64,000 nt of DNA from Pomacea canaliculata. Taxonomy: Eukaryota > Mollusca > Gastropoda > Architaenioglossa > Ampullariidae. The position numbers were made by a program, and so were the translations under genes. Location: assembly GCF_003073045.1 (NCBI RefSeq), contig NC_037595.1:9384345-9448344 (forward strand), given 5' to 3'. The stretch's first letter is position 1, and each line of letters starts with the position of its first letter. Of this stretch, positions 1 through 64,000 are shown in pieces. The notes under the pieces were generated by a model, which was given only the letters and a program-made list of their open reading frames with translations, was not told the DNA's origin and did no database searches.

Positions 1-2514
1 ACATTCAGTTGACAGGTAAGGAAATTTTTAGCCATAGTTACAATATCTGCAATACAAGTAGAGCACAGAAGCTTTGAAAAAATATTGGATGGTGATATTT
101 CAGAAAAAGATACCGATTGGTCTTATCACGTACACACTAAGTGCAAATGTTAGTGAATGATATTCTGATTTTCATTTATCCGATCCAACAAGCAGAACAA
201 TATCTAATAAAACCTTTTGTACAAAATGCTCTCATTTTGAATGTTTTACAGCTCAGCAGTATACATCACTGCACGGGGTATGAGCACAGGTCAGCCACTG
301 AAAGTTGAAGAACTTCAAAAGTAAGTCACCTGGACTGACGTCTGCTCACTGCTGTCAGATAATGAGCAGGACTTCTTAACATTCCTTGCTTATTTTACAA
401 ATAAATGCATTTAAAAAGTATAGAGAACGCAAGGGAGAGCATTTACACGATTCCCGATATTCACCGTGTCTTAGTTGTGTGGGTCTTCTGTTCTCGTAGC
501 CATGATACTGAAAAATAAAAATAAAAATATCTAGAACAGTCTTCCTAGTAAATCACGGATTAATTGTGGCTAATAAAAACTGTTTTACAAATCTCACTGA
601 AAATATTTACTTATAGATAACTAAGTCCTAAACTTCCCATTTTTTTACATCATTAGCTTATTGACTTTTTCATTTCATATATATATTTTAATATAAGTAT
701 ACGTAACATAAATTCATGCAGGCAGGAAGTAGAAAGATGCTATTAATTTATATCAAGCATCATGTATTCCTAGCTAATCGTTCAACCTATTTTTAGACAT
801 TAGCTTTCATTATGTATTAATTATTGCTCTGCTTTGACTGTTTACCGCGTGTCCGTTCACAGGCTTGTGGACTCGAAACCTGCAGAAATCGCTGACCTGT
901 TTCGTCAGAATGTCCCTGATGGCACCAATGAGAGGGCAATTGCTGCAGACGACTTCACCACTCCAGTCATCGTCCTCATCGTCATTGCCGCCGTCCTCCT
1001 CATTGCTCTTATTATCGCCACAGTTTTCATTGCAAGGGCTCACAAGAGGTACTCTCGAGACAGTTTCTGTTCCGCAGCTAATTATAACTCACATTTTTAA
1101 AACTTATAATTGTATGAGTTTTATCTAGTTATGGCACCTTCTAACTGTTGAAATTGTGAGATGTGGTTATATTGCTTAGTACTCTTAAAAATATTGCTGT
1201 TAATTTTTGTATACCAATATTTAATTATCTTAAACAATCGTCTCCCACTCATTATAGGCTACGTGTTTTGTATGACAATGTGTCTGTGTGTGTGAACTAA
1301 CGATTATTTGCTATGCATGTGTGTGTGTGTGTGTGTGCGCGTGCTCGCGTGCTAACGTCTGCGTAAAACTGAATGAATGCTTTAAATCTTTGAGATTATT
1401 TTGTTCCATATTTAAGTTTCTCTTTTCATTTGACATTTGCAGCAGAAAACGTAACAAACGCATGTTTAAGAGTCTCTCCACACCAGCCACCTTTTACGAC
1501 ACGGCCAAAACGGACGCCGAGAAGTCGGATGAAAGCATTGGAACTATCAACCCCGCTTTTGTCGACGATGATGAGTCCCAGAGCGTCACGCTGGTCAACG
1601 AAACGGAAGTGACGTCAGTAGCCGACATGCAGTCATTTCATGAAGCTGGCGACAATGACGATGACGTCTCCGAGAACGAAGGGACGGGGCGGCCGCCAGA
1701 TGCCGATAGCGGGGTTCCTAGCGACCGAGAAAACGGACATGGAGATGATGACGACATTGACAACAGTTCTGACGATGGCGGCTCATCTCCTCAGAGTCCG
1801 CACAGCTCCAGATACCTTGAGGCTGTGCTGGACGAACCCTTGCTGAACTCCGCTGACCCCGAACATGACGCCGTCGACGTGACGTCACCCGGAATGTATT
1901 CTGAAGCACTAGAAGCTTTGCTGCTTCCGGTTGATTCCCTCGACAGCGGTCCTCCTGCCGAGCCTCCGGTGGACTTCGATGTTCAGGATAATTATCCGAC
2001 ATTCGCTGAAGAAGAGTTTCCGAAGGAGATCACGGAGGCAGCGCTTCCAATCGCCGAGGCCGAGGTTGGAAGCGACCTTGACCCAGTGACCCCTGAGGAC
2101 GAGGTTGAGGACACCGGCTCACTGAATGGCTTCCTTGGCTTTCGGCTCCCGACTAGGTCCTTCACGCCCCCCATGGTACGCAAGTCGCAGGAGCAGAGGG
2201 AAGAGGAGTTAGAGCCCATGCCGGAAGAGCCCATGCCAGACTACGGCAAGAAAGTTCGCTTCAACTTCCAGGTCACGGAGCACGAGATAACGGACTACAA
2301 CGACAACGATGAAGACCTCGATGAAGATGACAATGACACTGAAAATCCAGCAGATAACGAGGAGTTTCCTATGCCGCCACCACCACTACCACCTCCACCG
2401 CCACCAACTTTATCTACAGACCACAATCTAATCAACGAGTCCAGCGATGACTCGAGAAGAGGCGATGAACATGATCCTAACACAAATGAAGAAGAGGAGA
2501 TAACGTCTTTCTAA
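1..2514 (+). CDS. Protocadherin-like gene, copy 1 (3' end only)
   Basis: This is the 3' end of a cadherin-superfamily adhesion receptor; the rest lies outside the window. Four coding exons are seen: 1-15 (tail of an exon), 252-320, 863-1048 and 1446-2514. They match copy 3 exons 46859-46924, 47299-47367, 47960-48145 and 48509-49565 in order, length and phase; 863-1048 is 186 nt in both. The product ends with a juxtamembrane region, one membrane segment (starting PVIVLIVIAAVLL) followed by basic HKRKRNKR, and a cytoplasmic tail of about 355 residues ending EEEEITSF and a TAA stop. An open frame also runs upstream of 1446, but the start there is intronic: copy 3 fixes the acceptor at 1444-1445. 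Type I membrane topology is inferred from the hydrophobic segment and flanking basic residues. Confidence 0.88.
863..1048 (+). CDS. Copy 1 exon: juxtamembrane and membrane segment
   Basis: The exon is 186 nt and begins in the same phase as its equivalents at 27465 and 47960. It encodes the end of the juxtamembrane domain (VDSKPAEIADLFRQ), a short acidic linker and a hydrophobic helix of about 23 residues rich in V, I, L and A, followed by ARAHKR. The donor is AG|GTACTC at 1049. Confidence 0.88.
1446..2514 (+). CDS. Copy 1 last exon: acidic cytoplasmic tail
   Basis: One long exon encodes the whole intracellular tail. It opens with basic residues (KRNKRMFK), continues as a low-complexity acidic, Ser- and Pro-rich region with NSSDDGGSSP and EALLLPVDS blocks, then a block almost identical in copy 3 (GFLGFRLPTRSFTPP, MPEEPMPDYGK, VRFNFQVTEHEITDY), a polyproline run near 2371-2406 and the C-terminus EEEEITSF. 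The near identity of the middle block in copies 1 and 3, inside otherwise drifting sequence, points to purifying selection or recent gene conversion. I do not recognise a folded domain. The tail is probably a disordered scaffold for cytoplasmic partners (inference). Confidence 0.88.
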
Positions 2515-3125
2515 CGCAAGATTTGGTTATTTGTTTAAGAAACTGTATACATTTTTAGGAAAATACATTTTGATTATAATGAGAAAAGTATCAACTTCTA
2601 CAGACTTTTGTATATTCAGCTTTAATTACTATTTATAATTCCAAAATCTTTAATCTAATTTAACATGGTTTGCATTCGATGAAAACATGTATGATAATAC
2701 GGAGATGAATCACATTATTCAAGTTTTTATTATAGTTTTTTATTATAATAATGTTTATATTGTTTTAAATGTTGCCATAACAAATGTCTCACTAAATTTC
2801 TCAAGACTTCCATCAGTAAAAGCGACAATTTTAAAACACAATTCGCTACATTACTTATCCATTAAGGACTAGGTGATTTAATACTTTAATTATTCACATC
2901 CCCGTAAGTCCTTATTCGTCATTACGATGAACTTGTACCTTACTTTGCATCATAAGCTAAATAATTGTTCATTTCCAGGACTAAATCGTAATGGTACTGG
3001 GTTTATTTTTTTATAACTCTCATCTCCGGTTCTGTCTTTGCACCGAAATATAAAAGTGTTTATAACTGCACCAGTCAGACACGCAATTTGACAAAAATGA
3101 ATATCTTTTAAATAATAAAGAATTT
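2515..3125 (+). terminator. 3' UTR of copy 1 with poly(A) signal
   Basis: No coding exon follows the stop. An AATAAA hexamer lies at 3114-3119 and another at 3452-3457. Parts of this stretch resemble the region after copy 3, for example the GATCAGACACCGTTACATGAAAACG-like piece near 3186 and its partner near 50240. The duplicated unit therefore includes the 3' flank. Which hexamer is used cannot be told from sequence alone. Confidence 0.5.
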
Positions 3126-3219
3126 ACCCGTATTTTTTATAAGGGGATGTATTTTCTTTATTAAAAACCATGTAAAAAAATTAATGGATCAGACACCGTT
3201 ACATGAAAACGTAATACAC

Positions 3220-4639
3220 ACACACATACAGTTAGTCTCTGTCCTTCTTTATCCAACAAACGACAGTTTGAACCAATACAGCAGTATATGTAAACAACTA
3301 TTTTCTACACTTTATGGCGGCGGTAACAAATTTGTTCAAATGAAGACAGCTTCACGGCGTTTTAACATCTGGCCACAGACTAGGTACCGGCTCACATGCC
3401 TTCAACATATTTCATGGAGTATCCGGAACAGAAATATCACTTTTAAATCACAATAAAGAACAAATTTTTGTCGTTTATTCAGAGTGTCTTTGGTTTGTGT
3501 GATGGGGAGAATAATTGTATTTTCTGAGAATAATTGGTGCCCGGCATGAGAATCAGGAAGCCACGCGCGTTGGCCATGTTCCATGAGTGTTGTGAAACTT
3601 TATTTGATGGTTGGGTCAGATTTTGCGCTGGCATTTTGATAACCCTTATCTGTATGAGGGAGCTTATAAATGTTAGAAAGTGAGAGGACACTTTATTTAT
3701 GACCAGCAGATAAGGACGCCCTGCCAGTCAACATGGGTCAAGACACATGCACCACGTGACATCCGAGAGAAAAACACGAATTTGCTGTCCTCGTATCTTC
3801 GAGGTAAGGGTAGCAAAGTTTTCTAGACACCATGCTTCGCGACGGAGCTTGAAGCAGGAATGCGCGTGTCCACGTGCCATATGAGAGGTCAAGGCCGGTT
3901 GTTATAGCAATTAACCTACTGCTAATTGCTTATTGGTTCTTTTAGAACTAGAGGCTAGCAATGAATGGGAGTCTTTGACTGGAATGACTTTCAACTTAAA
4001 GTCATTAATTCTGGTGATGAGTATCTGATTCTCCTAGTCGCTGTTCATTCTCATCCTAACCAAGCTCCCAACAGAACTGTCAGTGTGTTTAACAAAACAA
4101 CACTGCTTGACCTTTCGAACTCATTTTTGTATTCAAATCAAAATAGGGTTATTTCCACACAAAAACGTTAACAGTATTGTCAACGATATTTGATTATTAG
4201 ATATAGAGCGTGCATCAGAGGTAATATTATTAAAGAAGAGTCGTTGACAATATCAATCCATATTAATTTCTCACTCTTGCCCCCGATCTCAAATAAGCCA
4301 GACGTGAAGGGACATGTTAGTAACAACCTCACTACAAAACACAATACTGTACACTTTTTCCTCACTGAGGCAAGGTGGGTTAGAGGTAAAGTGATTGAGT
4401 TTGTGTCCCTATGTCGTGACGTGCGACCAAGAAAACACAAAGTCATGTGTGCAACTTAAAAATTAAAGCTGCTCGATTATTGACATGGAAGTGCGGGTAA
4501 TTTATGTCCTAATGTGATTTTTTCAGTGCTGATTGTTAACCTTTGCAACAAGGAAGGGAAGAATCGCCAAGAAGATATTCTGCAGGGGTGGTTGGTAAAC
4601 ATTTTGCCTGCACTAAATTGTATTGGGGTGGGGGTCACA
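3220..4639. other. Spacer between copies 1 and 2; upstream part of the duplicated unit
   Basis: No coding exon is visible. From about 3681 to 3965 the sequence matches 28541-28685 upstream of copy 3 (shared blocks around GGACACTTTATTTATGACC, ATGAGAGGTCAAGGCCGG and GAGGCTAGCAATGAATGG). The boundary of the duplicated unit therefore falls between about 3220 and 3680. Open frames on both strands here are short and unsupported. Confidence 0.55.
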
Positions 4640-4873
4640 TTGGCCTACTGAGCTTGGGTGGGTGATACGAAAGTCCAGCCCACACTTGTCATCAAAACCA
4701 GGAAGACAGACAGTACTTGCTGTTAGTGGTGTCTTGCTGAAGGCTGACGAGAACAGGACAAGTCATTCTGCTTTCTTTTAAAAACAAGGACAAATAGAAG
4801 AATCAGCCTTTTCTTGATTCCAGATTTGGAGTTCAATTTTTCCGGGACAGATGTGTTTCAGGTTTTCAGAAAG
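4640..4873 (+). promoter_or_regulatory. Putative first non-coding exon and promoter of copy 2
   Basis: This block is similar to 29440-29663 upstream of copy 3, including AGACAGACA, a GGCTGACGA/GGCTGGCGA block and a GTGTTTC block. Both end at a plausible donor (AAAG|GTGATA at 4874; ACAG|GTAAAA at 29664). Copy 2 and copy 3 each have a good acceptor just before the signal-peptide exon (8085 and 31315), so a spliced leader exon upstream is needed. The transcription start is not defined and no clear TATA box is seen. Confidence 0.35.
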
Positions 4874-5252
4874 GTGATAGCTTTCTCGTTTTTTTCGAGG
4901 ACTGTTTAGAAGACCTCAAACTTGGCAAGTGAGTAAATATTTGTAGGTTTCCATACATACACATGATGCTGTCGCTGAAAGTGTTGGTGATTATCCATAG
5001 GTCGATGCGTTGTAAAAGCCCAGAGTTTGTAAAATTCGTCATTCAAATCATCACTGTATTAGATATAAATCAACTACCTGTGATCCCCTTTGGCAGCATC
5101 TGATCACTTAATGTATTAGAAAGGTTTTATAGCTTTATATGGCTCTAGAGCCCGTTCTTGTGAGGGCTGCGCACAGTACAATATATTATTTCACAAATTA
5201 TTGGAGTAAGTTATCGATTATTGGTAAATGTGAAAGGTTACTTATGCCGTAG

Positions 5253-6803
5253 CAGGGCTTCTGCTAAGGCTAAATTCTTTGGGGTCCCAGGGACCCCTTC
5301 CTCAGATTTCTAAGGGGTCCCAGGCTAACTCTAAGGGGTCCCTTTACAATGTGAAAAAAATCAACAAATCAACATACTTTGTTCAACTGCCTTTCAGGCA
5401 CACAAAGCACTGTAATGTCTAGTCAGAAGCGGCAAGATTTCTGTGTCATGATGTCTGTGCAAGCATCTGTGATGAGCTTATGCTCACTGTACTTGGGGTG
5501 CTCACTTTCTTTCCGTTTCTAAGGCAATGAATTTAACCACGCTGTCAACGACATCTTTGAAATAAGTTAAAAAAGCTGCACCTGGTGGTGGATGGGAGAG
5601 GATGTATGAAAGTATGAATGCCTCAGATGCCATCATTCAAAAGGAAGTTCTCGACCGTAACCTGGCAATTAATAAGTTAGTGAGAACTAGAGTTGTAAGA
5701 AACATCAACGAGAGGTGGCACGTTGCTAAAAGTATCAAAGTTGGGATAAAAAAAACAACAAACTGGTGCAAGGTAGAAAAGCGAACCTCGGCAAGACGTG
5801 ACGCCCACAGCTCAGTGACATTCAGTGGAATCTGAATGTTACGTAAATCATGAGATGAAGGGGGATCGAAGGTGTTTGAAACTGTACAAATAAATTAAAC
5901 GAGTTTCAGTTGCAAACTATATTTAGCAAAAAACGCCTTTCTCAGCCGACTAGTACTTGATGTAGAGTCTAAGAAAAGTGAGGCGAAACGGCTTCTATCT
6001 GAACATACTGTCTTTCCTTACATCTTTCTTTACTCATAAGAGGGGATAATAATATTTAATACTTTCAGTTCATTCCTCCTGATGACTGACCTAAAGTACA
6101 CCTCGGTTTGAGTTCAATCTTTGAACTTTTACAAATGGCCAACAATTCACGACTGCAACATAGTGCCCCCACTGTGTCTTTCTTCGCTTATCTAACCCGA
6201 CCATTATGCGATCAATTCAGTTGTTTTTATGCTTGTGTAATTTGCGCTGTTCATTCTTCTCTCCTTTATAAATTCTAGTTTTTTTTGTTTGTGGAGAATA
6301 CAGTCAGTCCTAACCCCGACAGAATGTTCAGATAGAAGTCGTTTCGCATTAACGCTCAGACCCTACCGCAACTCCGCAAGTACTGGGTGAGGGAGACGAT
6401 TTATTGCCATGCTAGTCGGCAGTGCCTGTGATGTCCACCCCGCCTTTTGTCCGGGTAGTAATTGAAGACGACTGGCCGATGGCAGTCTGTACCTCGTGTA
6501 CTCCTACCTTCCCTCGCACGGGCGATACCACTCACTACCCCCCGGTGGGAAGATATCGGCCTTTAATAGAACTCTTCTTGGTAAGGGAAAACAAACTCAA
6601 TGCAAGGGAAGTTACTCTCGCCTTGCAGCAGACGACAACAATAGGTTGGTCTACGACGTCAGACACTACACTTACCCAATTTTGTATCTGTTCTTCGCCC
6701 AAATTTGAAGGGGTCCCCTGGGACCCCATTGATGAAAATTGAAGGGGTCCTCCGAACTTTTAATGCGTACTGTACGCAATTTTCTGCGTAATCAGAAGCC
6801 CTG
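5253..6803. mobile_element. hAT-like DNA transposon, apparently non-autonomous
   Basis: The element is bounded by 11-bp terminal inverted repeats (CAGGGCTTCTG at 5253-5263, its complement at 6793-6803) and by a direct duplication GCCGTAG at 5246-5252 and 6804-6810; extending to 8 bp gives one mismatch, as is usual for old hAT insertions. Near both ends lie palindromes built of GGGGTCCC/GGGACCCC (5281-5297, 6710-6727). A short open frame at 5602-5835 contains the motif RWHVAKSIK, which resembles from memory a transposase-like family of animals; this is unverified. No complete transposase is present. The equivalent place upstream of copy 3 is uninterrupted. Assignment to hAT rests on TIR form and TSD size only. 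Confidence 0.75.
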
Positions 6804-6810
6804 GCCGTAG

Positions 6811-8085
6811 GAATGTTTTTTCTTCTAGTTTAGCTGAAAGAAGAGTGGGTTCACTGGTTCCTTTTTCAATAAATGGACTATTTCTAGAATGTAAATGTTA
6901 TCACACTTTACCTTAGGAATATTAACTAATCTGTTATCGGAGACTTTTTATTACCATTTAATATTGTTTCACATTTTGGTAAGTATGCAATTTTGCATGT
7001 AGGTGTTTATTATTGTATTGTATGTGTAGTCGGTAATAGCAGATGCATGTGTATTATATTTATGTCTTAATATGTATAATACGAATGCTGGCTTTAGCTT
7101 GATACATTATATTTACAATGTTGCTTATTAAGAATGGTGAAAAAAATTATTTTTACCGCCTGTCCTCACAAAAGTTTGCAATGCTTTGCTATCGGCCTGG
7201 TACACAGCCCAAAAGAAACGCCCAGTGTACATGATTTATTGTTGATCTGAAATGCTAGCTGCAAATTCAAAATATACAGCATATCTTATCAGTCAACATG
7301 TATTACACAGCAACAACGTGCAGAACTGAGCGCGTGGGGTACTTCCTGTTCTCTTCAGAGGGCATACATTTTGTATCGGATCGGGATTTTTCTAACTGTT
7401 CCAACTTTTGTTCCTTAAATTTCTGCCTCAATGTTCTTCTTTCTCGCCATTTCGAGGTTTAAAGTCTCCCCCACACCTGCTCCTTGTAATAAAAGGGAAA
7501 GAGTGTTTACCTGCCTACCCCACTGTGCAACACTACGACACTCCGCAAGTACACTCCGTTGGTTAGCTTGATTGGAAAGTGCATCCACCTAGGATATTAT
7601 TTTGCATCAAATGGTGAAGAGTGTTAAGGAGGTCGGAGTAGCTGAAGAAATCTCCCAGTTGTAAAGGCATTGAATAAATGCTACATATGGGGAAGATCGA
7701 GGAAATAATCGCATATATTACTTTCCTAAGTATTTTAAAAGCGGTATTTTGTTCATGTTCGTGTGATGTAAGACTTGTGTCACTAAATAACAGAAGGGTA
7801 GAGGAGAAAGTCCCACCGCAGGGTGGTGCGGTGCAGTTAACAGATGTATTGGCTGTGACCTACCCTACTGTAGGCTCAGCCCACACCCAACGTATTCTGT
7901 GCGGGGTGCAAGGTTGTGGCGGATGCACTCCACCCGATCAACGGCCTACTTTGTCTTATAACCTCTGGGGTTTGGTCAGAGCCAGAACTTCCCGGTTGAG
8001 AAACAGTGTCAAGGCCTGAGTTAAGATGCATTTTATTGCAGTTATATCTCAGTATGATGTTATACTTTAACTGCTCTTGTTTCAG
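6811..8085. other. Leader intron / 5' flank of copy 2
   Basis: No coding exon is supported. The stretch 7140-7300 resembles 30350-30520 upstream of copy 3. A GC-richer patch at about 7795-8015 contrasts with the AT-rich surroundings and has no match upstream of copy 3, so it may be an old repeat insertion. At 7560-7575 a tRNA A-box-like string (TAGCTTGATTGG) hints at a SINE head, but no B box or tail could be paired with it. Confidence 0.3.
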
Positions 8086-8741
8086 GTGAGCCCACTCTAC
8101 GACGCATATGTGACAAAAATGAACATCGTCGTTTTCATCATTGGTATAAATTTACTTGACAATAACAACAGTTATACTTTGATGTTTGATTTTTATATGC
8201 TCTTTGCTTCTTTCTTTCCTTGCTTCTTTCTTTCAATCATTTTTCATTCTTTTCATCTATTTTTTGGGTTATTTTCTTCCTTCTTTTTCTTTATTTTAAT
8301 CTTTATTTATGTCTCCTTCTCTCAATCTTTCTTCTTCTTTTTATTCTGTTTCTTCTTCCTTCCCATTCTTTAGCAACTTTTCAAGCTGTCTTCTAATAGA
8401 CATGAGCCTTGCATCCCCTGCAATATTCATTATTTGATGCCAGTTTCCATGGGTTGAAAATACACAAATACACATGATTTCTCAGGTCACCTACAATTAT
8501 TTCTTTTGAAAAATTATGAATTTTTGTTTTATTTTGTCTGATTGCTAATCCATGTATCTGGTGGACTTCAGGACAAAATCTTTCGGATGATTCTAGTATT
8601 TTACAGTTTTTCAAGATATCAGCGTAGCCTGAAAATGTGTTTCAGCGGTCTTGTGTAGCCCGGTTTTCTCACAGTATGGTTGTTTTCTCAACTACAGTAC
8701 AGCAGTTTACACTGTTGATATACCCGAAACTATTAAAGCTG
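8086..8741 (+). CDS. Copy 2 signal-peptide exons (8086-8143, 8646-8741)
   Basis: The acceptor TTTCAG at 8080-8085 opens an exon whose ATG at 8119 begins MNIVVFIIAVLCSPVFSQ. This matches copy 3 MKILVFILAALCRQVSSQ, with likely cleavage before the Gln of QYGC. An upstream ATG at 8108 is closed at once by TGA, so 8119 is the start. The second exon begins after TTTCAG at 8645; that acceptor keeps phase and aligns every residue with copy 3 through IPETIKAG. Confidence 0.8.
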
Positions 8742-11700
8742 GTGAGACTTTTAAATGCAAATTGCTAATTGCATGAAGTATGTAGTATATTCTTAGTTAA
8801 AGATGATTAATGTACTTCGGGCGCTTAAAAGTTTCAGAGAAACGCTCGACAATTTACTATTTAGTTTATATGTTTATGTGTAAAGCATGATAAGAAGTCT
8901 CTTTCATATATTTAGACATACATTAACAGATTTAAGTTATCGTGATCGGTATCCGACACCACGCTTTCTTTGAGAACTATAATTTATGTAATCGGATATG
9001 AGAGACGATTCGTGAACGACGCTGAAATTTACAGTAAATTGAGTTTGATGACATCAGTCGGTGTTTACAAAACACAGTCTGTATGAGAGGACGGAACTCT
9101 GTGTGTGCGCGCGCGCTCACTCAATTTTGTATTTTTGCCCTATACTTTCTATTGTTTGCTGTTTCCCGTTTTACAGGTGACGTTTTGTTAACAGTTTTCA
9201 CTACTGATAACATAACTATAGAGGATGCTGGTTTCAATCTGATAATGCCATTTTTTATTGAGCTGCAATTAGTTTCCTTGCAACAAGGAGAGCACGTTTA
9301 TAATGTGATATCAAAAACCAGCGTGACCGAACTTGACTACAATACAGTAGGTGTTTATTTTCCTTTAAATATTTTTACGTTTGTAAACAATTGATTTGAA
9401 CGTTTTTGCTCTGATACAGTATATTTACATATTGTATTAAGATTTGGAACTAGAAGGTGACTAAAGTATTAGCTTCAAAAGGAGTACTACAGGGAAGATG
9501 GTGCCTTTGTGTGATGTAGATTTTGAAATAATCTAGTCCAAGGTGATGTTATTTAATTCGGACATAAAGTTCTGTTTGTTATTTTTGTTGATACAGCTTA
9601 AAACTGGCATGTATATAATGTTTACCTAAAAATAAAATTAATTGCAGACGCTGTGTCACATGTCTCGATATTGGGCTTTTAATTTGGTCTGCCTGTCATC
9701 TCCGTCAAATGAGGTAAACAATACTGAGTAATTTATTTCTAAGTACGTAGTTTTATTACACTATGTCAAAAGGGGTCTATCCTCCGACGGAAATAAAATT
9801 TAAATACGTGAAGCTCTGCAAACTATTTGCTTGTGCTCTTTCCAACTGGTTGAACTTGAGAGTTTCGACTGGTATGTAATGTGATAGCTGATGATCTATT
9901 GTACACTCAAAACTTGTAGTAGTGTTTGTTTTGTCTCCTCAGTAATATATATATACGGTCACTAAAATCACACGTAAACGCGGTTTGAAAATAAATTAGT
10001 TAAGCTTAAATAATAAAAACTAAGATCTTTCACAAATCTCAGAAATAATTTCTGCTGGTAAATACATGTATACCGATTTATGCGCATAAGAAATTAATGA
10101 CAAAGTACTGTTACATATGTGTATAACAAGTTCTATAATATTTAATTGTACAATAAAACAAAAACATGCGTATTTAAGAACTTACTTTCCAGAATTAATA
10201 TTCCAAATAATACTATCAGTTATTTGAGTATTTAGTCTGCTACACTGTTTGACCCAGATGAGAAGCTTGTATGACAGCAGTTGAAGTCTTTTTTAGTGGT
10301 TTACAGTATATTCTCTCTGAAAAGATAAGGAAGAAAGAATATAAATATGCCAAAGCTTGACTAAGAACATTATCATTACACACACACTCTCTCTCTCTCT
10401 CTCTCACACACATTTTTTCTTTCATGAGATGACATGATTTGAAACATGATGTAAAACAATGAAGTTATGTTTCATTTACTGCAGTTGTTTGTGGAAGTAA
10501 CTGACCAAAAACAGAAAAGGAAATGTTTTAAACTTTAAATGTGCCGTTTGCTATTCTAAAAGCCATTTCCTGTAGGATAAAGCAGTAAACTAGAAAAGAC
10601 GAATAAGAAAACAAATCGCTACTCTATATATAGTCATAAATATAAAACATTCTGGGGAAAATGTCGATTCTGCTGGATATTTTGTTTCAGCTATGAAGAT
10701 AACTATACGTTTTAATTTGAACTGCTTATTTTCTGCGAGTTTCAGGTTTACATTATGTTTGCAGTGAACTACACTGATGACTACGATCCTGTGTGGACAC
10801 AAAATCTCACACTCTCAGCACCAGAGGTATTTTGTGTGGTGTGGTTTATCTTTGTATTGTATCAGCACAATGCTGTTTGCTTCTCTTTAGAATAAAGTTT
10901 TTGTATAAGAGAAAAACTAGTCTGCTAAAAATACCATTTCACATTATCTTTGTAAGATTCACAAAGATGCGAGGAAAATACAATATGATTTTATACACAC
11001 TTTAAAACGAACCAGGCAATAATGTCAATAGTCTCTAGTTCTAAAATGCTTTAATGTCCTTACTAAGGAAAAATATCAACAGAAATTCTTCATTGAAATC
11101 TTTAGATGTTGAGATAATTAAAGAGAGAAGCATTTAGGTTTAGTTTTCAAACACGAAACAACAGTTTCATGACGATTATTAATGTTTTAAGGAGTCGTTT
11201 TGGCAACTTCTGTCCTTCTGTCTACAGCTTGCACCTATCAATACCTCGATTACAATTTTGTCACAAATCGAAGGTCTTTACACGGATCAGGACTGTGCAA
11301 GTCCGAACAGTCGTTCACCATTCTATTCTATTCAGGTTGGATTTAAATGTCTATGTTAATTTGATAACATCATTGCGTTTTGTGTTATGATGTTTACTGA
11401 TAATTATGTTATAATCATCTACACGTGTAAAATATTTTGCTTAGACAGTGTGCGTAATTTGTAAATATGCCAGTATAACTTTTGATTGTCGAATATTATC
11501 TAAATTTTGTTTCCGTTAGCTGATGTTACAGACAAAATGTGAAGCAATAAGTAAAGAAAAAAACTCGTTCCTCAAATAAAATGTAAGCAAAGCCGCTTCA
11601 CTTTGTTTGCATAAGAAGGTTCCATTATCAGCTTTAAGTGGTCAAAGACGATGAGTCACGAGTATTATTAATCTAAGTATATGCAAATGGTTAAAGACAA

Positions 11701-14700
11701 TGATATTTGAAATGCTTCTGTTATTTTTTTCATTATTCCAATACGGCTTAACAACAGTGAAAAAATGGTGAATTATAACGATACGCCTTTTTTAGGGAGG
11801 AAACACTGATGCAACATTTCGAATGCAGTCAACATCTGGCGAAATTGTTGTAAACAGATTAATTTCCTATCAAAAAGGAGAAACCAAGTTCCAACTGACT
11901 GTGTCCATAACGACGGTAAGAGAGACACCTCCAAAATAATTTATGAACGTTGCCCTTGTCATGTTGTCTGCCTGTCTGTTGTTCTCAGAAACCAAATTTA
12001 TTTTCGTACTAGATGGTGTAGTTGTCCAATTTAACGCTTTTGCATTACTGATGCTTAACTAAAAATATCTTACATTCTAATGAGAGGTCATTAATTCAGG
12101 TAACTTTTGTAGCTTGTCCGAATTAATTGTAAAGTGACTTAAAACTTCGCTGAGTGAATATATTTCGTTAATGTAAAAAATTACACTATCTATAAAAAAT
12201 GCTTTCAAATCGCTTTTATTCGCATAGATTATAGATTATCACAGAGTTATCCGGGTATTAAAAAATATTTAAACATATCATGAAAGTGGTTTTCAATGTC
12301 TAACTTTGGAAAAAAATGTAATTTTAAAGGAAAACATATTTGTACATAAAAAATTTTGTGAGTTATTTTAAGTTCTCTTTCTGACATTTATGTAGAATTT
12401 TTAAAAAAAACTCTTTTTCACAGTATAGTCCCTGGGATTCCCCTGGAAGACATAGTTCTGCGCCAGTTGTAATTAACATCCATGATATCGACGACAACGA
12501 CCCCGTTTTTGACAATCCACAATATACTGTACATGTCCAAGAGGAGGTAAGCAAGCAGAAGCATAATGTAGTAATAATTATTTTTACTCTTTATGTCATA
12601 AACTTCGTCATGAAGCAAGGAGGACATATTCAGTAGATACTAAGCAGCTGCCAGGACCATCCATCCTGATCTGTCTATCGCTAGACACTGAAACGTTCTA
12701 ACATTTTTTCTTTTTCCTGTAAGGTTCTTCAGTGTTTATTTACAAAGTTAATAAAATATGAGTTTTCAGTTTATTCCTATATATTTATTGGCATTCATTA
12801 CAGTTTTATTGAGTATTATAATGCACCAGCATGATAGTACGGTTATAAATACATCAAGCACTGGTTTTAACGGTGTGGTGGTCCTGTGCGATTTCAGGAT
12901 TCACTAAAAAATTTTGTTTCGTGCAGAACTCCACTGTGCTCAATGATCCACTTTTTACTTCCCCCCCTGTGTTTGCCTTCGACCAAGACACTGGCATCAA
13001 CGACAGCGTCACATACTCCATCAACGGTTAGCTACAATCTTTCTGTCACTCTTTTCATATGTGATCTAGAACAGCGAAACATTTGTGTATGTTACTCACA
13101 TTTACCCTTTGTTGTGATTAAAAAATTGCATTTTGCAAGTATCTATTTATAAAGTACCCCATATCATTTTATATTGTTTGCATATTATTGCTTTAGGCAT
13201 CACGGACACTGTAGGCATTCACAATGAGACTGGGCAAGTGTGGGTAACACGAGTGATGGACAGAGAGGTGGAGCCTTTCGCTAATGTGAACATTAAGGTA
13301 AGACTGTCAGCCTAGTGTCATTCTATTATCACTGTTGCTTTCTTCGTCAGGTTCCTCGATGTATGCATCAGTGTACAGCATAAATATGGGAATAAATATT
13401 CGCATATTCTCTGTATGTGACACATGTTCAAGGTTTTTCTTCGAGTACTCTGGTTTTGATTCCTTCCCTTTCCCTTAATAGTGTAAAAATTATATCATGC
13501 AAAGCTAATCAAACAACAGTGACTACTGTGCTAAGTTCCCTCGATTATTTGTGGAGCAGAAAAGGAATAGTTCGAGTCCCTGTGACTGGCAACACACACA
13601 CATACAAACAGAAACACACCAACCACAAATCAGCTGTCCTGCATGAGGAGGTACCCGATTTAACAGAATCATCCTGTAAATCAGAAAGTTGCATAAGGGC
13701 ATCAGTAAAAGTTAAACAGTTTAATCTAATCAAGGTGGAAAACAGTGTATAAGAGAGAAATATTAATTTCATTGTCACAAATAAAGATCGTTTCTTCCCG
13801 CAGGCAAATCAGGTGCACAACTCGTGGAGGTCGTCGGTGGCCTCGGTCCTCGTGGTAGTAGATGACATCAACGACAACCGCCCAAAGTTTTCGATAAACA
13901 ATCCAACTCTCGTCACAATTCCAGAACATTCCGCTTTCGGTTCGTCGGTTGTTCGAGTTTTAGCCCTTGATGCTGATGAGGTGAGATCAGACATTAATTA
14001 GCCCCTTTCTTTCTATGGTTTACCTTTTCAGAAACTGATAGCAATATAACTTTTGATCCTTGCAATACTTTATGTCGTAGTGTAACAGGAGGGAAATGAA
14101 AAACATCTTAACGAGATGAAATGCTAATCACAGTTTGTTTCAATTCTAAAGACTGTTTTCTTCCTCATTATTCTCTTCTATGCACAAAGCTATCCATCCA
14201 CTGCTACATTTATCAAAATAGATGAGATATTAAATATTTCAGAAAATACAAAATGTAGTAAATTTCGTCCTCATATTAACAAGATCATTATCCTCAGCAG
14301 CAACATCGTGTGAACTGTTTTTATTTCACACTTGTATGGTCTACGTCTTGCGCGATATATCCACATTTTAACCTTACTTTGATTTTCAGGGAGATAATGC
14401 ACTTTTCAATTACACACTTAAATCACACCAAAATGTCTTCAACATTCAAACCGACATTCTGGGAAGTCCGCGGTATGGCATCGTGACGGTGGTCAATTCT
14501 TCCGCCCTGGACAGAGAAACCATTTCTTCTCTGACTCTAACGGTCAGTGGTGTACATTTTTTCTCTATATTATTTATCAGGTAAGATATAAATACGATAT
14601 ACCTACTGACATTTTTTCTTTTTCTGGCAATAGTAAGATTCTGAAGGATGGGTTTACATGCGAAAAATGTAATGCAACTAATATAAGTCACATCGGACGA

Positions 14701-17700
14701 TCATCCGAAGTTCGATATGTCAGGCAACATTTGCAAGCGTTGACGAGTCCGCTGATGTGTCGGTTGTTTTAAACATTGTTTTTGTTTATTTAAGGTGTAC
14801 ACTGAAGAGTTCACACCACAACAAGGAGGAGACTGCAGTACTGGCATGTGCAACATCACCATCACCATACAACTGACCGACATCAACGACAACAGCCCTG
14901 TCTTTGACAACTCCAGCTACAGGCTGACAGTCAGGAACAACATCAAAGGTGTCTTCTTAGTGGCGGTATGTCAGTGTGGAGGTTTACAGTTCTGTTATTG
15001 TGCTTGGAATGCCGTTTGCCATTGTAACTTGCGTTGTTAATGGTTAAAAGTATATACATTTTACAATTCTTTATCTTTAACTGATTATCGTCTGACAAAG
15101 TGTTGGACAGCATTAAAATCGAGGTCTCTTCAGCACACTTTGTTGGCTTCATTGCTTCAAGAAGCTCTTTCTGGTAAAATCATCATTAGGATTTAACCTC
15201 TGGATAGCAGTCACTTAAAGCTCGGTATAATTTTACTAAAAAACGAACAAAGTTTTATCCTTGTTTCAGGTCAATGCAAGTGATGCTGACGAAGGTGAGA
15301 ACGCAGACCTGAGGTACAGGTGTTTGCCCTCCTACGCCCTCGGCAGTGACGGCTGCAGTGTAATTACAGTTGAGGACAAAACTGGCGAAATCAGTCTGAG
15401 TCAGCCTGTGGACAATTTACAGGTTTACTATGCCTCTATAGAAGCATGTGACAGTCCTACTGATGTCTCACAAATGTGAGTGACAGTGCGTTGTGTACAT
15501 TGTTATCGACCTCTGTATTAATGTTTGCCTATATGTGAACAACTGTCTATCAACACTCAAGTCAGATGGTGTAGAATCTACTCACACAGGTTAGTTCAAA
15601 TGACTGAAATTGCTACTATTATAGACATAAGGTATTTACAACTATTACAGTTATATATAGTTACCTCTGCTCTGAGTGTATGTTATGGTAGATGAATTGT
15701 GTTGTTACAGGCGCTGTACCACAGTCCCCGTTATGATCAGTCTGAACCCTGACCTTCAGCTCAACGTGACGTCATACAACTTCACAGTTTATGAGAATTT
15801 ACCGGCGGGTACCTACGTTGGTGACATCTTGGTTCGTGTTAAGACATGTTGATAGCTTTACTCCAGAGATGATAGTTCAGAAAGCTATAAATATTTTCTC
15901 AAATTTCAAACACACATTTGTTGGGGGTTATTCATCCAATTAGTATTTAAAATTACTGGGTTTTGTAGAGAGTCGTACTGTGACGTATTTGCAAGCTTAA
16001 TTAAGTTGCTAATGACAGCAGTTTAGTCCTTTGTTAACCTTTCATTAAGAATACCTTTTGTTATATTGTGCTTATGACTAACTCTGGAGAAAAAACTCGC
16101 AACCTTCATCAAAAGACTCCCTGTGCATCGGCCTATTTATAAATAGGTAGAGTACTTGTTTGAACTTTTCTCACTTTACAAATAAGACTTTAAAATATGC
16201 AATAACTTTTAACCTAGCTTTGATTTTTTAAATTTTTTTATATTCCATTTCAGAATTACAACAATCAATTTGAACTTCAAGACAAAAATTTTGAACTCAA
16301 TGGAAGGTACATAACAATAGTTTTATTTTTCATTAATACTTAAATAAAAAGAATAAAGTATTAAGCAGCAATATAATTTTACATTTTTCTCGTGTATAGA
16401 ATACATGCTTATTTTTATGATGTATGCTACATCAATCAAAATGTCTACCCATGATTTTATTGCATGTTTGCCTCCAAACTTTCTGGTATATATGTCAAAG
16501 TACAGGATGAATGTAAATTTGCGAACACAAAAAGACTAGCGATTTAATAAAGATCTTGTTTTCTTTATAATAACAACTAATAAAGAGACATATGAAGTGT
16601 ATGCACTGTGCAGTTTGTGCAGTGACTGAATATCACTTCATGAACATGTATCCAGAATTCCGGAGAAATACAAACACAAAAATCAAACGTCCGTTTCAAA
16701 TAAACTTTAATAATATATCCATAAAAATGTCGGATGTCTTTTGGTCTTGTAACCCAGCTTTAAGTTTACGTGTTTTTCAGAACACTCCGTACAAAAAAAT
16801 TCTTGGACAGGGAGGAGCAGGACTGGTACACGTTTGCTATCAACACTCGTAACGAGGTGTTTGAACCTTTCCAGCTAAAAGAAAATTACTACAGGGTCGT
16901 TTGCTGTAGACTTTAATAGATAATTGTATGGAATAATAAGTAGTGTGCTGACAGAGACCATGTGCCTAATGTTTAGTCTTCTCATGCAGTATGAGAAAGA
17001 GATTTAAAGAGGGTATGGGTGAAATGTATTCATTCATTCTCTACTTGACTGGGATTGATCGTTGGACAGAGCACATGGATACACGTGACAATTAACAAGA
17101 CCCCTAATTCACGCCTGTCTAGGACGATAATGAACAGGTCCTGTACCTGTATAGTCCCGTGTTTTATCTTCGTCAGCCAGTTCTTCCTCTGGCCACAGCC
17201 TTCTATAACGTGTCGTGCCTGGTCACACAGCCAAACCACACCAGACTATTCACTTGACTGTTGCAAGTAGGGCTTCCTGGTGTCATACTAGTGTAGACAT
17301 TATTAGGACTGGTTATACTTGGCGAAGACAAATATAAGAAATAAATAGGTATTTTCTCCTTACAGAACAACACAAACATCTCTGTCCTGGTCACTGTGCT
17401 GGACGTCAACGACAACAGTCCAGTCTTCAACAACACCAACTACAAACTGACCGTGGTGAACAATATTAAGGACGTCCTCGTAGAGACCGTGAGTTCTTGT
17501 TTATTTTTACTTTTATGACTGTTGATTTGCGTTGTTTATGCTAAATCTCTCTTTGTATGTTTCTTATTTTTACTATTTTAATCCACAATCGTGTTGGCGC
17601 TGTTTTCTTGTTAAAATATTCCCATTCAAGGCCTCGTTGAGTTCTACTGTCTGCCTAGTCTCTTACTAATCAAGAGATTTTTACACACTTCTGCTCAATA

Positions 17701-20700
17701 ATTTTAAGGCAAATGCAAGCTGCAATTTATTTCAACACTACATACAACCTCCTCGGAATGTAATGATCTTTCAGTTTTATACATTTGTTGATCTTTCCCA
17801 GTTCATAAAACAATTAACAATAAAATATCTGCTTAGTAATCATCTACAGATCGCTGTGATATTTGATTGCATTTCATCCTTAAGGTTATAACATTCAGTC
17901 TCATGTTTTGTTTGTTTTGTTGTTGTTTTTTTTGTTTCAGATCCGTGCTAGTGATGCTGACGAAGGTGAAAACGCACATCTCAGTTACAAGTGTGTGTCT
18001 GTAGCAGACATGGATGGTTGTGGTGAGATTACTGTCAACAGTACAACTGGGGACATAAGGCTACGACAGCCTCTCACCAAATCACAAATGTATTTTGCAC
18101 TGGTTGAGGCGTGCGATAACCATGTTGATGTCTCACAAAGGTGAGTGAAAGTGCAGTGCAGCTGTTTTTTTATAATTAATTATCTTTTCATTAATTTTTA
18201 TTTCTTTGTTAGGGAATTAATTGCACCTCTCTGTGGCATAGTAATATGTAATTAAAAGTAATATAGTGAATCGTATAAAGAAACAAAGGCTGCGATTATG
18301 ACTCTCCTGAAATTGAGGAACATAGTCTTGCTTAGTGAAACACTTACTTTCTCGTTATCCTTGTTATACTGTACATTACTGAACTGTTACAGTCGCTGTA
18401 CTTCAGTTCCTATCAGAATCAGTCTGCCTCCTGATTTTGACCTCAACGTGACGTCATACAACTTCACGGTTCACGAGAATTTGCCGGCGGGGACGTACGT
18501 TGGCGACCTCTTGGTTTGTGTCAACAGCCTGTTACTAGTTTACATTTAGGGACAGTGCTTTCTTAATCATCTAGATAATTTTGTTTATAATTTTACACTA
18601 AACAACGCTCGCTTTACTTGCTACATCATAGCACCGTTAAACATTTGGGTGTTATAAGAATAAAGCTAATTACATTTCTTAATTATTTGACTGACCATAA
18701 TTTTCTGCGAATTTTTAACACACTTTACGGGCACTTACTGTCAAAAAAAATCGGAGACATGCGTTTTACAGAAGTTTCTGTGGCTCATTACTTCTGCAGT
18801 TTAATTCAGATGGCAAAATTGCTCACAATGTTACCGACTTGTCTTTTTACATGGGATTCTACTTCTAGTGAGATTCTATTAGTGAGATTACACATATATC
18901 AATCAAAGAGCTATGTAGTACGTTCTTATAGGGGATCAAGAAAGTTGTAGTGTAGTGCAGTCTAGTGAATAATAAGGAAAATACTATTACGTCAGTTGTG
19001 AAGACTAAATTTAAAATGGCATGAACTGAAGTCTTTCAATAAATATTTCTTTTGTTTCACAAGTAAGATTATGATAAAACAACTTTGGAGATTTCTCTTT
19101 TCAGGATTATGACAGTCACTTTGAGCTCCATCATGACAAATTTCAGCTCGATGAAGGGTAGAAAACATTGTATATTTAATAATTGTGCTTTCATTTAAAC
19201 TTCTAACTGCTACATCATGTATCAAGGTAGTTAGCAGCAGTAGCATTTTGCATTCATCATACTGCTCAGATTGAAGGGTGTCTACACAATTACGGAGGTT
19301 GAAAAAGTTAGAACTCTTTATTTTAATTGAAACTTTCATTCAATTCACCACTGAATGACTTTATTGAGATAACATCTCTACGATTGATGATGGACTGAAA
19401 GACGCAGTCTATGGTGAAAAAGACGAGCAGATAGTCCACGTGTCCAAGTGAGATCAAGTTATTTTTAGCCATCTATGAAATAATATAAACCTAAAGCTCG
19501 TCTTTTGATACTGTCTTATAAACTTGTGTTGCACAGAACTATCCGCACTAAAGTTTCATTGGACCGAGAGGCTCAAGACCAATACATGTCTGTCATCAAC
19601 ACCCACAACCAGGTACAAAATCACCCAGTCTAAAATCACTTTTATTCTGAAATTTATTGCCTACAGAACTTAAAATATGCAATATATATTTTAATATAAT
19701 AATAGTATAAATATATATTTATAGTTTGACTGTCGACGTGCCCTTTGTCTACACATTAAAAAGGGATACAAAGAAATGCAGCTATTTAAGGAATAAATGT
19801 AGACATAAGTATAACTGTTTACGCTTAGAAAAATAAACAGATTTAAGAAGTAAACAAGTGTCTTCTCGCTACAGAACAACACAAACATCTCAGTGCTGGT
19901 CACTGTCCTGGACGTCAACGATAACAGCCCTGTCTTTGATCGCTCCAACTACAGACTGACTGTGGTGGACAATACTCGTGACGCCCTCGTGCACAAGGTC
20001 AGGTCTTCTGTTTTGGCTTTTATGAATATACTACACTACTTGGCGCTCATGACGATAGTTATACCACAATGGATTCATAAAAGACTTCTACTCGCATCAC
20101 CATTTTAAATCGTTAAAAAAACATTGATAGTGAAGTTTCTTACAAGACACCTAGCAATACGTATAAAAATATAATGTTCTCTATCTTACTTTACTAAAAC
20201 AAAAAAAAAAACTCAGTTTGAATCTCACGTCCATGTATGTTTCAGGTCAATGCTAGCGATGCTGATGAAGGTGAGAATGCACGCCTCCAGTACAGATGCA
20301 TGCCTTCCTATGTCAGTAGTAGTAATGGCTGCAGTGTGTTCACTGTTAACAACTCAACTGGTGAAATAAGGTTGCAGCAGGAACTAACCAGTTTAGAAAT
20401 GTATTTGGTGCTAGTGGAGGCGTGTGATACTCCGACTGATACCTCACAAAGGTGAGTAAAAGGCGTTACGTCTGTTCTATGCTTATTTTGTAAGAAATTT
20501 CTTAACACAAGCATGTGTAAAACGTTTCTGTTTACAGTTTAGTGACGGGACACAACCCATTCAAATTCAAGTTAGTGACGGCAAGAATTATTGCTATCTT
20601 TAAAAAAGGATGAACATGTGTTGTTAATTTTTTCTTTCCACTCAAAATATCCAGATTATGTTGTTTTATAACTGTTTCCTATGTTCCTATGTATTGTATT

Positions 20701-23700
20701 AATTTGTTCCAGTCGCTGCACCACAGTTCCTGTCAGAATCAGTCTACTTCTCGATTTTGACCTCAGCGTGACGTCATATAACTTCACGGTTCACGAGAAT
20801 TTGCCGGCGGGGACGTACGTTGGAGACATCTTGGTTCGTGTAAACATCATGCTGATATTTTTATTGGCGTAAATATTTGTGTATAAGTCTATATCCGTAC
20901 AAAGAGTTTCTTTGTATTGTTCTTTGAAATGAGAAATAAAATTAAAACTAGGGAGCGTTGCTAATACATTTTCGAAAAAATCATTGATTGCTGTAGTTTA
21001 GTCTTGTGCTCATCTCTATATTCGGTATGAATCTTTGACCTCTGGACGTGCACTTACTTCCTCAAGACGTACGTATGTATCAACAGATTTGTGTTCTTCG
21101 TGTACTTCTGATTGTGTTATATATTTATTATCATATGAAACTGCAAGATGGGGATCCTAACTTTTCATTCAATATGCAGCTCAAGATTGCTGCAAAAGCG
21201 AGTGATGCACGGTGGAGTGGAATCAAGCCAATAGATACAAACATAATGAAGATATTTCTTTGGAAAAAAATTATTTTCTTCCATTTCAGTATTACGACCC
21301 TCACTTTGAGCTTCAAGATGACACGTTTGAGCTTAATGAGAGGTATTGTAGTTACACTAGTTAAACTACTTTCATTATTTGTAAAGGGAGTAGATTAAAG
21401 TAATGGACAGTAGTATTGTTTTTACACTCAGAAGATAACATCGCGTGTTTTCTCGATGACTGAGAGGCCGACAAATAATGTCATTGTAGATTTTAATATC
21501 TTGTCTGTCAAATGATGAAAGAGTCATGTATGGTCTGTTAACACTACTTTAATAACTTGTGTTGTTCAGAAACCTTCAAACATTAAAATCACTGGACCGA
21601 GAAATGCAAGACCAACACAAGTTTGTCATCAACACCAACGACCAGGTAACAAAGCCACCGTGTGTGTAATATGACTTGTTCCTAAAATCTTCATTGTTTT
21701 TTGTAAAAATACTATGCGACTAGCCATGCGATGTAGGTATTGTATTTTGCATCCCTTTATATGTTTAAAAGCCGTATAAGGAATATTTACGAGCGGGAAG
21801 AAAAATATAGACTTTACTAACACTCGTTAGCACATAGGGAACAATGTAGTATCACTAACATCTGTTAACACTCAATGACTAATCTAATGTAATAAGTAAT
21901 CTCGATACATAATTTAAAATTTTTAAGTTTGAAGAATTTAACACATCTTTCTCGCTATAGAACAACACAAACATCTCAGTCGTGGTCACTGTTCTGGACG
22001 TCAACGACAACAGCCCGGTCTTTAACAAGTCAAACTACAGACTGATTGTGGTGGACAACAATGAAAACACCTTCTTAGAGACAGTGAGGTTTTGTTTCTT
22101 TTGGTTTATGTGAATTTGTTTATTGTAATTTACATTCTTCATGCTAAATTTAACTAGCTTCTTGTCATGGTGTGTGTGTGCGTGTCCTCGAACATGTAGC
22201 CACACTGCTGTACATCTTTAATCATACCTGTGCTTAAGGTCGTCTACTTTGCTGTAAGCTCTACATGTAGAGAGAAATCTGAACACCGCTGCTCATAGCA
22301 TCGACTCATAACGTTCCAAAAAAGTCAAAATACTATAAAAGCACCTCAGTACAATTTACTTTTGATGCCTTGAAGTCCTCTTCAGTTTATATGTCCATAA
22401 GTAATGAAACATCTGATCAGTTTAGTACATACCTGGGATAATGTTTTCACTGGCAGTTTTGAACCCACATTCATTACAGTTAATTTCATTTGTGTTTCAG
22501 ATTAACGCTAGTGATGCTGACGAAGGTGAGAATGCAGTGCTCAGGTACAGGTGTGTGTCCTCTGTAACAAGCAATGATGCCTGTGATGTCATGACAGTCA
22601 ATGACACAACTGGGGAAACAAGGCTTCTACAGTCTCTGGTCAGTTCACACACGTATTACGCGCTGGTTGAAGCGTGTGACAGTCTCACTGACATCTCACA
22701 GAGGTGAGCGGAAGTGCGTCACGTTAATGTTTTGATGTCGGTTGCTGGGGATTGTACTGCAATTTCCTTCCCTAAACGAAATAGAATGTCAAATTATCAT
22801 ATAGCAAAACAAATTACTTAAGGTCAAGTAGTCAAGTAAATAATTTCTTGACCCAGCAACATGATCACAGGAAAAACTTAGATGTATCCAACAAGTGGTG
22901 GTGGTCGTGGTTGTGGTGGTGGTCGTGGTTGTATACTGGCATTGCAGAATGCTCCATTCTTAAGTGCTATATATCTGTTTTTCATATGAAGATGAAATTA
23001 CGTGACAATGAACAAATACCTGAAGCTGTTATATGTAAATATCAAAGAAAACGAGAGGACTGACTGTGCTGCCTTGTTTCACTGTAGACGCTGTACCACA
23101 GTACCTGTTAGTCTCCATCTTCCTTCAGCCTTCAACGTGACGTCATACAACTTCACGGTTCACGAGAATTTGCCGGCGGGGACGTACGTTGGCGACATCT
23201 TGGTTCGTGTCGTAACACTGAGTACTAATTTTAGTTTCAACACAATGGTCTTTATCTGTTCACTCTAATTTTGAACAATTACTTTGAATTTGGGTTTCAA
23301 ATACGAAATTAATTAACTTGCTGAGGCTTCGAAACCACAGAAAGCCTCACCGCCATGTAAAGTAGGTCTGTCTACAGAAAATACCTGATTTAGTATAATA
23401 CGTATAATAAGTTTCTGTGGCGAGTTAACTCTTCTGTCCGTGTTGTTAAAAAAATGAATGGCAACATAACAACAGCTAGTTTCTTCTTATTATGATTTCT
23501 CCTGCACGGATTTGATGTGTCTGTGTTAATCAGAACTTTGGTACAAAACGGTTATTTCAGCTTGTAAAGGATACTTGACACTCGTCAATTTCTATCATTC
23601 TTTTGTAAAATTCACTAATAAATGACAAAAGACGAGGCCCATTTACAAGTAAACACCTTTCATTTCACTTCAGTTATCTTTTTTTCTGATTGGTTATTTC

Positions 23701-26700
23701 AGAATCACGACGATCACTTTGTTCTTCAGCATGACAAGTTTGAACTTCATGACGGGTAATATTTTTAGTCGTATTTACTTAAATTAATTATACACCTTGT
23801 TTACAGTTAAGGGCGTGTACTTTAGTATTATGTTCTCTTCGGAAATTAAATCTCTTTTTTTTAATTATTCTTTTCCTTTCAATAACTGACAAGAGACTGA
23901 GAGACGCAGCCAGGCAGACACACGGGTAGTATTATAGACTCCTTAAAAGACTGACAGGGTAACACACACTTCAATTATTTAAATTAATTCTCAATAACAT
24001 TTGTACACAACATTGTAGGAGGATCGCTGGTGGTTGATTAATACTTTATAAACACGTGTTGTTTAGAACTCTCCGCACGAAGAAGCCTCTGGACAGAGAG
24101 GACCAGGATCATCACACTCTTGTCGTCAACACTAACAACCAGGTATACATGTCTCCCAGATAAAAAAAAATCTTTTTAAATGGTATGGCATGATTTATAA
24201 ATATATTATCCTAATTTAGACATCACATACACGAAGAACTTATTTTCATCCACATTAACAGACAGTTACAAAAAAGGCCATGCGATTATTTGAGGAAGAA
24301 ACGTGCACATTAGTATTTTGAATGTTGGTTATCAATTTCAAGCAAGTGTAAGATGCAAGTAAATCTTCTCTCGTTGCAGAACAACACGAATATTTCCGTC
24401 CTTGTCATTGTCCTGGACGTCAATGACAACAACCCCGTCTTCAAACCGAACGACGGATCTGTGACGTTGAGTGGGGAAGAGACGACTGGTCACGTGATCA
24501 CAGTTGTCAACGTGAGTTATGTCGATCAGATTTTTTGTTTATGTATATGAATGTATAAGTGTATGTATTCACTAGAAATATGTAGTCATCTTGCACTGTG
24601 TGACTAATGTGTTCTGTGACAACTTTTCTCTTGATGAATAACTCAAAATTCTCTCTTACATTATATATTCACCGTGTCAATCCTAACCCTCTATGGCAGG
24701 AGAAACTGCACGCCCTCCATAAAATGATATGATTATCTGTCGCAGGCCTCAGACGACGACGAAGGAGTCAATGCTGAAATGACCTACAGCTTACAGCCGG
24801 ACTCGTAAGTAACCCTGGAGGTAACGTTAGAGGTGAAATAAAAAACACGACAATGATTCGATGATGTGCAGACGATGAGGTTGATATTGAAGTACTGGGG
24901 TTTACACCAGCAGGGCATGATGTTTGTAAACCATTTACTATACATTTAATAATTATCTTCATGAACTGAAAACTGATGGCCATGCACAGGTTTATGTCAT
25001 TTGAACGTCTTTAAACAACGATGTGTAGACTCAAACATCAATTTTTTACCCACTGAAGAGCTATCAAAACTTTAAAACTCTTTTTTTTTTAAATTAGGCG
25101 TCTACTTCATAAATTTTTTTCTATACGCCATCTGAAAATTTTTGTATCGGGAAAACAAAATTTATTAGAATGCAGTTCTTTAAGTCTTCTACAAGTGCCA
25201 TTTATACAAAAAATTTGTTGAAATTTTTCATATTTTGCTTAATATTTGGTAAATAAGCATTTAGAAAGTTTACAAGAGACTAGATGTTATACACATTTTA
25301 AAATCACGATTTGCTGTCAGTTGTGTGCAGGAACTGAGTCAAAGCACTTTTAGAACTATGTCCCATGGTCCAGTTTAATTGTTTAAGTTGAGAGAAGCAG
25401 AACAGAAAATCCTCTTTTTCAAGTAGCTCACTCCAAAGACGCCTTTCAGAATGTTGCAGTACTTCTACATCAATGAGTCAGGGGCAGTAATTCTACAAAC
25501 ATTGTCAACCTTAGAGACGATGGACCTGCTGGTCAAGGCTTCAGATGGTGGTTCGCCATCGTTGTCCGGCTTCTACACACTCAGGGTAAGTGAACTGTCC
25601 TACACAGCTCCTGTACAGCAACTGTTTGTACTCCTTTGTAAACTGTTGCCTCGGCAGCCTGGTCACTAAATTGATGATGGATGATTGATTGATTGATTGA
25701 TGATGATGATGATTTATGACACATAACTAATAACTTCAGATAACTATCCCAGCAGTCAACAGAAACGTTGTCATTTTTGCACCAGTGACGAGCGACAAAC
25801 TAGCCGGAGAGAGAAAGATAATTGAGAGGTATGGACGTCACAAATAATTATTTTTTTGATGTTTTTTTATTCCTTTATTTTACTACCTTTACTGGGTAAA
25901 AAGCTTGAGCAATATCATGTAAAGTTAGTCCAGCCTCGTAAAGCTGTGCAAGAGACATTTCACGTTCAAAATATTCACGATCATCGTCAAATTCTTTAGT
26001 GTATCCTTAGCATGTCCTTCCTCTGACCGACCAATCTAAAACGAGTTCATGCTCAAGTAGTCAGTGGAAGTAGCGCCTTGTGTGGCCAAGTTAATGAGAT
26101 CCATCTAAACTATCAAAAGAAGAAAACCACCATACCCTGTTCTTGATAACAATATCAGGATTATAATACTTCATGAAGAGAGATTTCGAGAACTTTCGAG
26201 GTAAGACTTCTCTTGACTTGTATTTTATTTATATATGCTTATAATGCCTGCTAGAATCGTACCGACAATTTCTTTATAGAAATTTAAGTTTGAAATCTCA
26301 TTTCATTTGCTATGCAATGTTTGATTAACTGCGTTGATACAGACACTTATTTTGTGTGTCCATATTTTTTCAGTGAACTTATGCGAATCCTAGGTGCAAA
26401 TGTCACCGTTGAAACCGTTCGACAACATTCAGCTGACAGGTAAAGACATTTTTAGCTATAGTTACAATATCTATTCTACATGTACACTACAGAAGCGTTA
26501 AAAAATATTGTGAGTGGACATTTTAGAAAAGATACCGATTTTCTTATCATGAAGAAGGAGACGAAGTAGACGAAGACCTTAATCAGCTTATTTGTACGAA
26601 TAAACGTTTCATAACCTGTTTTCTCCTTTCTGAATTTTTAAAAGAAATTTTAAATAATTTTTATCCCGATTTCAATATTCTTTTAGCTAATATTGCATTG

Positions 26701-27660
26701 TTCTTTCATTGGTTGGTTACACACTGCGTGGTAGTCAAATTATCTCTGGTTTTATGACTTTGGTTTATCCGAACCCAATATTTAATAAAACCTTTTGTAC
26801 AAAATGTTCTCATTTCTAATGCTGTGCAGCTCAGCAATATACATCACTGCACGGGGCATGAGCACAGGTCAGCCACTAAAAGTTGAAGAACTTCAAAAGT
26901 AAGTCACCTGGACTGACGTCTGCTCACTGTTGTCAGATAATGAGCAGGACTGCTTAGCAATGCTTGCTCTTATTTAAAAAAATTAATGCATTTTAAAATT
27001 ATAAAGAAAGTAAAGGAAAATACTAACACGATTAACAGTATTTTCAATGCCTTGATCGTGTCGGTTTTCTTTTTTAGAAGCCACGATACAGAAAAATTAA
27101 AAATCATCTTGTAAAGTCTTCTTAGTAACAATGGGTTAAGTGGGATAAACGGAAAATGACTGTATTACAAATCTCACTGAAAATATTTACTTACAGATAA
27201 TTAAGTTCGAAACTTCAGATTTTAATATTATCAGCTGATTGCCTTTTTTATTTCACATATATATATATATGTAATATTAATATAGATATACGTAACATAA
27301 ATGCACGCAGATAGAAAGTAGAAAGATATTGTAGATTTTTATCAGGCATCATGTATCCATAGCTAAGCGTTCAATCTATTTTTAATTTATAATTTATTTT
27401 AAATTTTTTAATTTATTATAATTCTGCTTTGACTGTTTGCCGTATTTTTTGTGTCCGTTCCCAGGCTTGTAGACTCAAAGCCTGTAGAAATCGCTGACCT
27501 GTTTCGTCAGAACTTCCCTGATGACACCAGTAAGACAACTGCTGCAGACGACTTCACCACTCCAGTCACCATCGTCCTCATCTTGATTTCCGCCGTCCTC
27601 CTCGTTGTTCTTATCATTGCTGCGGTTGTCATGTCAAGGTCTCACAAGGCGTGCTGTTGA
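8119..27660 (+). CDS. Protocadherin-like gene, copy 2 (complete, tail-less)
   Basis: A cell-surface adhesion receptor of the cadherin superfamily, predicted at 1471 aa. Coding exons: 8119-8143, 8646-8741, 9177-9346, 9648-9713, 10746-10826, 11228-11335, 11796-11915, 12424-12546, 12927-13026, 13197-13297, 13804-13980, 14390-14542, 14795-14965, 15270-15475, 15711-15831, 16254-16306, 16781-16856, 17366-17488, 17941-18140, 18393-18513, 19105-19157, 19537-19612, 19875-19997, 20246-20451, 20713-20833, 21290-21342, 21570-21645, 21961-22083, 22501-22703, 23088-23202, 23703-23755, 24067-24142, 24380-24511, 24746-24804, 25450-25585, 25740-25828, 26374-26439, 26830-26898, 27465-27660. All phases agree, the total (4416 nt) is divisible by three, and no internal stop occurs, so it is not a pseudogene by sequence. 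Order: signal peptide, two degenerate and two ordinary cadherin repeats, four two-repeat cassettes, a final repeat, juxtamembrane domain, membrane helix near residues 1441-1463, and the end HKACC. Unlike copies 1 and 3 it has no cytoplasmic tail. Family placement as protocadherin-like is by repeat motifs only. Confidence 0.85.
9177..12546 (+). CDS. Copy 2 N-terminal degenerate cadherin repeats
   Basis: Exons 9177-9346, 9648-9713, 10746-10826, 11228-11335, 11796-11915 and 12424-12546 encode two divergent repeats. The first carries PETIKAG (the XEX-like strand), paired Cys (CHMSRYWAFNLVC) and YTDDYDP. The second carries YTDQDC, a SGEIVV strand and ends with DIDDNDPVF, a clear cadherin linker. 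Exons 4 and 5 of both copies keep YTDDYDPV exactly. These membrane-distal repeats would be the contact surface in a protocadherin (family knowledge); low similarity between copies here (they differ in length and in most residues) fits partner specificity, which is inference. Confidence 0.78.
10380..10412. repeat. CA/CT microsatellite
   Basis: Short mixed run of CA and CT dinucleotides inside an intron of copy 2. Confidence 0.85.
12424..14965 (+). CDS. Copy 2 two canonical cadherin repeats
   Basis: Exons 12424-12546, 12927-13026, 13197-13297, 13804-13980, 14390-14542 and 14795-14965 encode two ordinary repeats. The first has VQEEN, FDQDTGINDSV, MDRE and DDINDNRPKF; the second has IPEHSAFGS, LALDADEGDN, LDRE and LTDINDNSPVF. 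All classical calcium motifs are present. A Cys pair (GDCSTGMC) lies in the last exon and is kept in copy 3. Confidence 0.85.
13425..13700. repeat. Possible degenerate SINE in copy 2 intron
   Basis: A string TTCTTCGAGTACTCTGGTTT near 13437 resembles the shared core of many animal SINEs, and AGTTCGAGTCCC near 13568 resembles a pol III B box. The two are in an order that does not form one clean element, and no target duplication was found, so this is tentative. Confidence 0.25.
15270..17488 (+). CDS. Copy 2 cassette 1 (five exons, two cadherin repeats)
   Basis: Exons of 206, 121, 53, 76 and 123 nt. Repeat A (NASDADEGENA ... EACDSP) has DAD and ACD but no DRE and no DxNDN; it carries four Cys (YRC, DGC, EAC, RCT). 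Repeat B (YNFTVYENLPAGTYVGD ... LDREEQD ... VLDVNDNSPVF) has YEN, DRE and DVNDN but no DxD. The donor of the 121-nt exon is GTTCGTGT at 15832, unlike the usual GTRAGT. The following intron 16857-17365 holds nothing recognisable. Confidence 0.82.
17941..19997 (+). CDS. Copy 2 cassette 2
   Basis: Exons 17941-18140 (200 nt), 18393-18513, 19105-19157, 19537-19612 and 19875-19997, in the same phases as cassette 1. The A repeat begins IRASDADEGENA and is two codons shorter than in cassette 1; the B repeat has VHENLPAGTYVGD, LDREAQD and DVNDNSPVF. Nucleotide identity with cassettes 3 and 4 is highest across the 121-nt exon, where the segment coding FTVHENLPAG is the same in all three. Confidence 0.82.
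20246..22083 (+). CDS. Copy 2 cassette 3
   Basis: Exons 20246-20451, 20713-20833, 21290-21342, 21570-21645 and 21961-22083. The A repeat has NASDADEGENA, NNSTGEIRLQ and EACDTP; the B repeat has VHENLPAGTYVGD, LDREMQDQ and DVNDNSPVF. Structure and phase are as in cassette 1, supporting tandem copying of a block with introns included. Confidence 0.82.
22501..24511 (+). CDS. Copy 2 cassette 4 (terminal type)
   Basis: Exons 22501-22703, 23088-23202 (115 nt), 23703-23755, 24067-24142 and 24380-24511 (132 nt). This terminal cassette differs from the others by a shorter second exon and by a last exon that leads into the final cadherin repeat (VLDVNDNNPVF then SLSGEETTGHVITVVN-like sequence). Its direct counterpart is cassette 3 of copy 3 (43095-45123), with the same SSVTSNDAC segment. 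Confidence 0.82.
24746..25828 (+). CDS. Copy 2 final cadherin repeat
   Basis: Exons 24746-24804, 25450-25585 and 25740-25828 encode ASDDDEGVNAEMTYSL, a strand GAVILQTLSTLE, KASDGGSPSLSG and the linker to the juxtamembrane region (VVIFAPVTSDKLAG). It has DxD and the SDGG site but no DxNDN after it, as expected of the membrane-proximal repeat. The middle exon and flanks are nearly identical to 46088-46223. Confidence 0.82.
25681..25712. repeat. GATT/GATG microsatellite
   Basis: Tandem GATT units change into GATGAT units, inside the intron before exon 25740 of copy 2. The matching intron of copy 3 carries a related tract at 46523-46562. Confidence 0.8.
26374..26898 (+). CDS. Copy 2 juxtamembrane domain exons
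   Basis: Exons 26374-26439 and 26830-26898 encode ELMRILGANVTVETV and SAIYITARGMSTGQPL followed by KVEELQ. Together with the start of the next exon (VDSKPVEIADLF) this gives a beta-alpha-beta order with a variable-looking helix, reminiscent of the ferredoxin- or SEA-like fold next to the membrane in some large cadherins. That fold assignment is inference. All three gene copies keep this block. Confidence 0.72.
27465..27660 (+). CDS. Copy 2 last exon: membrane helix, then early stop
   Basis: The first 186 nt align without gaps to 863-1048 and 47960-48145. At the position where copies 1 and 3 splice (GT at 1049 and 48146), copy 2 still has GT at 27651 but with a changed context (GGC|GTGCTG instead of GAG|GTACTC). 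Read through, the frame ends MSRSHKACC and TGA. The two terminal Cys just inside the membrane could be palmitoylated (inference). Confidence 0.82.
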
Positions 27661-28530
27661 GACAGGCTCTGTTCCACTTTTAATGAAAACTACTGTTTTT
27701 AAAACTTACAATTACATTTTTGTGAATGAATCTTAAGCAGTTACGGCCGCTTCTATTTGTTGAAATTGTGAGATATGTTCATTTTTGATATTGCTTAGTA
27801 CTTTTTAAAAACATAGCTATTCCGTTTTATACACCAAATTTGTCCTCATCATTCGTCTTCCAGTCATTATATGTGTCCTGCACAGCTGTGTGTATGTGTT
27901 TGTGTGTGAGTTTGTGTTCGTGCTCTATGTAAAACTGGATGTGTGTTTTTACTCTCTAATTTAAGAGCAAAGAAAAGAGCTGTGTTCATGGAGGTGACAC
28001 CTGTGTTTCTGAGCTCTGTGAATGTTCTTGTATTTTATATAATTACTGTACTCGTGTTGCATAATTGTGAATCTACATTTCCTTGATGGGATTTGATATT
28101 CTGATTTACTGGATGTAATTTTTATGTCTTTTTGTGTGAAAATAGTCTTGGATTATCTAGTTTTTTTGCTGAACCCTCGACCTCGATCTCAGTGCACTGC
28201 AAGACTGCGCTGACCGCCTCCTCCCCTTCTACCCCTCCCCCGCTGTGTCAGAGGTGTGCTTTAGCACCTGCTATAATCTTCTATTTGTTTTGACTTTTTT
28301 CCATCCTTACCATGACCCATTTAGTAATCTTGTGTTCTTTCTAAGATTTTTCTGAATGATACAGCTCTCGTTATTCCTTACAAATAAAAATAAATTTGAC
28401 CTTCGTCTACTTGCTTGCATTTTTCTTATAATGATGATGCATAAGTTTTTTAAGGTCTGTTGTTAAATGAAACTCTTTACATTTCTTGTAACTTTATTAA
28501 TTACAGGGGACATTAAATAGATCATTAAGT
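27661..28530 (+). terminator. 3' flank of copy 2 with poly(A) signal; tail exon missing
   Basis: Up to about 27985 this follows the tail intron of copy 3 (48146-48450), ending in the AAGAGCAAAGAAAAGAGC block. Then similarity stops and unrelated sequence fills the place where the tail exon should be. An AATAAA lies at 28383-28388 and is a reasonable end for copy 2 mRNA. From about 28535 the sequence becomes the upstream part of the copy 3 unit. Confidence 0.55.
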
Positions 28531-29439
28531 TGAACAAGTCAGAGGACACTTTATTTATGACCAGCAGATGAAGACGCTCTGACAGTGCTCGTGACGGTGC
28601 CAGATGAGAGGTCAAGGCCGGCTGTCAAAACCATTAACCTATCAGTCGCTGCTAATTAATTAACACTAGAGGTTAGCAATGAATGGCTCTGCACAAGATG
28701 TAGTTTATAGCTGTTAACGACTTTCAGTCTAAAGCCATCAACGCTGGTGATTATTATCCGACTCTCCAATTTTATCTTCATTCTTACCCTGCCTTTAAGC
28801 TCCCAAAAGAACATTCAGTAATATAAACACATTAACGGTGTTCGACCATTCAAACTCAGTTTTTAATCAAATTCACAGATGGTTCTTCTTGCAGAGAACG
28901 TGGACACCTGTCAACGCTTTTGGATTATTATTTCAAGATATAACACTCTAATCTGTGCAACAAAGGTACATTAATACCATTAAAAAGAGTCGTTAATGAT
29001 ATTAGTCCATTTCTTCTACCCTTACCATCAACGCGGTATAAACTGGAGTTTCTAGGGCAGTATTACCGACACATTGCACAGGAAGGGACATGCTGATGAC
29101 TTCCGATCTACAAGACATCAAACCACCACACCACTCTTTTCATAAAAATATTATCAAAAAGTTAAAAGTCGTTCCCCTGCTTTTCGCGTCCCATGTTGTT
29201 TGACCAGTCTGTCCCCAGTAAGACAAAGTTTTTGCTCTCATGTGGAGAACGTGTGCCGGAACTTACAAATTAAATTTACCTGATTATTTGCATGGGAGGG
29301 TAGAGAGGGGAGATGTTCAACTGTGATTCTTGGAGTACTGGGACATTGTTCACCAGATCGTTCATTCCCAACAAGGAAGCTAAGACGACAGTAAAGAGAC
29401 AGTAAAGAAGATAATCAACAATAGCAGTGAGCTATTTCG

Positions 29440-29663
29440 GGTGTGGGTCGCCGTGACGTACCAGGAACAAGTAGATAATCGTGATCGACACCAGAGACAG
29501 ACAATACACTCGTTGTGCTATGCTGTAGGCTGGCGACGACAGGATGAGCCACTCATCCAGCTTTTCTGGACGGTTACAAGTAGAGAAGAAGAAACTATCT
29601 TAGCGTGATTTCAGGTGTGACGTTCGGTTTGTCTTAACGGACGTGTTTCGGGTGTGAAAACAG
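29440..29663 (+). promoter_or_regulatory. Putative first non-coding exon and promoter of copy 3
   Basis: Partner of 4640-4873 upstream of copy 2: conserved blocks around AGACAGACAAT, GGCTGGCGACGACAGGA and GTGTTTCGGGTGTG, ending at a donor ACAG|GTAAAA at 29664. A further donor-like GAG|GTAAGT lies at 29728. The start site cannot be placed. Confidence 0.35.
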
Positions 29664-29727
29664 GTAAAACCTTTCATACTTTCCTCGCAGATGTCGGGGG
29701 TAGATAGAGGTCGGCTATACTTGAGAG

Positions 29728-31315
29728 GTAAGTATAGTTTTATAGCTAAGCACACACAATTAACAGTTGAAGATTGGGCAATGGCCGATGATCCAGAGTT
29801 TGTGCAAGGCGATGTTCAAATGCTCGCTGTTTCTACATAAGCAAAATGTAAATTAATTTTAAAACGCTTGTTAGTGCATTCAGTTTTACTATTTATGTCA
29901 AGTGTATGTAATTTTTTTCAATAAAAACGTTTGGGTCAATAATATCAAATCAGTTCTGTGGACATTAAAGTCGCATTTTTTGTTTCTGTTCACTGCTGCT
30001 AAGTAAGTATATGCTGTCTGTTTTGAGATTTCCAATCGTCTGTCCATTATCTAATAAAGTCTTCATTTTTGAGTTAAGGTTTCTAAGAAAAGAACAAACA
30101 CAAAACATCACAAGATAAAGGTGAAAGGTTACTTCTTGCTAAAGTTGTATGCTATTTATTAATGCCACAATTTGTTAGCGAGAACCTTTATGGCCATTTA
30201 TGGTCAATGAGAACATTTTGCTTATGTAATGGAGGAAAATTATATGTGTGTATGTTGTGTGTATGTATTTGTGTGTGTGTGGGGGGGGGGATGTACAGTA
30301 GTAAAAGAGTTTTGGTTTACTAGTTCGCTTTATTCATAGAATAGCTGATACCTATGGTACACAAAGACAATGGCTACTACCTGCCTAAACGCAAACTTAC
30401 AGTGAGCTATTATGGGTTTAGTAAAGTGCTGCAAAAGAGTGCCCTGTATAAGTGATTTATTTCTGATCTGAAGTACTAGTCGCACTGTTGAAACAGACCT
30501 TAAAACCTTATCAGTAGACATGCAGAAATACAGCAGTCAGGCTGCTTTATTGATGGTGCACAAAAGTGAAGAGCTAAGCCACTGTCACATTTGATATTAT
30601 CTTAGGAACACATCAAGTACACATTATTTTACCTGTTTGATTATTTGTAATGATTGCGTCTCATCGCTGCTTTAACTTTATTACTTTCCTCTGTCTTGAA
30701 CTTTGACTTTCCAGCCACTCTCCATAAAAGTAAAGGCCGAAATATGTTAACCCACATACGTCACTGTGTCACAAGATATTACATTATCAAGAAACAGGGA
30801 TGGTTGGCTGGTTCGACCAGCGCATCCTAGCGGATAATTAATTAACGGATGGCTTTGGAGGCTGAAATTTACAGGTTTATGTCGCCTATAAAAAACAAAA
30901 ATAATTCACGAAGTCTTTAAGATACATAAACAGCGTCTTATATTTACTTCTGTACGCACACCGCAAAGAATATAAACTGAACTAGAACTTGTACACGTCA
31001 GATAACTAGCTTTTCAAAAACTTTTCATGGCAAGGCCAAAAGCAGCAAAACGGAGATCGTTTAATTTAAGTGCTAGACTTTATTTGGCATTGGCACAATG
31101 CAAGATGTTTTCCAAAGTAAGGGAACAGAACTTTTTAAAAAGAGACATAACAAATAGTTCGTCTATTTACTCTCATTAGAAACCTCCACCCTTCTGTCTT
31201 CCCACAGAACATTATCGAAGTCTGAGATAAACATAGAATAGAAACATTTTCCGCCCAGCTTTGATTCTGTTTTATTTATTCATGTTCTCCTTTGCTTTTG
31301 CTTTTATTGTTTCAG
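29728..31315. other. Leader intron / 5' flank of copy 3
   Basis: No coding exon is supported. The (TG)n tract with a run of nine G is near 30240-30290. The stretch 30121-30145 corresponds to the flanks of the transposon at 5253-6803 without the insertion. The region ends in an acceptor TTTCAG at 31310-31315 that opens the signal-peptide exon. Confidence 0.45.
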
Positions 31316-31804
31316 GGGGACTAAGTATTAAAATGGTGTGCATATGACAAAGGAAAAAATGAAGATTCTCGTTTTCATTTTAGGTAAAACGCGTTCCCAC
31401 TATTTATTTTTTACTTTCAACATCATCGTTATTATTTTAAGAAAAAAATTTTACTTCACCCCCACCACCACCACAATCGTCATTGTCATTATAATCAAGT
31501 CCAAACTTCTTTCATGCACTCACAAACATTCACTTTATTGTACTAATGCGTACACATAAACCAGTATATATGTACATCATATTGTATAAAGGTACTTTTG
31601 GGATTAGTTCAATTTTTTAAACTTTCAGTATAAAATATTCATGAAAAAATTCAAGAAAAATAGAAAACGTGTGTATTGTAAAAACAGCTGTCATGCATTT
31701 TATTTCAGCTGCATTGTGTAGGCAGGTCAGCTCCCAACATGGCTGCTTTCACGACTACAATAAACCAAATGAAGAGCATTACATACCCGAAAGGATTCAA
31801 GCTG
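31316..31804 (+). CDS. Copy 3 signal-peptide exons (31316-31383, 31709-31804)
   Basis: After the acceptor at 31315 a short leader precedes ATG at 31359 (MKILVFILAALC, then RQVSSQHGC), a good signal peptide with cleavage before QHGC. The second exon continues to IPERIQAG. Starting at 31344 adds MTKEK, which is also compatible with a signal peptide; copy 2 has a stop there, so 31359 is preferred. Confidence 0.8.
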
Positions 31805-34800
31805 GTGAGTGGGCAGCTAAATCTTGTTAATAATATATTTCTTAAACTCTCTACTCTTATAAGAATAGAAGTTGTCACACAACCACTTTAAATGTTTTGA
31901 TGATTAATAACTGCGTTTTTCTTCACAAAAATTCATCATAATGTAACGTGGTAATGTAAGCATCAGGATTTGAAAACACGATTCTACATGTCACAAAGAG
32001 TTCATGGAGAATAAAGAAGAGAAACACAAAACAAGGATAAGACACACAATATTCGAGAGTGGGCTAATCAGTCATTCAGTTGGTTTCAGAATGGTAAGAG
32101 ATGTAGGTAACATCATCAAATGCCCCTACTACCGAAGTTCAGAGTATAACGATTGAGGCATTGATTCTGTTCTATTACGTTCTCTTGTTCCTTTATTTTA
32201 AGACAAGCCTTTATTTTCCAAACATGATTGTCCATATCATCATCATCATTTAGCAGTATGTCTATGTTTTTATTCTGTATCGCTTGGAAGGATTGTTACA
32301 TTTACTATAAAAAGTACATTTAGTGCGCACCAGTGTTCATCATACCATGTGCAGCCGCCCTGAAGTAGATAAATTTCCATAAATGGCCAATAATCACTCA
32401 TAGATTTTTGTAGACATTTATCATTTGTAACATAATGTTAAAAATAACCTATCTTAAATAAACTAAGTATTAAACTCGTTTACAAATATGACACACCTCC
32501 ATGGCTTTTCAGAATTGTTCATACGTGGATCTGTGGTTATTTTGCTTTTTTTATTTTACAGGAAGCACTTTGCTAACAGTTTTCTCTCGCGAAAACATAA
32601 CTTTAAAAGAATCCCGTTACTTCACAATACCATTTTTCATTGAGCTCCATGCTGTGGCCCTGGTGGAACAGTTACATACTTTTTCCTTGGAAGCAGTGAC
32701 TGATGTGACACTTGATGGCAATGAGGTGAGTTTTGACTATAGTTGCTACAAACACAACTGAATTTGCGGAGTGCCATGTTTAAAGTTGTAAATTTAGAAG
32801 TCAGTTATTGAAACTTTTATTTTCTATTGTTCATCATAAGACCGGATTGACAGAATATTAAATATAAAATAAGACATATACATTAGTTAACAAGTTTACA
32901 AACTAATTTAAAGATTAAATTCAGTAACATTACGTTTTTCTTTGTAAATTCCAACCAAGCATAGAAATAAAATACTGAGCGCTATAAATGCAAGGGGTAA
33001 TAGCTATAAATTTAATAAATTTTCAAAGCTTTTATAAAGATTCATTTGGAAAATTTAGGGTTGTGATTTATTTAACAGAAAGTTACTTTAAGACCAAACT
33101 GGCATAAACTTATAGTACTATCTTCTGGGGGATATAGAGTGATCTAGATGAATTCTCACTTTGACTTGATCCCAGCTTAAGCATAAACATAATTTGTTCT
33201 CCTCTGTTCCTAGAGTTATTACTTTTTATATGCGTATTTATAGCTGTAAGTTAATTTTTTAATTAAAAACCAAGAACAATATTTCAGACCATGTGCAACG
33301 CTTCTAGATTTTGGGGCTTCATACTGGTCTGCCAGTCACAATCTGAGGTACGTGTTTCAAAATACTAAAGCTGTACACTCAGCTACTTTTTAGATGCAAA
33401 GTGAAAATAAAATTGATGATGAGGCTGCTATGTCTTAGTGTCATAAAATTTTATTTACAACTTAAAACTACAATTAACATTTTATTTTAGTATCACTTCA
33501 CTGAAGAGTATACGGACGAGAAGAATTTATGCTCTCTAAAACACTCTCCATTAAATTATATTTAATATGAGCATCGTATTTCTACGAGATACAAATATCT
33601 AGGCAATATATACAGAAATGCATAGGAGGAGATGGACTGGTAGATCATTATCTGGAAGTTGAGTGAGTGCTGCAAAAGGAAAGTACGAAGCTAAACTTAT
33701 TATAACGTGTTGCCAAAGGCTTAATAACTTTATAAGAACAAATACCACTAGATAATTTACAATTTCACCAGCATTTACCCCGTGTCATTGTTTTCTCGTA
33801 CCAGCTTGAAATCCAGTTAAAGATAAACTACACTGATGACTACGATCCCGTCCTGCGTACTAACCTCTCTTTTCAGACACTAGAGGTAAGTAGAGTGATC
33901 TGGTGTAAAAAGATAAGTTTATGTTTCTGTGTGTGTGTGTGTGTGTGTTACACATAATTCTCTCGATATGTTGAACTGTAATGATGTAACCCTGATGTTT
34001 CAGAAAGATAATATATTTTGAACAAAATAAGACTTCTGCCTATGTATTATTACTATTAGGGAAATCGTTTGCGTTTCTGATGTAATCCTTGAAATTCTCG
34101 AAAATAAAGCATTTAAAACGAGTGTTTGAGTGCATAGAAAATCTCTAAATTCTGAATATTTTCCATTTTGGTTTTTTCCCATCATCGATAAATAATAAAG
34201 ACCCCATAGAGAACGTTTTTCATGTAAAGTAAAATAGATAAAAAAAAAAAAACAATACAAGCAAATGAAAAGTCTATACAAAGAAAAAAATACAGTATCA
34301 TGTAATTTTTGTCTGCATGTATTAGAAAAATGGATGTGAAAATATTTCCTTCACGTAAAATAAAAAAAATCAAGTTCTGCCCTCCTACTCCTGTTTTCAG
34401 CTGGCACCAGTGAAGAATTTTGTCGCAGACCTGACAAACGTTTCAGGTGGATTTTACACAGACAGAGATTGTGCACCGACTGGAACACAAGCTTTCTATT
34501 TTATTCAGGTTTCTGGTCTCCATTTCCTTTGCGTTTAGATTATTTCTCATCTTTTCATGTAGAATTAAATTTACATTTAATCACTTGTTAATTTACAGAT
34601 TTACCATGCCATAACAATTTAAACTGCATTCAGATGTTCCGATATTATTTCATATTATTAACACAGTATTGTTTAATTTCAAATAACAGGGTTAGTGAAA
34701 TGCATGACTTGAAACATCGAAATCCCTCTTATGTTTCCTCCATTCTGTTTACATAAAGATGTGAACATTTCCTTTTGTTTATTACATGGATACTTCTAAT

Positions 34801-37800
34801 TAAGAGCCACATGTAGTGCATTTCAATGTTTAAAAGCGCGTATCAATTAATATTATGTGTGCATTTTCTGATTTTTCAAAAATATCTTTTAATTAATAAA
34901 ACCCAGTCATTTAAAATACATTATAAACGGATTAACCTCTCAATGTGTTGAAATTGAGCAGTTGTGTGTAGTTTCCTTTGCTGGGTAATTTGCTTTTACT
35001 TTAATTTGTTTACTGATGAAACCATCTGGCATCAAAACTGAGAACCGATATATGGGACACTTTATGAAGAAATTCACAAAACTGTTTGCATTTGTGTATT
35101 AATACTGATGCATAATCTTTTCTAACACGAAGTAAGGTAATGCCCGCTTTCCCTAGCATATTTTAAGATTGTATTTCTGAATTGTCATAATTTTTGAGAA
35201 CATGTAAAATGCATTTCTTACATATGTGATTGTTACTTATTGGAATACATGATTTTAGAAAGAACTGGTACATTAAATACAAATATGTTTAGGGAGGAAA
35301 TACAGATTCAGCATTTCAGATATCATTGGGCATCATCTCGGTGGGCAGATTCATTTCCTACCGACAGGAAACCAAATTTGAACTGAATGTGTCTGTTACA
35401 ACGGTAAGATTGCGTCCACTACAACTCCTCATAAACACAGCTGTTTTCATGATGCTGGTCTCTCCATAATTCATCTGATATACATACTTTTTCGTGTTTA
35501 ATTTCATATTTCCCTCATTTCTGTAGAAATGAGAAAAGTCATAAATCGTGTAAGGTAATTAAAAAATTAAGAATGCACGGACAAGTTAGAAAGAAGTTAT
35601 CCAATTGTAGATATAGGTCTTATTTTAATCTTACCGTTTTGTAGACAGACAAAAAAGTCCTATACTCTGGAAATTTTTCAGAGCGAAATTTTTGACAAAA
35701 GAATGACCAGTATACATCCTCAGTAATTTCAACCAACAGTATTCCTTTCAACTGATCAAAACTTTGATAAGATCTCACTAGTAAATATATTAAACTAATT
35801 TATTACTAATTGAATTATTATTTATTTAATACTATCGTGACTGTGCTAAACTTTTTAAATGATCTTGTTCTTGCATAAAATTTGTATATAATGGCTTTAG
35901 AAGCAATAGTTATTTAGTAAAATGGCTTTTTTAAAGAGACTTTACTTTATAAACATGTATCTATGAAAAATAAGGTGTTATTTAAAATATCAATGTGTTG
36001 GAATAATATGACTTCGTTGATGTGAAATAGTTTGGTGTGGAATAATATTTTTATGTTTTGACAGTATAGTGTAAACAGTGTAGACTCCCCTGGAAGACAG
36101 GGATCTACAATAGTTGTAGTCAACATCCTCGATATCGACGACAGTGACCCAGTTTTTGACAACCTAGAGTACACATTACACGTGCAAGAGGAGGTAAGCA
36201 GGCTGAAACAGAAAGTAGAGATGAACGTTTATGTCCTAATTATTTCGCATTTGTTTAGTATCTTGACTGGCTAGTTCGTGGAGGAGGGGAAAAGGAACTA
36301 ACAAAGCAACCGTAAGGACTATTCATCGCGAAGTGTCCTTCCACAGACTCAGATACATTGTTATATTTTATTTTCTTTATTTATTAATGTGTGCTGTGTA
36401 CCACCTTTAAGAGTTTTTCATCAAGTCCACAATCATTTTCTTGCATTTTATTATATTACTCTCGTTGGTGTTAAGTACTATAAAAAGTCATCAAGGCTAC
36501 AATGACTTAGAAATCATGTGCTTCATGGCTGTTTGGTTTTAAAAAGTACACTTCCTACAGAACTCTACTGCAATCAATGTGACACACCTCACCATTCCTC
36601 CAGTGTTCGCCTTCGACCAAGACACTGGGATCAACGATAACATCACATACTCCATCAACGGTAAGGCTTCCTGTTACTGTTTTCATTGATGGGCTAGAAT
36701 CATTCAAGAGGTATTTACTGATGTTTGTTTATGATGTTTCTTGTGGGAGGGATGGGGTTGTACGTGACCTTGTGCACTATTTCGTGTTTTCGTGATAATA
36801 TGTAGAAAAATGGATTCACGCAAGTAGATATTTCTACAGTGAAGCCTCATTTATTTACGACGTGCCACATTATAATTATAAATTATAAACCACTTAATTG
36901 TTATCGCTAGGTTCAAACTAGCCAGTTTCATGGTTACTCTTACTTTTTTTATTGCGTCAGGCCCTAGCGACGTTGTAGATATTCACAACGAAACCGGGCA
37001 GGTGTGGGTAACATGTGTACTGGACAGAGAAGTGAATCCCTATGTAAAAGTGGGTATTAAGGTAAGACTTCCAGAATACAGAAGCTTTTACTACAGTTGT
37101 TTTCTTTATCCGTTTACTGAAATTTTGCTTCAGTGGACAGCAAATCGAATATCGTATTATAAGGGAAGACAACCATGGGCATCAATTTTATGAGAGTTGG
37201 TTTGTTTTATTTGGTCTTACTATCCCGTACGGGTATGGTAGGTTCAAATAGTCCCAGTATTACATTTATGTAACAAATATGAACTGTTAATGATGAAGAC
37301 AAAGTCTGTCCACATAAAAAATCGCCTTTTAAAACAGGACAATGCTTGTATGTGTTAGGGGAAATTAAAGAGAACTTTTTAGTCAAGTGAAGATGGCAAG
37401 CAGAGTAAATTTATAACATAAAATTATAATTTCATTATCACAAACCTACAGTCATTTTTGTGCTCCAGATCACTTTTATCATCCTCAGGCTAACCAGGTG
37501 CACAACTCTTGGAGGTCGGCGGTGGCCACTCTCCTAGTGGTGGTAGACGACATCAACGACAACCGCCCAAAGTTTCAGCCAGACAATCCCACTCTCGTCA
37601 GAATTCCAGAACATTCTGCTTTCGGCTCGTCCGTTGTTCGAGTTTTAGCCCTTGATGAAGACGTGGTGAGATTACACATCGTTTATCACCTTTCTGTCTA
37701 AGGGTTGTCTTTTCTTTGAAGCTGCTGACATTAAAAATAAATCACTACACCTAATCTCTCACAATATTCGAAGCTGTAGAATAGTGAAAAAGATGAAAAC

Positions 37801-37965
37801 ATTTTCAGGGAGTTAAAAATGTTTGCTTTGAATTCTAATCCTGCTCTCTTCCTCGATGTTCGCTTTTATTGACCAAACCATTCATCCACTTGTCAATTTA
37901 GATAATAACTAAGCTATTGACTCAATTAGAGATATTAGCTTTAGTAATCTTTTATCCACATTTCG

Positions 37966-38060
<95 letters not shown>

Positions 38061-41000
38061 GTTCCTTTGGTTCTCAGAAATAATCGTTGACACCTTTATC
38101 TATGAGAATAAAACAAAAATAACAAATATAAATAGATTTTTTTACAATTTTCTCTTTAACTCTTTTCTTTCTTTAATATTCTAAATGTCAAATGATTTTA
38201 GCCCAGAGTGACTCGTCATTTTCAGGGAGAAAATGCTCTTTTTAATTACACCGTGGATGCTCCAGAAGGTACCTTCTACATCGAAACAGATAATCTGGAC
38301 AAACCGCGGTATGGCACCGTGATCGTAACCAATTCTTCTGCTCTGGACAGAGAAACGATTTCTTCTCTGACTATTACGGTTAGTATTGTCATCTCTGGAA
38401 ATTTGCTGTTGAGAGTGGATGCTGATAGGCAAAGGATTTGTTTCAGTCGCATAGCAAAAATACATATCATGATGGTCAATACAATGACTTTATTAATGTT
38501 ATTTTAGGTGGGCACAGTCGAGTACACACCCGCACAAGGAGGCGACTGCAGCACTGGGATGTGTAACATCACCATCACCATACAACTGACTGACATCAAC
38601 GACAACAGTCCTGTCTTCCAAAACGTCACCTACAGTCTGACGGTGACTAACAACAACAGGAACGCATTTGTAGGGATGGTGAGCTTTGGTTTGCTTCTAA
38701 AGGTGTTGTTAGTCCTTGAGTGCTTTATATTAACTCTACCGTATAATCTTTCTGTTGTTTTACAAATTACGTGTGATTTGCTACATCATTAAAAACTTTT
38801 GGCCATTTTCTTTTGATTTTTTGAAACTGTAGACCTTTTCTTTGTCGCAAAATTGTCATCTTTCTCATTTTCTTTCATTTTCTGCTATTATAGTATCATC
38901 TTGACATTGACGTTTCCGAGAAAGCAAAAATAAAATGTTCACCCAAAATACTATGCCATAGTCTAAAGATAAAATTCTTGGTCTACTGCTTAAAAAACAT
39001 AAAAATACACTGCATGATCTTTTTAAGATGCAATATTCTCGTATTTAACAAACTATCTTGTTTCCAATATGTATGACAATAAAATTCCACCATAAAATTG
39101 ACGAACATAATATTCGGTCTCTTCTATGATTCAGATTAACGCCAGTGATGCTGACGAAGGTGAGAATGCAGACCTCAGGTACAGGTGTGTATCTTCAAGT
39201 TTACTTGGTGCTGATGCCTGCGCTGTAATGTCAGTCGACGACAAAACGGGGGAGATAACCCTGAACGAACCTCTTGAAAAATTACAAAAGTATTATGCTT
39301 TGTTGGAAGCCTGTGACAGCCCTGAGGATTTTTCACAAAGGTGAGTGAAGGACTGAAGGTGCATGAAGTCTGTAAATTCTTAATGATCTCTGTGATAATG
39401 GGTGTTGTAGAAAGTTGGATTCTTTCGTTACAGGCGTTGCACCACAGTTCCCGTTACAGTTGCTCTCGACTTAGAGGTCCACGTGACGTCATACAACTTC
39501 ACGGTTCACGAGAATTTGCCGGCGGGGACGTACGTTGGCGACATCTTGGTTCGTGTCTACGATATGTCAATATTCTTACTTTATATTCAATCCTTCACAG
39601 CAGTCTGTAAAAAACTTTATTGATTCTCCATTAAAACCTGAAATGAATGTGTTATAATAATAATAATAAGAGACTTTCCAAAACTGAATTGACGGTGGCA
39701 ATAGTTTACTCTTCTTACTTATCTCCACATACTGATGCTTGACATAGAAGACATTTTCTGCTTTGTGCCGAGAGTTTCCGAGAACAACATTGGCTAAAAC
39801 TTCAGTAACATGTTTCTCATTGTTGTCAATGTAGCTTCTCTCTTATGCTGGTAATAGTTAGATGATCCTGTCATAGTCCACACATCGCATTATTTCTTAC
39901 TTTCTTTCATACTTCCCTTCATGTATACATTTTCTTATGATATACTTTGGTTTATTGCAAAGCTTTGTTAATTGTTTTTATTTCAGATATACAACAGTCT
40001 CTTTACGCTTCAACACGACGAATTTGAGCTTGATGAAAAGTAATGAGTTTTCTTGCATTTATTTTAATTTACTAGAAATTTGGATGATTAAGATAATGGA
40101 CAGTAGTGGCAATCTTTCAGTGTAAAATAAGCAAGTAAATAATGAAGTTTTTGCAATTACTTTCGGTATAAAAATGAGCTGGTTGCTAAAAACAGGGGAA
40201 AAGTTTGATTTTGTTCTAGTATTTAAAGTTTTGAAATACCGCTCCATTTAATAATATTTTTAATATTGATTCACAAAAACACTTTGTTTAGAACTCTCCT
40301 CACGACAAAGCCTTTGGATCGAGAAACAGATAACCAGTTCATGCTCATCATCAACACCAACAATCAGGTATCAAATCTCTCTCTTTCTCCCTGTGCCTTT
40401 TCTCGAGCTATGCCCTTAATTAACACGTTAAAGATTCAATCAATCAATTAATCAATCAATCAATCTCTTTGTCTCTCTCTTTAGAACAACACAAACATCT
40501 CCGTGCTGGTCACTGTCCTGGACGTCAATGACAACAGTCCTGTCTTCATCAACTCCAGCTACGTGCTGGTTGTGATGGACAACAGTATGGACGCCTTCCT
40601 AGAGACGGTGAGTTCTTCTCACTGCTCTTAGTGTGAGCGATGTTCTTCATAGCAGGTCTGTCTTACTTTATTGTGAACGTAGGCGTCCTTTTTACATTCG
40701 TTTGTATCTGTAGTGTTTGCTTTAGTTTTCTTGAGAAAATAATGTCTACCTACATACTGCAATGTTACTGACCAGATGGTTTTATTTTAAAAACATTCGG
40801 TTTCATGTGTTTCAGGTCAATGCTAGCGATGCGGATGAAGGTGAGAATGCAGACCTCCACTACAAATGCGTGTCCTACCTCGCACCTGTCAGTGATGGTT
40901 GTAGTGTTGTTACTGTCAGCAACACAACTGGTGACGTCAGGTTACAACGGTCTCTGGTCAGTTCACAAATGTATTTTGCGCTGGTGGAGGCGCGTGACAG

Positions 41001-44000
41001 TCCTGCTGATATTTCACAAAGGTGATTTGAAAGGTCTTATGTCTGTTTGCCATGGTTAGTTACTAGATATCTCTGTAATAATTTTCAGTTGTCTGTAAGC
41101 AAGATGTCTGTCGGCTGTATGGTAAAGGGACGGCGATCTGTTCAAAGTTGAAATTCATAATTGCTTTTACTATTATCAAATTATATTAACGTAATTTTAG
41201 TCAACATCTCGTTTATATTCTTAAACAATATTATATTATTTAGGGACTTACTGTATTGTTTTACTTTTGAAGTCGCTGCACTACAGTTCCTGTTGTAATC
41301 AGTCTTCATCCCGACCTTCAACTCAACGTGACGTCATACAATTTCTCTGTTTACGAGAATCTGCCGGCGGGGACACACGTTGGCGACATCTTGGTTCGTG
41401 TGAACAGTATACAAATACAAAGTAGTGTTCATAAATAAAATACGTTCATTCTGCAAACCTTTTATCATAATGTTACTTCTTTTTCACTGTTAAAAATAAA
41501 AGTAAGCGTGTGTTCATTAAATAAAGCAGGTTTGTTACATGTTATTCATTCAGTTGATTTATTTTTTTCTGGTAAGTACAGTTTATTTAACTTCATTCTT
41601 GAATCTCAATAAGAGACCAGTGCAGGATAGCAAAGAGAAAAAAGAATGTCCACAAAAAACTTTACCTCATTACCTAGGAATTTGTTAATGCAAAGTAATT
41701 ATTATAATATCTGCCTATTAGTCTGCCTGATACAGACTTATGGTACACTAGCACACAACTGATCTTGGTTACATCATTCAAACACATGTTAAAAACAATT
41801 AAACCTTATTAGCCTTTCCATCAGTTCAATGAAATAACATTTAGGAGAAGCCGCGAAGTATATACCACGTGGGGAAAAAAAAGAATTTATTCAGTTGATA
41901 TTTTTGCACTGATATTTATTTATTTTCCCAGTACCTTCCAAACCGTGACAATGTCGCTTAATTCATTCACTCAAAAAGATGTAAATTTTTGATGTGACAT
42001 TTGTTCGTTTCATGAATAAGACTTTAAATTCAGTGATTAACTGTCAGCATGGTCTTGTTTCGTTCAGAGTTACAATGATCCCTACACGTTTCAAGATGAC
42101 AACTTTGAACTCAATCAAAGGTATTGAAACTATAATTATTTCATTTCTTTGATGAAATATAAATGTCGTGAATTCAGTGGCCAAACTTTCTCGTGCAGAA
42201 AACAAAAGCATGCGCGTTTTGCCAGTGTGTGAAAAATGAAGAGTGTCTACCTCACACTGTCTGCATGCATTTCTGCTAGAGTCAAGGAGTTAGATGTCGG
42301 TATTATATTAACTTTGATTTATTGTGTTTAATTTTAAGGCGCCTACTTTTACCATTGCTTTATAAATACGCTCTGTTTAGAACTCTCCGAACAACGATAC
42401 CACTAGACCGAGAGGACCGAGACAAATACACTCTTGCAATCAACACCAACAACAAGGTAGGAAAACCTCTAAAACACTCTTTTTCTCGACTAATGTTTTA
42501 TAACAGGTATAAAACTCAATTGCACTTGAATAAATAAATCCCCCCCCCCATAAAGTATCAATTTGCTTTCTCTTTTTGCAGAATAACACAAACATCTCAG
42601 TGTTGGTCACTGTTCTAGATGTCAACGACAACAGCCCCGTCTTCAACAACACCAGCTACAGATTGACTGTGATAGACAACTGGAGGGATGCTTTCGTAGA
42701 GACAGTAAGTTCTTGTCTAATATTAATTTATAGTTTTTCGATTATGCAGGATATTTTTCTTGTAAATGTGAGTAAATCATTGATCCTATATTCACAAAAG
42801 AAATGTAGTCGCACTGCTGTATATCTATTACCATTCCAGACCTTATGATTTTCCAGATCCCTACAATCTCTAAATGTGAAGTGAATTGTGAACGCTGCTC
42901 CTCAGTGCATGGTCTCAACAAGTTTCTTGAAAAACACCTTAAGACCGTTTAGTCTTTAGTTGAATATAGTCTTAGTTTGCTGCTTTGATGTGTCGTTAAA
43001 CTTCCATTTCCAGCAGTTACAAAACATCCACCTAGTTTTTATTAATGAACTGTGATAATTAATAACCATAATTTTAGTCTCATCTATATTTCAGATTAAT
43101 GCTAGTGATGCTGACGAAGGTGAGAATGCAGTGCTCAGGTACAGGTGTGTGGTGTCCTCAGTAACAAGCAATGATGCCTGCGGTGTCATGACAGTCAATG
43201 ACACAACTGGGGAAACAAGGCTTCTGCAGTCTCTGGTCAGTTCACAAACCTATTTCGCGCTGGTTGAAGCGTGTGACAGTCCCACTGACAACTCACAGAG
43301 GTGAGCGGAAGTGCGTCACGTTTGTGTTTCGTTCCTAGTTGCTGTTGGTTGCTTGAATTTTTACGATTCTATGAAAAGATGAATATTATTGTAAGCCAGT
43401 TACACAGAGATTAACACCACCACCAACAACAACACCAACAACACCACAACCACCACCAACGCCACCAACACCAACACCACCAACATCACCAACACCAACA
43501 CCAACCCCACCAACAACAACACCAACACCACCAACACCAACATCACCAACACCAACCCCACCAACAACAACACCACCAACACCAACACCACCACCAATGC
43601 CAAAGAGAAGATATGAAGCTCGCGTATTCACACATATATATATATACTGTATTGCGTATTGTATTACATTATTTTTATAGGCGCTGTACAACAGTTCCTG
43701 TTGGAATCCATCTTCCTTCCTCCTTCAACGCCACGTCATACAACTTTACGGTTCACGAGAATTTGCCCCCAGGGACCTACGTTGGCGACATCTTGGTTTG
43801 TGTCAACAGCATGCTGCGACGTTTAGTCTGAAGACGATGATCTATATGTTTGTTTACATTCGGAATAATTACTTTTGACGAGGAGTTTCAAATCTGACAT
43901 TAATTTGACTCCAAAAATTGACAAAATACACTTAGCGTATGACTTCCTACTAGAAAGTAGATGTTTTCTGGAAGTTTTTACCTCTTCAATACTGTTATTT

Positions 44001-46518
44001 GCATCATCAAAAATTTTGGTTTCAATGTATCAATAACCAGTCACTATCTTACTGTGATTTTTCCTGCGCTTGTTCAATGTGCCTTTGTTAATCAGAATGT
44101 TGTTCGGTAATTGTGTTTACTTTAAACTTAAAAGGAGACTTGCCATTAACGTTGCTGATTCTTTTGATTCTGTTGCAAAAGCCAATAATAAATAACAAGA
44201 TGTGTTTTTTTCAAAAAAAAACTTTCACTTTAGTGGTTGTTACCTACATCAGGTTCTTTTGTTTCAGAATCGTGAAGATCACTTTGTGCTTCAACATGAC
44301 AAGTTTGAACTTAATGAAGGGTATTATTTCGATGTATATTTACTCTGATTATAAATTTAGTTCATAGTAGTAGTAATGGCAATATTCCAATGCATGGAGA
44401 GGAAATGATCATGGACATTTTCAGCTATCACCGTGCTAGTAATCAAGGACATAACCAAGACAGTGTGCCCTAGTTTGAGGTGCTCGTAGGAAAATATCTT
44501 TTCTCTTAATTTGCTTACTTTCTATGTCTGTTGAGACATTAATGGACACTGCCAGGCAATCGGACAATAAGGTAGTATTACAGTTTGATAAAGGTTAAAA
44601 TACACACACACACTTAAATTACTTCTTAAAAACATATAATGATATAATATTGGATGTCTACTAAATGGTTTATCATTACTTTATGTGTTTGTAAGAACTC
44701 TTCGCACAAAGGAGCCGCTGGACAGAGAGAAAGAGGATCGTCACACGCTTGTCATCACCACCAACAACCAGGTACCAATCATAACTCTTCTGCACTTTCT
44801 TATAGTTTTGTAGAAAATGGTACGGCATGATACATAATTAAGTATTCTATCCTAATTTAGATATTCTACTGATGAACAACTGCCGTTGATCCACAGTAAC
44901 ATAGAGGCGTGAAAGTGGCATACAATTATTTAAGAAATAAATGCTCACGGTAATCAAGTGTAAAATGAAAGTAAATCTCCTCTCGTTGCAGAACAACACG
45001 AATATCTCCGTCCTCGTTATTGTCCTGGACGTCAATGACAACAACCCCATCTTCAACCCGCACAACGGATCGGTGATGTTGAGCGGGAAAGAGACGACTG
45101 GTCACGTGATCACAGTTGTCAACGTGGGTTACGTCCAGCAGATTTGTTTGTTGTTATGTGTATGAATGCAAAAGTCTTCACTAGAAATTTTTAGTCATCT
45201 TACACTGTATGACTAATGTGTCCTGTGACAACTTTTCTCGGGATTGACAACACAAAATGCCGTCCTGTATCATCTAGTCACCACATCACTCCTTCTCCTG
45301 AATGGCAGGAGAAACTGCTCGCGCTCCAATATCAGCTGATTATTTGTTGCAGGCCTCGGACGACGACGAAGGAGTCAATGCTGAAATGACCTACAGCTTA
45401 CAGCCGGACTCGTAAGTAGCCCTGGAGGTAATGTGAGGGATGAAATGAAAAACACGACAATGACTCGATGAGGTGCAGATATGAGGTTGAAATTGAAGTT
45501 TTACACCTGCATGGCATGATGTTCGTAAAACACACATATCTGTCACAGACTGCTGGGCGTGCACATTCATGTCATGTCAATGTCTTTGAACAACGATAAT
45601 TAAACAAAAATATTGATCATTGCTTTTATCATTCCATGAAGAGTTATCACATCTTCAAAACTTTTTTTTAATTAATGGTCTTTATTTCTTTCCTCCACGC
45701 TATCGATAACAGTGTGTACAGGGGAAACAACTCTAAATGCAAAATTTATTTGATGCTTTTTTTCCCTCTATTCTTCATGTTGTTGTACTAAGCTTTATGT
45801 CTGGATAGCTTTCATTTATAAACAACACAACTTCTAATATTTTGCTTAATATTTGGTTAAAAAAAAAAAGCATTTAGAGAGATTAAAAGAGACTGTCATG
45901 CACATTTTCTGTTAGTTCTGTGCGATAACTGTAGCCAGTCAACCAGCGATGACACTTTCAGGATTGTGGTCTTGTCCTATGGTTCAGCTTAATTGTTAAA
46001 GATGAGAGAAGGTGAGTTTTGCTCATCTGTGTACCAGGAACAGTAAATCCTCTTTTTCAAGCAGCTCACTCCAAAGACGCCTTTCAGAATGTTGCAGTAC
46101 TTCTACATCAATGATTCAGGGGCGGTAATTCTACAAACATTGTCAACCTTGGAGACGATGGACCTGCTGGTCAAGGCTTCAGATGGGGGTTCGCCATCGT
46201 TGTCCGGCTTCTACACACTCAGGGTAAGTGAGCTGATCTATACAGCTCCTGTACAGCAAATGTTTTGTACTCTTTTGTTGTTTACAGCCTCGTCAGCCTG
46301 ATTACTTAATTCCTACCCTGCTCACAGTCGAAGTCGACACTTTGTTAAAGACATAAAGACTGACAAGCTAGAAGTAACACAATGGATTTTCTCTTCACTT
46401 ACAATCTGCCTAAAATAAATAATTTGTTGTCCTGTTTTCCCTATTAAATAAAACATCCCGTTGCTTAATTAAGAGTTTATTAAATAGTCTGACTGGTTAT
46501 GGACAATGTCATGACATG

Positions 46519-46549
<31 letters not shown>

Positions 46550-49500
46550 TGATGATGATGATTTGAAACACGTTTCTAATAAGTTTTATGTCTTTTTCAG
46601 ATAACTATCCCAGCAGTCAACGGAAGTGTTGTCATTTTTGCACCAGTGACTAGCGACATAATAGCCGGGAAAAAGAAGAGCGTTGAGGGGTATGGGCGTG
46701 AGAAATAATTATATAAAATTATATGAAATTATATAAAATAATTATATTATTTACTCCTTGCACAAATTATTTGATTTCAAACTTGATTTCATTTGGGCAA
46801 CATTTTATTTACTTTGCTGTCATACAATCTTCTATTTCGTGTGTCCATATTTTTTCAGAGAACTCATGTTAATCCTAGGCGTCAATGTTACCATTGAAAC
46901 CATTCGACAACATTCAGTTGACAGGTAAAGCATTTTAGTCATTTGTACAATACTTGCATTACAAGTACACTACAAAAGCGTTTAAAACGAAATTACTGCT
47001 ATGTGACATTTCAACTAAGTTTGTCTGTTTTCTCCTTATTCAGATATTTTGCATAAATTGACGTTTGATAACCTTTTTGTATCTTTTCTGAACTTTTAAA
47101 AGAAATCATTTTATTCCTAGTTAAATACTTCTTTTTAGCAACTATGATATTGTTATTTTATTGGTTGGTTACATATTGAGTGGGAACGTTACTCACAGCA
47201 TGACCAATATTGTGACTTTGGTTTATCCCAGCCCACAAGCGGAACAATATCTAATAAAACCCTCTGTACAAAGTGTTCTCATTTTGAATGTTTTACAGCT
47301 CAGCAATATACATCACTGCACGGGGTATGAGCACAGGTCAGCCACTGAAAGTTGAAGAACTTCAAAAGTAAGTCACCTGGACTGACGTCTGCTCACTGCT
47401 GTCAGATAATGAGCAGGACTTCTTAACACTCCTTGCTTATTTTACAAATAAATGCATTTAAAAATAATGAAGAAGGTAAAATGAGAGCAATAACACAATT
47501 CTCCAATGTTCAGTTCCTATATTTTGCGGATCTTCTTTCCTCGAAGCCATGATACCAGAATCGTCTTGAACAGTCTTCTTAGTAATGATTGGCTGTGTGA
47601 CAAACGTAAAACAAATAAACTGTCTTACAAACCTCATGGAAAATATTTTTATATAGATGAGAAAGTTTTAAAGATGATATTTTGTTTATTATATTATCAG
47701 CTGATTGTTTTTTTTTTCATTTCGTGTATATATCATATTAGTATTAGTATTAGTATTAGTATTAGTATTAGTATTAGTATTAGTATACTTAGCATAGACG
47801 CACGCAGGCAGGAAGTAGAAAGATGCTTTAGATTTATATCATGCATCAAATACGCCTTCTAATCATCCAACCTATTTTTATACTTTAACTTTCATAAAGT
47901 GTTTATTGTAACTTTTCGTTGTTTTGACTGTTTGCCGTATGGTTATGTCCCTTACCCAGGCTTGTGGACTCAAAACCTGCAGAAATTGCTGACTTGTTTC
48001 GTCAGACCGTCCCTGATGGCACCTATGAGAAGGCAACTGCTGCAGACGACTTTAACACCCCAGTTATCGTCCTCATCGTCATTGCCGCAGTTCTTCTTAT
48101 TGCTCTTATCATCGCTACAGTTCTCATTGCAAGGGTTTACAAGAGGTACTCTCAAGACAGTCTGTTCCGCAATTTATCAAAACTTCTATTCCCAAAGCTA
48201 ATTACGGCTGCTTCTATTTGTTGAAATTGGAACACGAGGCTTAGTTTTGTTTGAAAAATATATCTTTTTGTTTTCGTACACTAATAACGTTTTTGAAAAT
48301 CACCTTCCACTAGTTAAAGGATAAATGCTGTGTATACCTGTGTGTGGGTGTCAACAAATTAATATTTGCAACGCATGTGTATTTGTGCGTGCGCGATAGC
48401 GTTTGTGTGAAACTGAATGTATGTTTTTAATCTCTGACCTAAGACCAAGAAAAAGAGCATATTTTATTTCAAGTTTAAGTTCTTATTTTCATCCGACATT
48501 TGCAACAGAAAACGTAACAAGCGCTTGTTTAAGAGGCTGTCCACCACATCCACCGTTTTCAACTCTGCCATCGAAGACGGCAACAAACAAGACGAGGTCA
48601 ACGAAGCCATCAACCCTGATTTCGCTCAGGAGGAGAAGGAGGAAGAAGATTCCCAGAACGTCACGCTAATCAACGAAGCTGAAGTGACGTCAGCTGCCGA
48701 CATGCAGACATGTCACAATGCCGACAATGACGACGATGTCTCCGAGAACGAAGCGACGGAGCGGCCGCCAGACGCAGACAGCGGGGTTCCCAGCGACCGA
48801 GAAAATGGACAAGGAGATGATGACGACATTGACAACAGTTCCGATGATGGCAGTTCATCTCCGCAGACTCCGCGCAGCTCCGGTAACCTCGCGGCTTTGC
48901 TGGACGAACCCTTGCTGAACTCCGCTGACCCCGGACATGACGTGACGTCACCCGGAATGTATTCTGACGCGCTAGAAGCTTTGCTGCTTCCGGTTGATTC
49001 CCTCGAGAGCGGTCCTCCTGCCGAGCCCCCGGTGGACTTCGATGATCAGGATAATTATCCGACATTCGCTGAAGAAGAGTTTCCGAAGGAGATCACGGAA
49101 GAAGAGCCTCCTGTCCTCCAGGCCGAGTTTGAAAGCGACCTTGACCCAGTGACCCCTGACGACGAGGTTGAGGACACCGGCTCGCTGAATGGCTTCCTTG
49201 GCTTTCGGCTCCCGACTAGGTCCTTCACGCCCCCCATGGTCCGCAAGTCGCAGGAGCAGAGGGAAAAGGAGTTAGAGCCCATGCCGGAAGAACCCATGCC
49301 AGACTACGGCAAGAGAGTTCGCTTCAACTTCCAGGTCACGGAGCACGAGATAACGGACTACAATGACAACGACGGAGATCTCGAAAACGATGGCAATGAC
49401 GCCGATGATCCAGCAGACGATGAGGAAGAATTTCCTACGCCGACACCACTACTGCCACCTCCATCAACTTCATCTACGGACGATAACGAGCCCGGCGATG

Positions 49501-49565
49501 ACTTGAGAAGAAGCGATGAGCATGATCCTAACACAAATGAAGAAGAGGAGATAACGTCTTTCTAA
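31359..49565 (+). CDS. Protocadherin-like gene, copy 3 (complete, with tail)
   Basis: Predicted 1623-aa type I adhesion receptor. Coding exons: 31359-31383, 31709-31804, 32562-32725, 33288-33347, 33805-33885, 34401-34508, 35293-35403, 36065-36193, 36561-36660, 36961-37061, 37489-37665, 38226-38378, 38508-38678, 39135-39340, 39434-39548, 39987-40039, 40292-40367, 40485-40607, 40816-41021, 41273-41393, 42068-42120, 42381-42456, 42582-42704, 43095-43300, 43681-43795, 44268-44320, 44696-44771, 44992-45123, 45353-45411, 46088-46223, 46601-46689, 46859-46924, 47299-47367, 47960-48145, 48509-49565. The sum (4872 nt) is divisible by three with no internal stop. Order: signal peptide, two degenerate and two ordinary cadherin repeats, three two-repeat cassettes, final repeat, juxtamembrane domain, membrane helix near residues 1244-1266, and a tail of about 350 residues. 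It has one cassette fewer than copy 2. An in-frame ATG at 31344 would add five residues. Confidence 0.87.
32562..36193 (+). CDS. Copy 3 N-terminal degenerate cadherin repeats
   Basis: Exons 32562-32725, 33288-33347, 33805-33885, 34401-34508, 35293-35403 and 36065-36193. Key marks: LLTVFSRENITL, the Cys pair in CNASRFWGFILVC, YTDDYDPV, YTDRDC, and the linker DIDDSDPVF. The third and fourth exons have the same length or differ by whole codons from copy 2, while residues differ widely, so this end has diverged faster than the cassettes. Confidence 0.78.
33931..33950. repeat. TG microsatellite
   Basis: Uninterrupted TG dinucleotides in an intron of copy 3, after exon 33805-33885. Confidence 0.8.
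36065..38678 (+). CDS. Copy 3 two canonical cadherin repeats
   Basis: Exons 36065-36193, 36561-36660, 36961-37061, 37489-37665, 38226-38378 and 38508-38678 have exactly the same lengths as in copy 2 except the first (129 against 123 nt). Motifs: VQEEN, FDQDTGINDNI, LDREVNP, DDINDNRPKF, IPEHSAFGSS, GENALFNY, LDRE and LTDINDNSPVF. In the fourth exon LALDEDV replaces copy 2 LALDADE, shifting the first acidic residue of the DxD site. Confidence 0.85.
37966..38060. repeat. CAT trinucleotide microsatellite
   Basis: About 31 uninterrupted CAT units lie in the intron between exons 37489-37665 and 38226-38378 of copy 3. The matching copy 2 intron has no such tract. Likely length-variable between individuals. 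Confidence 0.92.
39135..40607 (+). CDS. Copy 3 cassette 1
   Basis: Exons 39135-39340, 39434-39548 (115 nt), 39987-40039, 40292-40367 and 40485-40607. The intron between the first two is only 93 nt. The A repeat has NASDADEGENA, DDKTGEITL and EACDSP; the B repeat has VHENLPAGTYVGD, LDRETDN and DVNDNSPVF. Confidence 0.82.
40816..42704 (+). CDS. Copy 3 cassette 2
   Basis: Exons 40816-41021, 41273-41393, 42068-42120, 42381-42456 and 42582-42704. The A repeat has NASDADEGENA and SNTTGDVRLQ, but the third conserved Cys is replaced by Arg (VEARDSP). The B repeat reads FSVYENLPAGTHVGD, LDREDRD and DVNDNSPVF. The second exon is closest to copy 2 cassette 1 (both PDLQLNVTSYNF and VYENL). Confidence 0.82.
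43095..45123 (+). CDS. Copy 3 cassette 3 (terminal type)
   Basis: Exons 43095-43300, 43681-43795 (115 nt), 44268-44320, 44696-44771 and 44992-45123 (132 nt). It is the counterpart of copy 2 cassette 4, with the same shortened second exon, the SSVTSNDAC segment and the last exon leading to the final repeat. VHENLPPGTYVGD replaces VHENLPAGTYVGD. The intron 43301-43680 holds a CACCAA-type minisatellite. Confidence 0.82.
43412..43600. repeat. CACCAA-type minisatellite
   Basis: About 190 bp of imperfect ACC/AAC units in the intron 43301-43680 of copy 3. It produces long Gly/Val open frames on the minus strand that are not genes. Confidence 0.88.
45353..47367 (+). CDS. Copy 3 final cadherin repeat and juxtamembrane domain
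   Basis: Exons 45353-45411, 46088-46223, 46601-46689, 46859-46924 and 47299-47367. The repeat carries ASDDDEGVNAEMTYSL and KASDGGSPSLSG. The juxtamembrane part reads ELMLILGVNVTIETIRQH and then SAIYITARGMSTGQPL. The last two exons match what remains of copy 1 (1-15 and 252-320). Confidence 0.82.
46523..46562. repeat. ACG/ATG microsatellite
   Basis: GACGACG units followed by GATGATG units, in the intron before exon 46601 of copy 3. Confidence 0.85.
47735..47786. repeat. TATTAG hexamer repeat
   Basis: About eight tandem TATTAG units in the intron before the membrane exon of copy 3. Copies 1 and 2 have simple AT runs at the same place. Confidence 0.88.
47960..49565 (+). CDS. Copy 3 membrane exon and cytoplasmic tail exon
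   Basis: Exon 47960-48145 encodes VDSKPAEIADLFRQ and a hydrophobic helix ending IARVYKR; exon 48509-49565 encodes the tail. Junction phase gives RKRNKRLFKRL. The tail is acidic and Ser/Pro-rich, with VTLINEAEVTS, NSSDDGSSSP, EALLLPVDS, GFLGFRLPTRSFTPP, MPEEPMPDYGKRVRF and a C-terminus EEEEITSF identical to copy 1. The polyproline run of copy 1 is shortened here (PTPTPLLPPP). Confidence 0.88.
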
Positions 49566-50600
49566 CGCAAGATCTGGTTCTTTCTTCAAGAAAGGACAAC
49601 TTTAGGAAAAGACATGCTGGTGATAAAGACTTTGCCACCTTCTGTAAGGAAACAGTTGTAGAAACTCGAACAGATATTGTCCATGAATATTGAGTCACGA
49701 AAGCTTTAACTGCTGTTTGCAATTCCAAAGTCCTCACTCTGCATTGACACTGTATTCGATGAAAACGTGTCCTATATGAAGTTGATGGATCACAACAACT
49801 TTATCTAAACAAATTCTTGGCATTACTTTAACTTAGCATAACAAATGTCTCATTAAATTTGTGAAGACTTCCATCAGTTCAATTCAAAACATCATTCGCT
49901 ACCATACCAATGCCTTCAGGAGCAGGTAATGAAATACCTTCGTTATTAACATCCCCGAAAGTCACTAGTTTGGGCGAACTTGTACCTCGCTTAGCCTCAT
50001 TAACCAGATTTTAAATAATTGTTCATCACGAGGACAAAACAGATTTGATATTTTTGCTCTTTTTAAATCTCCACTCCAGTTCTTTCTTTGTACAGATGTA
50101 TAAAAGTGCTGATAACTGCACAAGATGCAATTTGTTTAAAATGCATATATTTTAAATTATAAAGAATGTGCCCTAAAATTTAACAAATGAATATATTTTA
50201 ATTATTAAAGACTATGTCAAAAATTATTAATAAATCTGATGCATCAGACACCGTCGCATGAAAACGGAAAAATATGTATACGGGTTTTTTGTCTTCACTC
50301 TTTCCTTTTACACATACATCATGCAAACATGTTCATTGGTGTGCATCTTGAGGCAGTCTTGAAGTGCAAATATCCTTCGTTCTATCTTCAAGCTCAATTA
50401 AAGTCCCAATCTGATCCTTTTTCTGTATCTTGAAGCAAAAGTGCAAACATACTTTTTATGTATTGTGAAGCAGAACTGAAGTACAAACATAGTTTCTTTC
50501 AGTTGCTGACAACGTAAATTTTGTATGCATGATGAAGGAAATATTTTACGGGCGTGGGCACTAAGCCTATATTGTAAATAAAGAGTAGTTAACAGAAGGA
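49566..50600 (+). terminator. 3' UTR of copy 3 with poly(A) signals
   Basis: No coding exon follows the stop. AATAAA is at 50577-50582, with a further one near 50912. The stretch to about 50270 resembles the 3' flank of copy 1. Copy 3 and the MANSC1-like gene at 51644 converge here. Confidence 0.5.
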
Positions 50601-51643
50601 AATATTCACAATCTTAGTCTTTTTCATATTTTTCTGTTGTTTCTATTCAATTGCTTCAGTGTTTGCACGTGGCAGTATTGTAGATTAGCATATTAGTATA
50701 TATTAATATTGCGGCAGTATTGTAGATTAACATATATCCAAGAGCCTCTGTAAACTACTTTCTGATTTTTTTTTTTTTTGGTACCATATTCTAAAACTGT
50801 CTCAAAAATTGTACATTGATCGCACTTGTAAATTACAATGCAAAATAACTAATTTAAGAAAATATTTTATTTATATAATGTAATTACAATAGTGAATGAT
50901 ATATGTCAAATAAAAGTTACCAAACGCATTTTGTAAAGCGTGGGTTTCTGAAAAGTTCTGATCGCGAGTTTTAATTGAGTTCTGTACTCTAACATCTGAC
51001 TTCATATGTCATCAACCAATGGATCGTCGAGGCCGTTCTGGTCGCATTGTAAAGACGCAGGGGGAGGGCCGGAGGGACGCAAAAGAAGAGGATGAAGAAA
51101 ACGAAAAACGAAAGAAGAGTGAACAAAGATACAAGAAAAAATGAGAACAAGGCGGAATAACATTTGTTTTATACAACACTAAGCAAACATAAATAATATT
51201 GCAGGTTGAACTACATTGGGCACTTCCGTCAAATCTCACTTCACTGTCAGCAGAACTGAATTCATACCGCATGTTGTTTAAAACAGAACTGTGAAATCCA
51301 AATAAACAAATTCTCATGACACAAGGTACGAAAGACTATAAAGCTATTTATGTTTGCCATTAAACTGACATTTCAGACTTGTTATACGTTATATTTAAAC
51401 ATATTTTCTTAGGCTTCTCTGACATTTTCTACATCAGCAGGACACGATAGTTTGTACCGCTCAGCCACTATCTTTTAAGAGAACACCGCCATCTATATCG
51501 CTTGTATCAACACATAACACGTGCTAAGCTTCAAAAGTAGTCTCAAGGGAGATCATACAGCTAAACTGAAAGACTCAACACAGCAAAAGGTCACGCCTAT
51601 GACTTGTCATTCCGATGTCAAGGTCGCGTGTGTAGCCTTGACC

Positions 51644-53792
51644 TCATTCTTCGTACATCCCTTCCACCAGGTACTCTACTCTGGAGTAGTGCCGCTTCTT
51701 CCAGCCGTCATGGCATCGTTTGACGATCAGCACAATAGCCGCCACGAAAAAGAGGCAGCCGACGACGAGGGAGGTGATGAGCACGGAGAAGGATGTGAAG
51801 CGTGTGCCCTGGTCAGCAACCTCTTGCCAGTTGGTCCCCTCGGCCACGTCATCTGCAGGTGACGTCTGCGCAGTCTGTGGTTGGTTGGTAGTGACGTCTG
51901 GATTTGGTCCTGGAATCAGATTCAAGTTGGCAGGTGAATTGTGTGGCTCACTGCTGTCCACGTTTATGTCCTACACGTTAGAGATCACGATCCACTCATC
52001 TTTCACAGGACATCAACATTCTACCATCCCTTGAAATAGTGGAGTGGGATCTGTGGCTAATGAAAACATATTGGTTCAGAATTGTTTTTGGTATGTGTAC
52101 TTTGCAATTCAGAAAATCCAGCGAGGGTCATAGAGACAAGCGCAGGGAGAGACAGAGGGTGAAAGTGGGAATGGTGTAATTCCTTGCCGAGACACGGTAT
52201 GTTACAAAATAACTCTACAAACAACTTGAGGAATTTATATTTTCAACTGGTGATTCATGTCGACATAAACTTATTGTCAGAAAAGTAGCTCGTTTTCAGC
52301 CCTTTCTCGGCGTGTGGTTCAGACTTGACCCACCCCGCTAAACATAATACATTACGAGAAGCCCAATGACAGGTCGTTGTTATTTGTTGAGCGAAAGAAC
52401 AAGCCCGGACGCAGTATTTGCACTTAGTGTCCTTGACATTATTTACTCAAACAAATTGTAAACAGGACGTGTCTACTACACGAGCATTGTTATAGTTTTC
52501 TTACTTTTTGGATCATTTAATTTTTTTAAATGCTTCAAGGTGTATGAGCCCACTTACCTGTGGTTGTGAGCTGTTCCCGGGTACTCCCAGTTCTTTCTTC
52601 GGTACTGGACGTTGAAATAGCTCCACCGTCTGTCCAGTGTGGGTCTGTATGAGGCGAGGTCAGATCTTGTGATGACGCGGTGGTGTCCGTCCGGTTCACG
52701 CCTGGCTGCCAACGGCGGTCGACGCTGTCAGGTTCTGAGTTGAAGTCACATTACCTTCTGAGACCAAACTGACTTCAGTCTTATTGAAAGTATCTGACGG
52801 CTGCGTCACATTAGCGACTGATGGTGTCTGGCTGACAGACTTTACTGTTGTGCCAGTTACATTCTGTGTGGTGGCGCCCTCTGTGTCTGTGGAATTATCG
52901 CCAGGTTTCGCAGCTCCAGCATTTGGAGAGACTGTCGTGTTGTACACCTCACGGTCCTCAGGCTCTGTGACTTCATGTGCACCCTGGGAAGTTGTATTCT
53001 CTGCGGGTGCATGCGTACTCTTTGCACCATCGACCTCGCCTTCCCGTGCGGATTCAACATCCGCGAAGACCTCTAATCCGTCAAATGTATAAAAACTACA
53101 AGCAGCAACTGGTTGGCACCGATACAGACGACAGTTGGGGGTAGTTTGTACTTCTTCGATGTTTACTTTATACAGAACCACGTTGCACAAACCTGAAGTA
53201 AAGACAAAGTTCATACCATCATCAGCGATTTTCAAAAGAGACAATTTTCATCCAGCAACCTTTCCGTCCATTAGGAGTGAGGTATTAGAAAATGAACCTT
53301 TTTCGGGGTCAGCTTTTGTAAGGACACTGCTCGTCTACTCTCTCTCTCTATCCCCAACTCCTTTGGGAGTCAGAAAGCTATTCTCGACTGTCGGAAATTC
53401 CATGCAGGTATATATATCTATGTTTAGCTGTTATCTTTATACAATAGTGACGTCACGAGATAGACCTCACGTAGCGGGTTACTGCGTATCTGTTATAGGA
53501 TGCAATTAGACTATAATCTTATAAAAGTCTATGATGGAAATCAGTCTAAAACATCACCTTCTGTGTTATTACAGCACTGAACGATGCAGTTTTCATAGCC
53601 GTCTGCAGTGATCTCCCCTAGCAACTGCTGACTACCTGGGGCGCCCACAAACAACTGGTCTGGCTGAGTGACAGGTAACAAGCAGACACCTGGCTGTAAC
53701 CCTTTTGTCCGTGCAAAGCGTTCAGTGACCAGACGACGAAAAGAGGCAACGCATAGGAAATCATTCTGAAAAAGGAAAAAAAATGTGATCAA
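51644..53792 (-). CDS. MANSC1-like type I membrane protein
   Basis: Homologue of MANSC domain-containing protein 1, a cell-surface glycoprotein of poorly known role. Proposed exons: 53558-53792, 52755-53192, 52558-52701, 52025-52056 and 51644-51970 (1176 nt, 391 aa, all in phase). The MANSC domain spans the first two: NCIVQCCNN, then LCNVVLYKV, NCRLYRCQPVAACSFYTF, which matches the family Cys pattern (C..CC, C, C...C....C). A long Thr/Ser/Asn-rich stalk with many N-glycosylation sites follows, then a membrane helix (VLITSLVVGCLFFVAAIVL) and a short tail KKRHYSRVEYLVEGMY, very like the vertebrate MANSC1 end RKRYSRLDYLINGIY (from memory). The N-terminus is uncertain: ATG at 53792 gives an in-frame hydrophobic start (MITFFFLFQNDFLCVASF), while ATG at 53764, just after a good acceptor, gives a better-looking signal peptide but in another frame. 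Two introns in this model are only about 53 nt. Confidence 0.72.
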
Positions 53793-53799
53793 ATTAGTT

Positions 53800-56700
53800 T
53801 TTCCTGACTTGTGAGCAACACTTCGATCGGTCGTGGAGCACCAGGTGCATAGATGCTATGGTCGATACTAATTAATGTGTGTGAGCTATCGGCGTCTTTA
53901 TCACGTAAGCCTCACGTGTGATTCCCCTTGATTAGTTTTTGGAAGAGAAATTGATCATAAGTGCAAAGGCTTAATAGACGGTGTGGCTTACACATTTGGC
54001 CTTGGCCCTCCATGTACATTATATACACGTGGGAAGATCCATAAGTTTGAAGACCTTCTACATCAGAATTTTTGTGTGGACTTATTTTGTACGTGTAAGT
54101 ACGCTGTTTAATTGAGAAATTCCTTGCACTTCATTCTAAATAGAATGGTTATGCCTATAGACGGGAAATAAAAATGTGAGGGACGGGGATTTTTCCCCAT
54201 GTTTCCAAAAAATGACGGTCAGGTTTCTGGAGACTTCTGGCATCAACATAACCGAGGCTTTAACGTATTTCACCCAACCTGGCACCTTGCATTATCCGGC
54301 TCGATATCTTTCGAAAACCAACCAGTCAAGGATTGAAGTCCTATCGAGCTCAAAAGGTTAGGCAAAGAGCAAAGAGATGTACATCCCCTATTTTCTCTTC
54401 TATTTCCAGATAAATATGAATAAGTATATGTAAGCAGGCACACAGTTCACTTGTGCATAAGCATAATCATATTGCTAAGTATATTTTGGAACAAAGTTTG
54501 AAAAAACATACACATTCTTTGCAGGCTCTCTCTCACACTAATACACAAAGATTCACACTCTACCAGTCTACCTGGTCATGCCCTACCTTTGCAGCTCAGT
54601 TCGCCGTTCTAGCCTACAGTCATCTCTATAAAAGTCACAGCCACGGTTCACACAATTTCCCATCGAATGCTGTCGGGCTGCAGAGAAAAAAATATTCCCT
54701 TCATCGCTATCGCCATCTCGACTACAGGTGATCGTCATCCTGCCCTCGCCGACATCACGTTCTGTTCTCTGATCGACATCGACATCGACTGGTGCACACC
54801 AGGTGTTCTGCACACTGGGCCTCACGTGGCCGCCTTGTTGCTGTGTGCAGCCGCCGATACACCGCCTCACGCACTAATCAAAAGGTGATCTTTCCTTCCC
54901 TCCCTCTCTCATCCCCCTACCTGCCAGGTAAAGCAAGTCCGACAACCGCGCAATATGTGTGCTGCATCTTTAATACGATGCATGTTCCTAGAACTGAAAT
55001 TATCTTTGATTTTCTTCCTGCTATTTCGTCAACTGTTGCAGAAAATCGTGATTCATCTTAAAGTCGCACTATTCAAGCTGGTTGTAAACATTTCTGTTCT
55101 GAATATTCTAATGTAGAATTTTCTTTTATGATTTACTATTGTGTAATTTATGTGACTGTTAATGACTTTTTTGCAAACTATAATTTAAAATATGATATAA
55201 AAAATCTTTCTTTTATTTATACTGAAAATAATGATCTGAACGTGAGTATTATCAGTTGCGATTTAATAGTTTTGGAATCTCGCGCACGCATACACACTGA
55301 GCGTTGCACTTGAAGATCTCAAGCGGACTTAAAAAAGTATGTTCAGATTAGTATGATCTCAAGTTATCAAATAACATTTTAGAATAACACAACAATAGCT
55401 TAGCCACAATATATATTCCATGAACTTTAAAATATTCACCTCTGTATAAAGCAGTCTAGTCGAAGGTGTAACTCCCCGCCGACCCCGAGACAGTAAAACT
55501 TCAATCGCCGCCAAGCAATAAACAGGATGTGAGAGAATTCCTTTTCGTATGACGACCGACCCCTCCCCTCCCCAAACCCTACCGGACAGGTAAAGATTGG
55601 GTCACGTGAGGTGAAAATCGACAACAGGTAACACGTCAGGTAACACGTGTTGGCACTTGGAGAACTCTAGATCAATATTCTTCCCCTCGTCTTGGCGAGT
55701 AAACTTTCTAAGGTCGAAACTTGGACACACCGGCAATGTGTGTTTGTGTGCGTGCCGAGAGATTAAGTCAGCTTTCAGACCCCGTCTTATCGCTGAAGAA
55801 CAAATACACCAGCTACCACTCATTGCCTCCGGCTGACGGACTGTCGATTGAAACAGGCGTTTTTATTTTCACCTCAGCTCTTTCATTCCGATTGGTGTCT
55901 TTCAAGAAACGGATCATGTTTGATGAAAAAAAAAAAGAAACAAACAAAACGACAGTTTTGCTAGCCTAAAACAAAGCAGGGAACGGATAGGTCTCATCTA
56001 CCTTACCCGAGCTGAGTGCAGCTCATTTTAAAGGATTTTCAAGCAGAGCGCATGAGCTTTCTGACAGAGGCATGTTGGTTATAAAACGTATGCAACATTA
56101 ATAATACCCCATTTATGTTCAGCAAACCTATTTATTTGTGCACAGATCATCAAGACTTGAACGCCTTCATATTTCATGAGCGAATAGCACCAGGTGTCGA
56201 AAACGATATTTAATTACTTTTTATCCATCATCTCTAAGGAACAGAATGACAAGAAATAAGTGAGAGGGAAGGACAATAAACAGATGAAGATGATGATAAG
56301 GGGGAAGAGATTTTAAATTTTTTACCTACCCAAAGGATTTCAAGCCAAGCACAATTACATTCCAGACAGCACTTAAACATTTTGTAAACATTTACAAATG
56401 GTCGAGAACCCTTTGCAAACGTTTATAAAATCAGGGATTTAGTCAATCATAAATCTGCATATAGATGCTACTAGAGCAGTCATTACCACCATCATTATTA
56501 GCACGCTATATAGGCTAATATAGCAAATCATGTTGATAATTATCTGTCAATGGCAAAGAATTAAAGCAAGAAAGAACTGCTACGTGACAGAAGCATCACG
56601 AAGCAAGAATCTTAATTGGCAGAGATGGCATCTGCACTGTCAAGCAGAAACTGTTATCTACGGGTCAGCAGCTTACATCAGGGAAAACAAGGCAATTCTT

Positions 56701-58180
56701 CATACTTAGCCCGTCTTTCTTCTCTCTCTGTTCTGTGTAATTGAGGTCAGTGTGAGTGGACTGGGCAATGTCGTTCTGCTGGCTTGAAATAGTGGGATGT
56801 TGTTTTCCTGCAGTGATCCAAATCTTTTAATGAGTGGAGGGGACACATATCACCACCATTCTTCATTTATTAATATTTTTGTGAGAAGTTTGTACTGTAC
56901 CTGTATATGACTGCAACACACCCAACTACCTACAATATGTACGCATGCACAGGCATACACACACACATGAACTTCATAATTGGTAAAGTCAAACTTAAAA
57001 ATCATTACAGTTAATCATGCAAGACTTCAAGAGATTTTTTTTTAATTAAAAAAGCTGAATCATGTTGATAATAGACATCCTAGTATCTAACACACCTGAC
57101 ATCACCTATTAGTCTGAAACAACAATTAAAAACAGGCTTATAATTGTAAAACTGCTGACATCATACTCCCTTTTGTTCATCATGAACAAAAACACTCTTA
57201 GAGCAAAAAAGCATCAACTGTAATAAAAGAAACTGCTTGTCTTTTAAAACCTGAAGTGAAATTGCAGCTTAACCAGCATTTCAGCAATTTCCAGAGATAT
57301 CACAAAAATTTATATATTACATATTTTAATGTATAAAAACATTGAATTAAAGAAACTAACATTTATGTACAAACACACAAGTAATACTAATTAATGCATA
57401 TTTGCATATTAATTATATATATATTATTATACATATTAATTACATTTAACTGAATAATATACAACCTCAATATTTTTATATAATTTTGCATAATTTTTTA
57501 ATATTCTCTCTCTATTCACCTACTCCTCCACCCAACTCTATGTATGTATAAGCATTTTAGTAAGATAAAAGGTAAAGAATTCCATAAGCCTGTTGCAAGG
57601 GCACATAGTGATGCTCAACTCTTTCCTCCAGCTACCTCTAATTCCCTGATGAATCTAAGATCCGTTTCCGCCAGACCACTGCTAGTTTGGCAGGGAGAGT
57701 TTTTCAATCTCAGGCTTGAGCAAGCCCTGGCCCTGACATCTACAGAGCAAAATAACTGCCAGGCTTCATAGCCCTCTACTATGCCTACATCTGTTTCATT
57801 GACTGATTATGATGCTGTTCTAATGACAGTGTGGCTACAATTTCTCCATCAATAACAAGTTGTAAAATATGATTTACTGAGACATGCATATGTCAGCGTG
57901 CAGAATCTGTTAATATGTAACCCACAAAATTTTAGATTTAGTATCAGTCAAGGTACGGCAACATTTGATCTACTGTAGTCTATCCGTAGATAAAATACAT
58001 TGACATCTATACACATAAGGCAGACATCGTTTTTGTTTTTTTTTTAAATTATGAGATCCAGCTTATGCTTTTACTTCTAAAATAAATAAATATGACAAAA
58101 TGTACATCAAAAACACAGCCTCTTCATACTTCTCCTTTCGTCTTAACTCATTCAGAAGGCTGTTTCATTCCAAGTTTACA
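53800..58180. other. Intergenic region, no supported genes
   Basis: Between the 5' end of the MANSC1-like gene and the 3' end of the Nudix gene I see no exon with recognisable content. Open frames on both strands are short and lack conserved motifs. The patch 54580-54880 is somewhat GC-richer, with open frames on both strands, and could be promoter or leader of the MANSC1-like gene. The part 57300-57500 is very AT-rich. Confidence 0.4.
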
Positions 58181-58182
58181 CA

Positions 58183-61100
58183 TTAGGAGAGTGATAGTGG
58201 AACTATATAGCCTGACAATCTCTTATGCATTTCAGTCACGAGATCCTGGTCTGTGAGAGAAATCCACTGGAAATTCGAGTCATTGACCTTAGGGAGCTCA
58301 GTATCAGCTGGTACAGAATAACTGATAAGTGATGTGAGACAAAGGCCATCATGTTTGCTGTCCACGATTCCACAGTGCTCCACACTAAGTAGTCCACAGA
58401 CTGTCCATGATGGAGTGTTTGACAAGTCTTTCTATATGCACAAATACAGAAAAGAGAAAGAGTTTATATTCTAACAAAAAAAAAACCATCAATCTCTGGG
58501 ATTGTATTCATGAAGCATATTCACCAAATCTGCTACACAACACTGCTGGGTAAATTGGCTACCCACAGGTACTATATTTATGGACTCGGGGTAGATCTAC
58601 CCAAACTGTTTTAGCAGCTGCTTATTTAGGAGAAGAAATGCCCCCTTCTAATCACTTTTTCCCATGAAGATTAAATAAGGTGGAGATCGTGATTTAGTTC
58701 AGCAGAACTGGACACTGATTTTTTTTTTCCTAGACCTATCAAATGAAATGAACAGACATAATAATTGTTATAACAGTTTAGAACATATCATATTTTTTTA
58801 AATGCACAATGTAAGTTTAGCAGATGTCATAAAAGACTGAAACTTAACATCACAATAATGCATTCATCATATCACCCTTTTCTGGAGTTTCTGTTCTGCT
58901 AAGCTAGTCATTTAGATAACTTTAAGTACTCAATGAGTCATGAATTAGGAGTTACTATGCCTGTTAGGTTCATTTAATTAGGTTAATGTGCTAACACATA
59001 TAAATATGGTTTTCAAAACAAGGTTTTGAAGTTTTCCTTGAAAACACAAAATGTTTAAAATGCTGAAAAACAGCAAAGAAAAATTGAACTTATACCTTCA
59101 GAATATGGAAGATACTGACAAGAAGAGAAACTTCTTCTAATGAAACAGCAATCACAGGTATATGTACAGCTCCTGTAAAACTTGCCAAAATGTATAATCT
59201 GAAACAAAGAAACGGCATTAGTGATATTTCAATAAAAGTGTTTACAACAGACAGCAATATTTTTCTTGTGTTTTGAGAGTGCTTCCATAGCAGGACTCAA
59301 GTAAATTGTAAGAAAGCAGAAAGAAAAAATGAAATGAAAGATTAACAAACTCATTATGAAATGTCACAATTGTGCTTCTGAGACAAAAAAATGGGGATCA
59401 AATGTGAAAAAGAAAGAAATACATTGACATGAGACCATGTGTGCATCACCAAGCATTATATGATGCATTTTTGTCTAGACATGTTATGATAAATGATGAT
59501 AAAATGATGAGAGAAGGGAGGCAAATCAAATTAAGCCAGCCTTTCACAAATGAAAACAAAAACCCATGATAGCTTGTTACCTTTTATCACCAGCTCTCTC
59601 TGCAACAATGACTGGGCGTTGCAGCACATGTGAATGTGGAGCAATGGTTGGCAGCAGAGATGGATGAAGTGGCACAGAGCTTGCAGCCCCTCTGTATTTT
59701 TCAGCCTGATGGAGCAATGGGATGATATCTGTAGCCCTATCAATGCATGATGATTACGAGAGTTGTTAGTTCCAAAACATGAATTAATTACATTGTGTAA
59801 CTGTACAGTAGCTGAAGACTTTGACTTTCTTAAAAGAGGAACAAAAATTGTAAACATGAATTTCTTCAAATCTAGCAATATATACTTATGATACGAATAA
59901 TTCTGGCAAACTTTAAATTGACAGTTATCATTCCAAAGCCATTAGTGATACACGTACTTAGAATAAAAATTGGAAAGTGTCTCAAAAAATATTTCCTGCA
60001 TTTTCAACTGAGCAACCATTACCTTAACACTGTCACATAATATATGTATGTATTTATGGTCTATTAATTACAGAATTAATACAGAATCCCTCCCATCTCC
60101 TTTGATAAGAAGAGACCATAATATTGCTGAAGGTACGTGTGTCAAAGTCTACTTGCACATAGTAAACTCAAAAATACCTCAGTTTAACATTCCTGCTGTA
60201 AATGTCTTGCAGATCATAAAACTGAGCTTGAAGAGACTCTTTGTCTGCTTGTGCTGTTGTCTTTAAATTTCCACCTAGAAAAAAAAAAACATGTCTCTCA
60301 AGTAATTCGGACATAAGTTAATAACCCAAAATGCACTCATCAAAGTGTAAGCCACTGTCTCCTTTTCTATCTCTCTGTGCAAAAATTATACATCAATCAC
60401 TACTATGTTTACTTGTTTGATTAATCTGTATTTGCCTAACACAGGGGTGGCCAACCTACGGCCCACTCATTTTAACCACACACAACATAATTTCATTTTT
60501 AACGTCATGATTCTGGCAAAACTGTTGTGTCCTGGCCCACGAGATTTTATATCACATCCAGTGCGGCCTTCAGACTAGAAAAGGTTGGGCAATACTGGTT
60601 GTAGTTACATTCTCTATTAAAGGTGCAGAAAGATTGTGCAAACTGTGTTATCTTATTCCCTAATCTGCTCATTTTATCTGGATTTTCTTTTCTCATATAA
60701 CTGTGACGTAAGTTGAAGAAATATATTAAGAAATAATATTTTTAACAAATCTCTCCCTCTTCTTCGACACACACACATAGGCACACACACATACTTATTA
60801 TCTTGCCTCACACCAACATCACCTTTTACCTCTAGCCACACTTTGTGCAGCACAGATTTCCCTTTTACCCTTTCTGATAGATCATATATACCTATCTTAG
60901 GTTGCCACCCCTACCTCTTATCCACCATCTGTGCTGGACACATGGTGGTAAGATAATAATCACATTTGGACTGTGAATATGAAGATATTCATATTAAAGA
61001 ACTTAGGGAAAACAGTCTGAGAAAGGTCACCTGTGATTTCACCAGTGAAAGTGAATCTCATCCAGGTAGCTTTTATGCAAAGGACTGAGATTAGTGAAGT

Positions 61101-62364
61101 CACCTCACACTCAAGACCAGCTTCTTCTTTTACTTCTCGTTTTGCTCCATCCTGTTGTCATGAAAAGTGGAGGAGAAAAAGCATAGGATGTTATTAATCT
61201 TAATGATAAGCTAATGCTTCTAAAGAATAATTTTTAAATCGAAGCCTTGTAATTTATTAAAAAGTATATTAGCTTCGCATTCAAATATCCTTTTATCCAT
61301 ATTCATGTACCTAATATTTCTTCTTTTTTCATTGCTTCAAAATCGTCAGAGACTATCTGGTATCTCAATAGAACACTACCCATAGGCTGCAAGTTAAAAT
61401 CACAACCTAGCAGAATCATCTAATCTAAACACACAAAAAAAAACCAATTTTGGAGATTCCTGTTTCTTCAACTGTCGGGATTAAACAGACCAGCCACACA
61501 CTTACCACAAAGTTTTCATTGCGCTCCAGTCTACCAGCTGGTAAATACCACATGCCATAGCACTGACGCTTGGCCTCTTGAACCAAGAGCACTTGTCCAG
61601 CGTCATTGAACAATATGACGGCGACGATATAACATATAGATTCTTTGGTCACAGGAATGATGCTCACTGAAGACATGTATAATGTGGTCTACATCAACAT
61701 GCCTCAGTGCAGTCATTCTTGGGTTTCAACAATAATTCTGATGGATTATACATCAGTATTTAATGTTGCTGTCATATTACTATGTAAAAAAAAATCTAAT
61801 GTGTTCTGATTGGCTTATTAAATAAGCAAATATACATTTTGAGAATCAACTACTTCCATGCCAAAGCAAACATCTATCATAGGATAGGAACAGGATAGAT
61901 GAATATGCACTGAATAAAGCAACAAAGAAATAAAATAAAAGATCCAGCTTTGCTTTGAGTTTGTTAACTGGCTAAGTTTCCTCCACCATAATAAATTAAC
62001 ATTTATTCTGCATGTAAAAAAATATAAATTGCACAAAATACACTGACCAGTTTGCTGCACATTCAGCCTAAGGCTGATTCAATGCAAATTATGGCCTTCT
62101 TCCATCAAGATTTAGATGTAATCTATATTTTCATCATGTTTTTGCATCTTAAATTATCCAAGTTTGTCATTTTATGTAATATACTGAGTTAATGATGGTT
62201 ATACTCCTATTTTGTTCTTAGTTTTAGTTTCAGTAATTAATTTTTTGTATACTTACACAGCACATAAACTTACTTTCTTCATTTCTTTGACAGTCTATAA
62301 CATCAATAGGGACTGGTTGAGAGGCTAAGATCTTTCTCAGGTCTGCCTCCAATGCCTCTGTCAT
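58183..62364 (-). CDS. NUDT18: NUDT18-like Nudix hydrolase (8-oxo-dGDP phosphatase family)
   Basis: A Nudix enzyme of the MTH3 type, which in vertebrates clears oxidised guanine nucleotides (8-oxo-dGDP to the monophosphate); substrate here is inferred from family. Coding exons on the minus strand: 62364-62274, 61666-61506, 61151-61031, 60274-60178, 59736-59581, 59198-59096 and 58431-58183, totalling 978 nt (325 aa, close to the 323 aa of human NUDT18 from memory). The Nudix box is complete across the second and third exons: G of LPAGRLERNE, five residues, E, seven residues, then REVKEEAGL, so all catalytic metal-binding Glu are present. Other shared parts are VLLVQEAKRQC, GMWYLPAG, GGNLKTTAQADKESLQA and HDGLCLTSL. 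An ATG slightly upstream (62375) closes after three codons, so 62364 is the start. A 5' non-coding exon is implied by the acceptor at about 62387. Confidence 0.93.
60442..60597. mobile_element. hAT-like MITE in Nudix intron
   Basis: About 156 bp beginning CAGGGGTGGCCAACCTACGG and ending, on the other strand, with a similar CAGTATTGCCCAACCTT-like end and a nearby GGCCGCACTGG. This start is typical of hAT-derived MITEs (family knowledge). No clean 8-bp target duplication was found, so the ends may be off by a few bases. Confidence 0.5.
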
Positions 62365-62389
62365 TGTGTCATATGCCTGGAACCTTCAA

Positions 62390-64000
62390 TGAAAAACCAA
62401 AATTTCTTTTACAATAGATTAAAAAATGTACAAGTAAAAATTTACTTTTGGAAGGCCCGCGTCGCCATATAGCACTTTATACAAACCAAATGGGATAAAA
62501 TATATTAGGGTTATTGATCGATGAATTAATAGTTGGGTTTGGGTTAGAATATTTGATTAAGAGTTAGGGTAATCAGATGCCGATACTTAGTGGACCCTGC
62601 TAGAATTGTTTTAAAGAAAATAACAAAAGGTCATTTTAGTAATAATTAGAAGGAAATTGCTATGACATATATATATATGATTTGGCCCCTGACGAAAGGA
62701 ATGCAGAAACAGTCATAGAAATGATTACCTTGTACTGTCGCAAGTTTACAGAGGAATTTTCTTTTATTTGTTCATGTCCTGCTGTATATTAACTGTTCTA
62801 CAGCAATTATATAATCCTCAGAAATTTGATATCTGCTACACTAGTCGTCTGCAACTTCACGTTTCTGGCTTTGTATGTGTAGCTATGGGTCTCAGCTGTG
62901 GTGGTGCGTGACCTTTTAACTTGTGAAAATGCCGAGCAACAGCACGGTCACTTTTGTTTTAGCGAGTCGTTAAACTGTTAGCCGCTATCGCCTGCACTGC
63001 CACCGCACACTGCTACTATTATTGCTACACCCTGTCCCTGGCAACTAAACATACACAACGCTTTAGTCTGTTTTAAGAAAAAGCCGGAAGTCTTTTCCAT
63101 ATTTTTAAGTCGACATGTTTACAATGTCCACTCTGAAAGTTCACAGGGAGGGTCTTCACGGCATGTCAATTTGTTACGCTAATACATGCTCCACAAAGCC
63201 CAGAAACAATCACTAAGACATAATTTGTGCTGCGTCTCATTCTATACTTCATACCTGTAGGCCTGTAGTCGGAGAACTGTCGAGGAATCGGGAAATAATG
63301 TGGTGCAAGAACTCCCCCCTGTAACCTTGACCTACTCATCAACCAAGCACGAACAGGCGTCGAACGCAAATGTAGCGCGACGATCTCGAGTTTGTAAGTA
63401 GATGTCAAATACTGTTGTGAATAGGGGATTCCAGTGTAATTGGCTATTTGCACATTTTTCTCTAAGTGTTGGTGCTTTTCTTTCACGAGCGTAGACCTGT
63501 ATGTTTCAATGATGAAAGCAGGTAGACCAACTCTAATGTCGAGCAGCCCAGCCTAGTTCAGCCCGAAAGGGTTTGGAGATGTTTCTAGAGGCTGGACTAG
63601 TGTTGACAAATACAGCAGCAGACGTGTTATACCAACATTATATTTATTAAAGTGATGATGCCATTATTTTTCTGCTGTTATTTTATTCTTATTATGCTTA
63701 GGGTTATTTAATTAATTGTTCATACCTAGTGAGAGATAACCAGCTTGTAGTGATCAGAAAGGTTGAGAAGGCTGAGACCTCAAACACCATTGGCTAAGAG
63801 CCAAATAAAGAATGTTTAAAAACAAACAAAACAAAAAGAAATTTAAAAATTAGTACAAATATAGGGTTAAATTATTGATATCTTAGGAGGTGCAAAATGC
63901 CCAAATATAAAGGCTGCTCCTTTACCACTTCCTCTGGGGCCATAGTTATGAATAGGAAGTCATTTCCCCAGGAGAAAATAAGAAACGAGGAGAAGTGTCT
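62390..64000. other. 5' flank of the Nudix gene, nothing recognised
   Basis: The upstream leader exon and promoter of the Nudix gene should lie here. The stretch 62880-63130 is richer in GC than its surroundings and is the best promoter candidate. No open frame shows recognisable motifs. AATAAA near 63802 on the plus strand has no gene attached. Confidence 0.35.

Follow-up and report, generated by a model that had tools for sequence, protein, structure and literature searches.

A tandem cadherin copy in Pomacea canaliculata that probably lost its cytoplasmic tail

A 64,000-nucleotide stretch of the Pomacea canaliculata genome (contig NC_037595.1, positions 9,384,345 to 9,448,344, forward strand; referred to here as the window) contains three cadherin genes in tandem on the + strand, the first of which is represented by its 3' end only. 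The tail exons of copies 1 and 3 encode 356 and 352 amino acids, respectively, and both terminate in a conserved, class I PDZ-ligand-like ITSF. The locus raises the question whether copy 2, the middle gene, encodes a tail-less cadherin, borrows the tail of its neighbor, or is decaying. Our data suggest that copy 2 functions autonomously as an intact gene, and that the cadherin it encodes has permanently lost its cytoplasmic tail, a reading that we give a probability of approximately 0.75 from the sequence at hand. Such an array would be a natural experiment in which one long cadherin exists both with and without its tail, and adhesion and intracellular coupling could be compared within one animal.

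Table 1. Coordinates of features in and around the cadherin array (positions in the window)
Feature	Positions	Strand	Description
Copy 1, 3' end only	252-2514	+	Exons J 252-320, K 863-1048, tail 1446-2514
Copy 2 gene	8119-27660	+	Tail-less frame of 1457 aa in 38 coding exons, from the signal peptide to the stop codon
Copy 2 first coding exon	8119-8143	+	MNIVVFII..., signal peptide start; located by aligning the sequences upstream of copies 2 and 3
Copy 2 terminal coding part	27465-27660	+	Transmembrane exon K (27465-27650), whose frame continues across the former donor into TGA 27658-27660
Relic of former 5' splice site	27651-27656	+	GGC/GTGCTG, weak, score -4.02
Former intron, presumably 3'UTR now	27661-27980	+	Similar to copy 1 and copy 3 introns
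Block with no detectable relation to copies 1 and 3	27985-28535	+	Replaces approximately 2.3 kb of copy 1 (tail intron end, tail exon, 3'UTR)
Two adjacent AATAAA, possible poly(A) signals	28383-28394	+	Not above chance
Intergenic homology with region downstream of copy 1 (3678-4491)	28536-29298	+	Right limit of replaced block
Copy 3 gene	31359-49565	+	1609 aa in 34 coding exons, with K at 47960-48145 and the tail at 48509-49565

Gene models and membership in the cadherin superfamily

The exon models are homology-based, with copy 2 modeled on copy 3, and the donors of the B exons are uncertain. In these models the ectodomain reading frame of copy 2 is complete and conserved, with no internal stop and no frameshift over its 38 exons. 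Copy 2 belongs to the cadherin superfamily, as it matches Pfam Cadherin (PF00028) in nine stretches with 248 bits (E 6.7e-75; cut-off 28.8), and copy 3 without its tail matches in 10 stretches with 201.8 bits.

The first coding exon of copy 2 has its counterpart at 31359-31383 in copy 3, and the two starts are 80% identical by blastn (8115-8149 against 31355-31389, E 0.004). The regions upstream of the two genes are also alike, with an alignment score of 230 that carries no shuffle control, and blastn recovers this likeness in short pieces, two of them near the gene (E 3e-4 and 0.004). From these alignments, copies 2 and 3 each seem to have their own upstream region, and copy 2 would thus have its own 5' region.

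The 3' end of copy 2 and the sequence that follows it

Exon K, which encodes the transmembrane helix, is 186 nt long in all three copies. The original prediction held that it aligns without gaps; the equal length stands, while the absence of gaps does not, since copy 2 carries two offsetting 3-nt indels. When forced into an ungapped alignment, copies 1 and 2 are identical at 140 of 186 positions, with 12/20 and 10/20 in the blocks at exon positions 61-100. The helix itself is kept in copy 2 (best 21-residue hydrophobicity mean of 3.49 vs 3.47 and 3.51). Read past the old exon end, the frame gives SRSHKACC and then a stop codon that ends 10 nt beyond it, which agrees with the HKACC terminus that had been foreseen. 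The cytoplasmic stub is therefore eight residues long, basic, and ends in a double cysteine. This CC end is at most suggestive: its S-acylation is possible, and a putative role as a decoy or lipid-anchored form is likewise possible.

We found that the GT of the former donor is still present at 27651-27652, as had been noted. However, the persistence of this dinucleotide does not mean that the donor persists, which corrects a tempting reading of this site. The site (GGC/GTGCTG) scores -4.02, compared to +0.62 for the tail donors of copies 1 and 3 (GAG/GTACTC), and is equalled or exceeded by 1563 of the 3902 GTs in the window. It falls below every one of 61 reference donors, all of which were taken from copies 2 and 3 and begin with GT. 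Adding seven doubtful B-exon donors leaves it below 65 of 68, in a set that held one misplaced junction (exon J). The GT thus scores like background, and to say that copy 2 keeps an in-frame donor was an overstatement.

Similarity to the tail introns continues past the former donor to approximately 27985 and then gives way to unrelated sequence; here local alignments and shuffle controls bear out the original prediction. The segment 27654-27955 aligns with copy 1 (1052-1389) with a score of 200, and 27660-27980 aligns with copy 3 (48155-48458) with a score of 127; in each case the shuffle maximum was 52 and 0/60 shuffles reached the score. At this sensitivity, the block that follows shows no relation to 1440-3677 of copy 1 (score 47, reached by 2/60 shuffles, maximum 53) or to 48480-50900 of copy 3 (score 34, reached by 42/60 shuffles). 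The copy 1 score comes from 28420-28517 against the 3'UTR of copy 1 (2737-2835), a near-margin candidate for a relic of the tail region that we did not accept. A tblastn search with both tails returned 0 matches in 27651-31300, and across the whole window it returned the two known tails only. Beyond the block, the sequence again matches what follows copy 1, with 90% identity over 28536-28586 and 66% over 28597-29010 (score 308, 0/60 shuffles).

We infer that the exon beginning at 27465 is now the terminal exon and that the former intron and the replacement block form the 3'UTR of copy 2, probably ending near 28400. The two AATAAA motifs were rejected as positive evidence for this 3' end, since 1.1 are expected in 27669-28535 and the probability of at least one is 0.68; between donor and tail stop, copies 1 and 3 contain neither AATAAA nor ATTAAA. 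A transposon origin of the block was also rejected: the repeats listed (seven direct families and four inverted pairs) include no terminal repeats flanking it, Rfam at gathering thresholds gives 0 matches in 27400-31400, and similarities elsewhere in the window are weak (among the best 10, top E 0.002).

Taken together, the 1457-residue frame, the helix, the constrained ectodomain exons, the early stop and the lack of a tail up to 31300 support the tail-less form that had been proposed. Loss of the tail in copy 2 is tentatively preferred over gain in copies 1 and 3, as judged within this array.

Selective constraint and competing explanations

Between copies 2 and 3, dN/dS is 0.33 (bootstrap 0.27-0.39; 973 aligned codons). 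This speaks against a pseudogene of long standing, although a pairwise value does not place the constraint before or after tail loss. A different matter is recent silencing, in which a deletion removed the tail exon and 3'UTR and the remainder is too young to have degraded. The 3' half of copy 2 is indeed young relative to copy 3 (dS 0.17-0.25 in exons A4-J), where gene conversion may have homogenised the exons. Exon K also carries an excess of nonsynonymous changes on the copy 2 branch: private changes number 16 nonsynonymous and 4 synonymous in copy 2 compared to 6 and 13 in copies 1 and 3 (Fisher P 0.0036), a count that is sensitive to the placement of the two indels. Pairwise dN/dS for this exon is 0.63 between copies 2 and 1 and 0.45 between copies 2 and 3, against 0.18 between copies 1 and 3, with a bootstrap interval for the 0.45 (0.20-1.05) too wide to inform. 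Exon K thus appears accelerated in copy 2, as would be expected if hydrophobicity alone still matters there, and early decay could be an alternative cause. Against decay of the gene, the 38 exons are free of stops and frameshifts and every reference donor in copies 2 and 3 (61/61) begins with GT. Furthermore, in exons A4-J, which lie beside the membrane (335 codons), dN/dS is 0.27 (0.19-0.42), and just 2/1000 bootstraps are at or above 0.5, the minimum that we inferred for a neutral copy 2 branch. We therefore consider recent silencing unlikely, while it is the strongest of the rivals to an autonomous tail-less gene.

A second group of explanations concerns splicing. Three GTs, at 27530 within exon K (GTAAGA, copy-2-specific, score 2.58) and at 27994 and 28254 in the supposed 3'UTR (3.75 and 4.55), far outscore the one at 27651, and the end of copy 2 may be spliced in some other way. 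Copy 2 could use another local exon, or the GT at 27530 could skip the helix, giving a differently tailed or secreted form. Four acceptor-like sites, at 27966, 28193, 28810 and 30474, are each followed by 40-54 open codons when the reading phase is that of the 27651 donor; however, short stretches of this kind are presumed to be at chance level, and nothing in 27651-31300 resembles the tails of copies 1 or 3. The GTs at 27994 and 28254 lie downstream of the stop codon, while the one at 27530 is absent from copies 1 and 3 and no acceptor was identified for it. On balance, we regard such splicing as improbable.

An assembly artefact at this 3' end is more doubtful still: paralogous sequence flanks the replaced block on both sides, a setting prone to misjoins, but the copies differ by approximately 23-29% in the longer alignments nearby, too much for easy collapse, and the stop and the decayed donor lie well upstream of the block, continuous with exon K.

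The original prediction also raised the option that exon K of copy 2 is spliced to the copy 3 tail exon some 20.9 kb downstream, in the manner of clustered protocadherin constant exons. Its arithmetic is sound, as joining 27650 to 48509 keeps the phase and forms Ala (GC + A) over a distance of 48509 - 27651 = 20858 nt, and splicing of variable cassettes of several exons to a common constant part has a precedent in chelicerate sDscam, as described in PMC4835542. Nevertheless, we consider tail borrowing very unlikely because of the poor donor, which is not credible below 61/61 reference donors, and the need to skip all other coding exons of copy 3, ten of them phase-compatible and ahead of its tail exon; in addition, copies 1 and 3 own one tail each and copies 2 and 3 appear to carry separate upstream regions.

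Comparison with known cadherin systems

As a permanently tail-less cadherin, the copy 2 product would be a type I membrane protein consisting of the ectodomain, the helix and the eight-residue stub. It is predicted to still join cadherin contacts without recruiting the tail partners of copies 1 and 3, particularly those reached via ITSF, and would serve either as a passive partner in adhesion or as a competitor of its tailed sisters.

Comparable tail loss is already known in vertebrate protocadherins. The Pcdh-beta genes are tandem paralogues that lack the constant cytoplasmic domain of their relatives; they are independent genes whose products carry a helix and a short juxtamembrane segment, and copy 2 resembles them in ending at SRSHKACC with no tail up to 31300. 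PMC7811963 gives two proposals for their origin, one being that splicing to the constant exon was lost, and leaves the route open. Copy 2 offers a parallel in a differently built locus: Pcdh-beta genes have a single exon and six EC repeats, whereas copy 2 has 38 exons and nine Pfam Cadherin stretches, and their relatives share a constant exon, whereas the tailed sisters of copy 2 own one tail exon each. Among the literature matches listed (open-licence papers, by title and the start of the abstract), none reports a tail-less member of a tandem cadherin array in an invertebrate.

The clustered protocadherins alpha and gamma likewise form tandem cadherin arrays, with a promoter for each copy; the apparent own upstream regions of copies 2 and 3, which are alike, are at most candidates for such promoters. 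They differ in splicing their copies to one constant set, while by sequence copies 1 and 3 have their own tails and copy 2 lacks a credible donor. They also differ in encoding ectodomain and helix in one large variable exon, compared to 38 coding exons in copy 2 and 34 in copy 3.

T-cadherin (CDH13) is a GPI-anchored cadherin that has no cytoplasmic domain. In contrast, the hydrophobic helix is retained in copy 2, and basic residues come after it. GPI anchoring is thus not the simplest reading, and the order of helix and then SRSHKACC argues for a transmembrane anchor.

A further, more speculative view is that the ancestral gene made both tailed and tail-less proteins by regulated retention of the tail intron, and that copy 2 fixed the tail-less product. 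A choice between isoforms would thereby have been divided among separate genes, and in copy 2 a new lipid anchor made of two cysteines would stand in for the tail. This view, which we hold to be rather unlikely, derives from two observations: copies 1 and 3 themselves have a weak tail donor (scores this low occur in just 8 of the 61 reference donors), and read-through of their tail introns would give short ends of 17 (copy 1) and 26 (copy 3) residues past the last lysine of exon K.

PCDH15 and CDHR2 (PCDH24) are non-classical cadherins that have a domain next to the membrane, and copy 2 shares a long ectodomain with them. Neither name occurs among the 26 PDB matches listed for the membrane-proximal part of copy 2. 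This part weakly matches Pfam PCDH15_12th (PF23206; E 0.0059 with the full protein and 0.00056 with the fragment), scoring 17-20 bits in copy 2 (fragment 20.3) and 13.7 in copy 3, all under the cut-off of 27.

The 3′ end of copy 2

We found three tandem cadherin genes in the window, all on the plus strand (copies 1, 2 and 3, in that order); such intron-rich cadherin genes point to animal DNA. The first exon of copy 2 (MNIVVFII) came to light only when its upstream region was aligned with that of copy 3, and the gene models contain four of the repeated A-to-E exon units in copy 2 and three in copy 3.

Positions of the cadherin genes, selected exons and the near-invariant intronic stretch
Feature	Position	Strand	Remarks
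Copy 1, exon J	252-320	+	3′ end of gene only; cut by left edge of window
Copy 1, exon K (transmembrane)	863-1048	+	
Copy 1, tail exon	1446-2514	+	
Copy 2, complete	8119-27660	+	38 coding exons, 1457 residues
Copy 2, exon K	27465-27650	+	membrane-proximal stretch and helix
Copy 3, complete	31359-49565	+	34 coding exons, 1609 residues, no internal stop
57 nt after exon J, copy 1	321-377		
57 nt after exon J, copy 2	26899-26955		
57 nt after exon J, copy 3	47368-47424		

In copy 2, Pfam's Cadherin family scored 248 bits over 9 stretches and its FAT4-like cadherin domain 120.9 bits over 4 stretches; no Pfam family matched the copy 3 tail. PCDH15_12th scored 17.0 bits (full protein) and 20.3 bits (fragment) on the membrane-proximal part of copy 2 and 13.7 bits on that of copy 3, none of which reaches the curated cut-off of 27 bits. 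PMC8691648 describes how CDHR2-type proteins are organized.

The original prediction held that the last 186 nt of copy 2 before the old donor align without gaps to copies 1 and 3. This exon is indeed equally long in each copy, but in our alignments copy 2 carries two 3-nt indels that cancel each other out, so the match is not gap-free. As predicted, similarity continues into the intron past the old donor, to approximately 27955 against copy 1 and 27980 against copy 3 (0 of 60 shuffles attained either score), and apparently unrelated sequence then stands in place of the tail exon. No relation of this block, 27985-28535, to the copy 1 and 3 tails or 3′UTRs was detected (alignment scores attained by 2/60 and 42/60 shuffles), and a window-wide tblastn search with the tails returned two, one in copy 1 and one in copy 3, and none for copy 2. 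Sequence homologous to that downstream of copy 1 restarts at 28536 (28536-28586 against 3678-3728, 90%) and again from 28597, so that copy 2 has approximately 0.55 kb for approximately 2.3 kb of copy-1-like arrangement. The expected read-through end, HKACC, was also recovered: the frame GCG TGC TGT TGA ends in Ala-Cys-Cys, the last residue at 27657.

Copies 1 and 3 have a conserved tail (dN/dS between them 0.39, 346 codons). Both tails end in DEHDPNTNEEEEITSF, which copy 2 lacks and which we take to be compatible with a class I PDZ ligand. Parsimony favors loss of the tail in copy 2 over its gain in copies 1 and 3.

The former donor and tail borrowing

Copy 2 was proposed to keep an in-frame donor. 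The GT is present at 27651, but the site reads GGC|GTGCTG against GAG|GTACTC in copies 1 and 3. We scored it with a matrix of 61 donors from copies 2 and 3, omitting exon K, seven doubtful B exons and the copy 2 first exon. This matrix gives +0.62 for copies 1 and 3 and -4.02 for copy 2. The latter value lies below all 61 reference donors (leave-one-out minimum -1.98) and is equaled or exceeded by 1563 of the 3902 GTs in the window; with the seven B exons retained, it falls below 65 of 68. The 27651 GT is a leftover of common descent and does not speak for use of the site. In copies 1 and 3 this donor is also weak (8/61 reference donors score as low), and retention of their tail intron (1049-1445; 48146-48508) is predicted to give short tails. 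Three more GTs between 27465 and 28400 exceed a score of 1, of which 27994 (3.75) and 28254 (4.55) lie 3′ of the copy 2 stop codon. The third, a fair donor-like GTAAGA at 27530 (2.58), occurs upstream of the helix in copy 2 only and would make a secreted form possible if an acceptor exists.

Splicing of copy 2 to the copy 3 tail exon is unlikely, since the donor is of background quality and all other copy 3 coding exons would have to be skipped. Eleven copy 3 exons are phase-compatible with copy 2 exon K; ten of them, starting with the one at 39434, precede the tail exon. According to PMC7811963, clustered protocadherins have a promoter for each variable exon, and all variable exons splice to a single set of constant exons further downstream, a geometry unlike that of copies 1-3. 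Cassettes of several exons that share a constant part do occur in chelicerate sDscam genes, according to PMC4835542.

The product of copy 2 and its constraint

The exon starting at 27465 is most likely now the terminal exon of copy 2, with a 3′UTR most likely formed by the former intron and the replacement block. AATAAA occurs at 28383 and 28389, which is no proof of a terminal exon since chance alone predicts 1.1 in 27669-28535; in copies 1 and 3, the stretch from the donor to the stop of the tail contains neither AATAAA nor ATTAAA. The product would support adhesion and would not couple to tail partners. Speculatively, the two Cys that immediately follow the basic stub may be S-acylated.

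Copy 2 is predicted to work like the Pcdh-beta group, described in PMC7811963 as independent genes with a helix and short stub that lack the common cytoplasmic domain and possibly arose by loss of splicing to the constant exon. Membership of copy 2 in Pcdh-beta is ruled out by its different exon structure and repeat number. PMC6339937 reports no evidence for vertebrate delta1-type cytoplasmic motifs in octopus protocadherins, a separate matter from the missing copy 2 tail.

Copy 2 is open across all 38 exons. Compared pairwise with copy 3 over 973 aligned codons, it has a dN/dS of 0.33 (bootstrap 0.27-0.39), a value that omits 13 copy 2 exons (C1-E1, units 2 and 3) and copy 3 C1-E2 because the pairing of repeat units is ambiguous. 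For the near-membrane exons A4-J it is 0.27 (335 codons; 0.19-0.42), with 2 of 1000 bootstraps at 0.5 or above; exons F-J give 0.27 (0.14-0.49) and exon K 0.45 (0.20-1.05). Private nonsynonymous/synonymous changes in exon K number 16/4 in copy 2, 2/4 in copy 1 and 4/9 in copy 3 (copy 2 versus copies 1 and 3, Fisher P 0.0036), and helix hydrophobicity is 3.49 in copy 2 and 3.47 and 3.51 in its sisters. In our reading of the exon K changes, the helix now serves as an anchor only and its sequence is less constrained; alternatively, they could be a first sign of decay.

Homogenization and other sequence features

Between copies 2 and 3, dS is approximately 1.0 (e1-e6 and A1-B1) and 0.64 (e7-e12) in the 5′ exons, 0.17-0.25 in A4-J and 0.38 in K; the 3′ part (22501-27650 against 43095-48145) is closer than the 5′ exons. 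From these sequences, it looks as if the 3′ parts were homogenized by gene conversion or recombination, which blurs dating.

The intron that follows exon J opens with 57 nt that are near-invariant in the three copies (0-2 differences per pair), while the first 57 nt of eight other introns differ between copies 2 and 3 at 7-45 positions (gap-free count), which suggests a conserved intronic element. The palindrome TGACGTCA occurs in six of the seven copy 2 and copy 3 B exons (15767, 18449, 20769, 23138, 39484, 41329) and four more times in the two tail exons, out of 12 in the window; an 80-nt stretch of the B exons is common to some units at 97-99% identity. On the minus strand, open frames at 51644-53855 encode a protein rich in Thr, Ser and Asn that likely has a transmembrane segment, with a short cytoplasmic end, and an open frame at 61425-61688 resembles a piece of a Nudix hydrolase.
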